Source of the DNA: Acanthacorydalis orientalis
Lineage: Eukaryota; Arthropoda; Insecta; Megaloptera; Corydalidae
Reading direction: 5' to 3'
Length of the DNA: 64,000 nucleotides
Assembly: GCA_034766995.1 (NCBI GenBank)
Contig: CM068325.1
Span: 9,226,768-9,290,767, forward strand
Position numbers and translations under genes: made by a program. Under the pieces are notes generated by a model, which was not told the DNA's origin, did not search any database, and was given only the letters and a program-made list of their open reading frames with translations. This document shows, piece after piece, positions 1-64,000 of this stretch (its first letter is position 1; each line of letters begins with the position of its first letter).

Positions 1-168
1 GGTCCCACAAGAAGTGTTCCAGAATTGTTACGAAAACTGGAAAACTCACTGGAATAAGTGTATAGATGCGGGAGGGGACTACTTTGAAGGGGATCGCAGC
101 GATGTACCTTAATTTTTAAATATACTCGATTTTTGAATTTTGTCGCATTACTTAATTGTCTGACCTCG
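1..168 (+). mobile_element. mariner element, 3' end (cut by window start)
   Basis: The window opens inside a mariner transposase: the frame from base 2 reads the C-terminal end (EVFQNCYENWK... to SDVP, stop at about 109-111). It runs on to a terminal inverted repeat ending at 168, followed by TA at 169-170. The segment matches the end of the mariner at 42709-43645 with only about two visible differences in 168 bases, so both copies are one young family. The rest lies left of the window. Confidence 0.85.
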
Positions 169-619
169 TATATAATCATTCTCGCTGTTAAATGCTAGTG
201 AGTGTGTTCCTCTCGCAGATATATTGCAACGTTGTTTTTTTATAAAGTTGCAATATCTTTGTGATTATCATTGTCGAGTTATCTGGATTTTTTGCAACTT
301 TTCCCAGATCATGACCAAGCGCCACTTCCAACATCTGCGTTGCTTATTCCACGAAAATCTTTTCCAAACATTCATGGCATATACTGGTTATCGGGTCTCT
401 ATCGATTCCCGGGACGGTAACCACGTCGATGGCTCCCCCCATTCATTCCATGACGAGCAACGGCGCAGATTCGATCCTAAAAAAATGTGTGATTATCATA
501 ACACTATATTTATAATACACCATAATGTCATATTTACTCGTGACAATTTCGTGTAACTTCGGGTGTCGTCGTCAATAATATTTTAATTCAACTTTTTTTT
601 AGTGAAGTTTTACGAAACT

Positions 620-631
620 TTATATATATAC

Positions 632-682
<51 letters not shown>
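620..682. repeat. (TA)n microsatellite with ATAC interruptions
   Basis: A run of TA dinucleotides broken twice by an AC step. Simple-sequence DNA. Confidence 0.95.
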
Positions 683-683
<1 letters not shown>

Positions 684-1092
684 CAGATTTTGCATTGAAA
701 TATCGTTTATTATAAATAATAGTTGGCGATATGCCATTTGTAAATGAAATACAATATCGTGTAAGTAACCGTCGCGTGCTTTCTTACTAGTAACCGTTAT
801 TTTTTTTGAAATTTTTAATGACATCCGTAGACGGCCGGGGCTTTATTTCACTAATTACAATTTGGATTTCATCTTTTTTTGCTGGAAATTGTTTTATGAT
901 ACGTACATCAATACTTTAACGCGACCCCAAAAAAAGTAGTCCGAGAATCGATGTATACTTTGCAAAACAGACTATTCAAAGACAACAATGAATGTAAAAA
1001 AATGTAACGTAAGGGTGTGCTGCAACAACTAAAAAAAATGTTTTGTTTTCATCGATACCTAGTAACATAATGTAAAGTGTAACATAATGTAA

Positions 1093-1121
1093 GAGATTAT
1101 GGAAGTTACTTCCATAATCTC
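1093..1121. repeat. perfect short inverted repeat
   Basis: Arms of 14 bases (1093-1106 and 1108-1121) are exact reverse complements around a single central base. The flanks contain the repeated word CATAATGTAA. No terminator role is implied in a eukaryote; it may be the relic of a small inverted-repeat element. Confidence 0.7.
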
Positions 1122-1599
1122 ATTTTGCATGATTATTAGTTTGTAGTAAATGTGGAAATGATATCTGTCTGTACGTTTCTAGCATGAATTTAATTGTTTA
1201 TACGCTTGAAATTAATTCGGTCACAAAATGGTTGAATTGGAGAAATGTTCACAGTATACGCACGCCGATGAGATTACTATTTCCACATTTTTAATTGTGA
1301 TAGAATTGCATTGTATTGGTCGATGAATATATTTACTTGTTGAAAGCATTAAAAGCAGAATCGTTGTTAGAATTTCGAAAATCAGTGGTCCAACAGAGTA
1401 TACGGTTACGACAAATATTTGCTGAAGACAATAAGAATTATTCGATTAGAAGACAGTGTTAAGATCGGACTTAATTGTAGAGTATAATTGCATAAACGAA
1501 ACGGATCGATCAGATATATTTATACGATGACATTTTGAGAAAGTTCACTAAATGGACTAATAAAATCGATATCTGTCGATTGGTTCGTGACCTATTTAA

Positions 1600-3091
1600 C
1601 CCTTATGTTAGTAATCGGGTACCCCCCGCGGTGTATTTGTATGAATAGCTTAAAGAAAATTCAATATTTCATTTTAAGCTCTCAAATCGTCGTTTTTTAA
1701 CTTAAAAGAAAGCTAGTTGTGAGTGCATTTAATTTATTTATTTTTTACTTTTTTTTAAAAAATAAGCTTAAACTTCAGCCATCGCCCCATTAGCAACCGG
1801 GTACCCGGGTACCCACAGTGGAAAGCATAGGAAATAAATCGAAGATAATTTTTATAAATGCATGCAACTAAATTTTATTAAAAAAATAAAGAAATATTAC
1901 ACTTTTTTTTTATAATTAATGACATTGAACACATTGTACAAGATTAACTGAGTGCTCGTCACATACTGGTTGGTGACAATTGGCACAGTTCTTACGAGTC
2001 TTTCGCCGTCTTCTTATTGGCAAGGCATTGCAGACATGGCAAGATCCTGTTACTTTTTTTCTTCCGGTTTTATCTTTTACAATCACTGGACCAGGATTTA
2101 CCACGACTGTTTCTGTCAGTGCATGGCCTAAAATGCTTTCAACGGCAATTTTCGTTGAGAAGTGGCGCATTACTTGTGGATTCGCCGTGCGGTGTTCAAT
2201 CATCGGCAATGCCAGTTCTTCACTTAGCTTACGCATAAATTGACGACGTTCTGTCGTTTTTTTGGCGATCATTTTATTATTTTCATAATAAATTATATAT
2301 GATGCAAGTGAAGAAATGTCTAGCATGTTGAAGAACATTGCCATTGGCCATCTCGAAGATCGTCGTTGACTTGTGTACCTCCGGACCATTTGGTCCATTG
2401 TGTCAAAACCAGCTTTATATTTATTATAAAAATTTATAATTTCTGGTTTTTGTTTAGCGTCATCGCCGACAGATGCATCTGAATGCATTGTAGATAACAG
2501 AATGACAGCTTTATTTTTTTTTAGGAACGTAGGAACACATGGTAACTTTTTCGTGAAATCCAAAAACTGTCGAATACTGCTCCCGTGTCTTATTTGTTCC
2601 AATAACACTAGGGATGTAAGGTTTATTTTTTTTTACCGTGCCAACAATGATAATATTCCACGATAACAAATGTTCAGCAACGGGTAGAGTAGTAAAGAAG
2701 TTATCCGTGCAGATGTTTCTACCACTACCTCGGTACGGAGCCGCCAATTCTTTCTATATTAAAAAATACTCGACTCTAGTGCGCGATAGAAGAAGAAGAA
2801 ATAACCTTGAGTTTCTTTCTCTCTCCAATGGCATCTGCTCGGCTCCGAACAATAAAAACCGGCCGACTACCTGCAGTGCCCCAAATAGGTTTCAGATGTC
2901 ATTCACGATTCTATATTGTTATTATTATTTTTTTTCTTTAAATTATCACTAATTATTAATATTTCAAGAAAAAAATGTTTAGAAAAACATTTTTTTAATA
3001 AAATAAACAAAATTTTTAATACTCAGGTCTGTGGGTACCCGGGTACTCGGTTGCTAAAAGACGTCGGTAAAGTTGGTTACTAACATAAGGC
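1600..3091 (-). mobile_element. piggyBac-family transposon, internally deleted
   Basis: The element is bounded by TTAA at 1596-1599 and 3092-3095, the piggyBac target duplication. Ends begin CCCTTATGTTAGTAA, with one mismatch at the right end. Subterminal GGGTACCCGGGTACCC-type palindromes lie near 1799-1815 and 3031-3050. The interior carries only the C-terminal part of a transposase on the minus strand, plus the 5' untranslated end. The N-terminal half and first catalytic residues are missing. The copy at 50517-51818 has the same ends and keeps the other half of the gene. Confidence 0.88.
1916..2747 (-). pseudogene. piggyBac transposase, C-terminal part, frameshifted
   Basis: Two overlapping minus frames (2747 to 2511, then 2608 to 1916) together read the distal part of a DDE_Tnp_1_7 transposase. 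Visible marks are DNFFTTLPVAEHLL, the late catalytic block KYKAGFDTMDQMVRRY with RRSSRWP after it, and a C-terminal cysteine/histidine domain (CHVCNALP, CANCHQPVCDEHS, CVQCH), as in piggyBac proteins that bind their own ends. The change of frame near a run of A/T at about 2511-2525 breaks the gene, and the upstream half is deleted, so it cannot encode a working enzyme. Confidence 0.88.
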
Positions 3092-3095
3092 TTAA

Positions 3096-3870
3096 TGAAT
3101 TTTTACTATACAGATGTCCTTAATGTCGGTTATTGTTTTTTTTTTTTTTTTTACGAATATAAACTACGATTACAAATAAAAATAAACTTTATAATCGATC
3201 TATAATTAAAAATCGGTCCCACCGCCGCTATGCGTGCGTTTTATTCGGTCACCGATCGGTCGATATCGGGCACGTGGTCTGTGCTCCGATCGGTCGATAT
3301 CAGTTACGACTTACAGTTCGCGCGGATTTTTTTCTGTGTATAATTTGTTAATTTCTGTTAATCGTTGAGGGGCGGGGTACGAAGTTTCTTCGAGAGTTTG
3401 CGAGCGCAGAGCCGCCTAGTTTTTACTAAATGCTCGATACGTGTGATCGTAAACATTTACTTTTAAAAAGTCATCTCGACGGAGTGATCGTCGTTCTGGC
3501 ACTCGCAAATATAGGGTGATAAATTTAGGCTTCCACATGAAAGTATTAAAAAAAAAACGCAAAAGTAAAAAGAATCGTGTTATTTTTTAATTTTTGGGTT
3601 TATTTTAAGTTTCATGTGGAAACCTAAATTGACTCGTTCTTAATTTGCCCCTTTTTCAACGTTTCGAGTTACCTTTTCCAACGTTTCAACCGTTAATTAT
3701 AAAATTTCCGTTCGAATATTCCTTTTAAGGTGTTCCAACCTTTGTAGATGTAAACCTTCTCCTTTAAATCGCTCCGAAGAAAAATGTCCGCGGCCATTAA
3801 ATCTAACTATGTCGTTACATCGCACCGATTTAAAAATATCATATTTGGAAAACGATGTCCTAAGATATCG
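3096..3870. other. non-coding stretch with an inverted repeat
   Basis: No gene recognised. A 14-base word, GATCGGTCGATATC, occurs twice near 3250-3300. An imperfect inverted repeat of about 21 bases per arm lies at 3522-3542 and 3610-3630, enclosing an A/T-rich loop of about 67 bases. It could be a small fold-back element or a hairpin RNA. Confidence 0.5.
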
Positions 3871-3989
3871 ATCGTGTCTTTTTCTGTATGAAAAATGTAT
3901 CGTCTTGCTGAAACCGAACCTCTTCGTGCTCTTTCAGCTGTGCCGAAATATTTTTCTACGATTGTTATGAATCATTCACTATTAAGAGT

Positions 3990-4300
3990 TCATGTCACAG
4001 CACGACAAAAACGACAGGCCTTGGCCATCTTCAAAAGAATATGGTTTGAAGTAATCTTTTGTAATGTTACTGTACACCGAACAAGAAACTTTATTGTGTC
4101 CAAGGGCCGTCGGTGGCCTTGATATGGATTATTAATGTCGCAGAATGGCATATTTTTTTTGTTGACAAGGCCGTTTACGTGCAAAGAGGCTTCGTCGTTT
4201 ATCCATAAACTTTTCGAATATGAGTCATTACGTTCAACCATGTCGATTAAAGTTCTACTTTAACTGAAGTGCACTCGATGGTCGTTAGGCATTGTTTTTT
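3990..4300 (-). pseudogene. degenerate Tc1/IS630-like transposase fragment
   Basis: The minus strand from about 4241 reads WINDEASLHVNGLVNKKN followed by NNPYQGHRRPLDTIKF. This is the pattern around the first catalytic aspartate of DDE_3-type transposases: DEA/DES, H-x-NG-x-VN, then an NP motif and a W/F-rich strand. Sequence on both sides is too eroded to follow, and no terminal repeats were found. An old remnant; the family assignment rests on this one motif block. Confidence 0.5.
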
Positions 4301-5177
4301 ACGCCAGTTGAATCTTATATGAACACAACTTCAAAATTCTTTGTACTGAACTCTTTGTTATTCCGACGTGAGTTGAATGGCCGCGAGTGAAAGATTTAAT
4401 TTTTAACCACGCTTTCGGCTGCACTGTTTATGTTTTCAGCTGACCTTGTATTTCGTATTGAAATTTCGCAACCGACCTGTGAATTTTCAGGGCAGAGACG
4501 TATTTCTTAGATTAAAAATTCTATAAAATCTTCTTTGAGTTGAAACTCTACTCCGATTCTTTGCTAAATAAATCGTACCTATTTATATGCATTTCTTAAG
4601 CTGATAGTACATCGTTTAGAATTCCTTACGTTTCAATCTACAAAAAAAATTTCAACGTGTATGGAATAATATAAAAGTTATGAATAGTTCAGTTTATTAA
4701 TAAGACTTTTAGCGCTGCCTGTAAAAGAATTTAAACGACGACGAAATTCGGCACAATTTCTATAGGACGTTGCATTTGAATTCACGAAACAACACGATAT
4801 TGAAAATTAAAGTTTAATCGAAGAATGGCCTTTTAGTAGTAGCAGTGTAAAAACAAGCTCATCGATAAAATGTGTTCCTTTAAAATGACTAGCCGTATAT
4901 TTAAAAAAAAACAAAGACTAGTAAAAGTATTACTGGCGGTGAGGTGAAAAAAACATCTCGGCAGACGATAGTGTGTGTGTACGACTGATAAAAAAATGTC
5001 GCGGCTCAGATGATTCGCAAAGTGTTATATAATGATTATCACCTCACAGCGTATGCGTTCTATCCTGAATTTGGTTTCAATATAAATATTAAATATGCCC
5101 ATGTACGTTTCTGACACCAGACTACACTCGAATGAGAAACATTTTTCACTTGAATCATCGCTGTTCTTTTTTTTTGC
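4301..5177. other. presumed upstream region of the NACHT-ankyrin gene
   Basis: No gene recognised. It is AT-rich and ends in a long pyrimidine tract before the splice-acceptor-like site at 5178-5179. The promoter of the downstream gene, and any 5' non-coding exon, should lie here or further left; no convincing TATA or initiator could be singled out. Confidence 0.4.
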
Positions 5178-5179
5178 AG
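5161..5179 (+). promoter_or_regulatory. probable 3' splice site just before the NACHT-ankyrin start codon
   Basis: An almost uninterrupted pyrimidine run ends in GCAG (AG at 5178-5179), a textbook metazoan acceptor, 10 bases before the ATG at 5190. If used, the 5' leader contains an intron while the whole coding region is a single exon. An out-of-frame ATG at 5182 lies between acceptor and start and opens a frame ending at 5349 that overlaps the main frame. Confidence 0.6.
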
Positions 5180-5189
5180 ACATGCGACG

Positions 5190-8100
5190 ATGCCGTCCTC
5201 AACAAACAATCAAGTTTCCATCGTACCAGCCGACGAACATAATGTCGATCCTTTCGAAAATAGTTATACTTCCTCAGGGGACAAGATATGCTCGCACGGC
5301 CGTGACTATCAGTATAAAGTCATCGTTTACCTCATGTGTAAGCAACTGAATGCGAATTCTGAATATTTTCGTCTGGCGTGTGAAATGGATGACGCTGGAA
5401 AATTCGACGACATTGTCTTACATTATGTGGAAAATAACGAATGGAAATACAAATTATACCAACTTAAACACGTATCCGGTAAGAATAAGAAAATAAATTC
5501 CAACAAGATATTTGAAAAAGAATCGAAAAACTCGAGATATTCTCTAAATATGTACTTTGACTCGTTTGAGAAGGAAATTAAAGCAAAAAATTTCGAAAAC
5601 AAACACGAAGGTAAAATAGTCGAGGTCATTCTAATGACAAATGTCGGATTGGATTTCAGTAATGACCTCCATAAAAATATATTCGAGAAGTGTAACGAAG
5701 AAATCGGGGTAGTTTACAAGTTCAAGAAAGGCCGCGAAGTACTCGTACACTTTTTAAAATACGAGCACTCTCTTCGCGGAAAAGTTTTGAACGAGAACGG
5801 CGACTTATCGGTCGATGCTGAAGATTTTTTTAGTAAATTACGGATCCGTGTTGATTTTTGCGACGAAGAGGCCGAACGAAAAACCAAAGACGAAATAAAA
5901 AAGTTTCTTCGGGTCGACGACGAAGAGTACGTCGATAACGTATACAAGGATCTTTACAATAACATCGCTAGGTGGGTGTGCGATCCCCGAGGATATTTTG
6001 TCGGTAGACGAAAATGCATGGAATGGTTTACTGAAGCTAAAGAAAAAATAAAGAACCCGTCGGACGTCTTCAGTGAATTCCATTTGAATCGAATTAGAAC
6101 GCACGATGTTCGATTCATCGAAGAAAGTTTACGGAAATTCAGGAATATTTTCGAGCAGAATGCACGCGTTTGTCACGTGAGGACGCGTTGCAGCGTCGAC
6201 TTTTCACTTGTGAAAGTGGCGCAGTGCTTGGAAGAAGGAACATTCCGCTTGATCGGCGACGATGAGTTTATCACTTACGATAAAAACAAACTGATAAACG
6301 ATCTGCGATTAAATGAAATCCGTGTGTTGGTGATCGCTTGTTTTTCGTGTAAAACACTCGACATTCCGTCTTGGGAACGTATAAAGTTCATAATCGTCGC
6401 GAAATCTATATCTCTAACTGTAAATAATGTGCAGTGCATCGACGATGAGTTTAAATTTATTGAACTCGTACAATCGAAGCAAGAAGAACTCTTAGAGAAA
6501 GAAATTCGGTTTCAGACACGTTGTAGGAAAGTGCAACAAGTGTTTCGCCCGGACATCCGTCACATCATCGGTAATGATTTTCTGTTTAAACTCGTCACAT
6601 CGGCCGATCCGGTCGAGATCGACTCGTCAGCGGACAGGCTCAGATCGACGGACGCTTTTTATATCGACAGACGCGTGTCCTACGGAAACGAAATCGACAT
6701 GGCTCGGTTCGGACTGAACGACAGGGACGACGTCTACGTCTTCAGCGGGATGACGGAGACGCAGTTAAGAGAACTCTGCGAGGAAAAATCCGTGCGGAGA
6801 CGAGACGATTTCTCGAACAGGGGCGCGCGGCTCGACGATTCGAAAAGGGACGAGCGCGAGAGCAACGGCGCCGGCGAAACCGACGGCGAAGCCGACGACG
6901 AGGCCGACGTGATATTCTTATTACCGGAACGGAATCCGGAAGAAAAATTCAAACGGTTCTGCGAATCGTACGCGGGGAAGAATGTCGTGTGGATCGAGCA
7001 TTCCGAGACGAGATTCTATCTGAGGAAGGCGTCCCGATCGATCAGGCGCGTCAGGGATTTCGTACGTGAAGGAATCACGAACCGCTTCGACGACCGTCGG
7101 TTGACCGATCTGAACGACGATATAATCATCGTATGCGCGGACCCCGGAATGGGGAAGAGCACGTTGCTGTCGCGACTCGCGTCGAATCTCATCGAGGACG
7201 AAGATCGTCACGCGTGGATATTGCACGTGAATCTGACGGATCACGTGAAAGACTTCGGAGATCGAAAGACGTTCGACGTCGATTCCGCCACGGAATTCAT
7301 CGCCGACAGCCGACGCTTCGGCGCGTTCGAAAGGAGTCTCTTCGCGGAGTGGCCGGAAGTCACGATACTGTTCGACGCGTTCGACGAGATCGCCCCGGAT
7401 CACAGGCGAGCCGTCGTCGAACTCGTCACGAGTCTGAACCGAAACGAGAGATTCAGAATGTTCCTCACGTCGCGACCGAACGAAAAAGAATATCTCGAGG
7501 ACGTATTCAACCGTCTCTGCTATCGGCTCGATCCGTTCGATAAAGAAAACATGGCGTCGTTTCTCACGAACCGATGGAATCCGAGCGGCGACGTCGACCG
7601 AGATCGTTCGACGAGATTCATCGACGCGCTGATAGATTCGGTGAAATCGTCGACCGTCGACAGATCCGAACGACTCATGAACACTCCGCTCGAATGCAGG
7701 TTGATCGGCGACGTGTTCGAGAAGGAACATAAGGTTTTCGTCGAGGGACGCGACGATCCGCCGTTACCTAAACGCGTCGACGTGTTGGAACTCTTCGAAG
7801 AATTCGTGCTACTGAAGTGGAAAATATACGTCGAAGAGAAAAAAAAGCAATACATTCATCCCGCTTCGCCGCTAGAAAGGAAACATCTCGAGGATAGTTT
7901 TTTTCTGTTTAAAGAAAATCACAGACTGGCGAGTGTATATCTGCTGTTCGGAGATAAAATCGATTTGGACAATTTAAAAAGAAACGATTCCGAATGCATT
8001 TTAGATAAAAAAGAAAAACGCCAGCTGAAACGTTTCTTAAAAGAAATCGAAAGTGGAGATGAGAAGACGGGCATAATTCAGTCCGTACGCGACGGTACTC

Positions 8101-11100
8101 CCAAATACACGCATAGAATGTTCGCGGAGTATTTCGCTGCGGAGTTTTTTCACGAACTCGTCGAAGACGATCGACAAAAATCGAGAGAGTTTCTCGCCGA
8201 AGCCATGTTTCATTCTGAAAGAAAAACATTTAAGCTTTTTTTCGACCGTCTTTCCATTAAAGATCAAACATCATCAAAAATATTCAAAATCTTATTGAAC
8301 TGCGATGAAGATCGGTTCGATGATTTCATCGATAAGGAAGAAAGCAGTACGTTTGTCAGCTCGACCGACAAATTCGGCCGAAATGCACTTCACTTATGTG
8401 CCACGTATGAGTTCGACAACATCTTTCAACAGTTGCTCCGACGCGAGTTCGACATGAATGCAAGAGACGACTTCTTCGGATACACGCCAGTGCAGTACGC
8501 ATGCGTCGCACAGATGTGGAAGAATCTAGACTTGCTGTTGACGAAAAGCGACGAAAACATAACGGATTTCATTTCTGACAAAATTCAGTGCTTACTTCAC
8601 GCATCGAAGAACGGATATAAGGAAATAGTCAGAAACCTAATGGAGCACACTGAAGCAACTCACAGAGACGAATTTATCAACACGATAGACGGAGACAAAA
8701 GGACGCCGTTGTATTACGCAGCAATCTCGGGACACGTGTCTCTGACAAAGTACATAATGGAGGAAACTAATGTGAATTTAAGTCATAAATACGACTATGA
8801 CGGGAACACCATTCTGCATTCACTAGCACGAATATCCGAGGAACGAGACGGATCGATGGAGATAGTGCGACTATTAGCAAACACGGATTTGGTCAATACT
8901 AGAAATATTGAAGGTCGGACTCCACTTCATTATGCAGCCAATTGCGCATCGAAATCTGTCTATGAGTGCCTGTTAAATGCAAACCAAGCAGATGTTTTCG
9001 TTACCGACAATTCCAAGCTAACACTTTTACACATGCTGGTAGCAACACACGACGAACAGAAAATCGGAATTGTAAAAGAACTTATTTGTAGAGGCATTTC
9101 GATCGATGCTCGTGACGAATACGGAAGAACGCCGCTTCATATCGGCTGCGAATTCGGTTCTCGCGCTCTCTGCGAGTACTTGATCACAGAAATGCGAGCG
9201 GATATCAAGGCGGTCAATAACAGTAACTGGACTACCTTACATTACCTGGCGAAGAACAAGAATGAAAACATGGTCGAAGTTGCACGTTTGGTGGTCTCCG
9301 AAGGCGTCTCGATCGAAGCTCGTCATAACTACGGAAGTACGCCCCTTCTTGTCGCTTGCTCATTCGGCTCTCGCGCATTCTGTGAGTATTTGATCACAGA
9401 AGTGAAGGCGGATATTAAGGCAGTCAGTAACAGATACTGGACTACTTTACACTGTCTGGCAGAGAATAAGAATGAAAACATGGTCGAAATTGCACGTTTG
9501 CTGGTGTCTGAAGGCATTCCGATCGAAGCTCGTAATGAAGATGGAGGTACGCCTCTTCTTGTCGCTTGCTCGTTCGGCTCTCGCGCACTCTGTGAGTACT
9601 TGATCACAGAAATGAAAGCGGATATTATGGAAGTCAATAACAGAAACTGGACTACCTTACATTGCCTGGCGGAGAATAAGAATGATTACATGGTCGAAGT
9701 TGCACGTTTGCTGGTTTCTGAAGGTATTCCGATCGAAGCTCGTAATGAAGACGGAAATACACCTCTTCATGTCGCTTGCTCGTTCGGCTCTCGCGCACAC
9801 TGTGAGTACTTGATTATGGAAGCGAAAGCAGATATTAAGGCAGTCAATAACAAAAACTGGACTACCTTACACTCTCTGGCAAAGAATAAGAATGAAAACA
9901 TGATCGAAGTTGCACGTTTGCTGGTGTCTGAAGGCATTTCGATCGAAGCACGTGAGGAACATGGAAGAACGACTCTCCATCTCGCTTGCTCATTCGGCTC
10001 TCGCGCATTTTGTGAGTATTTGATCACAGAAGTGAAGGTGGATATTAAGGCAGTCAGTAACAGATACTGGACTACTTTACACTGTTTGGCAGAGAATAAG
10101 AATGAAAACATGGTCGAAATTGCACGTTTGCTGGTTTCTGAAGGCATTCCGATCGAAGCTCGTAACGAAGACGGAGATACGCCTCTTCTTGTCGCTTGTT
10201 CGTTCGGCTCTCACGCACACTGTGAGTACTTGATCACGGAAGCGAAAGCAGATACTAAGGCAGTCAATAACAAAAACTGGACTACCTTACACTCTCTGGC
10301 AAAGAATAAGAATGAAAACATGATCGAAGTTGCACGTTTGCTGGTGTCTGAAGGCATTTCGACCGAAGCACGTGAGGAACATGGAAGAACGACTCTCCAT
10401 CTCGCTTGCTCATTCGGCTCTCGCGCATTCTGTGAGTATTTGATCACAGAAGTGAAGGCGGATATTAAGGCAGTCAGTAACAGATACTGGACTACTTTAC
10501 ACTGTCTGGCAGAGAATAAGAATGAAAACATGGTCGAAATTGCACGTTTGCTGGTGTCTGAAGGCATTCCGATCGAAGCTCGTAATGAAGACGGAGGTAC
10601 GCCTCTTCTTGTCGCTTGCTCGTTCGGCTCTCGCGCACTCTGTGAGTACTTGATCACAGAAATGAAAGCGGATATTATGGCAGTCAATAACAGAAACTGG
10701 ACTACCTTACATTGTCTGGCAGAGAATAAGAATGAAAATATGATCGCAGTTGCACGTTTGCTTGTTTCTGGAGGCGTTTCGATCGAAGCTCGTAACGAAG
10801 ACGGAGATACGCCTCTTCTTGTCGCTTGCTCGTTCGGCTCTCGCGCTCTCTGCGAGTACTTGATCACAGAAATGCGAGCGGATATTAAGGCAGTCAATAA
10901 CAGTAACTGGACTATCTTACATTACCTGGCGAAGAACAAGAATGAAAACATGGTCGAAGTTGCACGTTTGGTGGTCTCCGAAGGCGTTTCGATCGAAGCT
11001 CGTCATAACTACGGAAGTACGCCCCTTCTTGTCGCTTGCTCGTTCGGCTCTCGCGCACTCTGTGAGTACTTGATCACAGAAATGCAAGCGGATATTATGG

Positions 11101-11348
11101 CAGTCAATAACAGAAACTGGACTACCTTACATTGCCTGGCGGAGAATAAGAATGAAAACATGGTCGAAGTTGCACGTTTGCTGGTGTCTGAAGGCATTTC
11201 GATCGATGCTCGTAATGAAGACGGAAAGACTCCTCTCGATATTGCATGTATATTCGGTTCTAGCGCATTCTGCGAGTTTTTAATTACAGAAATGAAAGCG
11301 AATATTAAAGCAGTCGAAAAAGGAAATGAGCTTCCTTACGTTATCTAG
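5190..11348 (+). CDS. nuclease-like / NACHT NTPase / ankyrin-repeat protein, 2052 aa, single exon
   Basis: Seen: residues about 36-95 carry the pattern of DUF4297/Cap4-type PD-(D/E)xK nucleases: GRDYQYK, then E65, D73-D74 (FDDIV) and YQLKH with the Q-x-K signature (Q91, K93). A DFFSKLRIRVD block follows near 212-222, typical after such domains. The NACHT core has a Walker A (ADPGMGKST, 650-658), a Walker B (ILFDAFDEI, 726-734), a sensor MFLTSRPNE (757-765) and a distal HRMFAEYFAAEFF (about 975-987). From about 1058 to 2045 come about 29 ankyrin repeats, the last third being 70-residue pairs encoded by a 210-bp DNA repeat. Known: STAND NTPases oligomerise when their repeats sense a ligand and activate the N-terminal effector. 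Inferred: an intracellular sensor that would cut DNA on activation, resembling bacterial Avs systems. The ATG at 5190 was chosen because it follows the acceptor and precedes the conserved domain. No signal peptide or membrane segment was seen. The frame is intact, so the gene is probably functional. Confidence 0.85.
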   Translation: MPSSTNNQVSIVPADEHNVDPFENSYTSSGDKICSHGRDYQYKVIVYLMCKQLNANSEYFRLACEMDDAGKFDDIVLHYVENNEWKYKLYQLKHVSGKNKKINSNKIFEKESKNSRYSLNMYFDSFEKEIKAKNFENKHEGKIVEVILMTNVGLDFSNDLHKNIFEKCNEEIGVVYKFKKGREVLVHFLKYEHSLRGKVLNENGDLSVDAEDFFSKLRIRVDFCDEEAERKTKDEIKKFLRVDDEEYVDNVYKDLYNNIARWVCDPRGYFVGRRKCMEWFTEAKEKIKNPSDVFSEFHLNRIRTHDVRFIEESLRKFRNIFEQNARVCHVRTRCSVDFSLVKVAQCLEEGTFRLIGDDEFITYDKNKLINDLRLNEIRVLVIACFSCKTLDIPSWERIKFIIVAKSISLTVNNVQCIDDEFKFIELVQSKQEELLEKEIRFQTRCRKVQQVFRPDIRHIIGNDFLFKLVTSADPVEIDSSADRLRSTDAFYIDRRVSYGNEIDMARFGLNDRDDVYVFSGMTETQLRELCEEKSVRRRDDFSNRGARLDDSKRDERESNGAGETDGEADDEADVIFLLPERNPEEKFKRFCESYAGKNVVWIEHSETRFYLRKASRSIRRVRDFVREGITNRFDDRRLTDLNDDIIIVCADPGMGKSTLLSRLASNLIEDEDRHAWILHVNLTDHVKDFGDRKTFDVDSATEFIADSRRFGAFERSLFAEWPEVTILFDAFDEIAPDHRRAVVELVTSLNRNERFRMFLTSRPNEKEYLEDVFNRLCYRLDPFDKENMASFLTNRWNPSGDVDRDRSTRFIDALIDSVKSSTVDRSERLMNTPLECRLIGDVFEKEHKVFVEGRDDPPLPKRVDVLELFEEFVLLKWKIYVEEKKKQYIHPASPLERKHLEDSFFLFKENHRLASVYLLFGDKIDLDNLKRNDSECILDKKEKRQLKRFLKEIESGDEKTGIIQSVRDGTPKYTHRMFAEYFAAEFFHELVEDDRQKSREFLAEAMFHSERKTFKLFFDRLSIKDQTSSKIFKILLNCDEDRFDDFIDKEESSTFVSSTDKFGRNALHLCATYEFDNIFQQLLRREFDMNARDDFFGYTPVQYACVAQMWKNLDLLLTKSDENITDFISDKIQCLLHASKNGYKEIVRNLMEHTEATHRDEFINTIDGDKRTPLYYAAISGHVSLTKYIMEETNVNLSHKYDYDGNTILHSLARISEERDGSMEIVRLLANTDLVNTRNIEGRTPLHYAANCASKSVYECLLNANQADVFVTDNSKLTLLHMLVATHDEQKIGIVKELICRGISIDARDEYGRTPLHIGCEFGSRALCEYLITEMRADIKAVNNSNWTTLHYLAKNKNENMVEVARLVVSEGVSIEARHNYGSTPLLVACSFGSRAFCEYLITEVKADIKAVSNRYWTTLHCLAENKNENMVEIARLLVSEGIPIEARNEDGGTPLLVACSFGSRALCEYLITEMKADIMEVNNRNWTTLHCLAENKNDYMVEVARLLVSEGIPIEARNEDGNTPLHVACSFGSRAHCEYLIMEAKADIKAVNNKNWTTLHSLAKNKNENMIEVARLLVSEGISIEAREEHGRTTLHLACSFGSRAFCEYLITEVKVDIKAVSNRYWTTLHCLAENKNENMVEIARLLVSEGIPIEARNEDGDTPLLVACSFGSHAHCEYLITEAKADTKAVNNKNWTTLHSLAKNKNENMIEVARLLVSEGISTEAREEHGRTTLHLACSFGSRAFCEYLITEVKADIKAVSNRYWTTLHCLAENKNENMVEIARLLVSEGIPIEARNEDGGTPLLVACSFGSRALCEYLITEMKADIMAVNNRNWTTLHCLAENKNENMIAVARLLVSGGVSIEARNEDGDTPLLVACSFGSRALCEYLITEMRADIKAVNNSNWTILHYLAKNKNENMVEVARLVVSEGVSIEARHNYGSTPLLVACSFGSRALCEYLITEMQADIMAVNNRNWTTLHCLAENKNENMVEVARLLVSEGISIDARNEDGKTPLDIACIFGSSAFCEFLITEMKANIKAVEKGNELPYVI
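9111..11330 (+). repeat. 210-bp coding tandem array (paired ankyrin repeats)
   Basis: Units start at 9111 and every 210 bases after it (9321, 9531 ... 11001), giving ten full copies and a partial one from 11211. Each encodes two ankyrin repeats of about 34 and 36 residues (TPLLVACSFGSRALCEYLI... and NWTTLHCLAENKNENMVEVARLLVSEG). Units are nearly identical in DNA, silent sites included. The pairs at 9741+9951 and 10161+10371 are closest to each other, showing a 420-bp higher-order duplication. The unit at 10791 and the first half of 11001 match 9111/9321. This is the pattern of recent unequal crossing-over or gene conversion. Confidence 0.95.
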
Positions 11349-11514
11349 TACGATAAGGATGAAAGTATGATCGAAATCACACGGTCTCGTCGATCGTGTT
11401 AAAAAGAAAAGGAATCGCTGCGTACGACTGTAAAGTGTATTTTGTAGAACTGTAGGATGGGAGAAACTTTTTATATCGTGTAAAACTGAGTTTTATTAGA
11501 AGTTTATAAATACG

Positions 11515-11540
11515 AATAAAAGATGACATGAGTAAATAAA
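11515..11540 (+). terminator. polyadenylation signals of the NACHT-ankyrin gene
   Basis: Two AATAAA hexamers, at 11515 and 11535, lie 165-190 bases after the stop codon at 11346-11348. Their placement supports a eukaryotic transcript with a short 3' untranslated region. Confidence 0.65.
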
Positions 11541-12854
11541 ATACTGTATTAGTTTTAAACAATGTAAACTGCGGATAGAAATAATCTTCGTATATTCCCT
11601 ATGCTCTTTTGGAAATTTATGATTATCAACTCATTATATTTCATCCGTAATTACTATTGTCATTAGTTTTCAAGTACATAGTAAAATGTAAAATCACTGA
11701 ATTAATAAATTTGGAGCTGATGTTTTACTATTGATTATTATATCTGTTTAATAAATAACTTGCTATTAAATAATACTTATTATGTTTAAAGACTATTGAA
11801 TATTAGTTACAAAAAAAAAAAAAAAAAAAAAAAACTAATCTGTCCTAATTATTTTTGATTTTTTTATAATGAAATCAAAAAGAAAAAAAAAGCAGGAATG
11901 CACAAGAATTCTATGATTTCAAAGTGTTGGTCTTTTTCTGAACACTAATTTTGATGTTCCTTGCATGTCCTTTATGCATTTTTGTTCTATTATTTTTTTA
12001 TCCGCATTGAAGTTTAAAAGATGTACACAAATATATTTCATTATAATTAAACTGACGTATCTGAAAGTTATTTTAAGTTAATTAAATTTGATCAGTGGCA
12101 AATTTATAGCTGTGTTTGGTGTCCACTATTATCCATATTAAATTGAAGATTTCTCCTCTTAATGTTGAATTAACACATTCTTATAACAATTTTACATATA
12201 TGTATAGGTTAAAAGAATGTTTCTTTGGAAAATGCGAAATAAACAAGTTTAACCATGATTTCAGTAATACGTCAGAAATTAGAAATGTTTCTGCATAAAA
12301 ATCCTCTCGGAACAGTTATAAAGTTAATAATGTTTGATGAGATTTGCATTCTGTGATGATGACTTCTAGATAAATATCTCGATGGGCAAAATAATGTCGA
12401 AACTGTGCAAAACACTGTACCTGGTCGATTACACAACAGTATTATTAAAAGCGATGTAGAAATAATCGAGGAGAGAATGCGACAGATATTCGATAGTGTC
12501 GATCGAATCCCGCAAATATCTCTTCGATAATACTTTGACCGAAGTGGCGTTTCAAGAATTTTGCATTACCACGCCTTAAGTCGGGCCTCATCTAAAATTG
12601 AAGTGGTTTGATATTTGTAGGTAATATATATTTTGTTTCTGTCTGATATTGTATATGTCTGACAATTAACCATTACTATATAAAACTAATTAATAATAAA
12701 ATTACAAATTTTTAATTATATCCTTTTTTTAAAAAAAGGGACAAATAAAATATGAAATATATTTGCTAAATATAAAAATATGTACTGATCAAGATATGAA
12801 AATATATGATACATTCATTACAAATTGAATATAATTTCACTGCTAATACTTTAC
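11541..12854. other. AT-rich intergenic DNA, no gene seen
   Basis: Only short frames without domains. It contains a run of 24 A at 11811-11834 and several A-rich stretches. The LTR of the following gypsy element probably begins near the right end, but its outer edge could not be fixed. Confidence 0.5.
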
Positions 12855-12929
12855 ATATAGATAAGGACTTTTACTAACCTGATGGAAGTGTTATGATAAC
12901 AGAACAGTTGAGCATCAACATTAAAAATA

Positions 12930-14731
12930 CAGTGGTACCTCGACTTGCGAACTTAATTCGTTGCAGTCCAAGGTTCGTATCTCGAAACGCAGTTTTCCAT
13001 TATATCTTAGGGCGAATCAATTAATCCGTTCTCAGACTTACAAATTTTGAAAAGAATGCGTTTGTATCCAAAATATAATTATTTTTATTTAAGAGATTTT
13101 TGGTTTTACACGGTTTAATAAAAAAACATTTTCGTTAAGTGCTGCCTACGATGATTCCTTTTTCTATTCGGTGAAGAAGGTTCGAGAAAGCTATACATCG
13201 TTGATCGAGTCTGTCGCCTTGTCAATGCCCTCCTAAAGTGATTAATGACATTCTCATTAAAATTTTCGGTGGCTCTACAGACGACGTCTTGGTTCGGATG
13301 TCACTTGCTAACCATCTCTCTTAATTCTCTCCAGTGTTGTAAGATTTTTTTACATCATTTCTTTTAATGACTTCTTTTTTTGTTGCTATCTTCTTCGGCC
13401 TCTGAAGACATTTACTGTTCTTCGTCATCCTTTTCTTTTTCCTGCTCTCTTCTTAACTCTTGTAGGTATTCAGTAGTCAGATCAACCTTGTGCTGTCCTA
13501 CTAACTCGTCGATGTCTGCTTCTTTAACTTTTAAGTGAATAGCATTAGCCGAGGAAACAACCGTATCTATAGTAATGTCAGTTTCGCTTTCAAGTCTTTC
13601 TGAGTGAGTTTCTCGAACGCATACTCTTTTGCAGGCTGATTTCACTTGCTTATGCCTGTAGTCTTCTGTTTTCATCAATTCCTGAAATTCATTTAAGTAC
13701 TTTTTGGCAGCTTCTTTGTCAGCACTAGCACTTTCTCCATGCCTTACTACACTGTGGATACCGGTTCTGTTCTTAAATTTTTCAAACGATCCTTTACTAG
13801 CTTTAAATTCCTCATTGATATTTTCGGTGCTGCTAGTGGATGGGAAATTCAGTGTAAGATCTCCTTAAATAGCTTGAGATTTCAAACAAATCATGTTTTG
13901 AGGTACACTATATTCTTTTAGTTGCATGTCATTAATCCAGACAAGTAATAAATATTCCATTTCTTCCATAACTTTACTCGCTTGGTCACATCCAGATTCT
14001 TGTAAGAATCTGCTCTCTTGACAGTTGTAGTTATGGTGGATTTGGACAAGTTATATTGTGCGCACAAATCAATTTGTCTAATCCCTTTCTCATATTTTTT
14101 CTCGATTTCTTTCTTCTATTCAATTGTGATTTTCTTTCTTCTTCCTTCTCAGTTCCATATTTAATTTCTTCGGTTCCATATTTAAAAAGGTTGATTAAGA
14201 AATTGACGCTTATATTACAGGTTATGTCATGAAAGTAATATGAATCTATAATAAAACACGTCATTCGAGTTTGTCTTTTTTGGACGTTATTTCATTTATC
14301 GTTATTTAGTTTTTTAAAAAATACGTAAGTAATTTTATTTGTTACAACGAATAAGATACTGTCTCTTATAATAGAATTTCTAACGTATGTTTTTAAAAAC
14401 TTTAAATCTACAATGAAACATTTCTATTGACATCTATCGATTTTTCATGTTGCACACATTTTTTTAAAATAGTTTGTATCAGTTGCAACAGAAGAAACAG
14501 TTACAGTATTTCGGTGAACCTTCTTTGGGATACACTGCCCCATAATGTCAGAAACAAGAAATATATTTTATGAAAGTGATAATGAAAGTATCACTGCCAA
14601 ATTATAAACACATGTTATTGTACTCGGAAATCTCATGCTTTATATATCGAAATTAAGTTCGTATTTAGAAGCCAAAATAGAGTACGGAAAAAGTTCGTAT
14701 GTAGAGCGGTTCGTAAGTCGAGGTACCACTG
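12930..14731 (-). mobile_element. pogo/Tigger DNA transposon, internally deleted
   Basis: Terminal inverted repeats CAGTGGTACCTCGACTT(G/A)CG sit at both ends, flanked by TA at 12928-12929 and 14732-14733, as expected for pogo elements. Length is 1802 bp. The minus strand holds a decayed transposase in pieces. The insertion lies inside the LTR of gypsy element 1, so it is younger than that element. Confidence 0.88.
13412..14264 (-). pseudogene. Tigger-like transposase pseudogene lacking the DDE core
   Basis: Reading from 14264 downward, the first piece shows a CENP-B/pogo-type helix-turn-helix (basic start, EKKYEKG, IRQIDLCAQYNLSKS in one frame). Then comes the Tc5-type DNA-binding part (FEKFKNRTGIHSVVRHGE near 13790-13740) and KEAAKKYLNEFQELMKTE. 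The text jumps from there to the acidic C-terminal tail (KEADIDELVGQHKVDLTTEYLQ... at 13678-13412). The catalytic DDE_1 region is absent, and several frameshifts and stops separate the pieces. Confidence 0.8.
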
Positions 14732-14884
14732 TATTCTAATACGTCGGAAACCTTCAAGAGAGTCTCTTTTTTAATGAATGGAAGGGTGCCAGTGTGAACT
14801 GTTTTAATACCTACTAACCATACGAATTTTAATATAAATTTCCTCTCCAAAATGATTAGTAGAAGTATATTGCATACTGTATTG
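14732..14884. repeat. LTR segment of gypsy element 1 (copy also at 16864-17016)
   Basis: 153 bp repeated in the same orientation at 16864-17016 with about one visible difference. Here it is in proper LTR context, between the purine tract end at 14946 and the Tigger insertion. At 16864 it is fused to the pol gene. Confidence 0.9.
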
Positions 14885-15068
14885 TGTAATAAAAGTGCAA
14901 CTGTATATGGGGGCAGCACTTATCAATCAAAGTACTAACCATGACATCTCCCTTTTTTTTTACAAAAATGAAATAACAAAACAAATTTATAAAAAATGAT
15001 TATTGACAATAATCCTTCATAGAACAGTTATTGTTAAAAATATTAGTACAACATTAAATGAGAGACTC

Positions 15069-16370
15069 TTAAGTTACATAGTCTTTTAGATAAGAAGGTT
15101 GATAAACATTTCGCCCGCTGCGAGTGACATATACACCGTTGTCATTATCGTTACTAGGTTCGTTATTTAGTTGCTCAGTCTCTTCAGTATTCGTCTGACA
15201 AGCTGTGTAACTTGAATTATTATCAGTTCTGTTTTCTGTATTCTCAGAGACTGAACTTTCATTGTAACGTCTAGTTTCATTTCTTATCTCTATTGGTTCT
15301 TTTGTGTCTTTTGTAAGATGTATTCTATTGCGTGTAAATGATGAACCATTCTCTGTCTTTACTCTATAAGCTCTATTATTTTCATCCCTGTTTAGTACTA
15401 TAGCCCTATCCCAGGTACCTGTTTTATTCTTTATTCTAACATTTTCTCCCTTTTCAAATCTATTTAAATCTTTGGCTCGCTTGTCATGATAATACTTTTG
15501 CGCTTTTTGTCTTAACAATAACTCATTTCTTATTGGCTTATTATAATCTTGCTTTAAACTAGGAATATCAGACAAGACACCTTTTACATTTTTTCCTTGC
15601 ATTACAAAGTTTGGCGACGGTATTTTTTCTGAGATAGGTGTATTATTAAATTCTAGAATAGCTAAGTATGCGTCTTTTTTGTCTAAGTAAGTTTTTTTAA
15701 TTACTTTTTTAATCGTTTGAATATGACGTTCTACCATTCCATTACTTTGCGGATAGGTTGGACTAGACATAACATGCTTAAATTTCCATTCTTTAGTGAA
15801 CTTCTTAAATTCTATACTCGAGAATTGGGGACCATTGTCTGATCTCACTTCTTTAGGAATTCCCCAATGTACAAAACATGACTTTAACGACTTAATAACC
15901 GTGATACTTGATTCATCTATTAATGGCAGTACATCTACATATTTAGAATAATAGTCTACAACTAGCAAATTAGCTTTTCTTTGGATATAAAATATATCTA
16001 CGCCTACTACTTCCCACGACTCATTCGGTACTACTGAGAGCTTCAAACTTTCCTTTGGATTTGAGTTTTGGAATGTTAAGCACGTTTTACAATTAGTTAC
16101 TTTACTTTCTATGTCTTTATTCATACGTGGCCAAAATACAATTTCTCTAGCTCTTGCTTTAGTCTTTTCTATACCTAAGTGATTATAATGTAATTTATTT
16201 AGTACTTCTTCTCTTAGACAATTTGGAACTATTATACAGTTATTTTTAAATAGCAAGCCATCATATTCATATATATCTGCATTATAAGTATGATAAGCTT
16301 TGACCAACTCAGGTACATCTTTAATTTCTTTAGGCCATCCTTCTATTATTAATTGTTTGACTGTTTGCAA
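15069..16370 (-). pseudogene. gypsy integrase (433-codon open frame) of element 1
   Basis: The frame shows the zinc-binding H-H-C-C module (HYNHLGIEKTKARAR ... NCKTC), then the rve catalytic core with VDIFYIQ, RSDNGPQFS and GMVERHIQTIKK, which supply the D, D and E residues. A C-terminal region follows with RAKDLNRFEKGENVRIK and WDRAIVLNRDENNRAYRV, the usual chromodomain-like fold of this clade, ending in SGRNVYQPSYLKDYVT. It would insert reverse-transcribed DNA, but the 5' part of pol is deleted and a frameshift separates it from RNase H at 16394, so it is a relic. The open length suggests a fairly young copy. Confidence 0.88.
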
Positions 16371-16393
16371 CTCTTTATCTCTGTCTGTTTCTT

Positions 16394-16862
16394 CTATATA
16401 TATATCTGTTTTTTATCAGAACTGATCTCACCAGATAAAGTTAATTCTAATATGTACATTTTCGGACCAATATCCTCTTTTGACTCGCTTACGTGTGCTC
16501 TCGATAATATATCTGCTAATACCAAATCTTTACCACGCTTGTATGTTATTTTAAGATCATATGGTTGAAGCCGCATTCTCATTTTCTGTAGCCTAACAGG
16601 TATATCAGATATTTTTCTTTTAAAAATTGTAATAAGTGGTTTGTGATCTGATTCAACTTCAAAAGGTTTCCCTATAACATATTGTCTAAAACGCTCACAC
16701 CCAAATACAATAGCATATAACTCTTTTTCAATTTGCGCATAAGACTTTTGACAATCAGTAAAAGCTTGTGATGCGTATGCTACAGGCAAATTATTTTGTA
16801 GTAGCACTGCACCTACACCTGTGCTGCTAGCATCTACGCTTATTTTGCAAGGTTTGTTTACA
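16394..16862 (-). pseudogene. gypsy RNase H fragment of element 1
   Basis: The minus strand from about 16862 reads VDASSTGVGAVLLQNN, PVAYASQAFTDCQKSYAQIEKE, SDHKPLITIFKRK and VLADILSRA, the standard RNase H segment at the end of Ty3/gypsy reverse transcriptases. Upstream it stops abruptly at 16863, where LTR sequence begins, so the polymerase domain with its YxDD box is missing. It overlaps integrase only after a frameshift. Confidence 0.88.
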
Positions 16863-17202
16863 GTATTCTAATACGTCGGAAACCTTCAAGAGAGTCTCTT
16901 TTTTAATGAATGGAAGGGTGCCAGTGTGAACTGTTTTAATACCTACTAACCATACGAATTTTAGTATAAATTTCCTCTCCAAAATGATTAGTAGAAGTAT
17001 ATTGCATACTGTATTGGAATGAAAAGGGATCCGGCACAATTAAAAATAATACCGAACGATAGCGTTCAACAATGTATTTCACAATATATGCAAGGGTTCC
17101 GTGCAAAGGAACAACGAATACAAGTGACTGTGAGGTGTACTGAAAACATGTCTACTTACGACGACTGTTGATGAACGAGAGACCAACGCTAAGGACGCGC
17201 AG

Positions 17203-17634
17203 ATGGTCCTTAGCATAGATAAAGTATCTCTAGATGACAACGTGCGGGTTAAAAATCTATGGCATGAAAACGATGGACTGGTGGGGTGCGGGGTATTAAT
17301 TTTGTGGACTTAATTAGATGGCACTGTTCGCGCGATATTTTTGCGGGTGGTTTGAACACTTCAAATTTTAATATTAGCGCTAGTGTACGTTCCAATTCAG
17401 AAATGTTTAGTTTAAACACATTTTATAAAATTTTTAAAGAAATGAATTCAATATAAAATACGAAATTCATTACATCAAAATTATTATAAAATTGTGTTAA
17501 AATTAAACATTTCTGAATGAATGTAAATAAATTTTAAATAATTTCAATTTTTTTGCAATCATACTATTGTTTGATGCTGTTTAAAATTCACAAAAAAGAC
17601 AATTATCTATGTAACTTATTAATTTTTAAAAATA
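17203..17634. repeat. dispersed non-coding repeat, copy 1
   Basis: Shares blocks such as TCTAGATGACAA, AATCTATGGCATGAAAACGAT and a conserved AT-rich tail with 25675-26110 and 34258-34720. At 25675 the repeat runs straight into a P-like transposase fragment, and here it would do so after removing the gypsy at 17635-22518. It is therefore probably the 3' non-coding end of a P-like element. Confidence 0.65.
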
Positions 17635-17825
17635 AGTTTCATGATGGATTGTTTCTAATAGTCACTCCTCTATTTGAATCTCAATTTCTGTCCTTTTCTT
17701 CCTTCAGAGAGTGTTACGACCCGTGATGAAACTCTCAGTCTCCCTGTTTACAACTAGTGTTGCCATGGTCACCCTTCTCTCTCTCTCTGTCTCTCTCTAG
17801 TACGTATGATACCGTAACAAAATTA

Positions 17826-18873
17826 TTAATTCATAATAAAGTCTTTAAATTTTCCTGGAAGTTTTGAACGCTTCCTTGGTAGAGTCGATGGATACGTCGA
17901 TTCTGATTTTGAAACAGCAATTGAAGTTCCCTGTTGAGAATCTGGTTGCGTCGTGTTCGGAGATTCGTTCATTGATTTCGAGACTTGATTCTTGTTGTGA
18001 ATCTCAGGAGTTGCCTTTGGACTAGATAATAGACTTTGTCGTTGAAACAAAGACAATGAATGAATCTGTTGCGGATGACTGAATTCCCAGATGCTCTAGG
18101 CGTTGAGAAAAGTTTGTCGTAGGTCGAATATGAACTAAGTTGCGTCTGTAATTTGTTCCCTTGACATTAATTACATAGTCTCTGTCACTGAACTTGTTCA
18201 CTATTTTCCCTTTTTCCCACGTTTTGTCGACGTCCGGGTGAATTTGCACCGTCACTGGTTGACCGATCACGAGCTTTGGTAGATTTCTCGTCTTCCTGTC
18301 GTAGTAGGATTTCGACCTGCGCCTATTCAACTCGAGTTTGTCCAGTACTTCGGGAATTATTTGAGGTAGTAGTTTCTCCATTGTCACTGGAAGTCCGGTG
18401 CGCGTTCGTCGAGAAAAAATCCGTTGGACGGGGCTCGAACCGATCTTGTTTGTTGTGTTGCGCCATTGTAAAATCATGAGCCATAGGTCTTCTCCGGATT
18501 CGTTTGCTTTCTTGACTAGTTTCTTGGCAATTTTGACTGCAGATTCTGCTCTACCATTCCCACGCTGGTGTTTTGGTGCAGAAATCACAATCGTGAATGC
18601 CCAGTTACGGGCGAGTTTCTCCATTAGCTGATTTTTGAAATTGGTTCCATTATCGCTGCATAGTCTCATGGGAATGCCGTGTCTACTGAAATTTCGTTTG
18701 CACGTGGCGATAAGTGTCTCAGCCGACATGTCCTGTAATATATCAAGTTCAAAATAATCAGAATAATGATCGCCAGTGATAAGAAACTTTCGTTTTTCTC
18801 CTTTTAGCTTAGAGAAAAATACGTCCATCGATACGTATTGGAATCGGTATTCTGGAATCTCGTGCGACTGCAT
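17826..18873 (-). pseudogene. gypsy element 2 integrase
   Basis: The frame 18873-18022 reads the catalytic core and tail: YVSMDVFFSKLKGEKRKFLITGD holds the first D, CSDNGTNFKNQ the second, and RGNGRAESAVKIAKKLVKK the E. A C-terminal region with KTRNLPKLVIGQPVTVQ and DRDYVINVKGTNYRRN follows. A second frame (18056-17826) continues the tail (SKSESTYPSTLPRKRSKLPGKFKDF). The zinc-binding N-terminal part (around 18960-18880, including CETCW) lies in another frame. Broken by frameshifts. Confidence 0.85.
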
Positions 18874-18977
18874 GGGAGGCTGCTGTTGCGATTTTGCAAA
18901 TTTCCAGCAAGTTTCGCACGATTGAATTTTAAGTCCAATGTCGGAGGTAATTCCAGGCCAAAAAATTGTCTCTCTTG

Positions 18978-20910
18978 CTAGCTGTAGCGTTGCGGTCCAT
19001 ACCAGAGTGAGCTACATGGATTCGTGCCAGCATTTTTTTTCTCATATTGAACGGAATTACAATGCGATCGCTTTTGAAGATGAGCCCGTCCTGGTTTGAG
19101 AGATCTTGTTTGTACTTGAAATAAACGCGGTAATCTTCTTATATATATATATATATATATATTCTGTATATATTTTGGCCATCCATTAATTATATAACTT
19201 GCCAATTTTTTCATCGTAGTATCCGCTTGGGTTTCTAGGATAATTGTACTTGTTGTTTCAGGATTAACTTGTAGAGGTTTTATCGTGATTTTTTCTATTA
19301 GGCGACTGACGAGGATTTCTCTTTGGAGTTTGAAAATGTCAACATTTTTCATTAAATTCTCTGACGCAGAGTCCGACAGGTCAATGGCTCTTGACAGAGC
19401 ATCCGCTACTACATTCTCTTTTCTTTCGACAAAAATCACGTGCAAGTGGTATCTTTGAAGAACCATGAGCATCAGCTGTAGCCGTTTTGGGGCCTTCAGT
19501 AGCGGCTTCTGGAAAATATTGATTAGCGGCTTACGATCTGTTTTTATAGTCGTTTGTTTACTTCCAGCTACGAGCTGATCGTAACGTACACATACAAATA
19601 CAATTGACAATAACCCCTTCTCAATTTGAGCATAATTGCGTTCCGTTTTCGTTAGTACTCTTGATGCACTGCCAATCATACAGCCCTGCTGAAAGAGAAC
19701 AACGCCAAGACCAGTGGAACTCGCGTCACATTTCATCGTTAACGGGAATTGGATCGAAGGATCGAAATACGGTTGTATTTCGATGTTCCCAACGAGTTCT
19801 TTGATGCGCTTGAAACATTCCTCTTCCTTTTCTGTCTCAATCCAGTCATTGTCGTCCCTCGTGAGTCTTCGCAGAACTTCGGTTTCTGTTGATAAATTCT
19901 TAATAAATCTAGGGAGGTGAGTCACCATCCCGAGGAATCGTAGTACTTCTTTCTTGTTATTTGGTCTTGACATGTTTCTAATGCCACTCGTTTTGGTTTC
20001 ATCCGCCATGAGACCATCGCTGGTCAATACGTGCCCAAAAAACTTGACCGATGTCGGCACAAATTGATTTTTTCTCTATTTAAATTACAGTTTTTTTTCG
20101 AGACGAATGAGAAGATTTTCGAGATTTATATGGTGATCTCGAACTGCTTCTTCGAGGGTGTCTCAGCATCCGTAGACCAAGATGTCGTCTATTAGAATTT
20201 CAATACCTTTTAAGCCGCTCACGACTTCTTGCATTTTTTGACTGAATATTTCTGGGCAGGCGATACGCCGAAGGGAAGACGAAGCCATCTATATCTTACG
20301 AAAGGTGTCCAAAACGTTGTCAGTTTACTACTATCTTCAGTCAGTTTTAGTTGCCAGAAACCTTTCTTAGCGTCCATGGTTGAAAAAACCTTTGCCTTGC
20401 CGATTTCTGGTAATATTTCGTCCAGCGTAGTGAATTGAAAACGTGGTCTTTTCAACGCTGCATTGAGTGGAACCGGATCGATACAAATTCGTGGCTGTTT
20501 ATTATTTTTTTTTTACTAAAAGAAGATTACTTATCCAGTCGGTGCCCATCTTTTCTTGTAAGATTATTCCTTCTTTTTCAAGCCTAGACAGTTCTTTTTT
20601 TAAATCATCTCGGATGCTTATTGGAATTCTTCTTGCAGGTTGCCTCACCGGTTTCACTGACGGATCAATTTCCAGTGTTATGTCGCCGGAGATGTGTCCA
20701 TAGCCTTTGAATACACCCGCATTCTATAATCTGCTGAGCTCCTTTTCTTCCTTCAGAGAGTGTTATGTTGTCATCATTATTTTCGATCTTAAAGCAGTAT
20801 TTTACCAGCCCCAAGGTGAGACACGCCTTTTTAGAGAGGAGTGCGTCATGGTTAACATTGACGACTTGAAACACTAGACAAAATTTCTTATTTTTGTGTA
20901 AACAGAGCAC
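18978..20910 (-). pseudogene. gypsy element 2 reverse transcriptase and RNase H
   Basis: Pieces from 20910 downward: a polymerase region (PRFQFTTLDEILPEIGKAKVFSTMDAKKGFWQLKL split by length, FRYRWLRLPFGVSPA) and a catalytic box reading LIDDILVYG near 20165-20200, outside the main frames. The 360-codon frame from 20060 carries TSVKFFGHVLTSDGL, the RNase H block CDASSTGLGVVLFQQG, YAQIEKGLLSIVF, and DRKPLINIF where a H is usual, then VVADALSRA. A TA microsatellite at 19141-19161 has expanded inside the coding sequence and adds an IYIYIYI stretch. Not functional. Confidence 0.88.
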
Positions 20911-20998
20911 GTCTACGTCACCAAGTGTATCAATCTACTTCCGCCAAAGCTTTTTAACCGATACGATGACTTTTTTATCTTCGGATTTGATCGTTTAA

Positions 20999-22221
20999 CT
21001 AGCTTGCAATATTCCTTAAATCCGATGATGTTTGCCTCAGATCATGTGTCAAGGTCCACGGAATTTTGGTCCAGTTCTCTCCAAATTTAAGTTTTAAGTG
21101 TACCGTTCCCCTTCTTCTTTCCGCTTGGAAGTTGGAGACGGCATAAATGTTCAAACAATCCTCTTCGTCATTTGTTTCTAATTCAGACTCCGTTGACGCC
21201 TCTTGAATTTTATTCATCGCTTTTTTCTTCGCTTTCTTCTCATGTTTCATGTTTGACGTCCGATTTTTTTTTTATAGACAACCGATCAGTGATTACGTCA
21301 TTGGCATGATGAACATTTTTTATCCCGGGCCGGACTGAGATGTTTTTTGAATTCGTGTAGAGTTCCACAAAATCGACATTGTTGTGAATCTACCTTTTTA
21401 TTTTGAATTTTATTGATCGTTTTCTCCTCTGAGTTGATTTCCTTGAACCTTTCTTCAGTTATCTCGTTAATTTTGCACGCACTTTTAAGCCTCTCTAATG
21501 TCAAATCGTCAGGGTTTTCACGCAGGAACTTCTTTTTTAAATGCACGTCGCGAATTCCGAATGCCAATCTGTCGCGTAGCATCGTATCTTCCGACACGTT
21601 TTTATTATATTTACAGACGTCTATAATTTTCTCGAGTCTTATATAATACGAGTCGAATGTTTCGCCTTCGATTTGGTTACATGTGTGAAACATATATCTG
21701 TCATAAAGAAGGTTCCTTTCCGATACGAGACATTTTTTTATGGCATTTAACACATTTGCCTTTGAGGTTTTATCTTCGTCTGTCAGGTGAAAACAAGCGT
21801 ATTACTTTTTCGCACGATCCCCGACTATCGATAAAAGGATGTTAATTTTTTTTACTTCCAGGTCATTTCCCCAAGTGTCGATACCAGTCGCTATGTAGTA
21901 AGTCTCTCAGTTTTGTTTGAATAACTTGAAGTTTTCATTTATATCCCCCGTGTCCACATCGAGAGGTTGGGGCCAGGGAATGGACTGACTGAGCTGCATG
22001 TCCCTATTTTCGTAATTTCGCGATGCTGAAGTAGACATTTCACACTGGAAATCAGCGCGTTGATTTTGTTCCTGAATTTGGCATTGTAGATTCGCGAGCG
22101 ATTCACTTATTTGGTGCAAGCACTCAGCATTGCTCCTTGCCTCTTTAGAATATTGATTCTGTATTTGTTGCAGTAGAATTGTTTGGGACGATAGAAATTC
22201 TATCAATTTAGAATCGGTCAT
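20999..22221 (-). pseudogene. gypsy element 2 gag and protease region
   Basis: The 22221-21907 frame is a short gag N-terminus (MTDSKLIEFLSSQ...; DVDTGDINENFKLFKQN). The 21753-21298 frame reads the capsid part (YMFHTCNQIEGETFDSYYIRL, DTMLRDRLAFGIRD) and a zinc-knuckle start CRFCGTLHEF. The 21250-20999 frame (LNIYAVSNFQAERRRG) lies where the protease should begin. Two frameshifts near 21906 and 21290 separate the pieces. Identification rests on order and on these common gypsy gag patterns. Confidence 0.75.
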
Positions 22222-22829
22222 GGCGGAGTTTTATCTGACAGTTACGGGCGTCCGAAACTTTTATCGAAAATCGAACTTACTAGTGGTGTTTTTTCTAGAG
22301 TCTCTGTATTTACAAGAGCACCACTTCTGACACCATGTTTCAAGATGGATTGTTTACAATAATCACTCCACTATTTGAATCTCAATTTTTGTCCTTTTCT
22401 TCCTTCAGAGAGTGTTACGACCCGTGATGAAACTCTTACTCTCCCTGTTTACAACTAGTGTTGCCATGATCACCCTTCTCTCCCTCTGTCTCTCTCTAGT
22501 ACGTATGATACCGTAACAAAATACTTAACAGTAATAATTTTTAAATAAACTATAGTAATGAATAAATGAACGCTAATAATAAATAAGTACTACTTATAAA
22601 TAAATACTCACAAAAAATAGAGAACACTTAATATCTAAACAGCATAGTTTGGAAAAGATTTTCAAAAGTCTAGGAATATCGAAATAGCTAAACACAACCT
22701 CAGAATTATTAATTTGAACCTGCAACAGCATAATACAGGAGTGGACGAACTGTGAAGATTAATTTAATTTTAATAACTTTCGTTTTTTATTTCTTATATC
22801 TACCAATTTTCGATTTCAAGAGAATATTC

Positions 22830-24830
22830 CATGTGCATCTGAGAAAACGGGGTGGATCAAACACTAAAAATTGCTCTACCTTCGAAACCAAAAATGGGAT
22901 CTTTTTTTTCAATTTTAAGGAATTTTATGCTTTCGCGTTATTGCATCCCATGTCGTAAACCGTGCACACAACCCAAAGTCCAATTGACTCCACTCGCCGA
23001 ATAACTTCCATGATCATTCGGGATAAATGATCTGAAGTTAAATTTCGACAAAAGTAATAGGCAATTTGCTGCTTCCAGCTACGTCTCACACCTTGCAACA
23101 TGAAAACCTTAACACTATTTACATATTCCTTCCCTATAAATTCGGTGACCATGTCAAAATGCCCAGTAATTCAATCAGCATGTTGGTCATACGACAACCC
23201 CTTATAAATTGATATTTCATCAAACATAAATGAACAGAAGTTGTCGTTGGCCTCTAAATTACTGACCATGCTTGTTAGGTATAACATGATGTAGTCGTTT
23301 GCACCTGGTTTCAAAAGGATCAATCTCAAAAGAGTCCTTAAAGTATTGATCGATGGTAAAGCAATTAATTTCCGTAATGAACGAATAACCTTTTGGGCTT
23401 CTTTTCCAGAAAGATAATCACAACAACTTTTCTTCTTCAGTCCACCGTCTGTCTGACTGTGCCACATCCCTGACACGAAGCTATAAAAAATATACATATG
23501 TTTATTAACTTATAAACGACAATGTAAACATTTAATAATTTGAAAAATTAATACCTGTGAGGCCAACAATATTCGGGCTGTAGCAGGAAGATCTTTGAAA
23601 ATTAAATTCAAGTGATTTGCACTGCTTCGTAACAATGTCTTTATATTTTTCTTATTTTTTACACAAACAAGTTTCAGAGTACAGATATATTTTTGTTTCC
23701 TTTTTAAAAGTTTCATAAATTTAGCTGTACTCGATGTGTTTGGCATTTCTTTCCTAATATCTCTAAGAGATATTACTGTGGATGTCTACAATATAAATAA
23801 AATTAATAGATTTTGAACGTCAGATATATAAATCATTCTAAAGAATAACAACTACTTACACGAGATTTTTTGAAGGAACAGCTACTAAAGGCGTTCGTTG
23901 TTCGCACTCGTTTCAATCGAGTTTGTATGGAGTGTGGCAATTTATGATGGCTCCTCCAAAGTTGCGATCTAAAATATACATATATTATAATTTATTATAT
24001 AACTTTGTACTGCTTTGAATAACTAACTTAACTTAACTTATACGATCAGTGTTTCCATTCAAAATAATAATAGAAACATTGCCGAGGGTGGGTCGATTTG
24101 TATAGTAATTATAATAGAATTTTTTATAATCTTACAAAACTGTTTATAGTATAAATAAGAATATTAAATTTGTGAATACGTATATTTATTGGCATATCGA
24201 TCACATCTGCAATGGTAGGAGCGATCGGTGTTTCCATCGTACTTGTTGATGGAAACACTGCAGACGGTGGCTAAAATTTAAGTAGCACTAATTATACAAA
24301 TGTTTATTGTTACCCAGAAACAAATTATGTGTTTTCGGATTATTGTATCTCACATAGTATGGTTTTGAAAAATTGTTATTTTTCAAAACCATATCTATTA
24401 AACCACTTTATTTATTTTTAATAATGTAAATTATGTTAACAAATAAAAAATATTTTATACCTGTCTTTCCAAGCACAGCGAGGGGACCGCTGATTTGATT
24501 AAGCGGTTTTGTTGGGAATTGGCGTAATCGCATTGTTTGAAATACTGCCGGCATAATTTCATTATCCGGGCATGCGGCATTAAGATATTCTTTACCAATT
24601 CCCAGTGCTTGGAGCCAAAGACGTGCTCCACAATACAAAGATTATTACACATAAATAATTATTAACAATGAAAGTTAATACAATTAAAATATATCTCACC
24701 TGCTTTCTGTTCTCAGGTAATAGAATAATTTATCACTCGGAACACGGCAGATGAAACAATTGCGAGTAGCAAAATTCATTTTTAAATATGTTCAATTTCA
24801 AGTATATCTATGTTCAAGTACAACCCAACA
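22830..24830 (-). pseudogene. P-element-like (THAP) transposase pseudogene
   Basis: Reading down the minus strand: near 24770 a start (CFICRVPSDKLFYYLR), then at 24650-24450 the rest of a THAP zinc finger (HVFGSKHWELVKN, LCRQYF where C..H is usual, then NRLIKSAVPSL, the AVPxL end of THAP domains). A coiled basic segment follows at 23746-23510, and 23497-22925 holds the P-transposase catalytic region: LPSINTLR, a FDEISIYKGLSYD block, RRSWKQQIAYYFC, VVCTVYDMGCNN. Splice-like AG and GT sites separate the parts, so the gene was multi-exon. At least one in-frame stop lies at about 23168. THAP9-type genes are the closest known relatives. Confidence 0.75.
24358..24393. repeat. perfect 16-bp-arm hairpin
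   Basis: TATGGTTTTGAAAAAT (24358-24373) and its exact reverse complement (24378-24393) flank a 4-base loop, inside presumed non-coding sequence of the P-like element. Confidence 0.7.
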
Positions 24831-25674
24831 AAATATATGAAATTTTTGAAAAGGGTTTTTCGGAGATGCACTTTTTCTTTGGCCAATAGGAGACGATTTT
24901 GTATGTTCATGTTCTCTGCCAATAGTAAAACAATATAAAAAATGACTTATACATCGAACAACTAACGCCATCCCAACGTGTCAGCATTACTTAAAAAAGG
25001 TCTTCAAGGTTGCCTATGTTACTTTGATCGGCCTGGTCCTTAGCGTCTGTAAACCCAAGCGGCGTAGCGTCATGTGCGCAGTAGCCTCCAAGCGCAGGTG
25101 AGTGCCCGTGTGGCTGCCGGCGCTAAGTGGCTTAGGCTCGGTAGCTTGATTTAGTAATCCTGAACACATACCTTATCAATAATGTTTGTCCCCACAATTC
25201 GGTCAAATGTACTATTAATATTACGGACGCATCGACAACTAAGGTCATTAGCACCCTAACATGAATACAAAAGTAAAACACACCTCCAATTGAACAACTC
25301 CTTACTTAAACATAAAAGTGCCATGTTCAATCGCCTGAACACAAATGTTGTGATAAAAGCTCATAAGATACCGAACTGTTGAACTTGTCGCTTTCTTACA
25401 AGTAACTATTCTTTTCTTAAAATTATCTGTTGAAGTAGTTTGATGCGTGTTGATAATGCGCAAGCGTACCGGCGAGCGTAACATAAAAGTGCGCAAGCGA
25501 GAGGGAACCACACCACCAACAACGCTACACCACACAGACACATTACAATTGTCAATAATTTGTATATATGACTGTTGTCAATAAATTTATATTTGATTTG
25601 ATTTGGTGAGTGTGACTCGCCGTACGCAGGCATCCCGAGAACGACTTAGCGCGGCGTCACTTTTATACATATTA
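24831..25674. other. non-coding spacer between P-like copies
   Basis: No recognisable gene. TGGTCCTTAGCG at 25031 is complementary to CGCTAAGGAC at 17190, which may mark the two ends of the P-like element interrupted by gypsy 2. Short frames at 25302-25633 have no domain. Confidence 0.35.
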
Positions 25675-26110
25675 GCCATAGATAAAAGACTCTCTAGATG
25701 ACAAGGTACGGATTAAAAATCTATGGCATGAAAACGATGAACGGGGGGGGAGGGTGGATTGTTAACTCATTCTGACACTGCCAGGTGGCACTGCCTGCAT
25801 GTTATTTGTGCGGGAGATTTGAATACTTGAAATTTGAATATTTTAATGGGAATGTATACCAGCATACATTCCCATTCAAAAATGTTTAATTTTAATACAA
25901 TTTTATAATAATTATAGAGTAATCAATTCCATAGAAAATACGAAATTCATTACTTTAAAATTATTATAGAATTGTATTAAAATCAAACATTTTTGAATTT
26001 ATGTGTATATATTATAAATTTAAATTATCTTGCATACTATTGTATGATAGTATTTACAATTAACGAAAAAGACAATTATCTATGTAACTTATTTATTTTT
26101 AAAAAATATT
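25675..26110. repeat. dispersed non-coding repeat, copy 2
   Basis: Same blocks as 17203-17634 and 34258-34720. This copy has a short palindrome (AATGGGAATGTA and its complement near 25845-25875). It leads directly into the P-like transposase fragment at 26170. Confidence 0.7.
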
Positions 26111-26169
26111 TAACACTAACAATAAATAACTAAACACTAGTAAGTTCGAAAAAAGAATATTGAACACAA

Positions 26170-26565
26170 GACTAAAAATTGATCTACCATCGAAACCAAA
26201 GGTAGGGGTCTTTTTCGATTTAAGGAATTTAACGCTTGTAAGTTATTCCGTCCCATGTCACACCCCGTGCACATAACTCGAAGTCCAATTGACTCTATTC
26301 ACCGAACAACTTCAACGATCATTCGTGACAAATGATCTGAAGTTAAATTTCGACAAAAGTAGTAGGCAATTGACTGCTTCCAGCTACGTCTCACATCTTG
26401 CAATATAAAAACCATAACGCTATTTGCATATTCCTTCCCTATGAATCCGGTGTTCATGTCAACATGCCCAGTAATTCTATCAGCTCGTAGGTCATACGAC
26501 AACCCCTCGAGAATTGACATTTCATCGAACATTAACAAACTTTATCCTCTAAATCACTGATCATG
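26170..26565 (-). pseudogene. P-like transposase fragment, second copy
   Basis: Parallel to 22925-23210: FDEMSILEGLSYD, GFIGKEYANSVMVFILQDVRRSWKQ, AYYFCRNLTSDHLSRMI. At the codon where the first copy has a stop, this one reads arginine (RADRITGH). It is cut at about 26565, where a long-inverted-repeat element begins, so only the middle of the catalytic region remains. Confidence 0.8.
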
Positions 26566-26573
26566 CGTCCTGA

Positions 26574-27735
26574 ACATATAGTCCACAGTACGTAACCACT
26601 TACTTTTATTGTTTACCACATATTTAAAACTTCGTGAGTGGCTTCATTTTGACGAATCTACCACACTTTTACTCTGCGGAAATTGTCGGTAACGCTGCGT
26701 TTTCGAATTGCAAAAAATAACAGAAATTATAGAATAAATGAAACACATAATGAAATTTTAGAAAGACTCTTATGCTCAGAAAATTTCTTGATTATAAGAA
26801 TAATTTTTATTAAGGGGACCCGGTGGTCTAGCGGCCTAAAATTTAAGCTATTTTAAAAAAAATTTTTCTATATGAGGGTAATGAATAATGCTTTCAACTT
26901 TTTTTACACTTATTTTATTACTAATAACCTACACAAAAATGAAAATAAAGACAAAAAAAAATTTTTTTTTAAATTAGAAAAATGATGCTGAAGTCTCCCT
27001 CTCTAAAAAAATGGAATTGCGTGGTGAATGATGATTTATCTCTCCCTCTGATCTGAAATAAAACAATTGACGAATTTTTAATTAGTATAAGTATAGCTAT
27101 CGCAGGAAGGCGAATAAAAAAAAAATTTGACAAAATGGCGCGTAGTCAAAAGTACAAGTTTGAAAACGACCAGTATTTTTGAATGTTTTGTTAATAAAAA
27201 AAAAATAAATATTTTACGGAAACTATTAGTTTTACATTCCAGCGAGAGCTAGAACTATTCAGAATAACATATTAAAATTTCAGACAAATCGGTCAAGTAG
27301 TTTTTTTTTCTGGCCCCCGCAAGACGAAAAAAGTAGTTTCGAGATAAACGCGTTTAAAGTTTCAAGCAAGTATATATTCTTCTACCTACCTGACCTTCTA
27401 ATGGGCTGTAGATCCTGAAATACTCTGAATTTCGTCATCAAATTTTAACAGTATATTTTTAAGATACTATACTTTCGAAAAAAAAATCGATTTTTCGAAA
27501 ATTCTAGACCATCGGGTCCCCTTAATCGAAAATTATCGTTTCAAAGATATTTATTTATTCTATAATTTCTGTTGTTTTGCAAATTCTGTTACCTTTTGCA
27601 ATTCGAAAACGCAGCGTCACCGAGAATTTTCGCAGAGGAAAAGTGTGGTAGACTCGTCAAAATGAAGCCACTCACGGAGTTTCAAATATGCGATGAACAA
27701 TAAAAGTAAGGGGTTACGTACTGTAGACTATATGT
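26574..27735. mobile_element. long-terminal-inverted-repeat (fold-back-like) element
   Basis: About 190 bp at each end (26574-26765 and 27545-27735) are inverted copies of each other. The outer tips read ACATATAGTC and GACTATATGT, and the arms share GTACGTAACC, TGAGTGGCTTC and CGAAAACGCAGCGT. No coding region and no clear target duplication. Its centre is occupied by the separate TTAA element at 26814-27521. It could belong to the P-like family it sits beside, or be an unrelated MITE. Confidence 0.75.
26814..27521. mobile_element. TTAA-target MITE, 708 bp
   Basis: The ends GGGGACCCGGTGGTCTAG and CTAGACCATCGGGTCCCC are inverted repeats, flanked exactly by TTAA at 26810-26813 and 27522-27525. 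That target is the hallmark of the piggyBac superfamily. There is no transposase, so it is non-autonomous. The ends differ from the GGGTACCC-bearing piggyBac copies in this window, so it belongs to another subfamily. It is nested in the fold-back element. Confidence 0.85.
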
Positions 27736-28061
27736 TGTTAGGGTTGCTAGCTATGATTATCTTGATAAGATAAAAATAAGATACACTGTCGTGCCGATGT
27801 CTGGCATCAGCGTGATATTCACTCGATCTGTTCTCGGTTATGTAGATGCTAAATATTTAATAAATTGTTTTCATGCTAATGAATTTGTTCAGTTAATTTA
27901 TATGCCTGCAATTCAAAAACATTTCTCATCGACCAGTACGATGGAAACACCGATTGCTCCTACCGTTGCAGATGTGATCGATCTACCAGTGAATATAAAT
28001 ATTCACAAGTGTAATATTATTATTTATATTGTAATTTATTTTGTAAAATTGTGTTATATTT
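27736..28061. other. relic of P-like element sequence in inverted orientation
   Basis: A block near 27940-28000 (GATGGAAACACCGATTGCTCCTA and GCAGATGTGATCGAT, each under 24 bases) is the reverse complement of sequence at about 24195-24250 in the P-like element. The plus-strand frame 27791-28075 runs through it but shows no independent domain. Confidence 0.5.
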
Positions 28062-28195
28062 TGGGTATTTTATAACATAAATGCTGCAGGTTTGAAATAA
28101 AACACAACAAATATTTGTTTACTATTATTGTTTAATTGTTGTTACTATGATGAATATAACCACACGGGTTCTGTTACTTCACTGACTTATGAGAG
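28062..28195. repeat. LTR fragment related to the solo LTR at 39502-40214
   Basis: From TTTATAACATAAATG to CACGGGTTCTGTTACTT the two sites match for over 100 bp. Here the variable middle (39647-39950) is missing, and CTGACTTATGAGA follows directly. The LINE at 28196 then begins. Confidence 0.7.
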
Positions 28196-28570
28196 AGAGA
28201 GAGAGAATTAATTTATTGTTAAGAATATAATACAATAGTACAAATTTTTAACTAAAGTATGCTAATTACAAAGTTGCGGTACCTCGCCTTGGCGTTGAAC
28301 TCGCTTATGACCTGATAACAATGATTATAATAATGGAGTACTGTGTGTGTTTTGATTGTGAGATGTGCCCGGAGGAATTTTCAAACCGGGCTTGAACGGT
28401 ACTTACAACTAACCTAACTAACTTAAAACTAACTTAACTAAATTAACTGACTTAACTAGTCGGCTATTTTTCATAAGGGTTTAATGTTTTTTAGTGTTCT
28501 TTCACTGTTTTGGGATGCACGCACTTTAGCACAGGTGAGCACACACTGCTCAACACAACACGAAACAACA

Positions 28571-30327
28571 CTAAACTGAAAGTCTTAGTTTTTTGAATTG
28601 TCTGATTTTCAGCGTGTTGAGTTCTTCTGGAAGCAACTTCCTCTTAGAAGCCTTGCTAAGAGACTTTGTTGGTGCATCCCAATTCCTGACCAGTGGGTTA
28701 TGGTGGTTCGTTGTGGATTGGTGGTAGTTGTCGATGATTGATTTGGCATGAGCTTTGAAGAAAGGCGTGTCGCAGTAGTCATGCAACTCCTGTATGGGAG
28801 TTGTCCTGGGGAGTCGTGAGATGAGGCGTAGGGTCTTATTCTGGAATATCTGAAGCCTCTCCCAGTCGGGTTCGCTGACTGTGGACCATACTGGGACTGC
28901 ATACATCAAAATGGATTTGATGCACGAGTTGTAGATCGAGATTCTTGTGTTTAGCGGGATGGAGTTGCTACGCAGTATGTGAAGTAGCATGCATCTTGCA
29001 GCGTTAGCCTTTGTGATGCGCTGGGTGACTGTAGTTCTGTAGTTTAGTCGAGCGTCCAGCTGTACTCCGAGATATGTGAGGGAGGTCTTTAATGTTATGC
29101 TGACTCCATTGAAATTTAAGCGACATCTTTCGTAGAGCCCATTCTTTAAGATAATGGCCTCTGTTTTGGTGTTATTGATTTTGATTCGGTTCGAGTTCAT
29201 GTATTTAGTGACCGTGCCAAGAGCAGTCTGAAGACGAGAGACTGCCTTGTATATGTTGCTGTGGCACTCAGAAGTGTACAGAGCTGTGTCGTCGACGTAC
29301 AAAGCTAGGTTGACGCCCGCCGGAAGAGTCGGGAGGTCGTGAAGATAGGCGATAAATAGAAGTGGCCCCAGGACACTGCCTTGGGGCACTCCTGCCGGGA
29401 TGGGTCTAAGGGTGGAATTTTTTTGATCAACCTGGACAAAGAAGTGGCGATCTGCAAGGTAAGACTGTATAATCTTTATTAGATGAGTTGGTGTATTAAC
29501 TCCGAGAAGCTTGACTATCAGGTTGTTATGCCAGACAGAGTCAAAAGCTTTCTCTATGTCCAGAGTTACAAGTACGGTAGCCATTTTCTTCTTCATTTTG
29601 GATAAGACTTTACCTGTGATTCTATCCAGTTGGTGGACTGTGGATAGTCTACTTCGGAAACCGAATTGCTCCGGAGGGATGACATTTAAGGAATATATAT
29701 GTGCCCGCAGGCCCCTGTGCAGAATGCGTTCGAGGATTTTACTAAGTGCGGCAAGTAAGCTAATGGGACGTTGCGTGGATTTATTTTCGGTTTCCCAGGT
29801 TTTGGAAGTGCGATGACCTTGGCAGTCTTCCAACACGAGGGGAAGTGATTGAGTTTGAGCACAGCGTTGAAGATCAGTGTCAGTTGCGCAATCGCCTTTC
29901 TCGGAAGTGATTTTAGTAGCCGGTTACTGATTTTATCTTGTCCTGGAGCTTTTCTATTTTTCAGGTGTCGGATTATTCGGGCAACTTCGGAACGACGAAC
30001 CGGGGTGATATTGTCGTTGAAAGGCGGTTGAATACTGAGGTTTTCAGCTATGTTGTGTGCTTGGATGGAAAAGGAAGGATCTGAGAGGTTGCATGAGATC
30101 TCGTGCGCCTCACCGAAAGCATCGGCCAAAGCATTGGCTCGTTCTGAAGCTGATGTTGCCAGTCCGCTGTTAGTTTGAAGGGCTGCGGGAGGATCGCGTG
30201 CAGACTTCAGCTGCCTCACGAGATCCCAGGGTACGTTCTTACCTGCTTGGTCCAGAGCGGCATTTACTCGTTCATTCCAGAGTTGTCCACGGTGTTCTGC
30301 TACTCGCTTTCTGATGGTGTCGGACAA
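28571..30327 (-). pseudogene. Jockey LINE reverse transcriptase
   Basis: Two frames overlap. The 30327-29686 frame reads the region before and at the start of RT (RHLKNRKAPGQDKISNRLLK, AQLTLIFNAVLKLNHFP, CWKTAKVIALPKPGK, each short). The 421-codon frame from 29836 continues with RPISLLAALSKILERI, FGFRSRLSTVHQLDR, DIEKAFDSVWHNNL, GVPQGSVLGPLLF and the catalytic ALYVDDTALYTS. The order and YVDD box match non-LTR RTs of the Jockey group. A frameshift near 29760 breaks the gene. Confidence 0.9.
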
Positions 30328-30455
30328 GCTGTTTTTGAGCAGGCAAAAGTATTGATTTCCTGTACGCTGCCAGATCCTTCTGGCTCGATTGCGTTCCTTA
30401 ATGATTATTTTTCTTTCCGGAGATGGTGAGTAACCGGCGAAAGGTGTGATTTTCT

Positions 30456-31222
30456 TTACAGGTATGTGGAGCTTGGCAGCTTCAAGAATCGTACCCTCGA
30501 ATTCGCCAATGCTGGTTTCAATTTCAGCAGATGTTTCAGGTTCGACAAGCTGGATGGCCTCAGTGATATGAGATTTGAGAGTGAGAGTGATATGAGATTT
30601 TTGAAACCATGCCAGTTTGCCTTTCCGTAGTCTGGCATTTTGCGAGGTGACGTTCTTTTTGGGGAGGTATTGCCTATAACGGCTAAAGGTGGCACGTGAT
30701 CTGATGGCGGACCACCGTCAATGGTGCGCACGAGAAATCTGTCAACCGGGTGGTTTTTAACTAGGAAGAGGTCAATGGTAGAAGGGGTGTCTATTCCATT
30801 GTCTGAGTAATGTGTAGGAGAGGAAGGATGTTTCAGAATCAGTCGATTTTCAGAGTCTATTATGAAACTGTGCAGCGTGCGGCCGTTTTCGTTAATGTTA
30901 GGGCAATTCCACATAGTATGACGTGAGTTGAAGTCGCCTACTATGAAAGCCGGTGACGGAGGCTAGTCAGTACTTCGAGGGTGCTAACAAATAGCCTGCT
31001 AATGTATATGCCGATGATTTGTAGCTTTTTGCGCCCGTCCAGTTGGATGACGACGTTCTCAGTATTGACATCCAAATCGGGTAATCTTGCGTGCTGGAGA
31101 TCTTTTTTGACAAGGATAGCAAGTCCGCCTCCAGTGCTAGCCTTGTCGTGACGATGAACGTAATAGTTTGGGATGGAGAACTTGCGGGATGGGTGGAGAC
31201 GGGTGTCTACAATGACAGCCAC
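30456..31222 (-). pseudogene. Jockey LINE endonuclease domain
   Basis: Frame 31222-30941 holds the early AP-endonuclease part (ETRL-like DTRLHPSRKF, HRHDKASTGGGLAILVKK, IIGIYIS). Frame 30914-30456 continues with the GDFN-like region in part (FNSRHTMWNCPNINENGR around the frame switch), THYSDNGIDTPSTIDLFLV and the SDH motif (GPPSDHVPPLAV). A frameshift near 30930 separates them. The enzyme would nick the target to prime reverse transcription. Confidence 0.85.
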
Positions 31223-31323
31223 GTCAACTTTGTGTAAGACAAGAAGATGAGAGAGTTCGGGCTTTTTGCGTACTAGTCCGCCCTGGATATTGAAATTTAA
31301 AATTCTTATTGAGGGGGTGAAAT

Positions 31324-32305
31324 TTATTTAAAGCACGCCTCAAAGTCTGAGATTGCGTCTAGGCGCTTCATCATAGAATCGCATTTTTCTAGACGATCAC
31401 AGAGGTGGTCAAGTGCTGCGCAGAGCTTCTTGATATTGATTATGCTGTTTAGTCGCGATATCTTCGACCTCAGGCAGTCAAAATCAGCCATTCCTACCTC
31501 ATCTGAAGAAGTAGTGATGGTAGGTGGCTGAGGCGCTAGGTTTGGAACTGCAGCAGCGGTTTGCTGTGACGCAGGAAGATAGGGTCCACCACTAGGTAGC
31601 TTCTGCCGAAGCTGTGGATACTCACTGAGCGGCGGCGGCATTGGTGCAGCCGAAGGAGCCATCGTGGCAGGGGCCACATAAGCTTGGCTCATGCCCTGCC
31701 ATAGAGAAGTGGTCGGCGGGGGAGCCGGCACGTATACAATTTTTTGTTTAGGACGAGTCCTACTGGCATATTTTATGTAGGCTGGACATTGCCTATGATT
31801 GGCAGTATGCGCGCCTCCACAGTTTGCACAGCATGCTGGTAGGGATGCCGGTTTTTGGCATTCCTTTGACGGGTGGTTGCCTGCACATTTTACACACCTA
31901 CTTCTAACATGACAATTGGAAGTAGCGTGCCCAAAACTTTGACATCGGAACCACTGCGTCACTCCTGTGCTTTTGTACTTCCTCCAGTAGAATTTGCAGC
32001 TAAAGAGCTTTGTTATGATTTTTAAGTTGTTGATATTTGTGCCATGTTCAAAGTCTACCTTGAACACGGGCAGTCTGTCTTCTGTGGATCTCATGACGCA
32101 ACATTTCTTAATGTTGAATCCTTTTTCGGCGATAGCACTTGCGATTTTGTCGCAAGGCATGGGTGGAAGCCCTCGAAGGACCATTGCTACTGGTTTGTTC
32201 TCCGGTAGAGTGTAGGAGTAAAAATCCACCTCCTCTTCCTTTGACAACTCAGTGCGCAATTTTTGGTAATCGTTTATATTTTCGCACTGGATGCGAACAC
32301 CATGG
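31324..32305 (-). pseudogene. Jockey LINE ORF1 (gag-like), N-terminus missing
   Basis: The 311-codon frame from 32259 is open. It carries a PRE_C2HC-type region (GLPPMPCDKIASAIAEKGF, KKCCVMRST, FYWRKYKSTGVTQW) and CCHC-type knuckles (FRCQSFGHATSNCHVRSRC, CVKCAGNHPSKEC, CCANCGGAHTANHRQCP). A proline-rich stretch and a coiled C-terminus follow. Further upstream HGVRIQCENINDYQKLRTEL is readable to about 32305, then mariner sequence begins, so the N-terminus is lost. Confidence 0.88.
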
Positions 32306-33428
32306 TCCAGATATCTAGAGAAAATTGGTCATCGTTACGTGACACAATACTTTTATTTGAAAGGCCTTAGCTCAACCAATATAAAAGCTGAACTGGATTC
32401 TACTCTGGGTGAGTCTGCTCCTTCGTTTACAACAGTGAAATATTGGGTAGCAGAGTTTAAACGAGGCCGTACGAGCTGCTAAGACGAGCATCGCAGAGGT
32501 CGACCAAATGAGGTGACGACTCCAGAAATGGTGAAGAAAATCCACAAAGCGGTACTGGATGATCGTCGACTGAAAGTGTGCGAGCTAGCAGACAGAGTAG
32601 GCATTTCAAAAAGTGCGGTACATTGCATATTATCTGAAAATTTGGACATGAGAAAGCTGTGTGCAAGATGGGTGCCGCGTTCGCTCACACTCGAGCAAAA
32701 ACAGTGTAGTGAAGATGTTTCAATTGAGTGTTTAGCGAAGTTTCACAGCAACAAAGCAGAATTTTTGCACCATTTCATGACTATGGATGAAACATGGGTC
32801 CATCACTTCACACCCCAGACAAAAGAACAATCAAAACAATGGACTGAAAAGGGAGAACCGGCTCCAAAGAAGGCGAAAACCGTTTCATCTGCAGGCAAGG
32901 TTATGGCGTCGGTTTTTTGGGATGCGCGTGGGATAATTTTCATTGACTATCTTGAAAAAGGAGAAACTATCAACGGCGAGTATTATGCGAACTTATTGCA
33001 ACGTTTGAGCGAAGAAATCAAGCAAAAACGGCCGCATTTGGCTAAGAAGAAAGTATTGTTTCATCAAGACAATGCAACAGCTCACAAATCCGTTATTGCA
33101 ATGGACAAAATTAATGAATTAAAGTTTGAATCGCTACCTCATGCACCCTATTCGCCAGATTTAGCCCCCTCGGATTATTTTCTGTTCCCAAACTTGAAAA
33201 AATGGCTCAGTGGTCAAAGATTTCCCAATGATGAAGAAGTGATGTCGGCAGTTAATGGGTATTTTGAGGAGAAAGACAGTTCTTATTTAAAAAGGGTATC
33301 GAACTTATTGAACATCGCTGGGAAAAGTGTATAGAGCTGAAAGGAGATTATGTTGAAAAATAAATATATTTTTTTCCAAAATTTTTTTGTTTTCTTTGTT
33401 GGGTCGGGTACTTCTCAGACCACCCTCG
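32306..33428 (+). mobile_element. mariner element, 5' end missing
   Basis: The right terminal repeat ends ACCACCCTCG at 33428, followed by TA. The left terminal repeat and untranslated leader are absent: transposase sequence begins abruptly at about 32306 against the LINE ORF1. A decayed transposase fills the element. It is a different lineage from the mariners at 38242 and 42709. Confidence 0.85.
32311..33363 (+). pseudogene. mariner transposase pseudogene
   Basis: One frame covers almost the whole DD34D transposase. The N-terminal helix-turn-helix is there (RYVTQYFYLKGLSSTN, FTTVKYWVAEFKRG), as are the linker motif WVPRSLTLEQK and the catalytic motifs TMDETWVHHF, HQDNATAHKS and YSPDLAPSDYF. 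An in-frame stop at 32480-32482 and a one-base deletion in the A run near 33290 (which sends the tail out of frame before the usual end at about 33361) inactivate it. Confidence 0.9.
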
Positions 33429-33430
33429 TA

Positions 33431-34257
33431 TACAGGAATTGAATCATTATTACTGGATAACTCACTGTTGTGCCAAGTGGCCGCATTTGGTGACAGTGTT
33501 TTTCACTTCATTTCTGAACGTTGAATTAACTGCTCAGTTTCGAACTACTTAATTGAATCGTTGGAGATTTTCTTAACTTTTATAGATCCTTCACCTAAAG
33601 ACCATAGCATCAATACTATGTAATCAAATATACTTTTAACAAATCTATGTCGAGGCTATATAAAACACGAGATATTAAAGTGATTTTTATGGATACACAA
33701 AAAAGTAATTAATTTATTTACTTGTTCTCGTATGTGGAGAGTGGGCATCAAAGTTTCATATCAACATCGAAGCACTGAATCTTTCCAACCATAATTCGAA
33801 AAATGATTTTAGCAAATAACATTGGAGGAATCTTTATCAACTAAGAGATTTCGTATGTTATGTTGATATCTACATCATTTTGGAATTTTCTATATTTGTT
33901 CTTAAGAAAACTTTTAGATTTTACAAATTAAGCAAGTAGTCCGGCTTAGGAAACCAATGGTATAACATTGGAAACCAGTTACTTTTGATTGGCCTGATGA
34001 CACGATTTTAATAAATCAATTTTATACCTTTCTAAATTGTATTTTTGAAAAAATAAATTATATCATTTTAAAGACATAAATAGTGACATGTTCCCCAAAG
34101 TTTCCACATTTCATAAATAATTCGTTATCAGTATAGATTAAAAAAAGTTTAGGAGGTCCAAATTCTCTGATCTTTCCCCTATTACAATGTGTTTTCATTA
34201 AGAGAGTAGCGATAGCGGACTGAATGTTTAATTGTCTTTATTTCCTTTATGAATGTC
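33431..34257. other. AT-rich spacer, nothing recognised
   Basis: No domain-bearing frame, no terminal repeats and no tandem structure were seen. Confidence 0.5.
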
Positions 34258-34720
34258 AAAATCATAGTTAAAGACTCTTAGATGACAAGGTTCAGACTAA
34301 AAATCCATGGTATCAAAACGATAACCTGGCTGGTGTGAAGTGTTAAGTGCGTGGAACGGGATCAGACGACAATAACAGCGCGATATTTGTGCTGAAGTTT
34401 TGAATACTTGAAATTTAATATTAGCTCTGGTATACGTTCCCATTCTAAAACAATTCATTTTAATACAATTTCATAATAATTCTAAAGTAATGAATTCGAT
34501 ATAAAATCAGAAATTCACTAATTATTAATAATTTAAAACTATTATAAGATTGGGTTACTGCTAAACATTTTTGAAAGGATTCGAATAAAAATATTTTAAA
34601 TTATTAAATTCTATTTGCAATCATATAGTTGTATGAGCCTGTTTGCAAATCACAAAAAAGACAGTTATGTAGCTTATTTATTTTAAAAAAAATACTTAAT
34701 ACGAACAATAAATAACTAAA
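34258..34720. repeat. dispersed non-coding repeat, copy 3
   Basis: Shares the TAGATGACAAGG, AAAACGATAAC and ATTC-rich blocks and the final AATAAATAACTAAA tail with 17203-17634 and 25675-26110. No transposase follows this copy. Confidence 0.65.
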
Positions 34721-35060
34721 TACTAAAAACATGTGTGGTAGTTCACAGAATCCGCATGTTCGAAGTGAAAATAATTTTATGTGGTAGTATTATGAATTAA
34801 ATATTATAGTATTGATTTAGGTATGATTTGAATTTACCTGTGGCGGTACAATTTTGCGGAGCGAAGAGCTTTTTGAATATCAGATAGATTTTAATTGATA
34901 TGAAAACTAGAGTTGAAAGAATCATGAAATTCGAGCCATTTATCGAAAGAGACATTGAATTTAACTAATTCTATTTTAATTCTTTATTATATTGTATTTT
35001 ATTTTTCATGATGAAAGCGTTTGTTTGCAACAGTTTTACATATACATAGACTAATTATGA

Positions 35061-35062
<2 letters not shown>

Positions 35063-35132
<70 letters not shown>
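35063..35132. repeat. (AT)n microsatellite
   Basis: Near-perfect AT dinucleotides over 70 bp with a single interruption. Further (AT)n tracts lie at 35299-35340, 35491-35527 and 35571-35615, so this 550-bp stretch is a cluster of four. Between them the motif containing GCAGATA.ATTGCAAC occurs twice. Confidence 0.95.
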
Positions 35133-35137
<5 letters not shown>

Positions 35138-35292
35138 CCCTATGTTCACTACGCTCGAAAACCACCGGGCTCTCTGCGCTCGACCACTTCTCAATTATAA
35201 GTATGTTTATGTAACCGAATGAAACAATAAACATATCTATTTAACTCATTTATGTCTATATAATTATACTCGCAGATACATTGCAACATTGC

Positions 35293-35344
<52 letters not shown>

Positions 35345-35490
35345 AGGATAGCTACATAAACATTATTGCAGATAGATTGCAACGTTACTGTTTTATATAT
35401 GAGATAAACAAATTAAAGTACCATTGAAACCTTGACGTCATAAATAAAAAAAGTCGACGTCATAGAATTTTTTGTGACGAATTTTTATTT

Positions 35491-35530
<40 letters not shown>

Positions 35531-35568
35531 AAAATTAGAAAAAAATCTTTAATTCAATAATTATGATG

Positions 35569-35615
<47 letters not shown>

Positions 35616-35618
<3 letters not shown>

Positions 35619-36805
35619 CAATTGTGGAAGATTGTTCCGTATTAAATAGATTTAATGCCGGGAGCGATCATCGGATGGTAAGAAGCAGAATACGCATAAA
35701 TGCAAGACTGAAAAGAAGAAAACTTTTCAGAACTCCGAGCAAGAAAATTAATATTCAAACTCTAGAAGAGACAAAAGTAGAATTTGAAATAGAATTAAAA
35801 AACCGTTTTGATATATTGGAGAACGTAGATGCGAATGTAGAGGAAAAAGTGATTGAAATTATCAAAGAATCCGCGCAAGAAATAGGAGGAATCGTTAAAA
35901 TAAAATCAAATAAGAAAATATCAAAAAAAACTAAATGTCTAATGAAGAAGAGAAGAGAAATAAAACTAACAGATAATATGAAAGAGCGAATCGAATATAT
36001 CGAACTTGGCAAAACAGTGAGGAAATGTATTAGAGAAGACGTTCGAAAGTACAACAATGAATTAATTAAGAAGACTATTGAAGAAAATAAAAGCTACCGA
36101 AAAATGAAACAGAGCTTAACGATTGGCAAAGAACAAATAAATGCCTTGAGATTAGATGATGGGAGCAGAATCTTCAACAAAAAGGAAATCATTAAAAGAG
36201 TAGAAGATTTCTACACAGACCTATACAAAAATACATGTAACAAAGAAAACGAGAATAGAAAACATACAAACCAAGGTGTCCCACCCTTGCTGCCGGAAGA
36301 GGTTACATATGCAATAAAGAATATGAAAAACGGAAGAGCAACCGGAAATGATGGGTTAATAGCAGAAATTTTCAAGTTAGTAGGAGAAAAACAGAAAATG
36401 TTCTCGCTGATATATTCACTGCTTGTATACAAAAAAGAACTATCCCAGATAAATGGAACGAAGTCACCGTAATTCTTCTACACAAGAAAGGAGATAAAGA
36501 AAATTTGAAAAATTATCGGCCGATTAGTTTACTACCTACGATATATAAGATCTTTACAAAAATAATTTCGAAACGTCTACAAGTGTAACTAGATTTCGCC
36601 CAACCAAGGGAACAAGCAGGATTTAGAACCGGATTTAGTACAATGGATCATATTCAAGTGGTGAGAGAAGTAATAGGCCGGTCAAATGAATAACAAATAC
36701 CAGTATGTCTTGGATTTATAGACTACGAGAAGGCTTTCGACACCATCAATACCTTGTCGATAATATCTGCATTGAAGAACCAGGGCATAGAGGGCACATA
36801 TATCA
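35616..36805 (+). pseudogene. RTE-type LINE fragment (endonuclease end and start of RT)
   Basis: The 282-codon frame from 35624 begins at the last endonuclease motif (GSDHRMVRSRI). It has the lysine-rich linker typical of RTE/BovB proteins and enters RT at PLLPEEVTYAIKNMKNGRATGNDGL. After a frameshift near 36460 the next frame reads KWNEVTVILLHKKGDKEN, NYRPISLLPTIYKIFTKI, AGFRTGFSTMDHIQ and DYEKAFDTI, with two stops. It ends at about 36805, before the catalytic YxDD, directly against satellite DNA; a microsatellite bounds the 5' side. Confidence 0.85.
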
Positions 36806-38241
36806 CATCAAAATTCGTTTTATGTGTTGAAAATACATCAGTTTTCGCTATTTTATTCAAAATATCGACGTAGAAGTGAATAATTTGTAAAGTTGACGGT
36901 TCGAAACAACAATATATAACAAAGATATTGTCCGTTTCTATCGAAATATAACAATAAATCACAATAAAAACGAAAATTTCTCGGTTAAAATTCATTTTAT
37001 GTGTTGAAAATGAGATCAGTTTTCGCTATTTTAAGCAAAATATCGACGAAGACGTGAATAATATGTAAAATTGAAGGATCGGTACATCAATACTGTGTGA
37101 TTTCTTTAGATTTTGTCCATTTATATCGAAATATATCAAGAAATCACAATAAAAACGAATATTTCTATGTTAAAATTAGTTTTATGAGTTGAAAATTACA
37201 TCAGTTTTCACTATTTTAAGCAAAATATCGACGAAGAAGTGAATAATATGTAAAATAGACGGATTGAAACATCAATAATGCATAATATCTTTAGATTTTG
37301 TCCATTTCTAGTGAAATATGTCAACAAATCTCAATAGAAATGAAAATTTCTATGTTAAAATTCGTTTTATGTGTTGAAAATTACATCAGTTTTCGCTATT
37401 TTAAGCAAAATATCGACGTAGAAGTGAATAATTTGTAAAGTTGACGGTTCGAAACAACAATATTGTATAATTTCTTTAGATTTTGTCCATTTATTCGAAA
37501 TATAACAAGAAATCACAATAAAAACGAATAATTTTATGTTAAATTCGTTCTATGTGTTGAAAGTAACATCAGTTATCGCTATTTTAAGCAAAATATCGAC
37601 GAAGACGTAAATAATAAGTAAAAATGACGGTTCGATACATCAATATTTTATAATTTCTTTAGATATTGTCCGTTTCTATCGAAATATAACAAGAAATCTC
37701 AATAAAAACGAATAGTTCTATGTAAAAATTCGTTTTATGTGTTGAAAATTACATAAATTTCTGCTATTTTATGCAAAATATCGACGAAGAAGTGAATTGT
37801 ATGAAAAATTTACGGATCGACACAACAATATTGTATAATTTCTTTATATTTTGTCCACTTCTATCGAAATATAACCAGAAATCAAAATAACAACGAAATT
37901 TTCTATGTTAAAATACGATTTATGTGTTGAAAATGACATCAGTTTTCGCTATTTTAAGTAAAACATCGAAAAAGACTAGAATAATATGTAAAATTGACAG
38001 ATCGAAACATCAACGTTTTATAATTTATTTATATTTTGTCCACTTCTATCGAAATATAACCAGAAATCAGAATAAAACCAAACATTTCAATATTAAAATT
38101 TATGTGTTTTATGTGTTGAAAATGAGATAAGTTTTCGCTATTTTAAGCAAAAGCCGAAGATGAGAATAATATGTAAAATTGACGGATCGATACATCAATA
38201 TTGTATAATTTCTTTAGATATTGTCCGTTTCTATCGAAATA
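36806..38241 (+). repeat. satellite A array (about 185-bp unit), forward part
   Basis: The words TTTATGTGTTGAAAAT, TCGCTATTTTAAGCAAAATATCGACG and TTTAGATTTTGTCCATTT return about every 185 bp (36821, 36998, 37183, 37368 and on). About eight diverged copies. The array is interrupted at 38240 by a mariner and continues after it to about 40476. Confidence 0.9.
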
Positions 38242-38289
38242 ACAGGTGGGCTGAAAAGTTCGTAGATTGCATAGAAAAAATTTTTTTTT

Positions 38290-39354
38290 TGATAGAATTT
38301 GATTTTATTATTCAATATAGTTCCCTTCGAGGGCGATACAACGATTATAGCGGTCATACAATTTTTCGATACCATTTTTATAATACGATTTGTCTTTAGC
38401 CTCAAAATAGGCTTCAGTTTCGGCGATTACCTCTTCATCGGATCAAAATTTCCGTCCGGTGAGCATCCTCTCGAGGTCTGAGAACAGAAAAAAGTCGTTG
38501 GGGGCCAGATCTGGAGAGTACGGTGGATGCGGAAGCAATTGGAAGCCCAATTCTTGCAATTTCGCCATCGATTTCATTGATTTGTGACACGGTGCATTGT
38601 CTTGATGAAACAGCACTTTCTTCTTCTTGAAATGAGGCCGCTTTTTCGCGATTTCGTCTTTTAAACGCTCCAATAACGCTACGTAATAGTCGCTGTTTAT
38701 GGTTTTTCCCTTTTTAAGATAGTCAATGAATATTATACCATGAGTATCCAAGAATACTGATGCCAGAACCTTGCCAGCCGACTTTTGCGTCTTTCCACGC
38801 TTTGGAGTCGGTTCATCACGTGCAGTCCACCCGGCTGACTGTCGATTGGACTCCGGTGTGAAATGATGGAGCCATGTTTCATCCATCGTCACATATCGAC
38901 GCAAAAATTCGGATTTATTACGATTGAACAGCTCCGAACACTCCTTAGAATCATCGATTCGTTGATGTTTTTGGTCGATTGTGAGCTCGCGCGGCACCCA
39001 CTTTGAACAGAGCTTTCGCATATCCAAATATTCATGCACGATATGACCAACACGTTCCTTTGATATCTTTAGGGTCTCAGCTATCTCAATCGACTTCACT
39101 TTACGGTTATCAAAAATTATTTTGTGGACTTTTTTGATGTTCTCGTCGGTAACAGCCCCTTTGGAGCGTCCACTGCGTGCATCGTCCTCGGTGCTCATTT
39201 CGCCTCGTTTAAATTTAGCAAACCACTTCTCTCCGGTTGATTTTCCTGGTGCAGAGTCCGAATAATGTTTATTAAGCCGAGCCTCGGTTTCAACAGTATT
39301 TTTCTTCGCCAAAAAGCAATGCTTTATTAACACACGAAATTCCTTTTTATCCAT
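38290..39354 (-). pseudogene. mariner transposase, single premature stop
   Basis: Starts at 39354 (MDKKEFRVLIKHCFL) and stays open for 303 codons with WVPRELTIDQK, catalytic TMDETWLHHF, HQDNAPCHKS and YSPDLAPNDFF (D, D and D with the 34-residue spacing). A TGA at 38443-38445, just after the GRKF motif where glycine is usual, ends the frame. The following 45 or so codons to about 38300 are still readable (SDEEVIAETEAYF and onward). Otherwise intact, so inactivation is recent. Confidence 0.92.
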
Positions 39355-39501
39355 GTTTTCAAGGTAACAAAAGTTCTTTCACTAAAAATGCTATAACTCA
39401 GATACTAATAGTGCAACAGCTGTCAAATTTATACACGCGTCTTTTGAAGGTTAGGGCTAACTAAAAATCATATGGATTTGATACTAGTAGCGCCATCTAT
39501 G

Positions 39502-40214
39502 TGTTATGGATTTTGATTATACAATTTTATAACATAAATGATCTGCAGGTTTGAAATAAAACACAACAAATATTTATTTACTATTATTGTTTAATTGTTA
39601 CTCTGATGAATATAACCACACGGGTTCTGTTACTTGACTAACCTTGATTATTACATGATTTTTGATTTACTTGATTAGTTACAAGATTGTTAACTTGAGA
39701 TTGTTAACTTGAGATTGTTAACTTGAGATTGTTAACTTGATTTGTAACTAGATTTTATGAATTTGTTTATAACTTGAATTATGAATTTGATTTTATTTAT
39801 GAACTTGAATTATTTGATTTAAATTATGAACTTGAATAACAGCGCAGGCCTGAAGGGCCCCGCCCTCCATGAGTACCGAGCATGTACGCTCGCGCTCAGA
39901 ATACTGACTTTACATGAGTACTACTACTGACTACTACTGACTGAGTACTGACTTATGAGATCTCAACTACCGTTTATATACTGTTCTAAATGAAATAGTC
40001 CATTGTATTCAAGCGTGTGAACACAGATCGTGAAATTACGTGAGAACGTTTTGATTAGGACGAATACATGAACTTAGGTATCGACAGGTCAGTTGAAATT
40101 TCATTAGTCAGACCGTTGACATATTTATAGATAAGCACAGCATCGTGTTATTTTTATAAACAAATTCAGCTGTGTGACACAAATTTATGAACACGTGCAG
40201 CTGAATACATAACA
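39502..40214. mobile_element. solo LTR, 713 bp, inserted in the mariner
   Basis: Begins TGTTATG and ends CATAACA, flanked by a 4-bp duplication TATG (39498-39501 and 40215-40218). It has the TG...CA ends, short imperfect inverted tips, an AATAAA at about 39556 and a TTTATATA box near 39974. It contains a small array of TTGTTAACTTGAGA (39685-39740). No internal genes, so it is what remains after LTR-LTR recombination. A truncated relative is at 28062-28195. Confidence 0.85.
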
Positions 40215-40249
40215 TATGTGTCAGCCTACGAACTTTTCAGCCCACCTGT

Positions 40250-41911
40250 TATAACAATAAATTACAATAAAAACGAAAATTTCTCTGTTAAAATTCATTT
40301 TATGTGTTGAAAATGAGATCAGTTTTCGCTATTTTAAGCAAAATATCGACGAAAACGTGAATAATATGTAAAATTGAAGGATCGGTACATCAATACTGTG
40401 TGATTTCTTTAGATTTTGTCCATTTATATCGAAATATATCAAGAAATCACAATAAAAACGAATATTTCTATGCTACATAAAACGAATTTTAACACAGAAA
40501 TTTAGGTTTTTATTGTCATTTCTGATTATATTTCGATAGAAGTGGACAAAATCTAAAGAAACTATTCAACATTGATGTTTCGATCCGTCAATTTTACATA
40601 TTATTCTGGTCTTTTTCGATGTTTTTCTTAAAATAGCGAAAACTGATGTCATTTTCAACACATAAATCGTATTTTAACATAGAAAATTTCGTTGTTATTT
40701 TGAAGAAATGGACAAAATCTTAAGAAATTATACAATATCGATCTTTCGATCAGTCAATTTTACATATTAATCACGTCTTGGTCGATATTTTGCTTAAAAT
40801 ATCGAAAAATAATGTAATTTACAACACATAAAACGACTTTTAACATAGAAACATTCGTTCATATTATAATTTCTTGTTATATTTCGATAGAATTTGACAA
40901 TATCTAAAGAAATTATACAATATTGATGTATCGATCCCTCAATTTTCATATTATTCAGTTCTTCATCGATATTTTGTTTAAAATATCGAAAACTGATGTA
41001 ATTTTCAACACATGAAACGAATGTTAACATAGAAATATTCCTTTTTATGGTGATTTCTTGTTATATTTCGATACAAATGGACAATATCTAAAGAAATTAT
41101 ATAATATTGATGTGACGATCCGTTAATTTTATATATTATTCACGTCTTCGTCGATATCTTGCTTAAAATATAGAAAAATCATGTCATTTGCAACACACAA
41201 AACGAATTTTAACATAGAAATATTCGTTTTTATTGTGATTTGTAGTTATATTTCGATACAAATGGACAATATCTAAACAAATTATACAATATTGATGTTT
41301 CTATTCGTCAATGTTACATATTATTAACTTCTTCGTCGATATTTTGCTTAAAATAGCAAAAAAGATGTAATTTTCAACACATAAACCACTTTTAACATAG
41401 AAATATTCCTTTTTATTGTGATTTCTTGTTATATTTCTATAGAAATGGACAATATCTAAAGAAATTTTACAATATTGTTGTGACAATCCGTCTATTTTAC
41501 ATATTATTCACTTCTTCGTCGATATTTTGCTTAAAATAGTGAAAACTGATGTAATTTTCAACTCATAAAACTAATTTTAACATAAAAATATTCGTTTTTA
41601 TTGTGATTTCTTGTTATATTTCGATACAAATGGACAATATCTAAGGAAACTATAGAATATTGATGTTTCTATCCATCAATTTTACATATTATTCACTACT
41701 TAGTGGATATTTTGCTTAAAACATCGAAATTTGATGTAATTTTCCACACGTAAAACTAATTTTAACATAGAAATATTCATTTTTGTTGTAATTTCTTGTT
41801 ATATTTCGATAGAAATTGACAATATATAAAGAAATTATATAATATTGATGTTTCGATCCGTCAATTTGACATATTCTTCACGTCTTCGTGGATATTTTGC
41901 TTGAAATGTAA
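40250..41911. repeat. satellite A array, continuation and inverted part
   Basis: To about 40476 the units keep the orientation of 36806-38241. From there to about 41911 they run in reverse complement (TTTTAACATAGAAATATTC, GATATTTTGCTTAAAATAGCG, ATTTTCAACACATAAA). The switch falls within TTCTATGCTACATAAAACG. About seven to eight inverted units follow. Confidence 0.9.
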
Positions 41912-42708
41912 ACGTGATTTTCAACAACCAGACTGTAATTTTATATAAACGAGAATTCCATCCACCAGACTCTATTTGCGGTAAAATTTTAATCCCATTA
42001 TATAGAACTAACTTACTTTTACTGAAATAACACGAAATATGTAAACATTATCGGTAAATTTTGGGAAATTATCACTAAAATCGCGTTTTTTTGCGTAAAA
42101 TAGCTATATTTTTCATATAAACATGATTTTCAACTACCAGACTCGAGATTTGCGGTAAACTTTTGTTCCTAATATATAGAACTAACTTACTTTTACTGAA
42201 ATAACACGAAATATGTATACATTATCGGTAAATTTTGTGAAATTATCACTGATTTCTCGTTTTTTTTTTCACTTAAAATTGGGATATTTTTCATATAAAC
42301 GTGATTTTCAACTACCAGACTCGAGATATACGAAAAAATTTTGTTTCCTATTATATAGAACTATCTAACTTTTACTGAAATAACACGAAATATGTATACA
42401 TTATCGGTAAATTTTATGAAATTATCACTGAAATCTCGTTTTTTTTTCGCTTAAAATAGCGATATTTTTCATATAAACGTGATTTTCAACTACCAAACTC
42501 GAGATATGCGGTAAAAATTTGTTTCCTATTATATAGAACTATCTTACTTTTACTGAAATAACACGAAATATGTGTACATTATCGGTAAATTTTGTGAATT
42601 ATCACTGAAATCGCGTTTTTTTGCTTAAAATTGGGATATTTTTAATGTAAACGTGAGTTTCAACTAACAGACTCGAGATATGCGGTCAAATTTTAATCCC
42701 ATTATATA

Positions 42709-43645
42709 GGAGGTCAGACAATTAAGTAATGCGACCGATTTTTTTTCTCGGCCTGTGGTAACACTGCGAACCTGTAACTCCGCCACCGTAATAGCAGATC
42801 CCTACTCTCTCGATTGAGACCTTGACCACCCTCGTACGATCATTTCTTCGCCAGCAGTTGAGTGTTTTGTAACAACGCGCGAGTAGTGCATGTCACGAAA
42901 ATGGAACAGAGAAATTTAGAGCAACGGTGCGCGATAAAATTTTGTGTAAAACTCGGCGAAACCGCGACAGAAACTTATGAAAAAGTGCTTAAAATGTATG
43001 GTAGTGATGCCCTGAGTCGTAGTCAGGTGCTTCGGTGGCATGCCGATTTTAAAAAAGGCCATGAGAGCGTCAAAGACGAGGTGCGGAGCGGAAGGCCAAT
43101 TCAAGTGCGAACCGACGCGAATGCGCAGCGCGTGCGCGCCCTTGTTCGTCAAGACCGGCGACTAACCATTCGAATGTTGGCTGACGAGTATTCCACCGCA
43201 ATGTGCTCGAAAAATTACGAAAATAGGTGCTCAGAGTGCGTCCAGAGATCGCGAAGACTTGGGTTCTGCATCACGACAATGCTCCCTGTCACAGTGCGTT
43301 CAGTGTCTCTCAGTTTTTGGCGTCTAAAGGCATCGCAACGTTACCACAACCGCCCTATTCACCGGACATGTCACCCTGCGACTTTTTCCTATTCCCCCAT
43401 ATGAAAAAATTCGTCAAAGGTCGACATTTTGACTCCGTTGAAGATATCCAAGAATCTGTGACGAGGGTACTCGGAGAGGTCCCACAAGAAGTGTTCCAGA
43501 ATTGTTACGAAAACTGGAAAACTCGCTGGAATAAGTGTATAGATGCGGGAGGGGACTACTTTGAAGGGGATCGCAGCGATGTACCTTAATTTTTAAATAT
43601 ACTCGATTTTTGAATTTTTTCGCATTACTTAATTGTCTGACCTCG
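42709..43645 (+). mobile_element. mariner element, internally deleted, in satellite B
   Basis: Terminal repeats containing GAGGTCAGACAATTAAGTAATGCG are flanked by TA (42707-42708 and 43646-43647). The satellite word TATATAGAACTAAC is restored when the element is removed. At 937 bp it is about 350 bp short of a complete mariner. Same family as the fragment at 1-168. Confidence 0.92.
42901..43589 (+). pseudogene. mariner transposase with central deletion
   Basis: The N-terminal part (EQRNLEQRCAIKFCVKLGE, LSRSQVLRWHADFKKGHE, RSGRPIQVRTD, helix-turn-helix region) runs to about 43190. After a gap, the frame starting at 43227 reads HHDNAPCHSAF, YSPDMSPCDFFLF and the C-terminus EVFQNCYENWKTRWNKC...SDVP. 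The part with the first catalytic aspartate (the xMDETW-type motif) is deleted and the two parts are in different frames. It cannot be active but could be moved by a complete copy. Confidence 0.9.
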
Positions 43646-44541
43646 TAGAACTAACATACTTTTACTGAAATAACACGAAATATGTATACATTATCGGTAA
43701 ATTTTTTGAAATTATCACTAAAATCGTGTTTTTTTCGCTTCAAATAGCGATATTTTTAATAATAACGTGATTTTCAACTACCAGACTCGAGATTTGCCGA
43801 TAAATTTTGCTACTATTGTATAGAACTAACTTACTTTTATCGAAATAACACGAAACATGTATACATTATCAGTAAATTTTGTAAAATTATCACTAAAATC
43901 ATGTTTTTTTCGCTTAATATTGCGATATTTTTCATATAAACGTGATTTTCAACTACCAGACTCATGATTTGCCGATAAATTTTGCTACTATTGTATTGAA
44001 CTAACATACTTTTATCGAAGTAACACGAAACATGTATACATTTTTGGGATATTTTGTGAAATTATCACCAAAAACACGTTTTTTTCGCTTCAAATAGCGA
44101 TATTTTTCATAATAACGTGATTTTCAACTACCAGACTCGAGATTTGCCGATAAATTTTGCTACTATTGTATAGAACTAACTTACTTTTATCGAAATAACA
44201 CGAAACATGTATACATTATCAGTAAATTTTGTAAAATTATCACTAAAATCATGTTTTTTTCGCTTAATATTGCGATATTTTTCATATAAACGTGATTTTC
44301 AACTACCATACTCGAGATTTGCCGATAAATTTTGCTACTATTGTATAGATCTAACTTACTTTTATCGAAATAACAGGTATGATGTATACATTATCGGTAA
44401 ATTTTGTGAAATTATCACTAAAATCGTGTTTTTTTCGCTTCAAATAGCGATATTTTTCATATAAAAGTGATTTTCAACTACCAGACTCGAGATTTGCGGT
44501 AAAATTTTGTTCCTATTATATAGAACTAACATACGCTGCAG

Positions 44542-47500
44542 AACCTGCTGAGGCTGCGCAAGGAGGTGCTCGGGCGGCGTCGCAAGCTCGAAAACGCGAT
44601 GCGCGGCGACGCACAGACGCTGAGGAACACGCTCGTCACGCATCCGGACGTGAAGCACGCGTTCCAGGAGCACCCGCCGACGGTCAGTCATTATCGCCGC
44701 CGGACCGACGGATCTGACCGCTAACGTTCGCGTCCGCAGAGGGTCGTCGTGCACATGAAGCAGATGAACCACGTGAAGAGACGCGAGATGGACCTGCTGA
44801 GCTACAGGATGAAGCAGCGGACCGACGAGCTGATTAGGTGGAAGGTGCGCGCCGCGACCGACTGCCGGACGGGCGGAGACGACGGCGACGATGCTTTGAC
44901 CTGACCGCTCGTTGCAGCTCGAGCTCGCCGAACTCGAGGATCGGCTGAAGTACGACACGCTCGGCGACCTGCCGGACGAGGTGCGCGCGCGGATCATCCT
45001 CGGCGATCTGCAGGACACGCTGCTGAAGAAGGAGGTCGCCGGCTCGGTGCGCGTCAACTTCATAAAGGTGCTCGAGATCATGAAGATGGACGCGCTGTAC
45101 TTCGACGCGGTGCTCGACGCGCTGCGGTGCGACGGCGAGAGACAGGGCGGGTGTATACTGCGCGCGGCGCAGCTCGAACAGCTCGCCGTCGAGTACGTCG
45201 ACGACAGGAGGCGCGAGTACGCGGCGCTCGAGAAGAACGTGATGGGGAGCATGAAGGAGCGACAGCGGTCGCTGAACCGGGTGCAGGCGAGGACGAGGAT
45301 GCTCGCGCAGGACATGAGGACGCTCGTGCGGAAGGACGTGAGTGCTCGGCTCGATCCACACACACGCACACTCTCTCTCTCTGTCTCTCTCATTTTCATT
45401 TCGTCGTAGAGCGACATCAACGTCAGGAAGAAGCTGGCGAGCACGAGGAGCGAGATCGCGCTCCAGGACGACCTGTTCGAGTTCGACACGGTCCTGAAGT
45501 ACATCAGCAATGTCTGTCTGGTTTCCGTCTACGTCGACATCATACCGCGGATGCAGGATCAGAACCAGCAGACGGAGAAGTGAGTGGCACGGTCGGCCAC
45601 GGGAATCGCGCCTCGGTGTCTTGCACGGATTCGGCCTGCGCGCGCGTCGTCGGCGCCCGGAGACGTCGTCCCGATGTCCCGTCGACCTGGAACCGGGTCT
45701 CGGAGACGCGGACGTCCTCCGCGAGTCGTTCACGGACGCCGAGTGTTACTTCCCCGCAGGCTCGTCGAGCTGGCGAACAGGAGCCGCGAGCGCGTCACCG
45801 ATCTGCTGCGCAAGAAGGAGCACGCCGAGGTCACGTGCCGTCAGCTCCGGTACGACGCGGAGCCGGACTCGAAGGCCGTGTTCGAGTACAAGAAGCAGAA
45901 GAAGAAGCTGCTCGAGTCGATCGGCGTGCAGGAAGAGCGCGCGCGCGCGAAGAAGCGGCTCGAGGACGTGTGCGGCGCGCGGATCGTCGCGCTGAGGTCC
46001 GCGCTGCAGCAGCTGCTCGACGCGCTCGAGTGCATCGTCGTCGAGAAGGACGAGACGGCGCTCGAGACGGTGCCCGAAGCGGACGAGGGCGAGGACGAGG
46101 AGACGCCGGTCGTCGAGCAGGCGGTCGCGACGGCGCGCGCGACGAGGCCAAAGCCGTGGATGAGGACGGGGCCGCTGCCGGAGCCGCTCGAGCTCGACGG
46201 TAAGGCGGAACGGGAGACGGCGCGCGCGGCTCCCGATCGACGGTCCGGTCATGCTTGCAGCGAAGCGCGTGTTCGAGCTGATCGCCGAGCGGCTGCTCGA
46301 GCTGGTGCGCGTCGCGACGCTCAAGATGGACGCGAAGAAGAGACAGGAGGCCGAGGAGATCTACACGAAGCTCGTCATCGACCTGACGCGGCGCCAGTAC
46401 GCCGCCGACTTCAACGAAGCGCAGGACGTCTGTACGCATTCTGATCGGGGAGGCGGGGCCGAGTGGCGGGGACTGTCATCCTCTCTGTAGATGGGAAGCC
46501 GGCCGACGCTTCCCGGTTCTCGTTTCGAAATTGAGAAAGTAGCCGTGCGTCGCTCGTCCCCCGATCTTCCCGGTTTCTCTCTCATACAAATAACTTAGAT
46601 ACGTTCCCACTGGAATGTGAGAACGTGTGTATCGGAAAGAGGGTTAAATTATGTCTCTGACTTATAAGTTTCAAAAGATTTGAAAGAGTTAAGCAGGCCC
46701 GTAGCGAAAACTTATAAGGCCCGCTGTCGAACGCGCATCAGGATTGAAGTTATGGTCGTTCTTCCTGTAAATAACTCCTTGATTTCGAACGCAGCTACTT
46801 CAAGTTATATATTATATATCGTTGAAAAGAGGGTTAAATTCTGTATATATCTTGTAAAGTTCAACTCCTCCAAATGGCAGACAGGCCCGTAGTAATTTTT
46901 TTAAAATGTCCGCCGTCGAACACTTTCTGTTCCTCTTTCTGTCTGTAAATATCTCCATGTTTTTGGACTCAATTACTTTCAATTAGATATCGTTGAAAAG
47001 AGAATTAAACTCTGTATAAACTGTGTAAATTTCAACGTTCCAAAATGATAGACAGGCCCGTGGCGATTTTTTAAAATGTCTGCCGTTAAACAATTAAGTT
47101 CGCACTTGCAGATCGACAATCCCTGTTCCTTCTTATAAATTCCTTCTTGTTTTTCATCTCAGCTATGTCAAGCTATATATCGTTGGATAGAGGGGGAAAA
47201 TTATGTATCAATCTGATAAATTTCAACTTTTCAAATTGAAAGACAGGCTCGTAGTAATTTTTTAAAATGTCCACTGTTAAACACTCGCCAAGATCACGCA
47301 CACACAAATCATCTGTCCCTGTTTCTTCGTGTAAATAAGTCATTTTTTGAACTCAGATATGTTAAGTTATATATCGTTGGAAAGAACATTAAATTCTGTA
47401 TCACTTTTATAAATTTCATTTTTTCAAAATGATAGACAGGCCCGTAGTAATTTTTTAAAATGTCCACTGTAAAACGCTCACCAAGATCACACACACAAAT

Positions 47501-48071
47501 CATATGTCTTTGTTTCTTTCTGTAAATAAGTCATTTTTTGAACTCAGCTATGTTAAGTTATATATCGTTGGATAGAGGGTTAAATTGTGTATAAATTATA
47601 TAAATTTCAACTATCCAAAATGATAGACAGGCCCGTAACGATTTTTTAAAATGCCTGTCGTTAAACACTCATTAAGATGGACTGTCCCTGTTTCTTCTTA
47701 CAAATAACTCCCTGTTTTCGATCTCAGCTATCTCAAATTGTATTTCGTTGTAAGGAGGATTAAATCCCGAGAATTCGACTGGTTTTCTTTTTAGAGAGAG
47801 ACACATTTGTAGCCGTGTAACACTTTAAACTGACGTGCGTCGAACGATCCCTCACATATCCTCCTCGCACACTGACCGACCGCTCTCCCTTTCGAATTTC
47901 GCAGCCTTGCTCGAAGGAATGGAGATCGAGGATCCGTCCGTGCCGTCGAGGAACGAGATCAAGGAGCGGAGTCGCTTGCTCGTCGAGGAGAACACGCCTG
48001 TCGACGAGATCGCGTTGCTGGAGGCGAAGGAGGCGAAAGAGGCGAAGATGAAGAAGAAGAAAAAGAAATAA
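44542..48071 (+). CDS. ODAD3: outer dynein arm docking complex subunit 3 (CCDC151), last seven exons
   Basis: Exons: 44542-44682, 44740-44844, 44918-45337, 45410-45579, 45760-46199, 46261-46431, 47905-48071. They join in phase to 537 codons and TAA at 48069. All introns are GT-AG; five are 57-180 bp and the last is 1.47 kb. The product is nearly all charged coiled coil. It matches ODAD3 along its length: LRKE then KLENAMRGD near the start, a basic KRREMDLLSYRMKQRTDEL block, a long middle coil, an acidic stretch (EADEGEDEE), ELIAERLLELVR, and a SLLEGMEIEDPSVPSRNEI block before a lysine-rich end. Vertebrate ODAD3 has about 595 residues, so one or more 5' exons (roughly 60-90 codons) are missing. 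Known role: attaches outer dynein arms to ciliary doublets; in insects relevant to sperm and chordotonal neurons. Codons are GC-rich, unlike the surrounding satellites. Confidence 0.8.
46580..47760. repeat. satellite C array (about 190 bp) in the last ODAD3 intron
   Basis: The words ATATATCGTTGGAAAGAGGGTTAAATT, AGACAGGCCCGTAGTAATTTTT and TTCTTCCTGTAAATAACTC (each quoted in part) recur at about 46641, 46831, 47001, 47192, 47387, 47577 and 47757. The array fills most of the intron between 46431 and 47905. Confidence 0.9.
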
Positions 48072-48409
48072 CGAACGCGGACCCTCATCGACACTATCAT
48101 TGTTTTTTTTCTGCGATGGAAAAGAGACGAACGGAGGCGCCGATTCCGTCGGACACATTTCTCTGTTTACACTAGATTTCTGTTAAATTTTGTTTTTTAT
48201 TTCTTTTATATAAAAAAAAATAACAGCACGAGATCTATCGAGTCTAGTGTGCGCTGGAATTGTTTACTGTGTGGGTGTGAGGGAGAGAGGGAGAGACGAA
48301 CGGTTTCTTTACAGGGAATGCTTGAGGATGCTTGGAGGAGGACTCAAGTCTTCCAGTCGCTTGGAAATCCAGGACGAAACTTTGCCTCCCTCGTCGTCCC
48401 ATCTACCTG
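48072..48409. other. 3' untranslated region and downstream of ODAD3
   Basis: Follows the ODAD3 stop. No consensus AATAAA was identified in the first 350 bases, though an A-rich stretch occurs near 48212-48225. No gene. Confidence 0.5.
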
Positions 48410-49450
48410 GCTGTTCTCATACAAATAGCTCGATACGTTTCCACTGGAATATGAAAATTTGCGTATCGCTGGAAAGAGGGTTAAATTATTGTCTCTGACT
48501 TGTAATCTCCAAGATTTAGAAAGGTAAACGGGCCCGTGGGGACAATTTAAAAGGCCCGCCGTCGAACGCACGCCAGTATTGAACGTTCCGGTCGTTCTTC
48601 CTGTAAATAAATCCCCGTTCTCGAACTCAACTATATAAGACTACATATCGTTGGTAAGTGGGTCGAATTCTATGTAAATTATATAAATTTCAGTTTTTCA
48701 AAATGACAGGCCCGTAATATTTTTTTAAAAAATCTACTTCGTTAAATGCTCGTTAAGATTAGACATAGATCGGATGTCGCTGTCTCTTCCTGTAAATTAC
48801 TCTTTGTTTTTCAGCACATCTACTTTAAATTATATATCGTTAGAAAGAGGGTTAAATTCTGTGTAGATTCTATGAATTTTAATTTTTCAAAATCACAGAC
48901 AGGACCGTAGTGATTTTTTAAATTGTCTGCCATTAAACACTCATCAAGATCACACGAACAGATTGTTAGTCCTGTTTCTTCCTGTAAATAACTCTTTGTT
49001 TTTCAGCACAACTATTTTAAATTATATATCGTTCGAAAGAGGGTTACATTCTGTATAGATCCTGTAAATTTGAACGTTTCGAAATTGCAGACAGGCCCGT
49101 AGTGATTTTTTAAATTGTCTGCCAATAAACACTCAATAAGTTTACACGAACATATAGTCAATCCTGTCTCTCCCTGCAAATAACTCTTTGGTTTTCAGCA
49201 CAGCTATTTTAAATTATATATCTTTAGAAGGAGGGTTAAATTGTGTATAGATTTTATAAATTTCAACGTTTCAAAGTGGGAGACAGGCCCGTAGGATTTT
49301 TTTAAAATGTCTGCCATTAATTAATCATTAAGATCACACGAACAGATTGCCTGTCCCTGTCTCTTCCTGTAAATAAATCAACTTATCTATTTTGAATTGT
49401 GTCGTTAGAGAGAGGATTAAATTCTGTATAGATCCTATACATAATATAAA
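48410..49450. repeat. satellite C array downstream of ODAD3
   Basis: The same unit as 46580-47760. The first unit (48410-48600) closely matches the first unit of the intronic array (46545-46750), with CTCATACAAATA, TTCCACTGGAAT and GGCCCGC.GTCGAACGC in both. Either one array was split or the array and its left edge were duplicated around the last exon. Confidence 0.88.
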
Positions 49451-49857
49451 TGTAAATAAATTTATAAAATTTCTGATTTTTCAAAATGTCTTCATGAACT
49501 ATCAGTATGTAGTTATCATTTCAGCTGTGCAGGTCTTACAGATTCATGGATTGTTGATATTTTTGGATCAAAAAAAGGTGTATATATATATATATATATT
49601 TGTATGTGAGACAGTGGATGCATAAATAAAATAAGTAAAAAAATAAATGCGTTTTTCAATTGCTCCTAATTGTTATATTTGTACAAATAAACTGATATTC
49701 ATTTAATACAGAACATCATTTCCTTTACGTTGTATACACATTCCAGCCAAGCCAATGGATATTTATGGACTTGCCAGTAACCGTTCCACAATTTCAGCAG
49801 GATTTATCGTTTTTTTTTTCGATTAGATCCATAATAGTTGATTACATAAATAGTTAA
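49451..49857. other. AT-rich spacer
   Basis: A (TA)n tract at 49580-49599 lies inside an otherwise unremarkable stretch; no gene seen. Confidence 0.5.
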
Positions 49858-50195
49858 ATACTCTATCGTAGGTCAGAGGCTCACATCTCATCACAGGGAC
49901 GTCTGTTTAGATTCGGGAATTTTTACAGTAAAGTTCGAGCACTCTATCGTAGGTCAGAGGTTCACATCTCGACCCAGGAACGTCAGTTTAGATTCCGGAA
50001 TTTTTACAACAAAGTCCGAGCACTCCATCGTAGGTCAGAGGTTCACATCTCGACACAGGAACGTCAGTTTAGATTCGGGAATTTTTACAGTAAAGTCCGA
50101 GCACTCTATCGTAGGTCAGAGGTTCACATCCGACACAGGAACGTCTGTTTAGATTCAGGAATTTTTACAGTAAAGTCCGCGTACTCTATCGTTGG

Positions 50196-50197
<2 letters not shown>
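49858..50197. repeat. 81-bp tandem repeat, about four copies
   Basis: CTCTATCGTAGGTCAGAGG starts at 49861, 49942, 50023 (one change), 50104 and, truncated, 50184: steps of 81, 81, 81 and 80 bp. The fifth copy breaks off at GGTCATA, where a TA microsatellite takes over. Confidence 0.95.
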
Positions 50198-50255
<58 letters not shown>

Positions 50256-50260
50256 CCGTC
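50194..50260. repeat. (TA)n microsatellite inside a GGTCAT/ATGACC palindrome
   Basis: 56 bp of pure TA dinucleotides are bounded by GGTCATA on the left and TATGACCG on the right, so the whole block can fold into one hairpin. Confidence 0.9.
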
Positions 50261-50516
50261 TTCCGAAAGACGCTGTGACGTAACTCGGCCGATCTCGGTT
50301 ACTCGACCGATTGACGTTCAAATATTTCAAGTCGCCATTGTTGTTAGCGCGCGCGGTCGCACCGCGTCATCCTCCTGCAAAATTTGTGTTTTCGCGTGGA
50401 AAATCTCATCACCGCGGGTGCAAACTGTGTGTAGAAGACGCACGGACGTGCGAATATTCGACACGCATGGAGAACGGACGCCGCGTCGTATCGTCTTCGA
50501 AGTGTTCCGCGTTTAA

Positions 50517-51818
50517 CCCTTATGTTAGTAACCAACTCTACCGACGTCTTTTAGCAACCGGGTACCCGGGTACCCACAGACCTGAGTATTAAAAATTTTG
50601 TTTATTTTATTAAAAAAATGTTTTTCTAAACATTTTTTTCTTGAAATATTAATAATTAGTGATAATTTAAAGAAAAAAAATAATAATAACAATATAGAAT
50701 TGTGAATGACATGGTTATTTCTTCATGACAAGGTTATTTCTTCTTTTTCTATCGCGCACTAGAGTCGAGTATTTTTTAATACGTATTAGATTTTTGGTGG
50801 GATCAGACGTGTTTTATTTATGGTGTTCTCTTCACAGTGAAAAATAAAGCTATGGAACAACTATCGAGAGCTGACTATGCTAGGTAAATAAACTTTACAT
50901 ATATTTAACATTTGTAAATGTTTTAATTACAATTTTGTGTAATAAAATTATTAACCACTTATATGATATAATAATTAATTTATTAGGTTAAGTGCAACCG
51001 AAAGAAATGAATATTTGAGAAAACTACTTGGAGAAAATGACAGTGATTCGAGCGGGTTTTCTGACAGTGATGACAAAGACTGGATTCCAGCAAATATAGC
51101 TAGACGTCAAATTTTAAATCAAGAAGATAATTCAGAGCATGATGAACCAGAAGATTCTGAAAATACAGGAGAAATTGCTGAAGGAAATTTAGCAGTAGAA
51201 GAAGAGGTTGAGGATAGCGAGAGTGAGGAAGACGACAATGAAGTAGAAACTGCTGAGCCTGAAGGTAGTAAAATATTTGTTCTTAACAATGATTGAAATA
51301 ATAATTTTTGTTCTTAAATAATTAATTTATGTTGTTATTATTATTTTAGGACGAGCTCAAGAATCATCTGGGAGTTTTATTGCGAAGAATAAAACAGTGT
51401 GGAGCAAAACTCCACTAACTCAGCATCAGACCGCAGCTCATAATGTTGTACGTCAGCGAAGACTCAGTTAATCTTGTACAATGTGTTCAATGTCATTAAT
51501 TATAAAAAAAGTGTAATATTTCTTTATTTTTTTAATAAAATTTAGTTGCATGCATTTATAAAAATTATCTTCAATTTATTTCCTATGCTTTCCACTGTGG
51601 GTACCCGGGTACCCTGTTGCTAGGGACGATGGCTGAAGTTTAAGCTTATTTTAAAAAAAAAGTAAAAAATAAATAAATTAAATGCACTCACAACTAACTT
51701 TATTTTAAGTTAAAAAACGACGATTTGAGAGCTTAAAATGAAATATTGAATTTTCTTTAAGCTATTCATACAAATACACTGCGGTGGGTACCCGGGTACC
51801 CGGTTACTAACATAAGGG
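50517..51818 (+). mobile_element. piggyBac-family transposon, internally deleted (second copy)
   Basis: TTAA at 50513-50516 and 51819-51822 flanks inverted ends CCCTTATGTTAGTAACC. Subterminal GGGTACCCGGGTACCC repeats lie near 50561, 51599 and 51787. The interior keeps the 5' part of the transposase gene and the last few codons plus 3' end of the same family as 1600-3091, with the middle removed at about 51470. Confidence 0.92.
50852..51474 (+). pseudogene. piggyBac transposase, N-terminal part with two introns
   Basis: ATG at 50852 starts MEQLSRADYAR, joins across an intron (50884-50986) to LSATERNEYLRKLL, and continues through an acidic, serine-rich region (ENDSDSSGFSDSDDKDW, EEEVEDSESEEDDNEVE), as at the start of piggyBac transposases. 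A second intron (51266-51350) leads to GRAQESSGSFIAKNKTVW and TPLTQHQTAAHNVV. The frame stops at 51470, where deletion has fused it out of frame to the last codons of the gene (the NLVQCVQCH end). All catalytic residues are gone. Confidence 0.8.
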
Positions 51819-51822
51819 TTAA

Positions 51823-51947
51823 ATCCGTGGTGACGCGTCGGTACCGACGCGTGCGTTTGTGTTACTCCAGTGCATGTGAGTACTTGCGTGCGGTTTTGAA
51901 TTGTTGTCGAATGTGTTTTCAGTGCAGACACACGCACGCAAGCAAAA

Positions 51948-51986
<39 letters not shown>

Positions 51987-54900
51987 TATATATATATATT
52001 CATATGTGATATGTGTAGTGTGTAAATCGGATTGGAGAGAGACGGCGGCGTGTTGTGTATTTTCAATCGAAATTCGAATCTGTGCGCGCGTGTGTCTGCG
52101 GATATTGTTCATTCGATAATCAATCGACGGAACAGCGTGATTTCTAGTGCATTTTCATGAAACGAACGCATATCTGTTGACAGATCCCGGCGATTATGGA
52201 AATCGCCGCACGTCGCCATCGGCTGCGTCTTCGGAGACAGTCGCGCGGCTCAACCGAACGGACGTGGAGAATCTGACAGCTATGTGGGAGACTTGTGCAC
52301 ATTTCGACGCTGGGAAAACGTCCGGCGAAACGTGCGGACGTTGCCGGCGAACTCAGGTGGGTCACGTTTCTCTCTCTCGATTTCATTTTCGCTCAGTGTG
52401 TCCGATACGGCGGCGGTCGTGTCTTGTGTCTCGTGTGTAAATTAAGATCTGCGGTCTACGTCCGACGACCGGTCTCGGGCGACGAGACCGCGCGGCCGAA
52501 CGGATCGTTCGGCCGTTGCGTTTTGCACGGCCGTTCGTGTCACCCGCGCGTCGCGCTGAAAAAAACAGCGTTTTCCGCGAGTGCTCCACTGGTTGCATAG
52601 CGCCTGGATGCACAGGCGTACCGTGTGTTTTTTTTCTCTCCACGGTCAGATCGGCGTTTCCACTTTCAAACGTGTTGTCGTATCGCACGGATGTCGAACG
52701 AGCGCTATGTCGACCGTTACGATTTGTTGCTATTCGTTTCGGTGTTGCACGCGGTGCCGTTTCGTTTGAATAATGTAGCTGAATTCGCACACACGTGCGA
52801 ATGCTGTTCGCGGGGCGGTCGCGGGCGGCGTTGTTCCGGCGATCGTTTCGAATTAGAAACGGATCCGCCCGGACGATTTCGCTCGACCGGCCTCCTATAA
52901 CGTTCCTTATTCTGACAGTCCGTCTCTCGTTTCAGATCATCGGCGGCGGTCACCGAGCTCGATGCACCGGACGTGATTCCCGTCTGTAGAAGATCCGAAC
53001 GTGCGGCGTCCGAACCGTCGACGGGGCGACGTCGGAGACGCATCCCTGCGGCCAGGGATCAGAATTCGGCCGCAGTATTTCCTGCTTGTCGTACGAGGCG
53101 ACTAAAAGGACGTGGCGTGTGGATGAGACCGTGTGCGTGGGCGTGTGTGTGTGCGCGATGGGCTGTCGTAAATCCGCGTCGTGTTTCCGGTCGGTTCCGC
53201 GTTTTTTTTTGTTGTTTTCCGCTTCGGCAGCGGATGTCGGTCCGTCGCTTCGCCCTGAAGCGACGAAGATCTGGCACGCGCGTCTAGATCTCGGTTCCGG
53301 ATCATCGAGGGAACGACGGACGCTGCTGGCGTTGCTGACGAGTACGCGGTATGTTCTTCAGAGTACGAGGAGTGTGTTTTAAGCATTGTTGTGTTTTATT
53401 TTATGTGATTTTCAGCTCGGTCGAAACACGAACGTCCTCCCCATACCATTCTTCGAATACTCTATCAGTTCTGTAGATTTCATTCAATTTTTAAATTTAA
53501 CTGATTTTCACATAATGTTTTTTTTTTAATTCTTTGCTGATCCGTTTCAAGCATTCGATTAGATCATCGTTCAGTCGGAACATCGGCGTGGGTGAGGCGA
53601 CGAGCTCTCGGCCGGGCCGGCCGGCAGTCAGTCATGTAAATTGTTTGCGTTCGCTTTTCACGAAGATTAATGTAGATTTCATTTCGTGTAGTTTGTAGTT
53701 ATTTACCTTTTTTTTGAAAAATAAGTGAATTCCTTTCACTGTTCAGAGTAGTTTCGATTAAGTTCATTTCGCGTCCTCCCACCCACCTACGGTTCCTGTT
53801 GAGGCCCTCCCTGTGTAGTTATCCTGCTCGTGTGTTCGTCGAGGAGCAGGTGTCGAGGCAGCAATGTGTTCACCGCAAATCGAGCAGGATATCCGTCGAT
53901 GGTTTTGTGTGTTCAGCGGGGGAGGCGCGAACGTCGCGAGACAAAGTGCGATTCGATCATGATTCTAGACATCCACGTGCTCGTCCAGGTCCCCGGATTC
54001 ATAGTCGAGAGTCGGGCGTCGGATTACAATCGTGTTCGGAAATCGTCTCTCTGTTCGAATTTCGATCCGGTCGATTGAATACTTTTCTAAATTTTCATTG
54101 GTGAGCTCGTCGTCACACTTGTTCCGGTGGGTCGGCGGGACGTTGCGGCATCGTGCGGACGATCGGCGGTTCGCCGTCGACACCGTACTTGTGCCTGTAC
54201 GCACACTGGGGTGTGGTGCTAGCGCCGGCAGTAATTTATAGTCGTTGATGTCCACGCATCGTTCAGTCGGAACATCGGCGTGGGTGAGGCGATGAGCTCT
54301 CGGCCGGGCTGCGCGGCGTACGTCGCGCGCCGTCCGGCCGGCAGTCAGTCATTCCTCACGAGAGGCCGTCGGGTTTAGCTGTAAATTCGTGAGTTGTGTT
54401 CGCTTTGAGACACCGCGTTCGTATGTTGACAGGCAACGGTCGTCTGTGAATAGCACCGCAAAACTGTAAATGTTTTTCAAAAGTTCAGCATTTTCATCAA
54501 ATGTAACTCTCTTCGTGTCAGACGAAGAGAGTCGATCGAATCAGCAGTCTTTGTCGCGTGCCGTTCGTGATTCGATGGCGAACGCCATGTCTAACCATGT
54601 TTCTTTCCAGCCTAGGTACTTCCCAGCAGCGCATCCTGAATTCCTTCTCGTACCGTTCGTCCGTCTATCACGCCGGCTCGGTTCGGTCCGTCGGTTCGCC
54701 GGTTCGGTACCCGCTGCCGATCGCGTTCACAAAAAACGACTCGGAATCGTCCGTCCTTGTCGTTTTTTCAAAAATAACTCCGTTTCGCGTCCGTCTAAGA
54801 CAGAGTGATTTTTCTATATTTACTTTTGTGTGTGCGCGAAAAGTAGTGAAACACCGAGTGTCGTTCGAACCTTCGAGTGCGTCCTGGACCTCCTGTCCAG

Positions 54901-55990
54901 GTGGCCCGCACGGTCGCGCGCGCGTCGAGGCTCTGCAGGAGGGAGGCACCCGGGAGTGCTTGCTTGCTTCCTGATTATCAGACCGGACGTACGACCGTCC
55001 GGCTGCATATATCAGTACAGTAGTAGATCCGTTGTGTGGTTCCTGTTCGAGACGGCGATGGAGGCAGAGAGTGAAGAAAGAGCGCGTCGCACTCAATCAC
55101 AAGTTTAGTATGTCTGTATTTTTTGCAGGTGAAGAGGGGTTAATTAAGCATTATTAGAACTGTTCATTGTCGCGGATATTTTTCGTATGTTAGCTTTGAA
55201 CTCGCGTTTTTCTCTCGTGCTAGGGGTTTCAGTCGCGCATCGAAAAGGGAGGGACTCGTCGTCTGGAGTAGTCTCGCCTAAGCGTCTAGCGTATAAGAGA
55301 CGTTGCGACTCCCGACGGTGGAACGGCAGGGCGTGACCTGCCCCGGCACCCGTGCTGTCGATGCGGACACTCGCCTCAGTGGTCGCGCTGTTGAACGATC
55401 CCCGCGCCAGCGCTCTTGTCGTCGAGCGGTCACCGTCCCTGTCCGACCATCGGCCGGATGAAAAGATATCGGCGACGAATGCAGGGGCGGGCCGGTCGCC
55501 GAACGATCGTGTGTCGGCCGGCCCGCAGTCCGACGTTTCTTAGAAATGTCCACTAGCTCAGGTCACTCTCGATCATATCCGATACGGGCTGTTTTAAACC
55601 CTAGACAGTCTGCTCGCAGAGCCGAGATCGAAAGGCAACAAAAGGGGCTCTGGAATACCGACGCGGTGCGATCGGATCTCATTCCCGGTGGTGTCCCACG
55701 CCGGGGTGCGTTTCGATCGCAACGCGTGTGTTCCGGTTCACTAGAGATTTGTATGTTCGACGGTTTCGGCTTCCTTCGTGGTTTTTTTTAGTCATTTACA
55801 TTTTGCAACCCGATCCTTCCGTTGACCGATCGGGTCACCCCCGCGAATCCGGCACGCTATCGATCCGTATCTAGCTGTGCATAAGAGGACACGTCCCGTA
55901 CCCGACCGCGGCTAAACTTAGCTTCAGTCAGAGCCTCGGGTGCAAATCAGGACCTGCGCGGTACCGTCGCCACGTTGTCTTTGGACGAAG
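51823..55990. other. CpG-rich region, no recognised protein
   Basis: Rich in CG dinucleotides, with many short overlapping frames on both strands that show no domain, no conserved spacing and strong arginine/serine bias, as expected of GC-rich non-coding DNA. It holds a compound (AT)(CA)(AT) microsatellite at 51947-51999, splice-like AG and GT sites, and duplicated blocks at 53565-53635 and 54258-54352. It may be leader exons and regulatory DNA of a gene transcribed to the right. Confidence 0.5.
53565..53635. repeat. GC-rich block duplicated at 54258-54352
   Basis: Both contain ATCGTTCAGTCGGAACATCG, GTGGGTGAGGCGA and CGGCCGGCAGTCAGTCAT in order. The second copy has about 25 extra bases (a CGCGGCGTACGTCGCGCG-type palindrome) before the last block. 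Separated by about 690 bp. Confidence 0.85.
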
Positions 55991-56087
55991 CGTGCGCTGG
56001 ACGGCGGCGGGAGGCCGGCCTCCCGTCCGTCCCCCATAGGTAGTCCGCAGGATTTAGGATTAGGATTAGGTTATTTTTTATTTAAAT

Positions 56088-56138
56088 GATTTTTAATTCA
56101 TATATGCTTGCATATTCATACATACACACATGTGCCCA

Positions 56139-56187
<49 letters not shown>

Positions 56188-56577
56188 ACATGTATATATG
56201 TTTACGTCTAACTTCATCTAAATAGTTGTTGCAGTTTTGCTAAGAGTTCGTATATTGGCTTAAAGGCAGTTTTGCTAACATTCAGTCAAAGTTTTTTTCT
56301 CTAATTACGTTTGGATGACAAAAAATTTTAATTTCATTACTTCATATCATGAAATTGTAAATACTTCAAAACGTATTTGTTTCATCACTTACTCGCGCCT
56401 ATTTACATATATTTAATTAACGTATGTAAATAATTAGCTCTTTTTGTGTGTGTTCGGTTGCATGACACACAGGCAAAATCGTTATTTTTAGTTTTAAGTT
56501 CTTAATTAGTTAGTAATTATTTAATTGATTTTTAATTCATGTATGCTTGCATATTCATACATACACACATGTGCCCA

Positions 56578-56609
<32 letters not shown>

Positions 56610-56862
56610 CATGTATATATGTTTACGTCTAACTTCATCTAAATATTTGTTGCAATTTTGCTAAGAGTTCGCATACAGGCTTACAGGTAGTTCTCACATT
56701 CATTTAAGTTTTTCTCTCTAGTTACGTTTGGCTGACAAAAAATTTTAATTTCATTACTTCATACCATGAAATTGTAAATACTTCAAAACGTATTTGTTTC
56801 ATCAATTACACATGCCCATTTGCATATTATTAATTAATATATGTAAATAATTACCTTTTTTG
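56088..56862. repeat. tandem duplication, about 439-bp step, with TA microsatellites
   Basis: GATTTTTAATTCAT, GCTTGCATATTCATACATACAC, a (TA)n tract (56143-56183; 56579-56604), GTTTACGTCTAACTTCATCTAAATA and a shared tail occur at 56088-56450 and again from 56527. A shorter, more diverged doublet follows (about 56870 and 57070, with TGTTCA and CTGAGTACT/CCGAGTACT motifs). No gene. Confidence 0.85.
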
Positions 56863-57089
56863 TTCAGTTCAGATTCAGATGTTCACGTTTGATTTAGATG
56901 TCATTTCATGAGTTGTGATCTGTGTTCAGTAATAATTTCTTTTATTAATTGTTATCAACGATGTTAAAATATCTGAGTACTAAGATACATACTGATTATA
57001 TCAGAGTGTTTTGTGGTAAATTGCTGTTCAAATCTAGCATGAAATGGGCCCTTTTGTATCAATCGAAATAAAAGATGACGTTTGGTTCA

Positions 57090-57293
57090 GATATCATTCC
57101 ATGTGTTGTTGTTTCAGTGTTCATTGATATATTTTTTTATTAATTCTCGTCAGTTATGTTGGAGGATCCGAGTACTGGGTTCTGTACTAAATACATCTGA
57201 GCATGTGGTGTCAATATTTCATAAAAATCGAGCGAAGAAATCGTCCTGTATGTCCGTGATAACTTTTAATTGAGATGGAAATATTTATATGTC

Positions 57294-57331
<38 letters not shown>

Positions 57332-58600
57332 TTTGCATAAAATCAAAATAATCAAGTAGTCAAGTTAGTTTCTATTGGTTTTACTAGCATTTGTTCTAGA
57401 ACGTTCGACCGTAAATGTGTTTCAGAACCACTAGTGCAACGTCGAGCTGTTACGCGGACACACGGCATCGCGACGACAGTGAGACGGAAGATCGCGCACG
57501 CCTGCAGGGCGTATACTGTCTCTCGCTCGGAAACGTACGACGTTCGTTTGTTACCTAAACGTTTTCGGCGCGAAGCGCATACGAGGCCCGTTACCGAACG
57601 CCGGCGTTCATGTCGCTTCGGCGATTCGAAGCGATTGCGTAAGTCTGTTTCAGATTCACTTTTCGAATGTTACGAGACCGTTCCGTGCATGGGAATAAAT
57701 AGCGGCCGGTCGGCCGCGACGATTTCAGTTCGAAAGCGTCGGTCGTCGGCGTCGGTTGTTCGTCCATACGCTATCGAAGTTCACGTTCGCTTTGTTCGTC
57801 GTTTTCTATAGTTTCGATTGTCGCCGAATCCGTTCGTACGCTACTTGTTGTCAATCGTGTTCTATATCTCGTTTTGTATCGGTCACAACTGCGTGACGGA
57901 CCGCCACGGGCAAGTGTTAACGTTTCGCTTTTACTGTCGCCAAATGTCTGTAAGATGCGAGTGGGCCGGATGTGAATTACACTAAAGTGAGGAACAATCG
58001 TGCGGTTTAGATTATAATACACGAACGAAGAGGACGAAGTGATTCTCTCCGCCGCCACGACCTCGACACTCGACGTCGCAGCGACGACCTCCTCGTCCGA
58101 CGTAGACGCCCGGATCCCGTCGTGCGAGGTCGCCGCGCCTCCAGGACCTCTGTTCCGTCCGCGCGCAATCATCGAAAATCGTGGAAAGAGTCCCGGAGAT
58201 AGGCGATCGAACGCCCATTCGGACGGCGCACAGCAATGTACATTTTTTGACTTTCGTTTTCGAAGACGATCACGAACATAACGACGTCTAGAAAACTTCG
58301 AAGAAGATCCGTCGCGCCGGACAATTCAGCGCCCTCTCTGACGATCCGTAACATTTCACGTTTCGCCGACGCTCGCCTATGATCGCTTTGAACGAACGCC
58401 GCGAAACCGTCGAGTTCTATCCACGGCCGCGGTCGATCGGCGCGCAATTCTGATAAGGGAACCGCGCATCGGATAGAGGATCGTCGTACAATGACAACGT
58501 CGTCGATCCGTCATTCGTCTCGAGCTTACATAAATTCTTGTTATCCGACAACGGGCGTTATTCGGCGTCTGGCGTCGACAGCTTCGCGTTGCATCGGCCC
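57090..58600. other. mixed AT-rich then CpG-rich DNA, no recognised protein
   Basis: A TA microsatellite lies at 57297-57328. From about 57430 the base composition turns CpG-rich, with short frames on both strands and no domain. Probably upstream regulatory DNA of the promoter at 58608. Confidence 0.45.
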
Positions 58601-58607
58601 GATCGGG

Positions 58608-58614
58608 TATATAA
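58608..58614 (+). promoter_or_regulatory. candidate TATA box (TATATAA)
   Basis: TATATAA stands alone in CpG-rich sequence (GGGTATATAACGAGCG), with a pyrimidine/CA start-like TCTCAAGC about 28 bases downstream. The segment to 58929 would be a first exon. Confidence 0.45.
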
Positions 58615-58926
58615 CGAGCGCGTCGACCACCGTCTGATTCTCAAGCGATTACCGTTCATCGGTGCGGGAACGTCGTCCGCGTCCCGCGACCTGTGTCCGT
58701 GAAGTGAGTGCCGCGCGACGAGGGGCGTCCGCGCGCGTCGAGGCCGCCAGTCCGGCGCGTCGCAACCGGACCGTCCGATCGCTCTGTCCGTCGTTCGAGC
58801 CGATCCGTGCACGTCGGCGCGTCCAGTTGGGAATAGAAGCCGGCCACGCTCACGTCGTCCGAGCACCCAACCGCACGAGTTGAGATCGTTACGGAGGACA
58901 CACCTCTTCGGACACGGGATTTCGTA

Positions 58927-58935
58927 CAGGTGAGC
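58927..58935 (+). promoter_or_regulatory. candidate 5' splice site
   Basis: CAG followed by GTGAGC (GT at 58930-58931) is close to the consensus donor. AT-rich minisatellite begins 50 bases later. An acceptor-like pyrimidine-rich stretch ending TTCGCAG is at 62851-62857, on the far side of that array. Confidence 0.45.
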
Positions 58936-58979
58936 GCACGGACACCGTGGCGTGCGACGCGAACTCAGATCGCTCGTGT

Positions 58980-61900
58980 TAATTTAGTTTAGGTAGCATA
59001 TTTATTTCATAGATTTATTTCACAATTTATTTCATAGCTTAATTATTTTAAAGCTTAATTATTTCATGATTATTTATTTGTTTATTTATCTCGTAGCTTA
59101 ATTCATTCCTAGTCCATTTAGTACATAGCAAATTATTTAATAGTTTATTTATTTCGCAGTTTATTTATTTCGTAGCTTATTTTCTCCCTTAATTATTCAT
59201 TACCTTGATTATTTCCTTATTTATTATATAACTTCAATTTTTCCCAGTTTATTTATTTCATATCTTAATTATTTCCTAGTTTATTTATTACATAGCTTCA
59301 TTATTTTAAAGCTTAATTATTTCATGATTATTTATTTGTTTATTTATCTCGTAGCTCAATTCATTCCTAGTCCATTTAGTACATAGCAAATTATTTAATA
59401 GTTTATTTATTTCGCAGTTTATTTATTTCGTAGCTTATTTTGTCCCTTAATTATTCATTACCTTGATTATTTCCTTATTTATTATATAACTTCAATTTTT
59501 CCCAGTTTATTTATTTCATAGCTTAATTATTTCCTAGTTTATTTATTACATAGCTTCATTATTTTAAAGCTTAATTATTTCATGATTATTTATTTGTTTA
59601 TTTATCTCGTAGCTCAATTCATTCCTAGTCCATTTAGTACATAGCAAATTATTTAATAGTTTATTTATTTCGCAGTTTATTTATTTCGTAGCTTATTTTC
59701 TCCCTTAATTATTCATTACCTTGATTATTTCCTTATTTATTATATAACTTCAATTTTTCGCAGTTTATTTATTTCATAGCTTAATTATTTCCTAGTTTAT
59801 TTATTACATAGCAAATTATTTCATAGATTATTTATTTCATAGTTTATTACATTGCTTATTTATTTCGCAGTTTATTTATTTCAAAGCTCATTTTTTCCCT
59901 AATTTATTTATTACATTGATTAATTATTTCATAGCTTAATTATTTCCTAGTTTATTTCATAGTTTATTACATTATTTCCTTATTTATTTATTTCATAGCT
60001 TCATTACTTCTTAGCTAATTATTTTTTAGCTTAATTATTTCCTAGTTTATTTATTACATATTTTCATTATTTCATAGCTTGTTTAGTACATCGTTTATTT
60101 CGCAATTTATTTCATAGCTTATTTTTTCCCTAATTTATTTATTACATTGATTAATTATTTCCTTATTTATTACATAACTTCAATATTTCGTAGCTTATTT
60201 ATTTCATAGCTTATTTCCTAGTTTATTTATTACATTATTTCCTTATTTATTTATTACATAACTTCAATATTTCACAGTTTATATATTTCATAGCTTAATT
60301 ATTTCCTAGTTTATTTATTACATAGCAAATTATTTCATAGATTATTTATTTCATAGTTTATTACATTGCTTATTTATTTCGCAGTTTATTTATTTCAAAG
60401 CTCATTTTTTCCCTAATTTATTTATTACATTGATTAATTATTTCATAGCTTAATTATTTCCTAGTTTATTTCATAGTTTATTACATTATTTCCTTATTTA
60501 TTTATTTCATAGCTTCATTACTTCTTAGCTAATTATTTTTTAGCTTAATTATTTCCTAGTTTATTTATTACATATTTTCATTATTTCATAGCTTGTTTAG
60601 TACATCGTTTATTTCGCAATTTATTTCATAGCTTATTTTTTCCCTAATTTATTTATTACATTGATTAATTATTTCCTTATTTATTACATAACTTCAATAT
60701 TTCGTAGCTTATTTATTTCATAGCTTATTTCCTAGTTTATTTATTACATTATTTCCTTATTTATTTATTACATAACTTCAATATTTCACAGTTTATATAT
60801 TTCATAGCTTAATTATTTCCTAGTTTATTTATTACATAGCTTCATTATTTCCCAGCTTGTTTATTGCCTAGTTTATTTATTTCGCAGTTTATTTATTTCA
60901 TACCTAATTTTTTCCCTAATTTATTTATTACATATTTAGCTTCATTATTTCATAGCTTAACTATTTCCCAGTTTATTTCATAGATTATTTATTTCATGGT
61001 TTGTTTATTACCTAGTTTATTTATTTCGAAGCTTATTTATTTCATAGCTTATTTTTTCCCTAATTTATTTATTACATTGATTAATTACTTCCTTATTTAT
61101 TTATTTATTACATAACTTGATTATTTCCTAGTTTATTTATTACATAATTTCAATACTTCACAGTTTATTTATTTCATAGCCTAATTATTTCATAGATTAT
61201 CTATTTCACAGCTTGTTTATTACACAGTTTATTTCGCAGTTTATTTATTTCATGTTTTATTTTTTCCCTAAATTATTTATTACATTGATGATTTATTTCC
61301 TAGTTTATTTATTACATAGCCTAATTATTTCATAGATTATTTATTTCATAGCTTTTTTCCCTAAATTATTTATGACATTGATTATTTATTTCCTAGTTTA
61401 TTTATTACATAGCTCATTTTTTTCCTAATTTATTTATTACATTGATTAATTACTTCCTTATTTATTTATTTTACATAAATTCAATATTTCCTAGTTTATT
61501 TAATTCATAGTTTATTACCTAGTTTATTTCGAAGCTTATTTATTTCAAGTCTTATTTTTTCCCTAATTCATTTATTACATTGATGAATTATTTCCTAGTT
61601 TATTTATTACATAGCTTATTTTTTCCTAATTTATTTATTACATTGATTAATTACTTCCTTATTTATTTATTACATAAATTCAATATTTCATAGTTTGTTT
61701 ATTTCATAGTTTGTTTATTTCATAGTTTGTTTATTTCATAGTTTGTTTATTTCATAGTTTGTTTATTTCATAGTTTGTTTATTTCATAGTTTATTTATTT
61801 CGCAGTTTATTTATTTCATGTTTTATTTTTCCCTAAATTATTTATGACATTGATTAATTATTTCCTAGTTTATTTATTACATAGCCTAATTATTTCATAG

Positions 61901-62850
61901 ATTATTTATTTCATAGCTTTTTTCCCTAATTTATTTATTACATTGATTAATTACTTCCTTATTTATTTATTACATAAATTCAATATTTCGTAGTTTATTT
62001 ATTTCATAGTTTGTTTATTACCTAGTTTATTTATTACATTGATTAATTACTTCCTTATTTATTTATTTATTACATAAATTCAATATTTCGCAGTTTGTTT
62101 ATTTCATGTTTTATTTTCCCTAAATTATTTATGACATTGATTATTTATTTCCTAGTTTATTTATTACATAGCTCATTTTTTTCCTAATTTATTTATTACA
62201 TTGATTAATTACTTCCTTATTTATTTATTTATTACATAAATTCAATATTTCGTAGTTTTTCATAGTTTGTTTATTTCATAGTTTGTTTATTTCATAGTTT
62301 GTTTATTTCATAGTTTGTTTATTTCATAGTTTGTTTTTTCATGTTTTATTTTCCCTAAATTATTTATGACATTGATTATTTCCTAGTTTATTTATTACAT
62401 AGCTCATTTTTTTCCTAATTTATTTATTACATTGATTAATTACTTCCTTATTTATTTATTACATAAATTCAATATTTCGTAGTTTATTTAATTCATAGTT
62501 TGTTTATTACCTAGTTTATTTATTTCGCAGTTTATTTATTTCATGTCTTAATTTTTCCCTAAATTATCTATGACATTGATGAATTATTTCTTAGTTTATT
62601 TATTACGTAGCCTAATTATTTCATAGATTATTTATTTAATAGCTTGTTTATTGCACAGTTTATTTATTTCATGTCTTATTTTTTCCCTAATTCATTTATT
62701 ACATTGATTATTTCCTAGTTTACTTATTTCATAGATTATTTATTACATAGTTTGTTTATTTCATAGATTAATTATTTCCTAGTTTATTTATTACATATCT
62801 TCATTATTTCTTAGCTAATTATTTCTCAGCTTCATTAATTCCTATTTTAA
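58980..62850. repeat. 3.9-kb TTTATTTATTTC minisatellite
   Basis: Built from words such as TTTATTTATTTCATAG, TTTATTTATTACATAG and TTAATTATTTCCTAG, 14-16 bases each. Higher-order structure is visible: three copies of a unit of about 259 bp (from about 59042, 59301 and 59560), and two copies of a block of about 509 bp (from about 59812 and 60321). Pure runs of TTTGTTTATTTCATAG lie at 61690-61790 and 62250-62330. All three frames are closed by frequent TAA and TAG. Confidence 0.95.
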
Positions 62851-62857
62851 TTCGCAG

Positions 62858-63236
62858 ATGTCGAGTGTCGCGTCCGAACCGTGAAAAAGGCGGAATTTTC
62901 GCTCGCCTACACGAACGCTAGCGACGTCGAAGGACGGAGCGTCCTCTCTGTCCGGTAGATGCGCCAAGAGGTGCGTGTTTCAGAGTCGTTCGAAACGACG
63001 CACGACGCCCGAACGATTCTCTCGCCATCCGACGCGCTCCCGCTCAGCTCGATTCCGGAGCCGTATAGCGCGGCCGTACTGTACCGGTTGGACAGTAAGA
63101 TCTCCGCATCTAGGATTTCTGTTCCGTCCGAGCTCGTGTATCTCAATCCGCGTCGATCCATTTTATAATTTCAAACCATGGACAAAATGAAATTATAAAA
63201 GAAGAATTCAAAAAGAAATTATTATTCGCAGTCACG
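62858..63236. other. possible second exon and spacer
   Basis: GC-rich DNA after the acceptor-like site. The first ATG gives only an 8-codon frame. A partial copy of the following 122-bp unit (CCGCATCTAGGATTTCTG) is present at about 63106. Confidence 0.4.
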
Positions 63237-63790
63237 ACCTGGTCGTCCGAATTCTCCGCCTCTAGGATTTCTGTTCCGTCCGTGTTCGTCTCCGGCACGA
63301 CTTCCCGGAGGAGGCGTCCGGTCGCGTCTGTGCAGAAGATTTCTCACAGACACCTTGGATTCCGTCGTCTGAATTTTCCGCATCTATGATTTCTGTTCCG
63401 TCCGTTCTTTTGTCCGGCACGCTCTCCCGGAGGAGGCGTCCGGTCGCGTCTGTGCAGAAGATTTCTCACAGACACCTTGGATCCCGTCGTCCGAATTTTC
63501 CGCATCTATGATTTCTGTTCCGTCCGTTCTTTTGTCCGGCACGCTCTCCCGGAGGAGGCGTCCGGTCGCGTCTGCGTAGAAGATTTCTCACAGACACCTT
63601 GGATCCCGTCGTCCGAATTTTCCGCATCTATGATTTCTGTTCCGTCCGTGCTCGTGTCCGGCACGCTCTCCCGGAGGAGTCGTCCGGTCGCGTCTGTGCA
63701 GAAGATTTCTCACAGACACCTTGGATCCCGTCGTCCGAATTTTCCGCATCTAGGATTTCTGTTTCGTCCGTGCTCGTGTCCGGCACGACT
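63237..63790. repeat. 122-bp tandem repeat, about 4.5 copies
   Basis: The junction ending GTCGTCCGAATTTTCCGC recurs at 63237, 63359, 63481, 63603 and 63725, exactly 122 bp apart. Units share CTCCCGGAGGAGGCGTCCGG and AGAAGATTTCTCACAGACACC. Because 122 is not a multiple of three, one frame reads a different peptide from each unit, so it is not a coding repeat. Confidence 0.95.
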
Positions 63791-64000
63791 CGTAACTCCT
63801 CAGTATCACACGCGCTTCTGCGTCTGACATACTGCGGAATCGATGGCCTTTCGCCAGACGCAGAAGGATGTGATTTCGGAATCTTGACTTGGCGCCCATC
63901 CACGTTCGCCGGAGATAATAACTCACGGTCTCGCGGAGGAGGTTCTGCCAGGCCCCTCTTTCCGTCAGACTGTACGGCCGGTTCTTCACATATTGAAGGA
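63791..64000. other. end of window, nothing recognised
   Basis: Short frames on both strands continue past the edge. No domain was recognised and the sequence is too short to judge. Confidence 0.4.

Follow-up and report, generated by a model that had tools for sequence, protein, structure and literature searches.

Gene structure and domain architecture

What is a gene that joins a bacterial-type nuclease-like domain to a NACHT core and ankyrin repeats doing in an animal genome, and was it acquired from elsewhere? The gene lies in the window, by which we mean the whole 64,000-nucleotide stretch of Acanthacorydalis orientalis DNA that was analysed. A preliminary description had read it as an Avs-type sensor of intracellular invaders, possibly obtained by horizontal transfer. 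The window gene is not a single acquired gene; it belongs to a large multigene family, and our analysis points to these proteins as hitherto unrecognised intracellular sensors of invaders.

The open reading frame holds no internal stop (Table 1); in 200 first-order Markov simulations with matched base composition, the longest frame was 233 codons. The locus had been described as an intact 2052-codon single exon. The intact frame stands, and "single exon" holds for the coding sequence only, as a 3' splice site precedes the ATG. One polypeptide joins a nuclease-fold domain, an NLR-type NACHT core and an ankyrin array.

Table 1. Features of the window gene and its surroundings (window positions; residues are those of the encoded protein).
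Feature	Position	Strand	Evidence
3' splice site (polypyrimidine tract + CAG) of an intron that precedes the start codon; 10 nt before ATG	5161..5179	+	Sequence; paralogues
Coding sequence, one exon, 2052 aa	5190..11348	+	
Cap4/LmuA/DUF4297-type PD-(D/E)xK nuclease-like domain, residues ~31-290	5280..6059	+	PADLOC LmuA; AlphaFold, Foldseek, VIA-align
E65, nuclease core	5382..5384	+	Invariant, 17/17 aligned members
D73-D74	5406..5411	+	D74 invariant; D73 nearly (N in L040)
Q91-x-K93, xK half of PD-(D/E)xK	5460..5468	+	Both invariant, 17/17
Middle region, residues ~327-620, alpha/beta in model; 535-572 low confidence	6168..7049	+	Model
NACHT NTPase, residues 646-792	7125..7565	+	Pfam PF05729, E 1.8e-6, 28.4 bits vs cut-off 26.7
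Walker A, ADPGMGKS, residues 650-657	7137..7160	+	G653, G655, K656 invariant, 15/15
Walker B, ILFDAFDE, residues 726-733	7365..7388	+	D729, D732, E733 invariant, 15/15
Sensor motif TSRP, residues 760-763	7467..7478	+	R762 invariant, 15/15
Post-NACHT helical part with short strands, residues ~800-1025, NLR-core-like	7587..8264	+	Foldseek NLR matches
Ankyrin repeats, residues ~1026-2040; 70-aa double units from residue 1303	8265..11309	+	Pfam Ank families; tandem array
Two poly(A) signals AATAAA, at 11515 and 11535	11515..11540	+	

The N-terminal part had been taken for a Cap4/DUF4297-type PD-(D/E)xK fold, a reading borne out by structure comparison, in which it matched Avs3 residues 10-244, with a STAND/NACHT core and repeats behind. 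The lack of any structural match to a PD-(D/E)xK fold had been named beforehand as the finding that would speak against this assignment; the fold matched. The motif E65, D73-D74 and Q91-L-K93-H was found where claimed and, judged by sequence, the acidic and x-K catalytic-type residues appear to be in place. The PADLOC LmuA model matched residues 36-157 of a 297-aa N-terminal piece (E 5.1e-9); this match was limited to pieces of 297 and 330 aa and was absent for a 627-aa piece, an 1130-aa piece and the whole protein. The Pfam family Cap4_nuclease (PF14130) gave no match in the window protein and a match in one of 17 members (E 7.9e-4). Searches of solved structures for relatives of the nuclease returned unrelated rows or none with single sequences, and none with a profile. 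Pfam scans (E<=10) of residues 1-627 and 251-1130 showed no SAVED domain behind the nuclease, and matches of the PADLOC SAVED models were confined to the first ~125 of ~483 model positions. By analogy, we infer that the putative nuclease domain may cleave DNA.

Both Walker motifs and the TSRP sensor were located as described. In the Foldseek search with the whole model, animal NLRs ranked above Avs4 for the NACHT core, Avs4 appearing at rank 49 (E 1.8e-3); the NLR matches mostly span model residues ~434-478 to ~1023-1095. Other AAA+/STAND ATPases accounted for 18/29 matches at E<=0.001, with low TM-scores, and in the whole-protein model (pTM 0.58) the relative placement of the domains is unreliable. 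The NCBIfam model EruA, a NACHT antiphage protein, reached E 1.4e-9 and 36.7 bits against a cut-off of 1000, its best stretch lying in the NACHT part. The viral structure library gave no match at E<=0.001 (best 8.0e-3), PHROGs gave weak rows only (best E 0.098), and the Pfam scan yielded nothing above cut-off in the middle region. Pfam DUF6970 (E 0.0018) fell below its cut-off and was dropped.

The C-terminal region agrees, judged by its length, with the ~29 ankyrin repeats counted earlier. Pfam Ank_2 marks 15 stretches, and a tandem array of 10.6 copies of a 210-bp unit (9092-11315), with two repeats per unit, makes up most of the region. This array is not enriched for differences in the closest copies (3/15 in L002, 3/15 in L003, 4/14 in L004 and 3/17 in L005); the count for L008 was left unused because the comparison was unaligned across its extra unit. 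Matches to PADLOC PDC-M72A and MzaA fall in the ankyrin region and were set aside.

A multigene family in the source genome

In the 548-Mb source genome, which has transposons and splice sites, the nuclease domain occurs at 96 places, broken ones counted (kept from 124 rows; the 28 dropped were second pieces of one place, short fragments and seven 1-53 duplicates). As many as 75/76 NACHT-profile matches (PF05729 at E<=0.001) lie behind a nuclease domain; the NACHT of L039 (C3:33104700), under the cut-off at 24.8 bits, is not listed among them. Altogether, there are at least 75 nuclease-NACHT places; the gene number could be off by a few, as the three places on C20 and the one on C23, both small contigs, may stem from alternative haplotypes. 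The family holds several deep lineages, which also occur as single genes on C1, C3, C5 and C2 (the C5 member is outside the tree). Catalytic-type residues and Walker motifs are kept across the aligned members, and many copies are open.

A splice acceptor stands just before the ATG in 13/17 members examined. The window copy (L001) shares its acceptor, identically spaced from the ATG, with L007, L027, L029, L034, L037 and L038, and a second, different one is common to L042, L043, L045, L046, L048 and L049. An acceptor is common to the examined paralogues of the two nearest groups.

Origin and relatives elsewhere

Horizontal transfer had been argued from the lack of an intron. Because an acceptor precedes the ATG, the intronless coding region provides no argument for it; the number of nuclease-NACHT places with their deep lineages and the ranking of animal NLRs above Avs4 also speak against that argument, which we reject. 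This rejection does not bear on whether the nuclease domain was transferred in the distant past. The C2 copy is part of a duplicated segment at least 22 kb long, and its retroposition was rejected since the homology runs in pieces from window position 169 to at least 22526. A mobile element with terminal repeats was likewise rejected: no clear termini were seen among 25 of 90 inverted pairs listed (3000-14000), of which the longest around the gene consists mainly of A/T runs.

A prophage, plasmid or viral origin was rejected, as no match appeared in phage, plasmid and viral collections; other members searched against plasmids likewise gave none. In prokaryote genome contigs no relative was confirmed. 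In the set of 5.8 billion proteins, scoring of the 7981 and 7996 candidates with the most shared words and of 638 candidates in a further search gave no relative of the nuclease part; the three proteins at E<=0.01 among the 7996 match the NACHT part (P0002, P0003) or the ankyrin part (P0004). Outside the source genome, the collections searched gave no relative combining nuclease and NACHT, an absence that is weak evidence because limited candidates were scored and the collections may omit records near the source genome. Among the titles and abstract openings listed, with subscription papers thinly covered, none described an animal protein in which a Cap4-type nuclease is joined to NACHT or to ankyrin repeats.

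Proposed function

With a probability of roughly 60%, we consider the family to be intracellular STAND sensors with a built-in DNase effector, Avs-like in their working and NLR-like in their core; their putative enzymatic and immune roles are drawn from analogy. At rest, the NACHT core would hold ADP and the nuclease would be kept inactive. Binding of a foreign (or aberrant) protein ligand by the ankyrin array could then trigger nucleotide exchange and oligomerisation, and the Cap4-type nuclease domains, now clustered, would cleave double-stranded DNA belonging to either the invader or the host cell. As with Avs3, Lamassu and CBASS-Cap4, the invader might thereby be cleared or the cell die. 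New variants would arise from whole-gene duplication, above all on contig C13, and from gain or loss of ankyrin units. Several observations weigh against this reading: the LmuA match is confined to the shorter pieces, PF14130 and the sequence searches of solved structures gave none, the array of the closest copies shows no excess of differences, and dN/dS is high between some close copies (1.20 for the NACHT of L042/L043; nuclease values below).

One other explanation could be genome defence: triggered by transposon or selfish-chromosome products, the proteins would cleave the DNA of these elements or kill the germ cell. Family copies in the window are surrounded by transposon remains, and copies are concentrated at both ends of the 9.5-Mb contig C13 and in the last few Mb of C2; however, pathogen-receptor families usually also lie at repeat-rich ends, and we regard genome defence as unlikely. 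Still less probable is that the nuclease fold has been retained for binding or oligomerisation only, without cleaving DNA, and that the proteins signal through partners like classical animal NLRs. The support for a nuclease consists of fold and motif, and in some close pairs dN/dS of the nuclease part is high (0.88 in L027/L037, 0.74 in L042/L043, 0.72 in L042/L046), values given per domain because whole-sequence values of L001/L007 and L007/L004 include 3' flanking DNA. Yet across the 17 aligned members, with identities down to 23%, just 12 columns are invariant, E65, D74, Q91 and K93 among them, which argues against lost catalysis, since loss would normally free these residues. That a segmental macro-repeat or mobile element carries the family along as cargo, the proteins having no host role, as seven other copies with 97-99% identity over 2020-2052 residues (one with a stop) and the large segment copied along with the C2 copy might suggest, is highly improbable given dN/dS of 0.20-0.30 between groups A and B, the deep lineages present as single genes and the want of clear transposon-type termini among the inverted pairs listed.

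Returning to the sensor-nuclease reading, we put forward more tentatively that in this animal lineage nuclease-NACHT-ankyrin receptors might make up virtually the whole detectable NACHT repertoire and cut DNA directly to clear invaders or kill the cell, as an animal counterpart of Avs whose specificity would come from duplication and ankyrin-unit turnover across the family. The prevailing view has animal NLRs acting by way of adaptor domains and insects essentially devoid of an NLR repertoire. A large, mostly open and still-duplicating animal family with a bacterial-type nuclease before an NLR-like core would directly connect animal innate immunity with the logic of bacterial abortive infection, and its near-identical natural variants make sensing, activation and cleavage separately testable.

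Comparison with known systems

Unlike LmuA of Lamassu, Cap4 of CBASS, the Hachiman nuclease and DUF4297 of HerA-DUF, the nuclease-like domain is here fused to a NACHT switch. In Hachiman and HerA-DUF, a helicase/ATPase partner drives the nuclease. In Lamassu and CBASS (PMC10586767), what drives the nuclease is a separate SMC-like protein or oligomerisation by a second messenger. CBASS Cap4 also carries a SAVED domain behind the nuclease, whereas the Pfam scans showed none in the window protein.

Animal NLRs such as NLRC4, NOD2 and NLRP3 share the NACHT and the helical parts that follow it, but end in leucine-rich repeats where the window protein has ankyrin repeats, and begin with a death-fold domain in place of the nuclease-fold domain. 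Fungal and other NACHT-ankyrin proteins have, like the window protein, a NACHT followed by ankyrin repeats; we know of none with a Cap4-type nuclease in front. The bacterial antiviral STAND protein Avs3 (PDB 8dgc) likewise combines an N-terminal effector domain and a STAND NTPase in one protein, whereas the window protein ends in an ankyrin array and not in an Avs repeat sensor, which is TPR-like and serves for terminase or portal. Avs proteins are prokaryotic and lie in defence loci, while the window protein belongs to a multigene family of an animal genome.

Family size and architecture

The genome comprises 548 Mb in 27 contigs, and the window lies on C13 (9.5 Mb) at 9226768–9290767, a eukaryotic chromosome as judged from its splice signals and from frames of piggyBac-, mariner-, LTR- and RT-type transposons (Pfam scan of frames). 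The host is probably an arthropod. With its domains and motifs in place, the gene at 5190–11348 has a stop-free coding frame of 2052 aa; 200 simulated stretches yielded a longest frame of 233 codons. Pfam placed NACHT at residues 646–792 (E 1.8e-6, above the cut-off) and Ank_2 in 15 stretches. The preliminary description had the anatomy of this protein right, and the fold of the nuclease part, named beforehand as the point on which its reading could fall, bore it out.

Using residues 1–297 as query, we obtained 124 rows genome-wide, which were reduced to 96 nuclease-domain places, a count that takes in some broken places (C13, 52; C2, 12; C12, 8; C11, 6; C1, 5; C9, 4; C20, 3; C7, 2; C3, 2; C23, 1; C5, 1). 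On C13 they occupy 0.08–3.13 and 6.91–9.44 Mb, mostly spaced by 50–150 kb, with only two between (5.55 and 5.86 Mb). C20 may represent another haplotype of C13:0.19–0.34 Mb. Of greater weight, every NACHT match detectable in the genome except one is of the nuclease-NACHT type, at no fewer than 75 places: PF05729 (NACHT) matched at 76 places, 76/76 above the cut-off, and 75 are preceded by a same-strand nuclease-domain match 1.0–3.5 kb upstream, with C6:7167810 as the single exception. Most of these nuclease-NACHT places (67/75) lie within open frames of at least 1100 aa (maximum 4529), and the NACHT match is absent at 21/96 nuclease places. Seven further copies, one of which carries a stop, are 97–99% identical over 2020–2052 residues. 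The strongest NACHT-profile match (80 bits) is also at C6:7167810–7168316.

The family tree (24 rows) showed several deep lineages, with good support on 14/21 inner branches and the six longest branches flagged as unsure. The layout is kept in distant members, with NACHT in L039 (24.8 bits, below the cut-off), L044, L047 and L050, and ankyrin repeats in L039, L050 and, below the cut-off, L044; none were found in the fetched stretch of L047. The domain scan of L049 (a 597-aa piece) gave zero matches.

Selection and array change

Constraint between groups A and B of the family is evident in three pairs, with dN/dS of 0.26–0.29 for the nuclease, 0.29–0.30 for the middle part and 0.20–0.27 for NACHT. 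In closer copies the nuclease values are higher (L027/L037, 0.88; L042/L043, 0.74; L042/L046, 0.72), NACHT reaches 1.20 in L042/L043, and L045/L046 and L046/L048 give 0.30–0.32 for the nuclease. This pattern fits constraint that is relaxed locally or overlaid by diversification or recombination. The 210-bp ankyrin array holds 34/56 positions differing between L007 and the window copy, and 3/15, 3/15, 4/14 and 3/17 of those in L002, L003, L004 and L005, to be compared with an array share of 37%. Array turnover is suggested by frame length, by one extra array unit in L008 and by L007, but the closest copies lend it no support.

Gene structure and origin

Upstream DNA of 17 members was inspected for splice acceptors. 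A T-rich tract with GCAG 10 nt before the ATG is present in seven (window copy, L007, L027, L029, L034, L037, L038), a different common acceptor, ACAG, 21–22 nt before the ATG in six (L042, L043, L045, L046, L048, L049), and a candidate further up in L041; no clear acceptor was found in the short upstream stretch of L039, L044 and L050. Because of these acceptors and of AATAAA downstream (11515 and 11535 in the window copy), the coding part most probably forms a single exon within a spliced gene, and the earlier argument for horizontal transfer from an intronless coding region is not supported. A second copy of the first 53 codons, 78–82% identical, lies about 0.6–1.1 kb upstream in seven members; it may serve as an alternative first exon or have arisen by partial duplication.

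Searches of phage, plasmid, viral, prokaryote-genome and large protein sets found no relatives of the nuclease part outside this genome. The C2 copy is 99% identical to the window copy at the protein level, and its homology extends piecewise (95–99% identity) from window position 169 to at least 22526; this copy is therefore a segmental duplication. Window 1600–3091, containing a piggyBac-type transposase fragment, has no counterpart at the corresponding point in the C2 copy, through either insertion after the duplication or loss from C2.

Features of the window and members with doubled first codons
Feature	Position	Strand	Basis
piggyBac-type transposase fragment	1916–2608	-	
LTR-retrotransposon integrase and RNase H frames	15069–20060	-	Pfam scan of frames
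Separate reverse transcriptase frame	28571–29836	-	Pfam scan of frames
Mariner transposase frame, 303 aa	38443–39354	-	HTH_48 + Transposase_1
Apparent second mariner copy, pieces in two frames	42862–43589	+	by eye
Satellite-like tandem arrays, period 175–185 bp	36810–38241, 40529–41907, 41939–42709, 43646–44534		
GC-rich stretch, frame resembling exon of coiled-coil host gene	44912–45409 and nearby	+	by eye
Frame beside GC-rich stretch	44440–45510	-	no Pfam match found
Frame beside GC-rich stretch	45584–46444	+	no Pfam match found
Doubled first 53 codons	C13:2403980, 1659772, 8377717, 8047069, 7605851, 278340; C20:75008		

Proposed mechanism and known systems

We read the genes as a multigene family of intracellular STAND sensors with a nuclease effector (probability roughly 0.58). 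At rest the protein would hold ADP; the ankyrin repeats would bind a ligand, ATP would drive oligomerisation, and the clustered nuclease domains could then cut DNA. More tentatively, these receptors might be an animal counterpart of Avs (bacterial antiviral STAND), making up virtually the whole detectable NACHT repertoire. Confidence in both readings was lowered slightly because the match to LmuA, a PADLOC nuclease profile, depends on the length of the N-terminal piece and because the closest copies lack excess array change.

In the available parts of the following papers, the Cap4 endonuclease domain is an effector in Lamassu/CBASS (PMC10586767) and CAP4-SAVED occurs in Hachiman and others (PMC10952713); bacterial STAND and related proteins carry variable N-terminal effectors, REase included, with the nuclease-NACHT-ankyrin architecture not described there (PMC8195603), and NACHT is among the domains with bacterial roots, with no mention of Cap4 in that portion (PMC10732462). 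P0002, a 1575-aa metagenome protein from the large protein set, matches family-profile positions 561–1018, the NACHT part, with residues 696–1151; inspection by eye suggests membrane-like and peptidase-like parts as well.

The family would work like Avs and like NLRs, but belongs to neither as each is defined by its sensor repeats. The closest parallels to the proposed mechanism are Lamassu/CBASS and Avs3.
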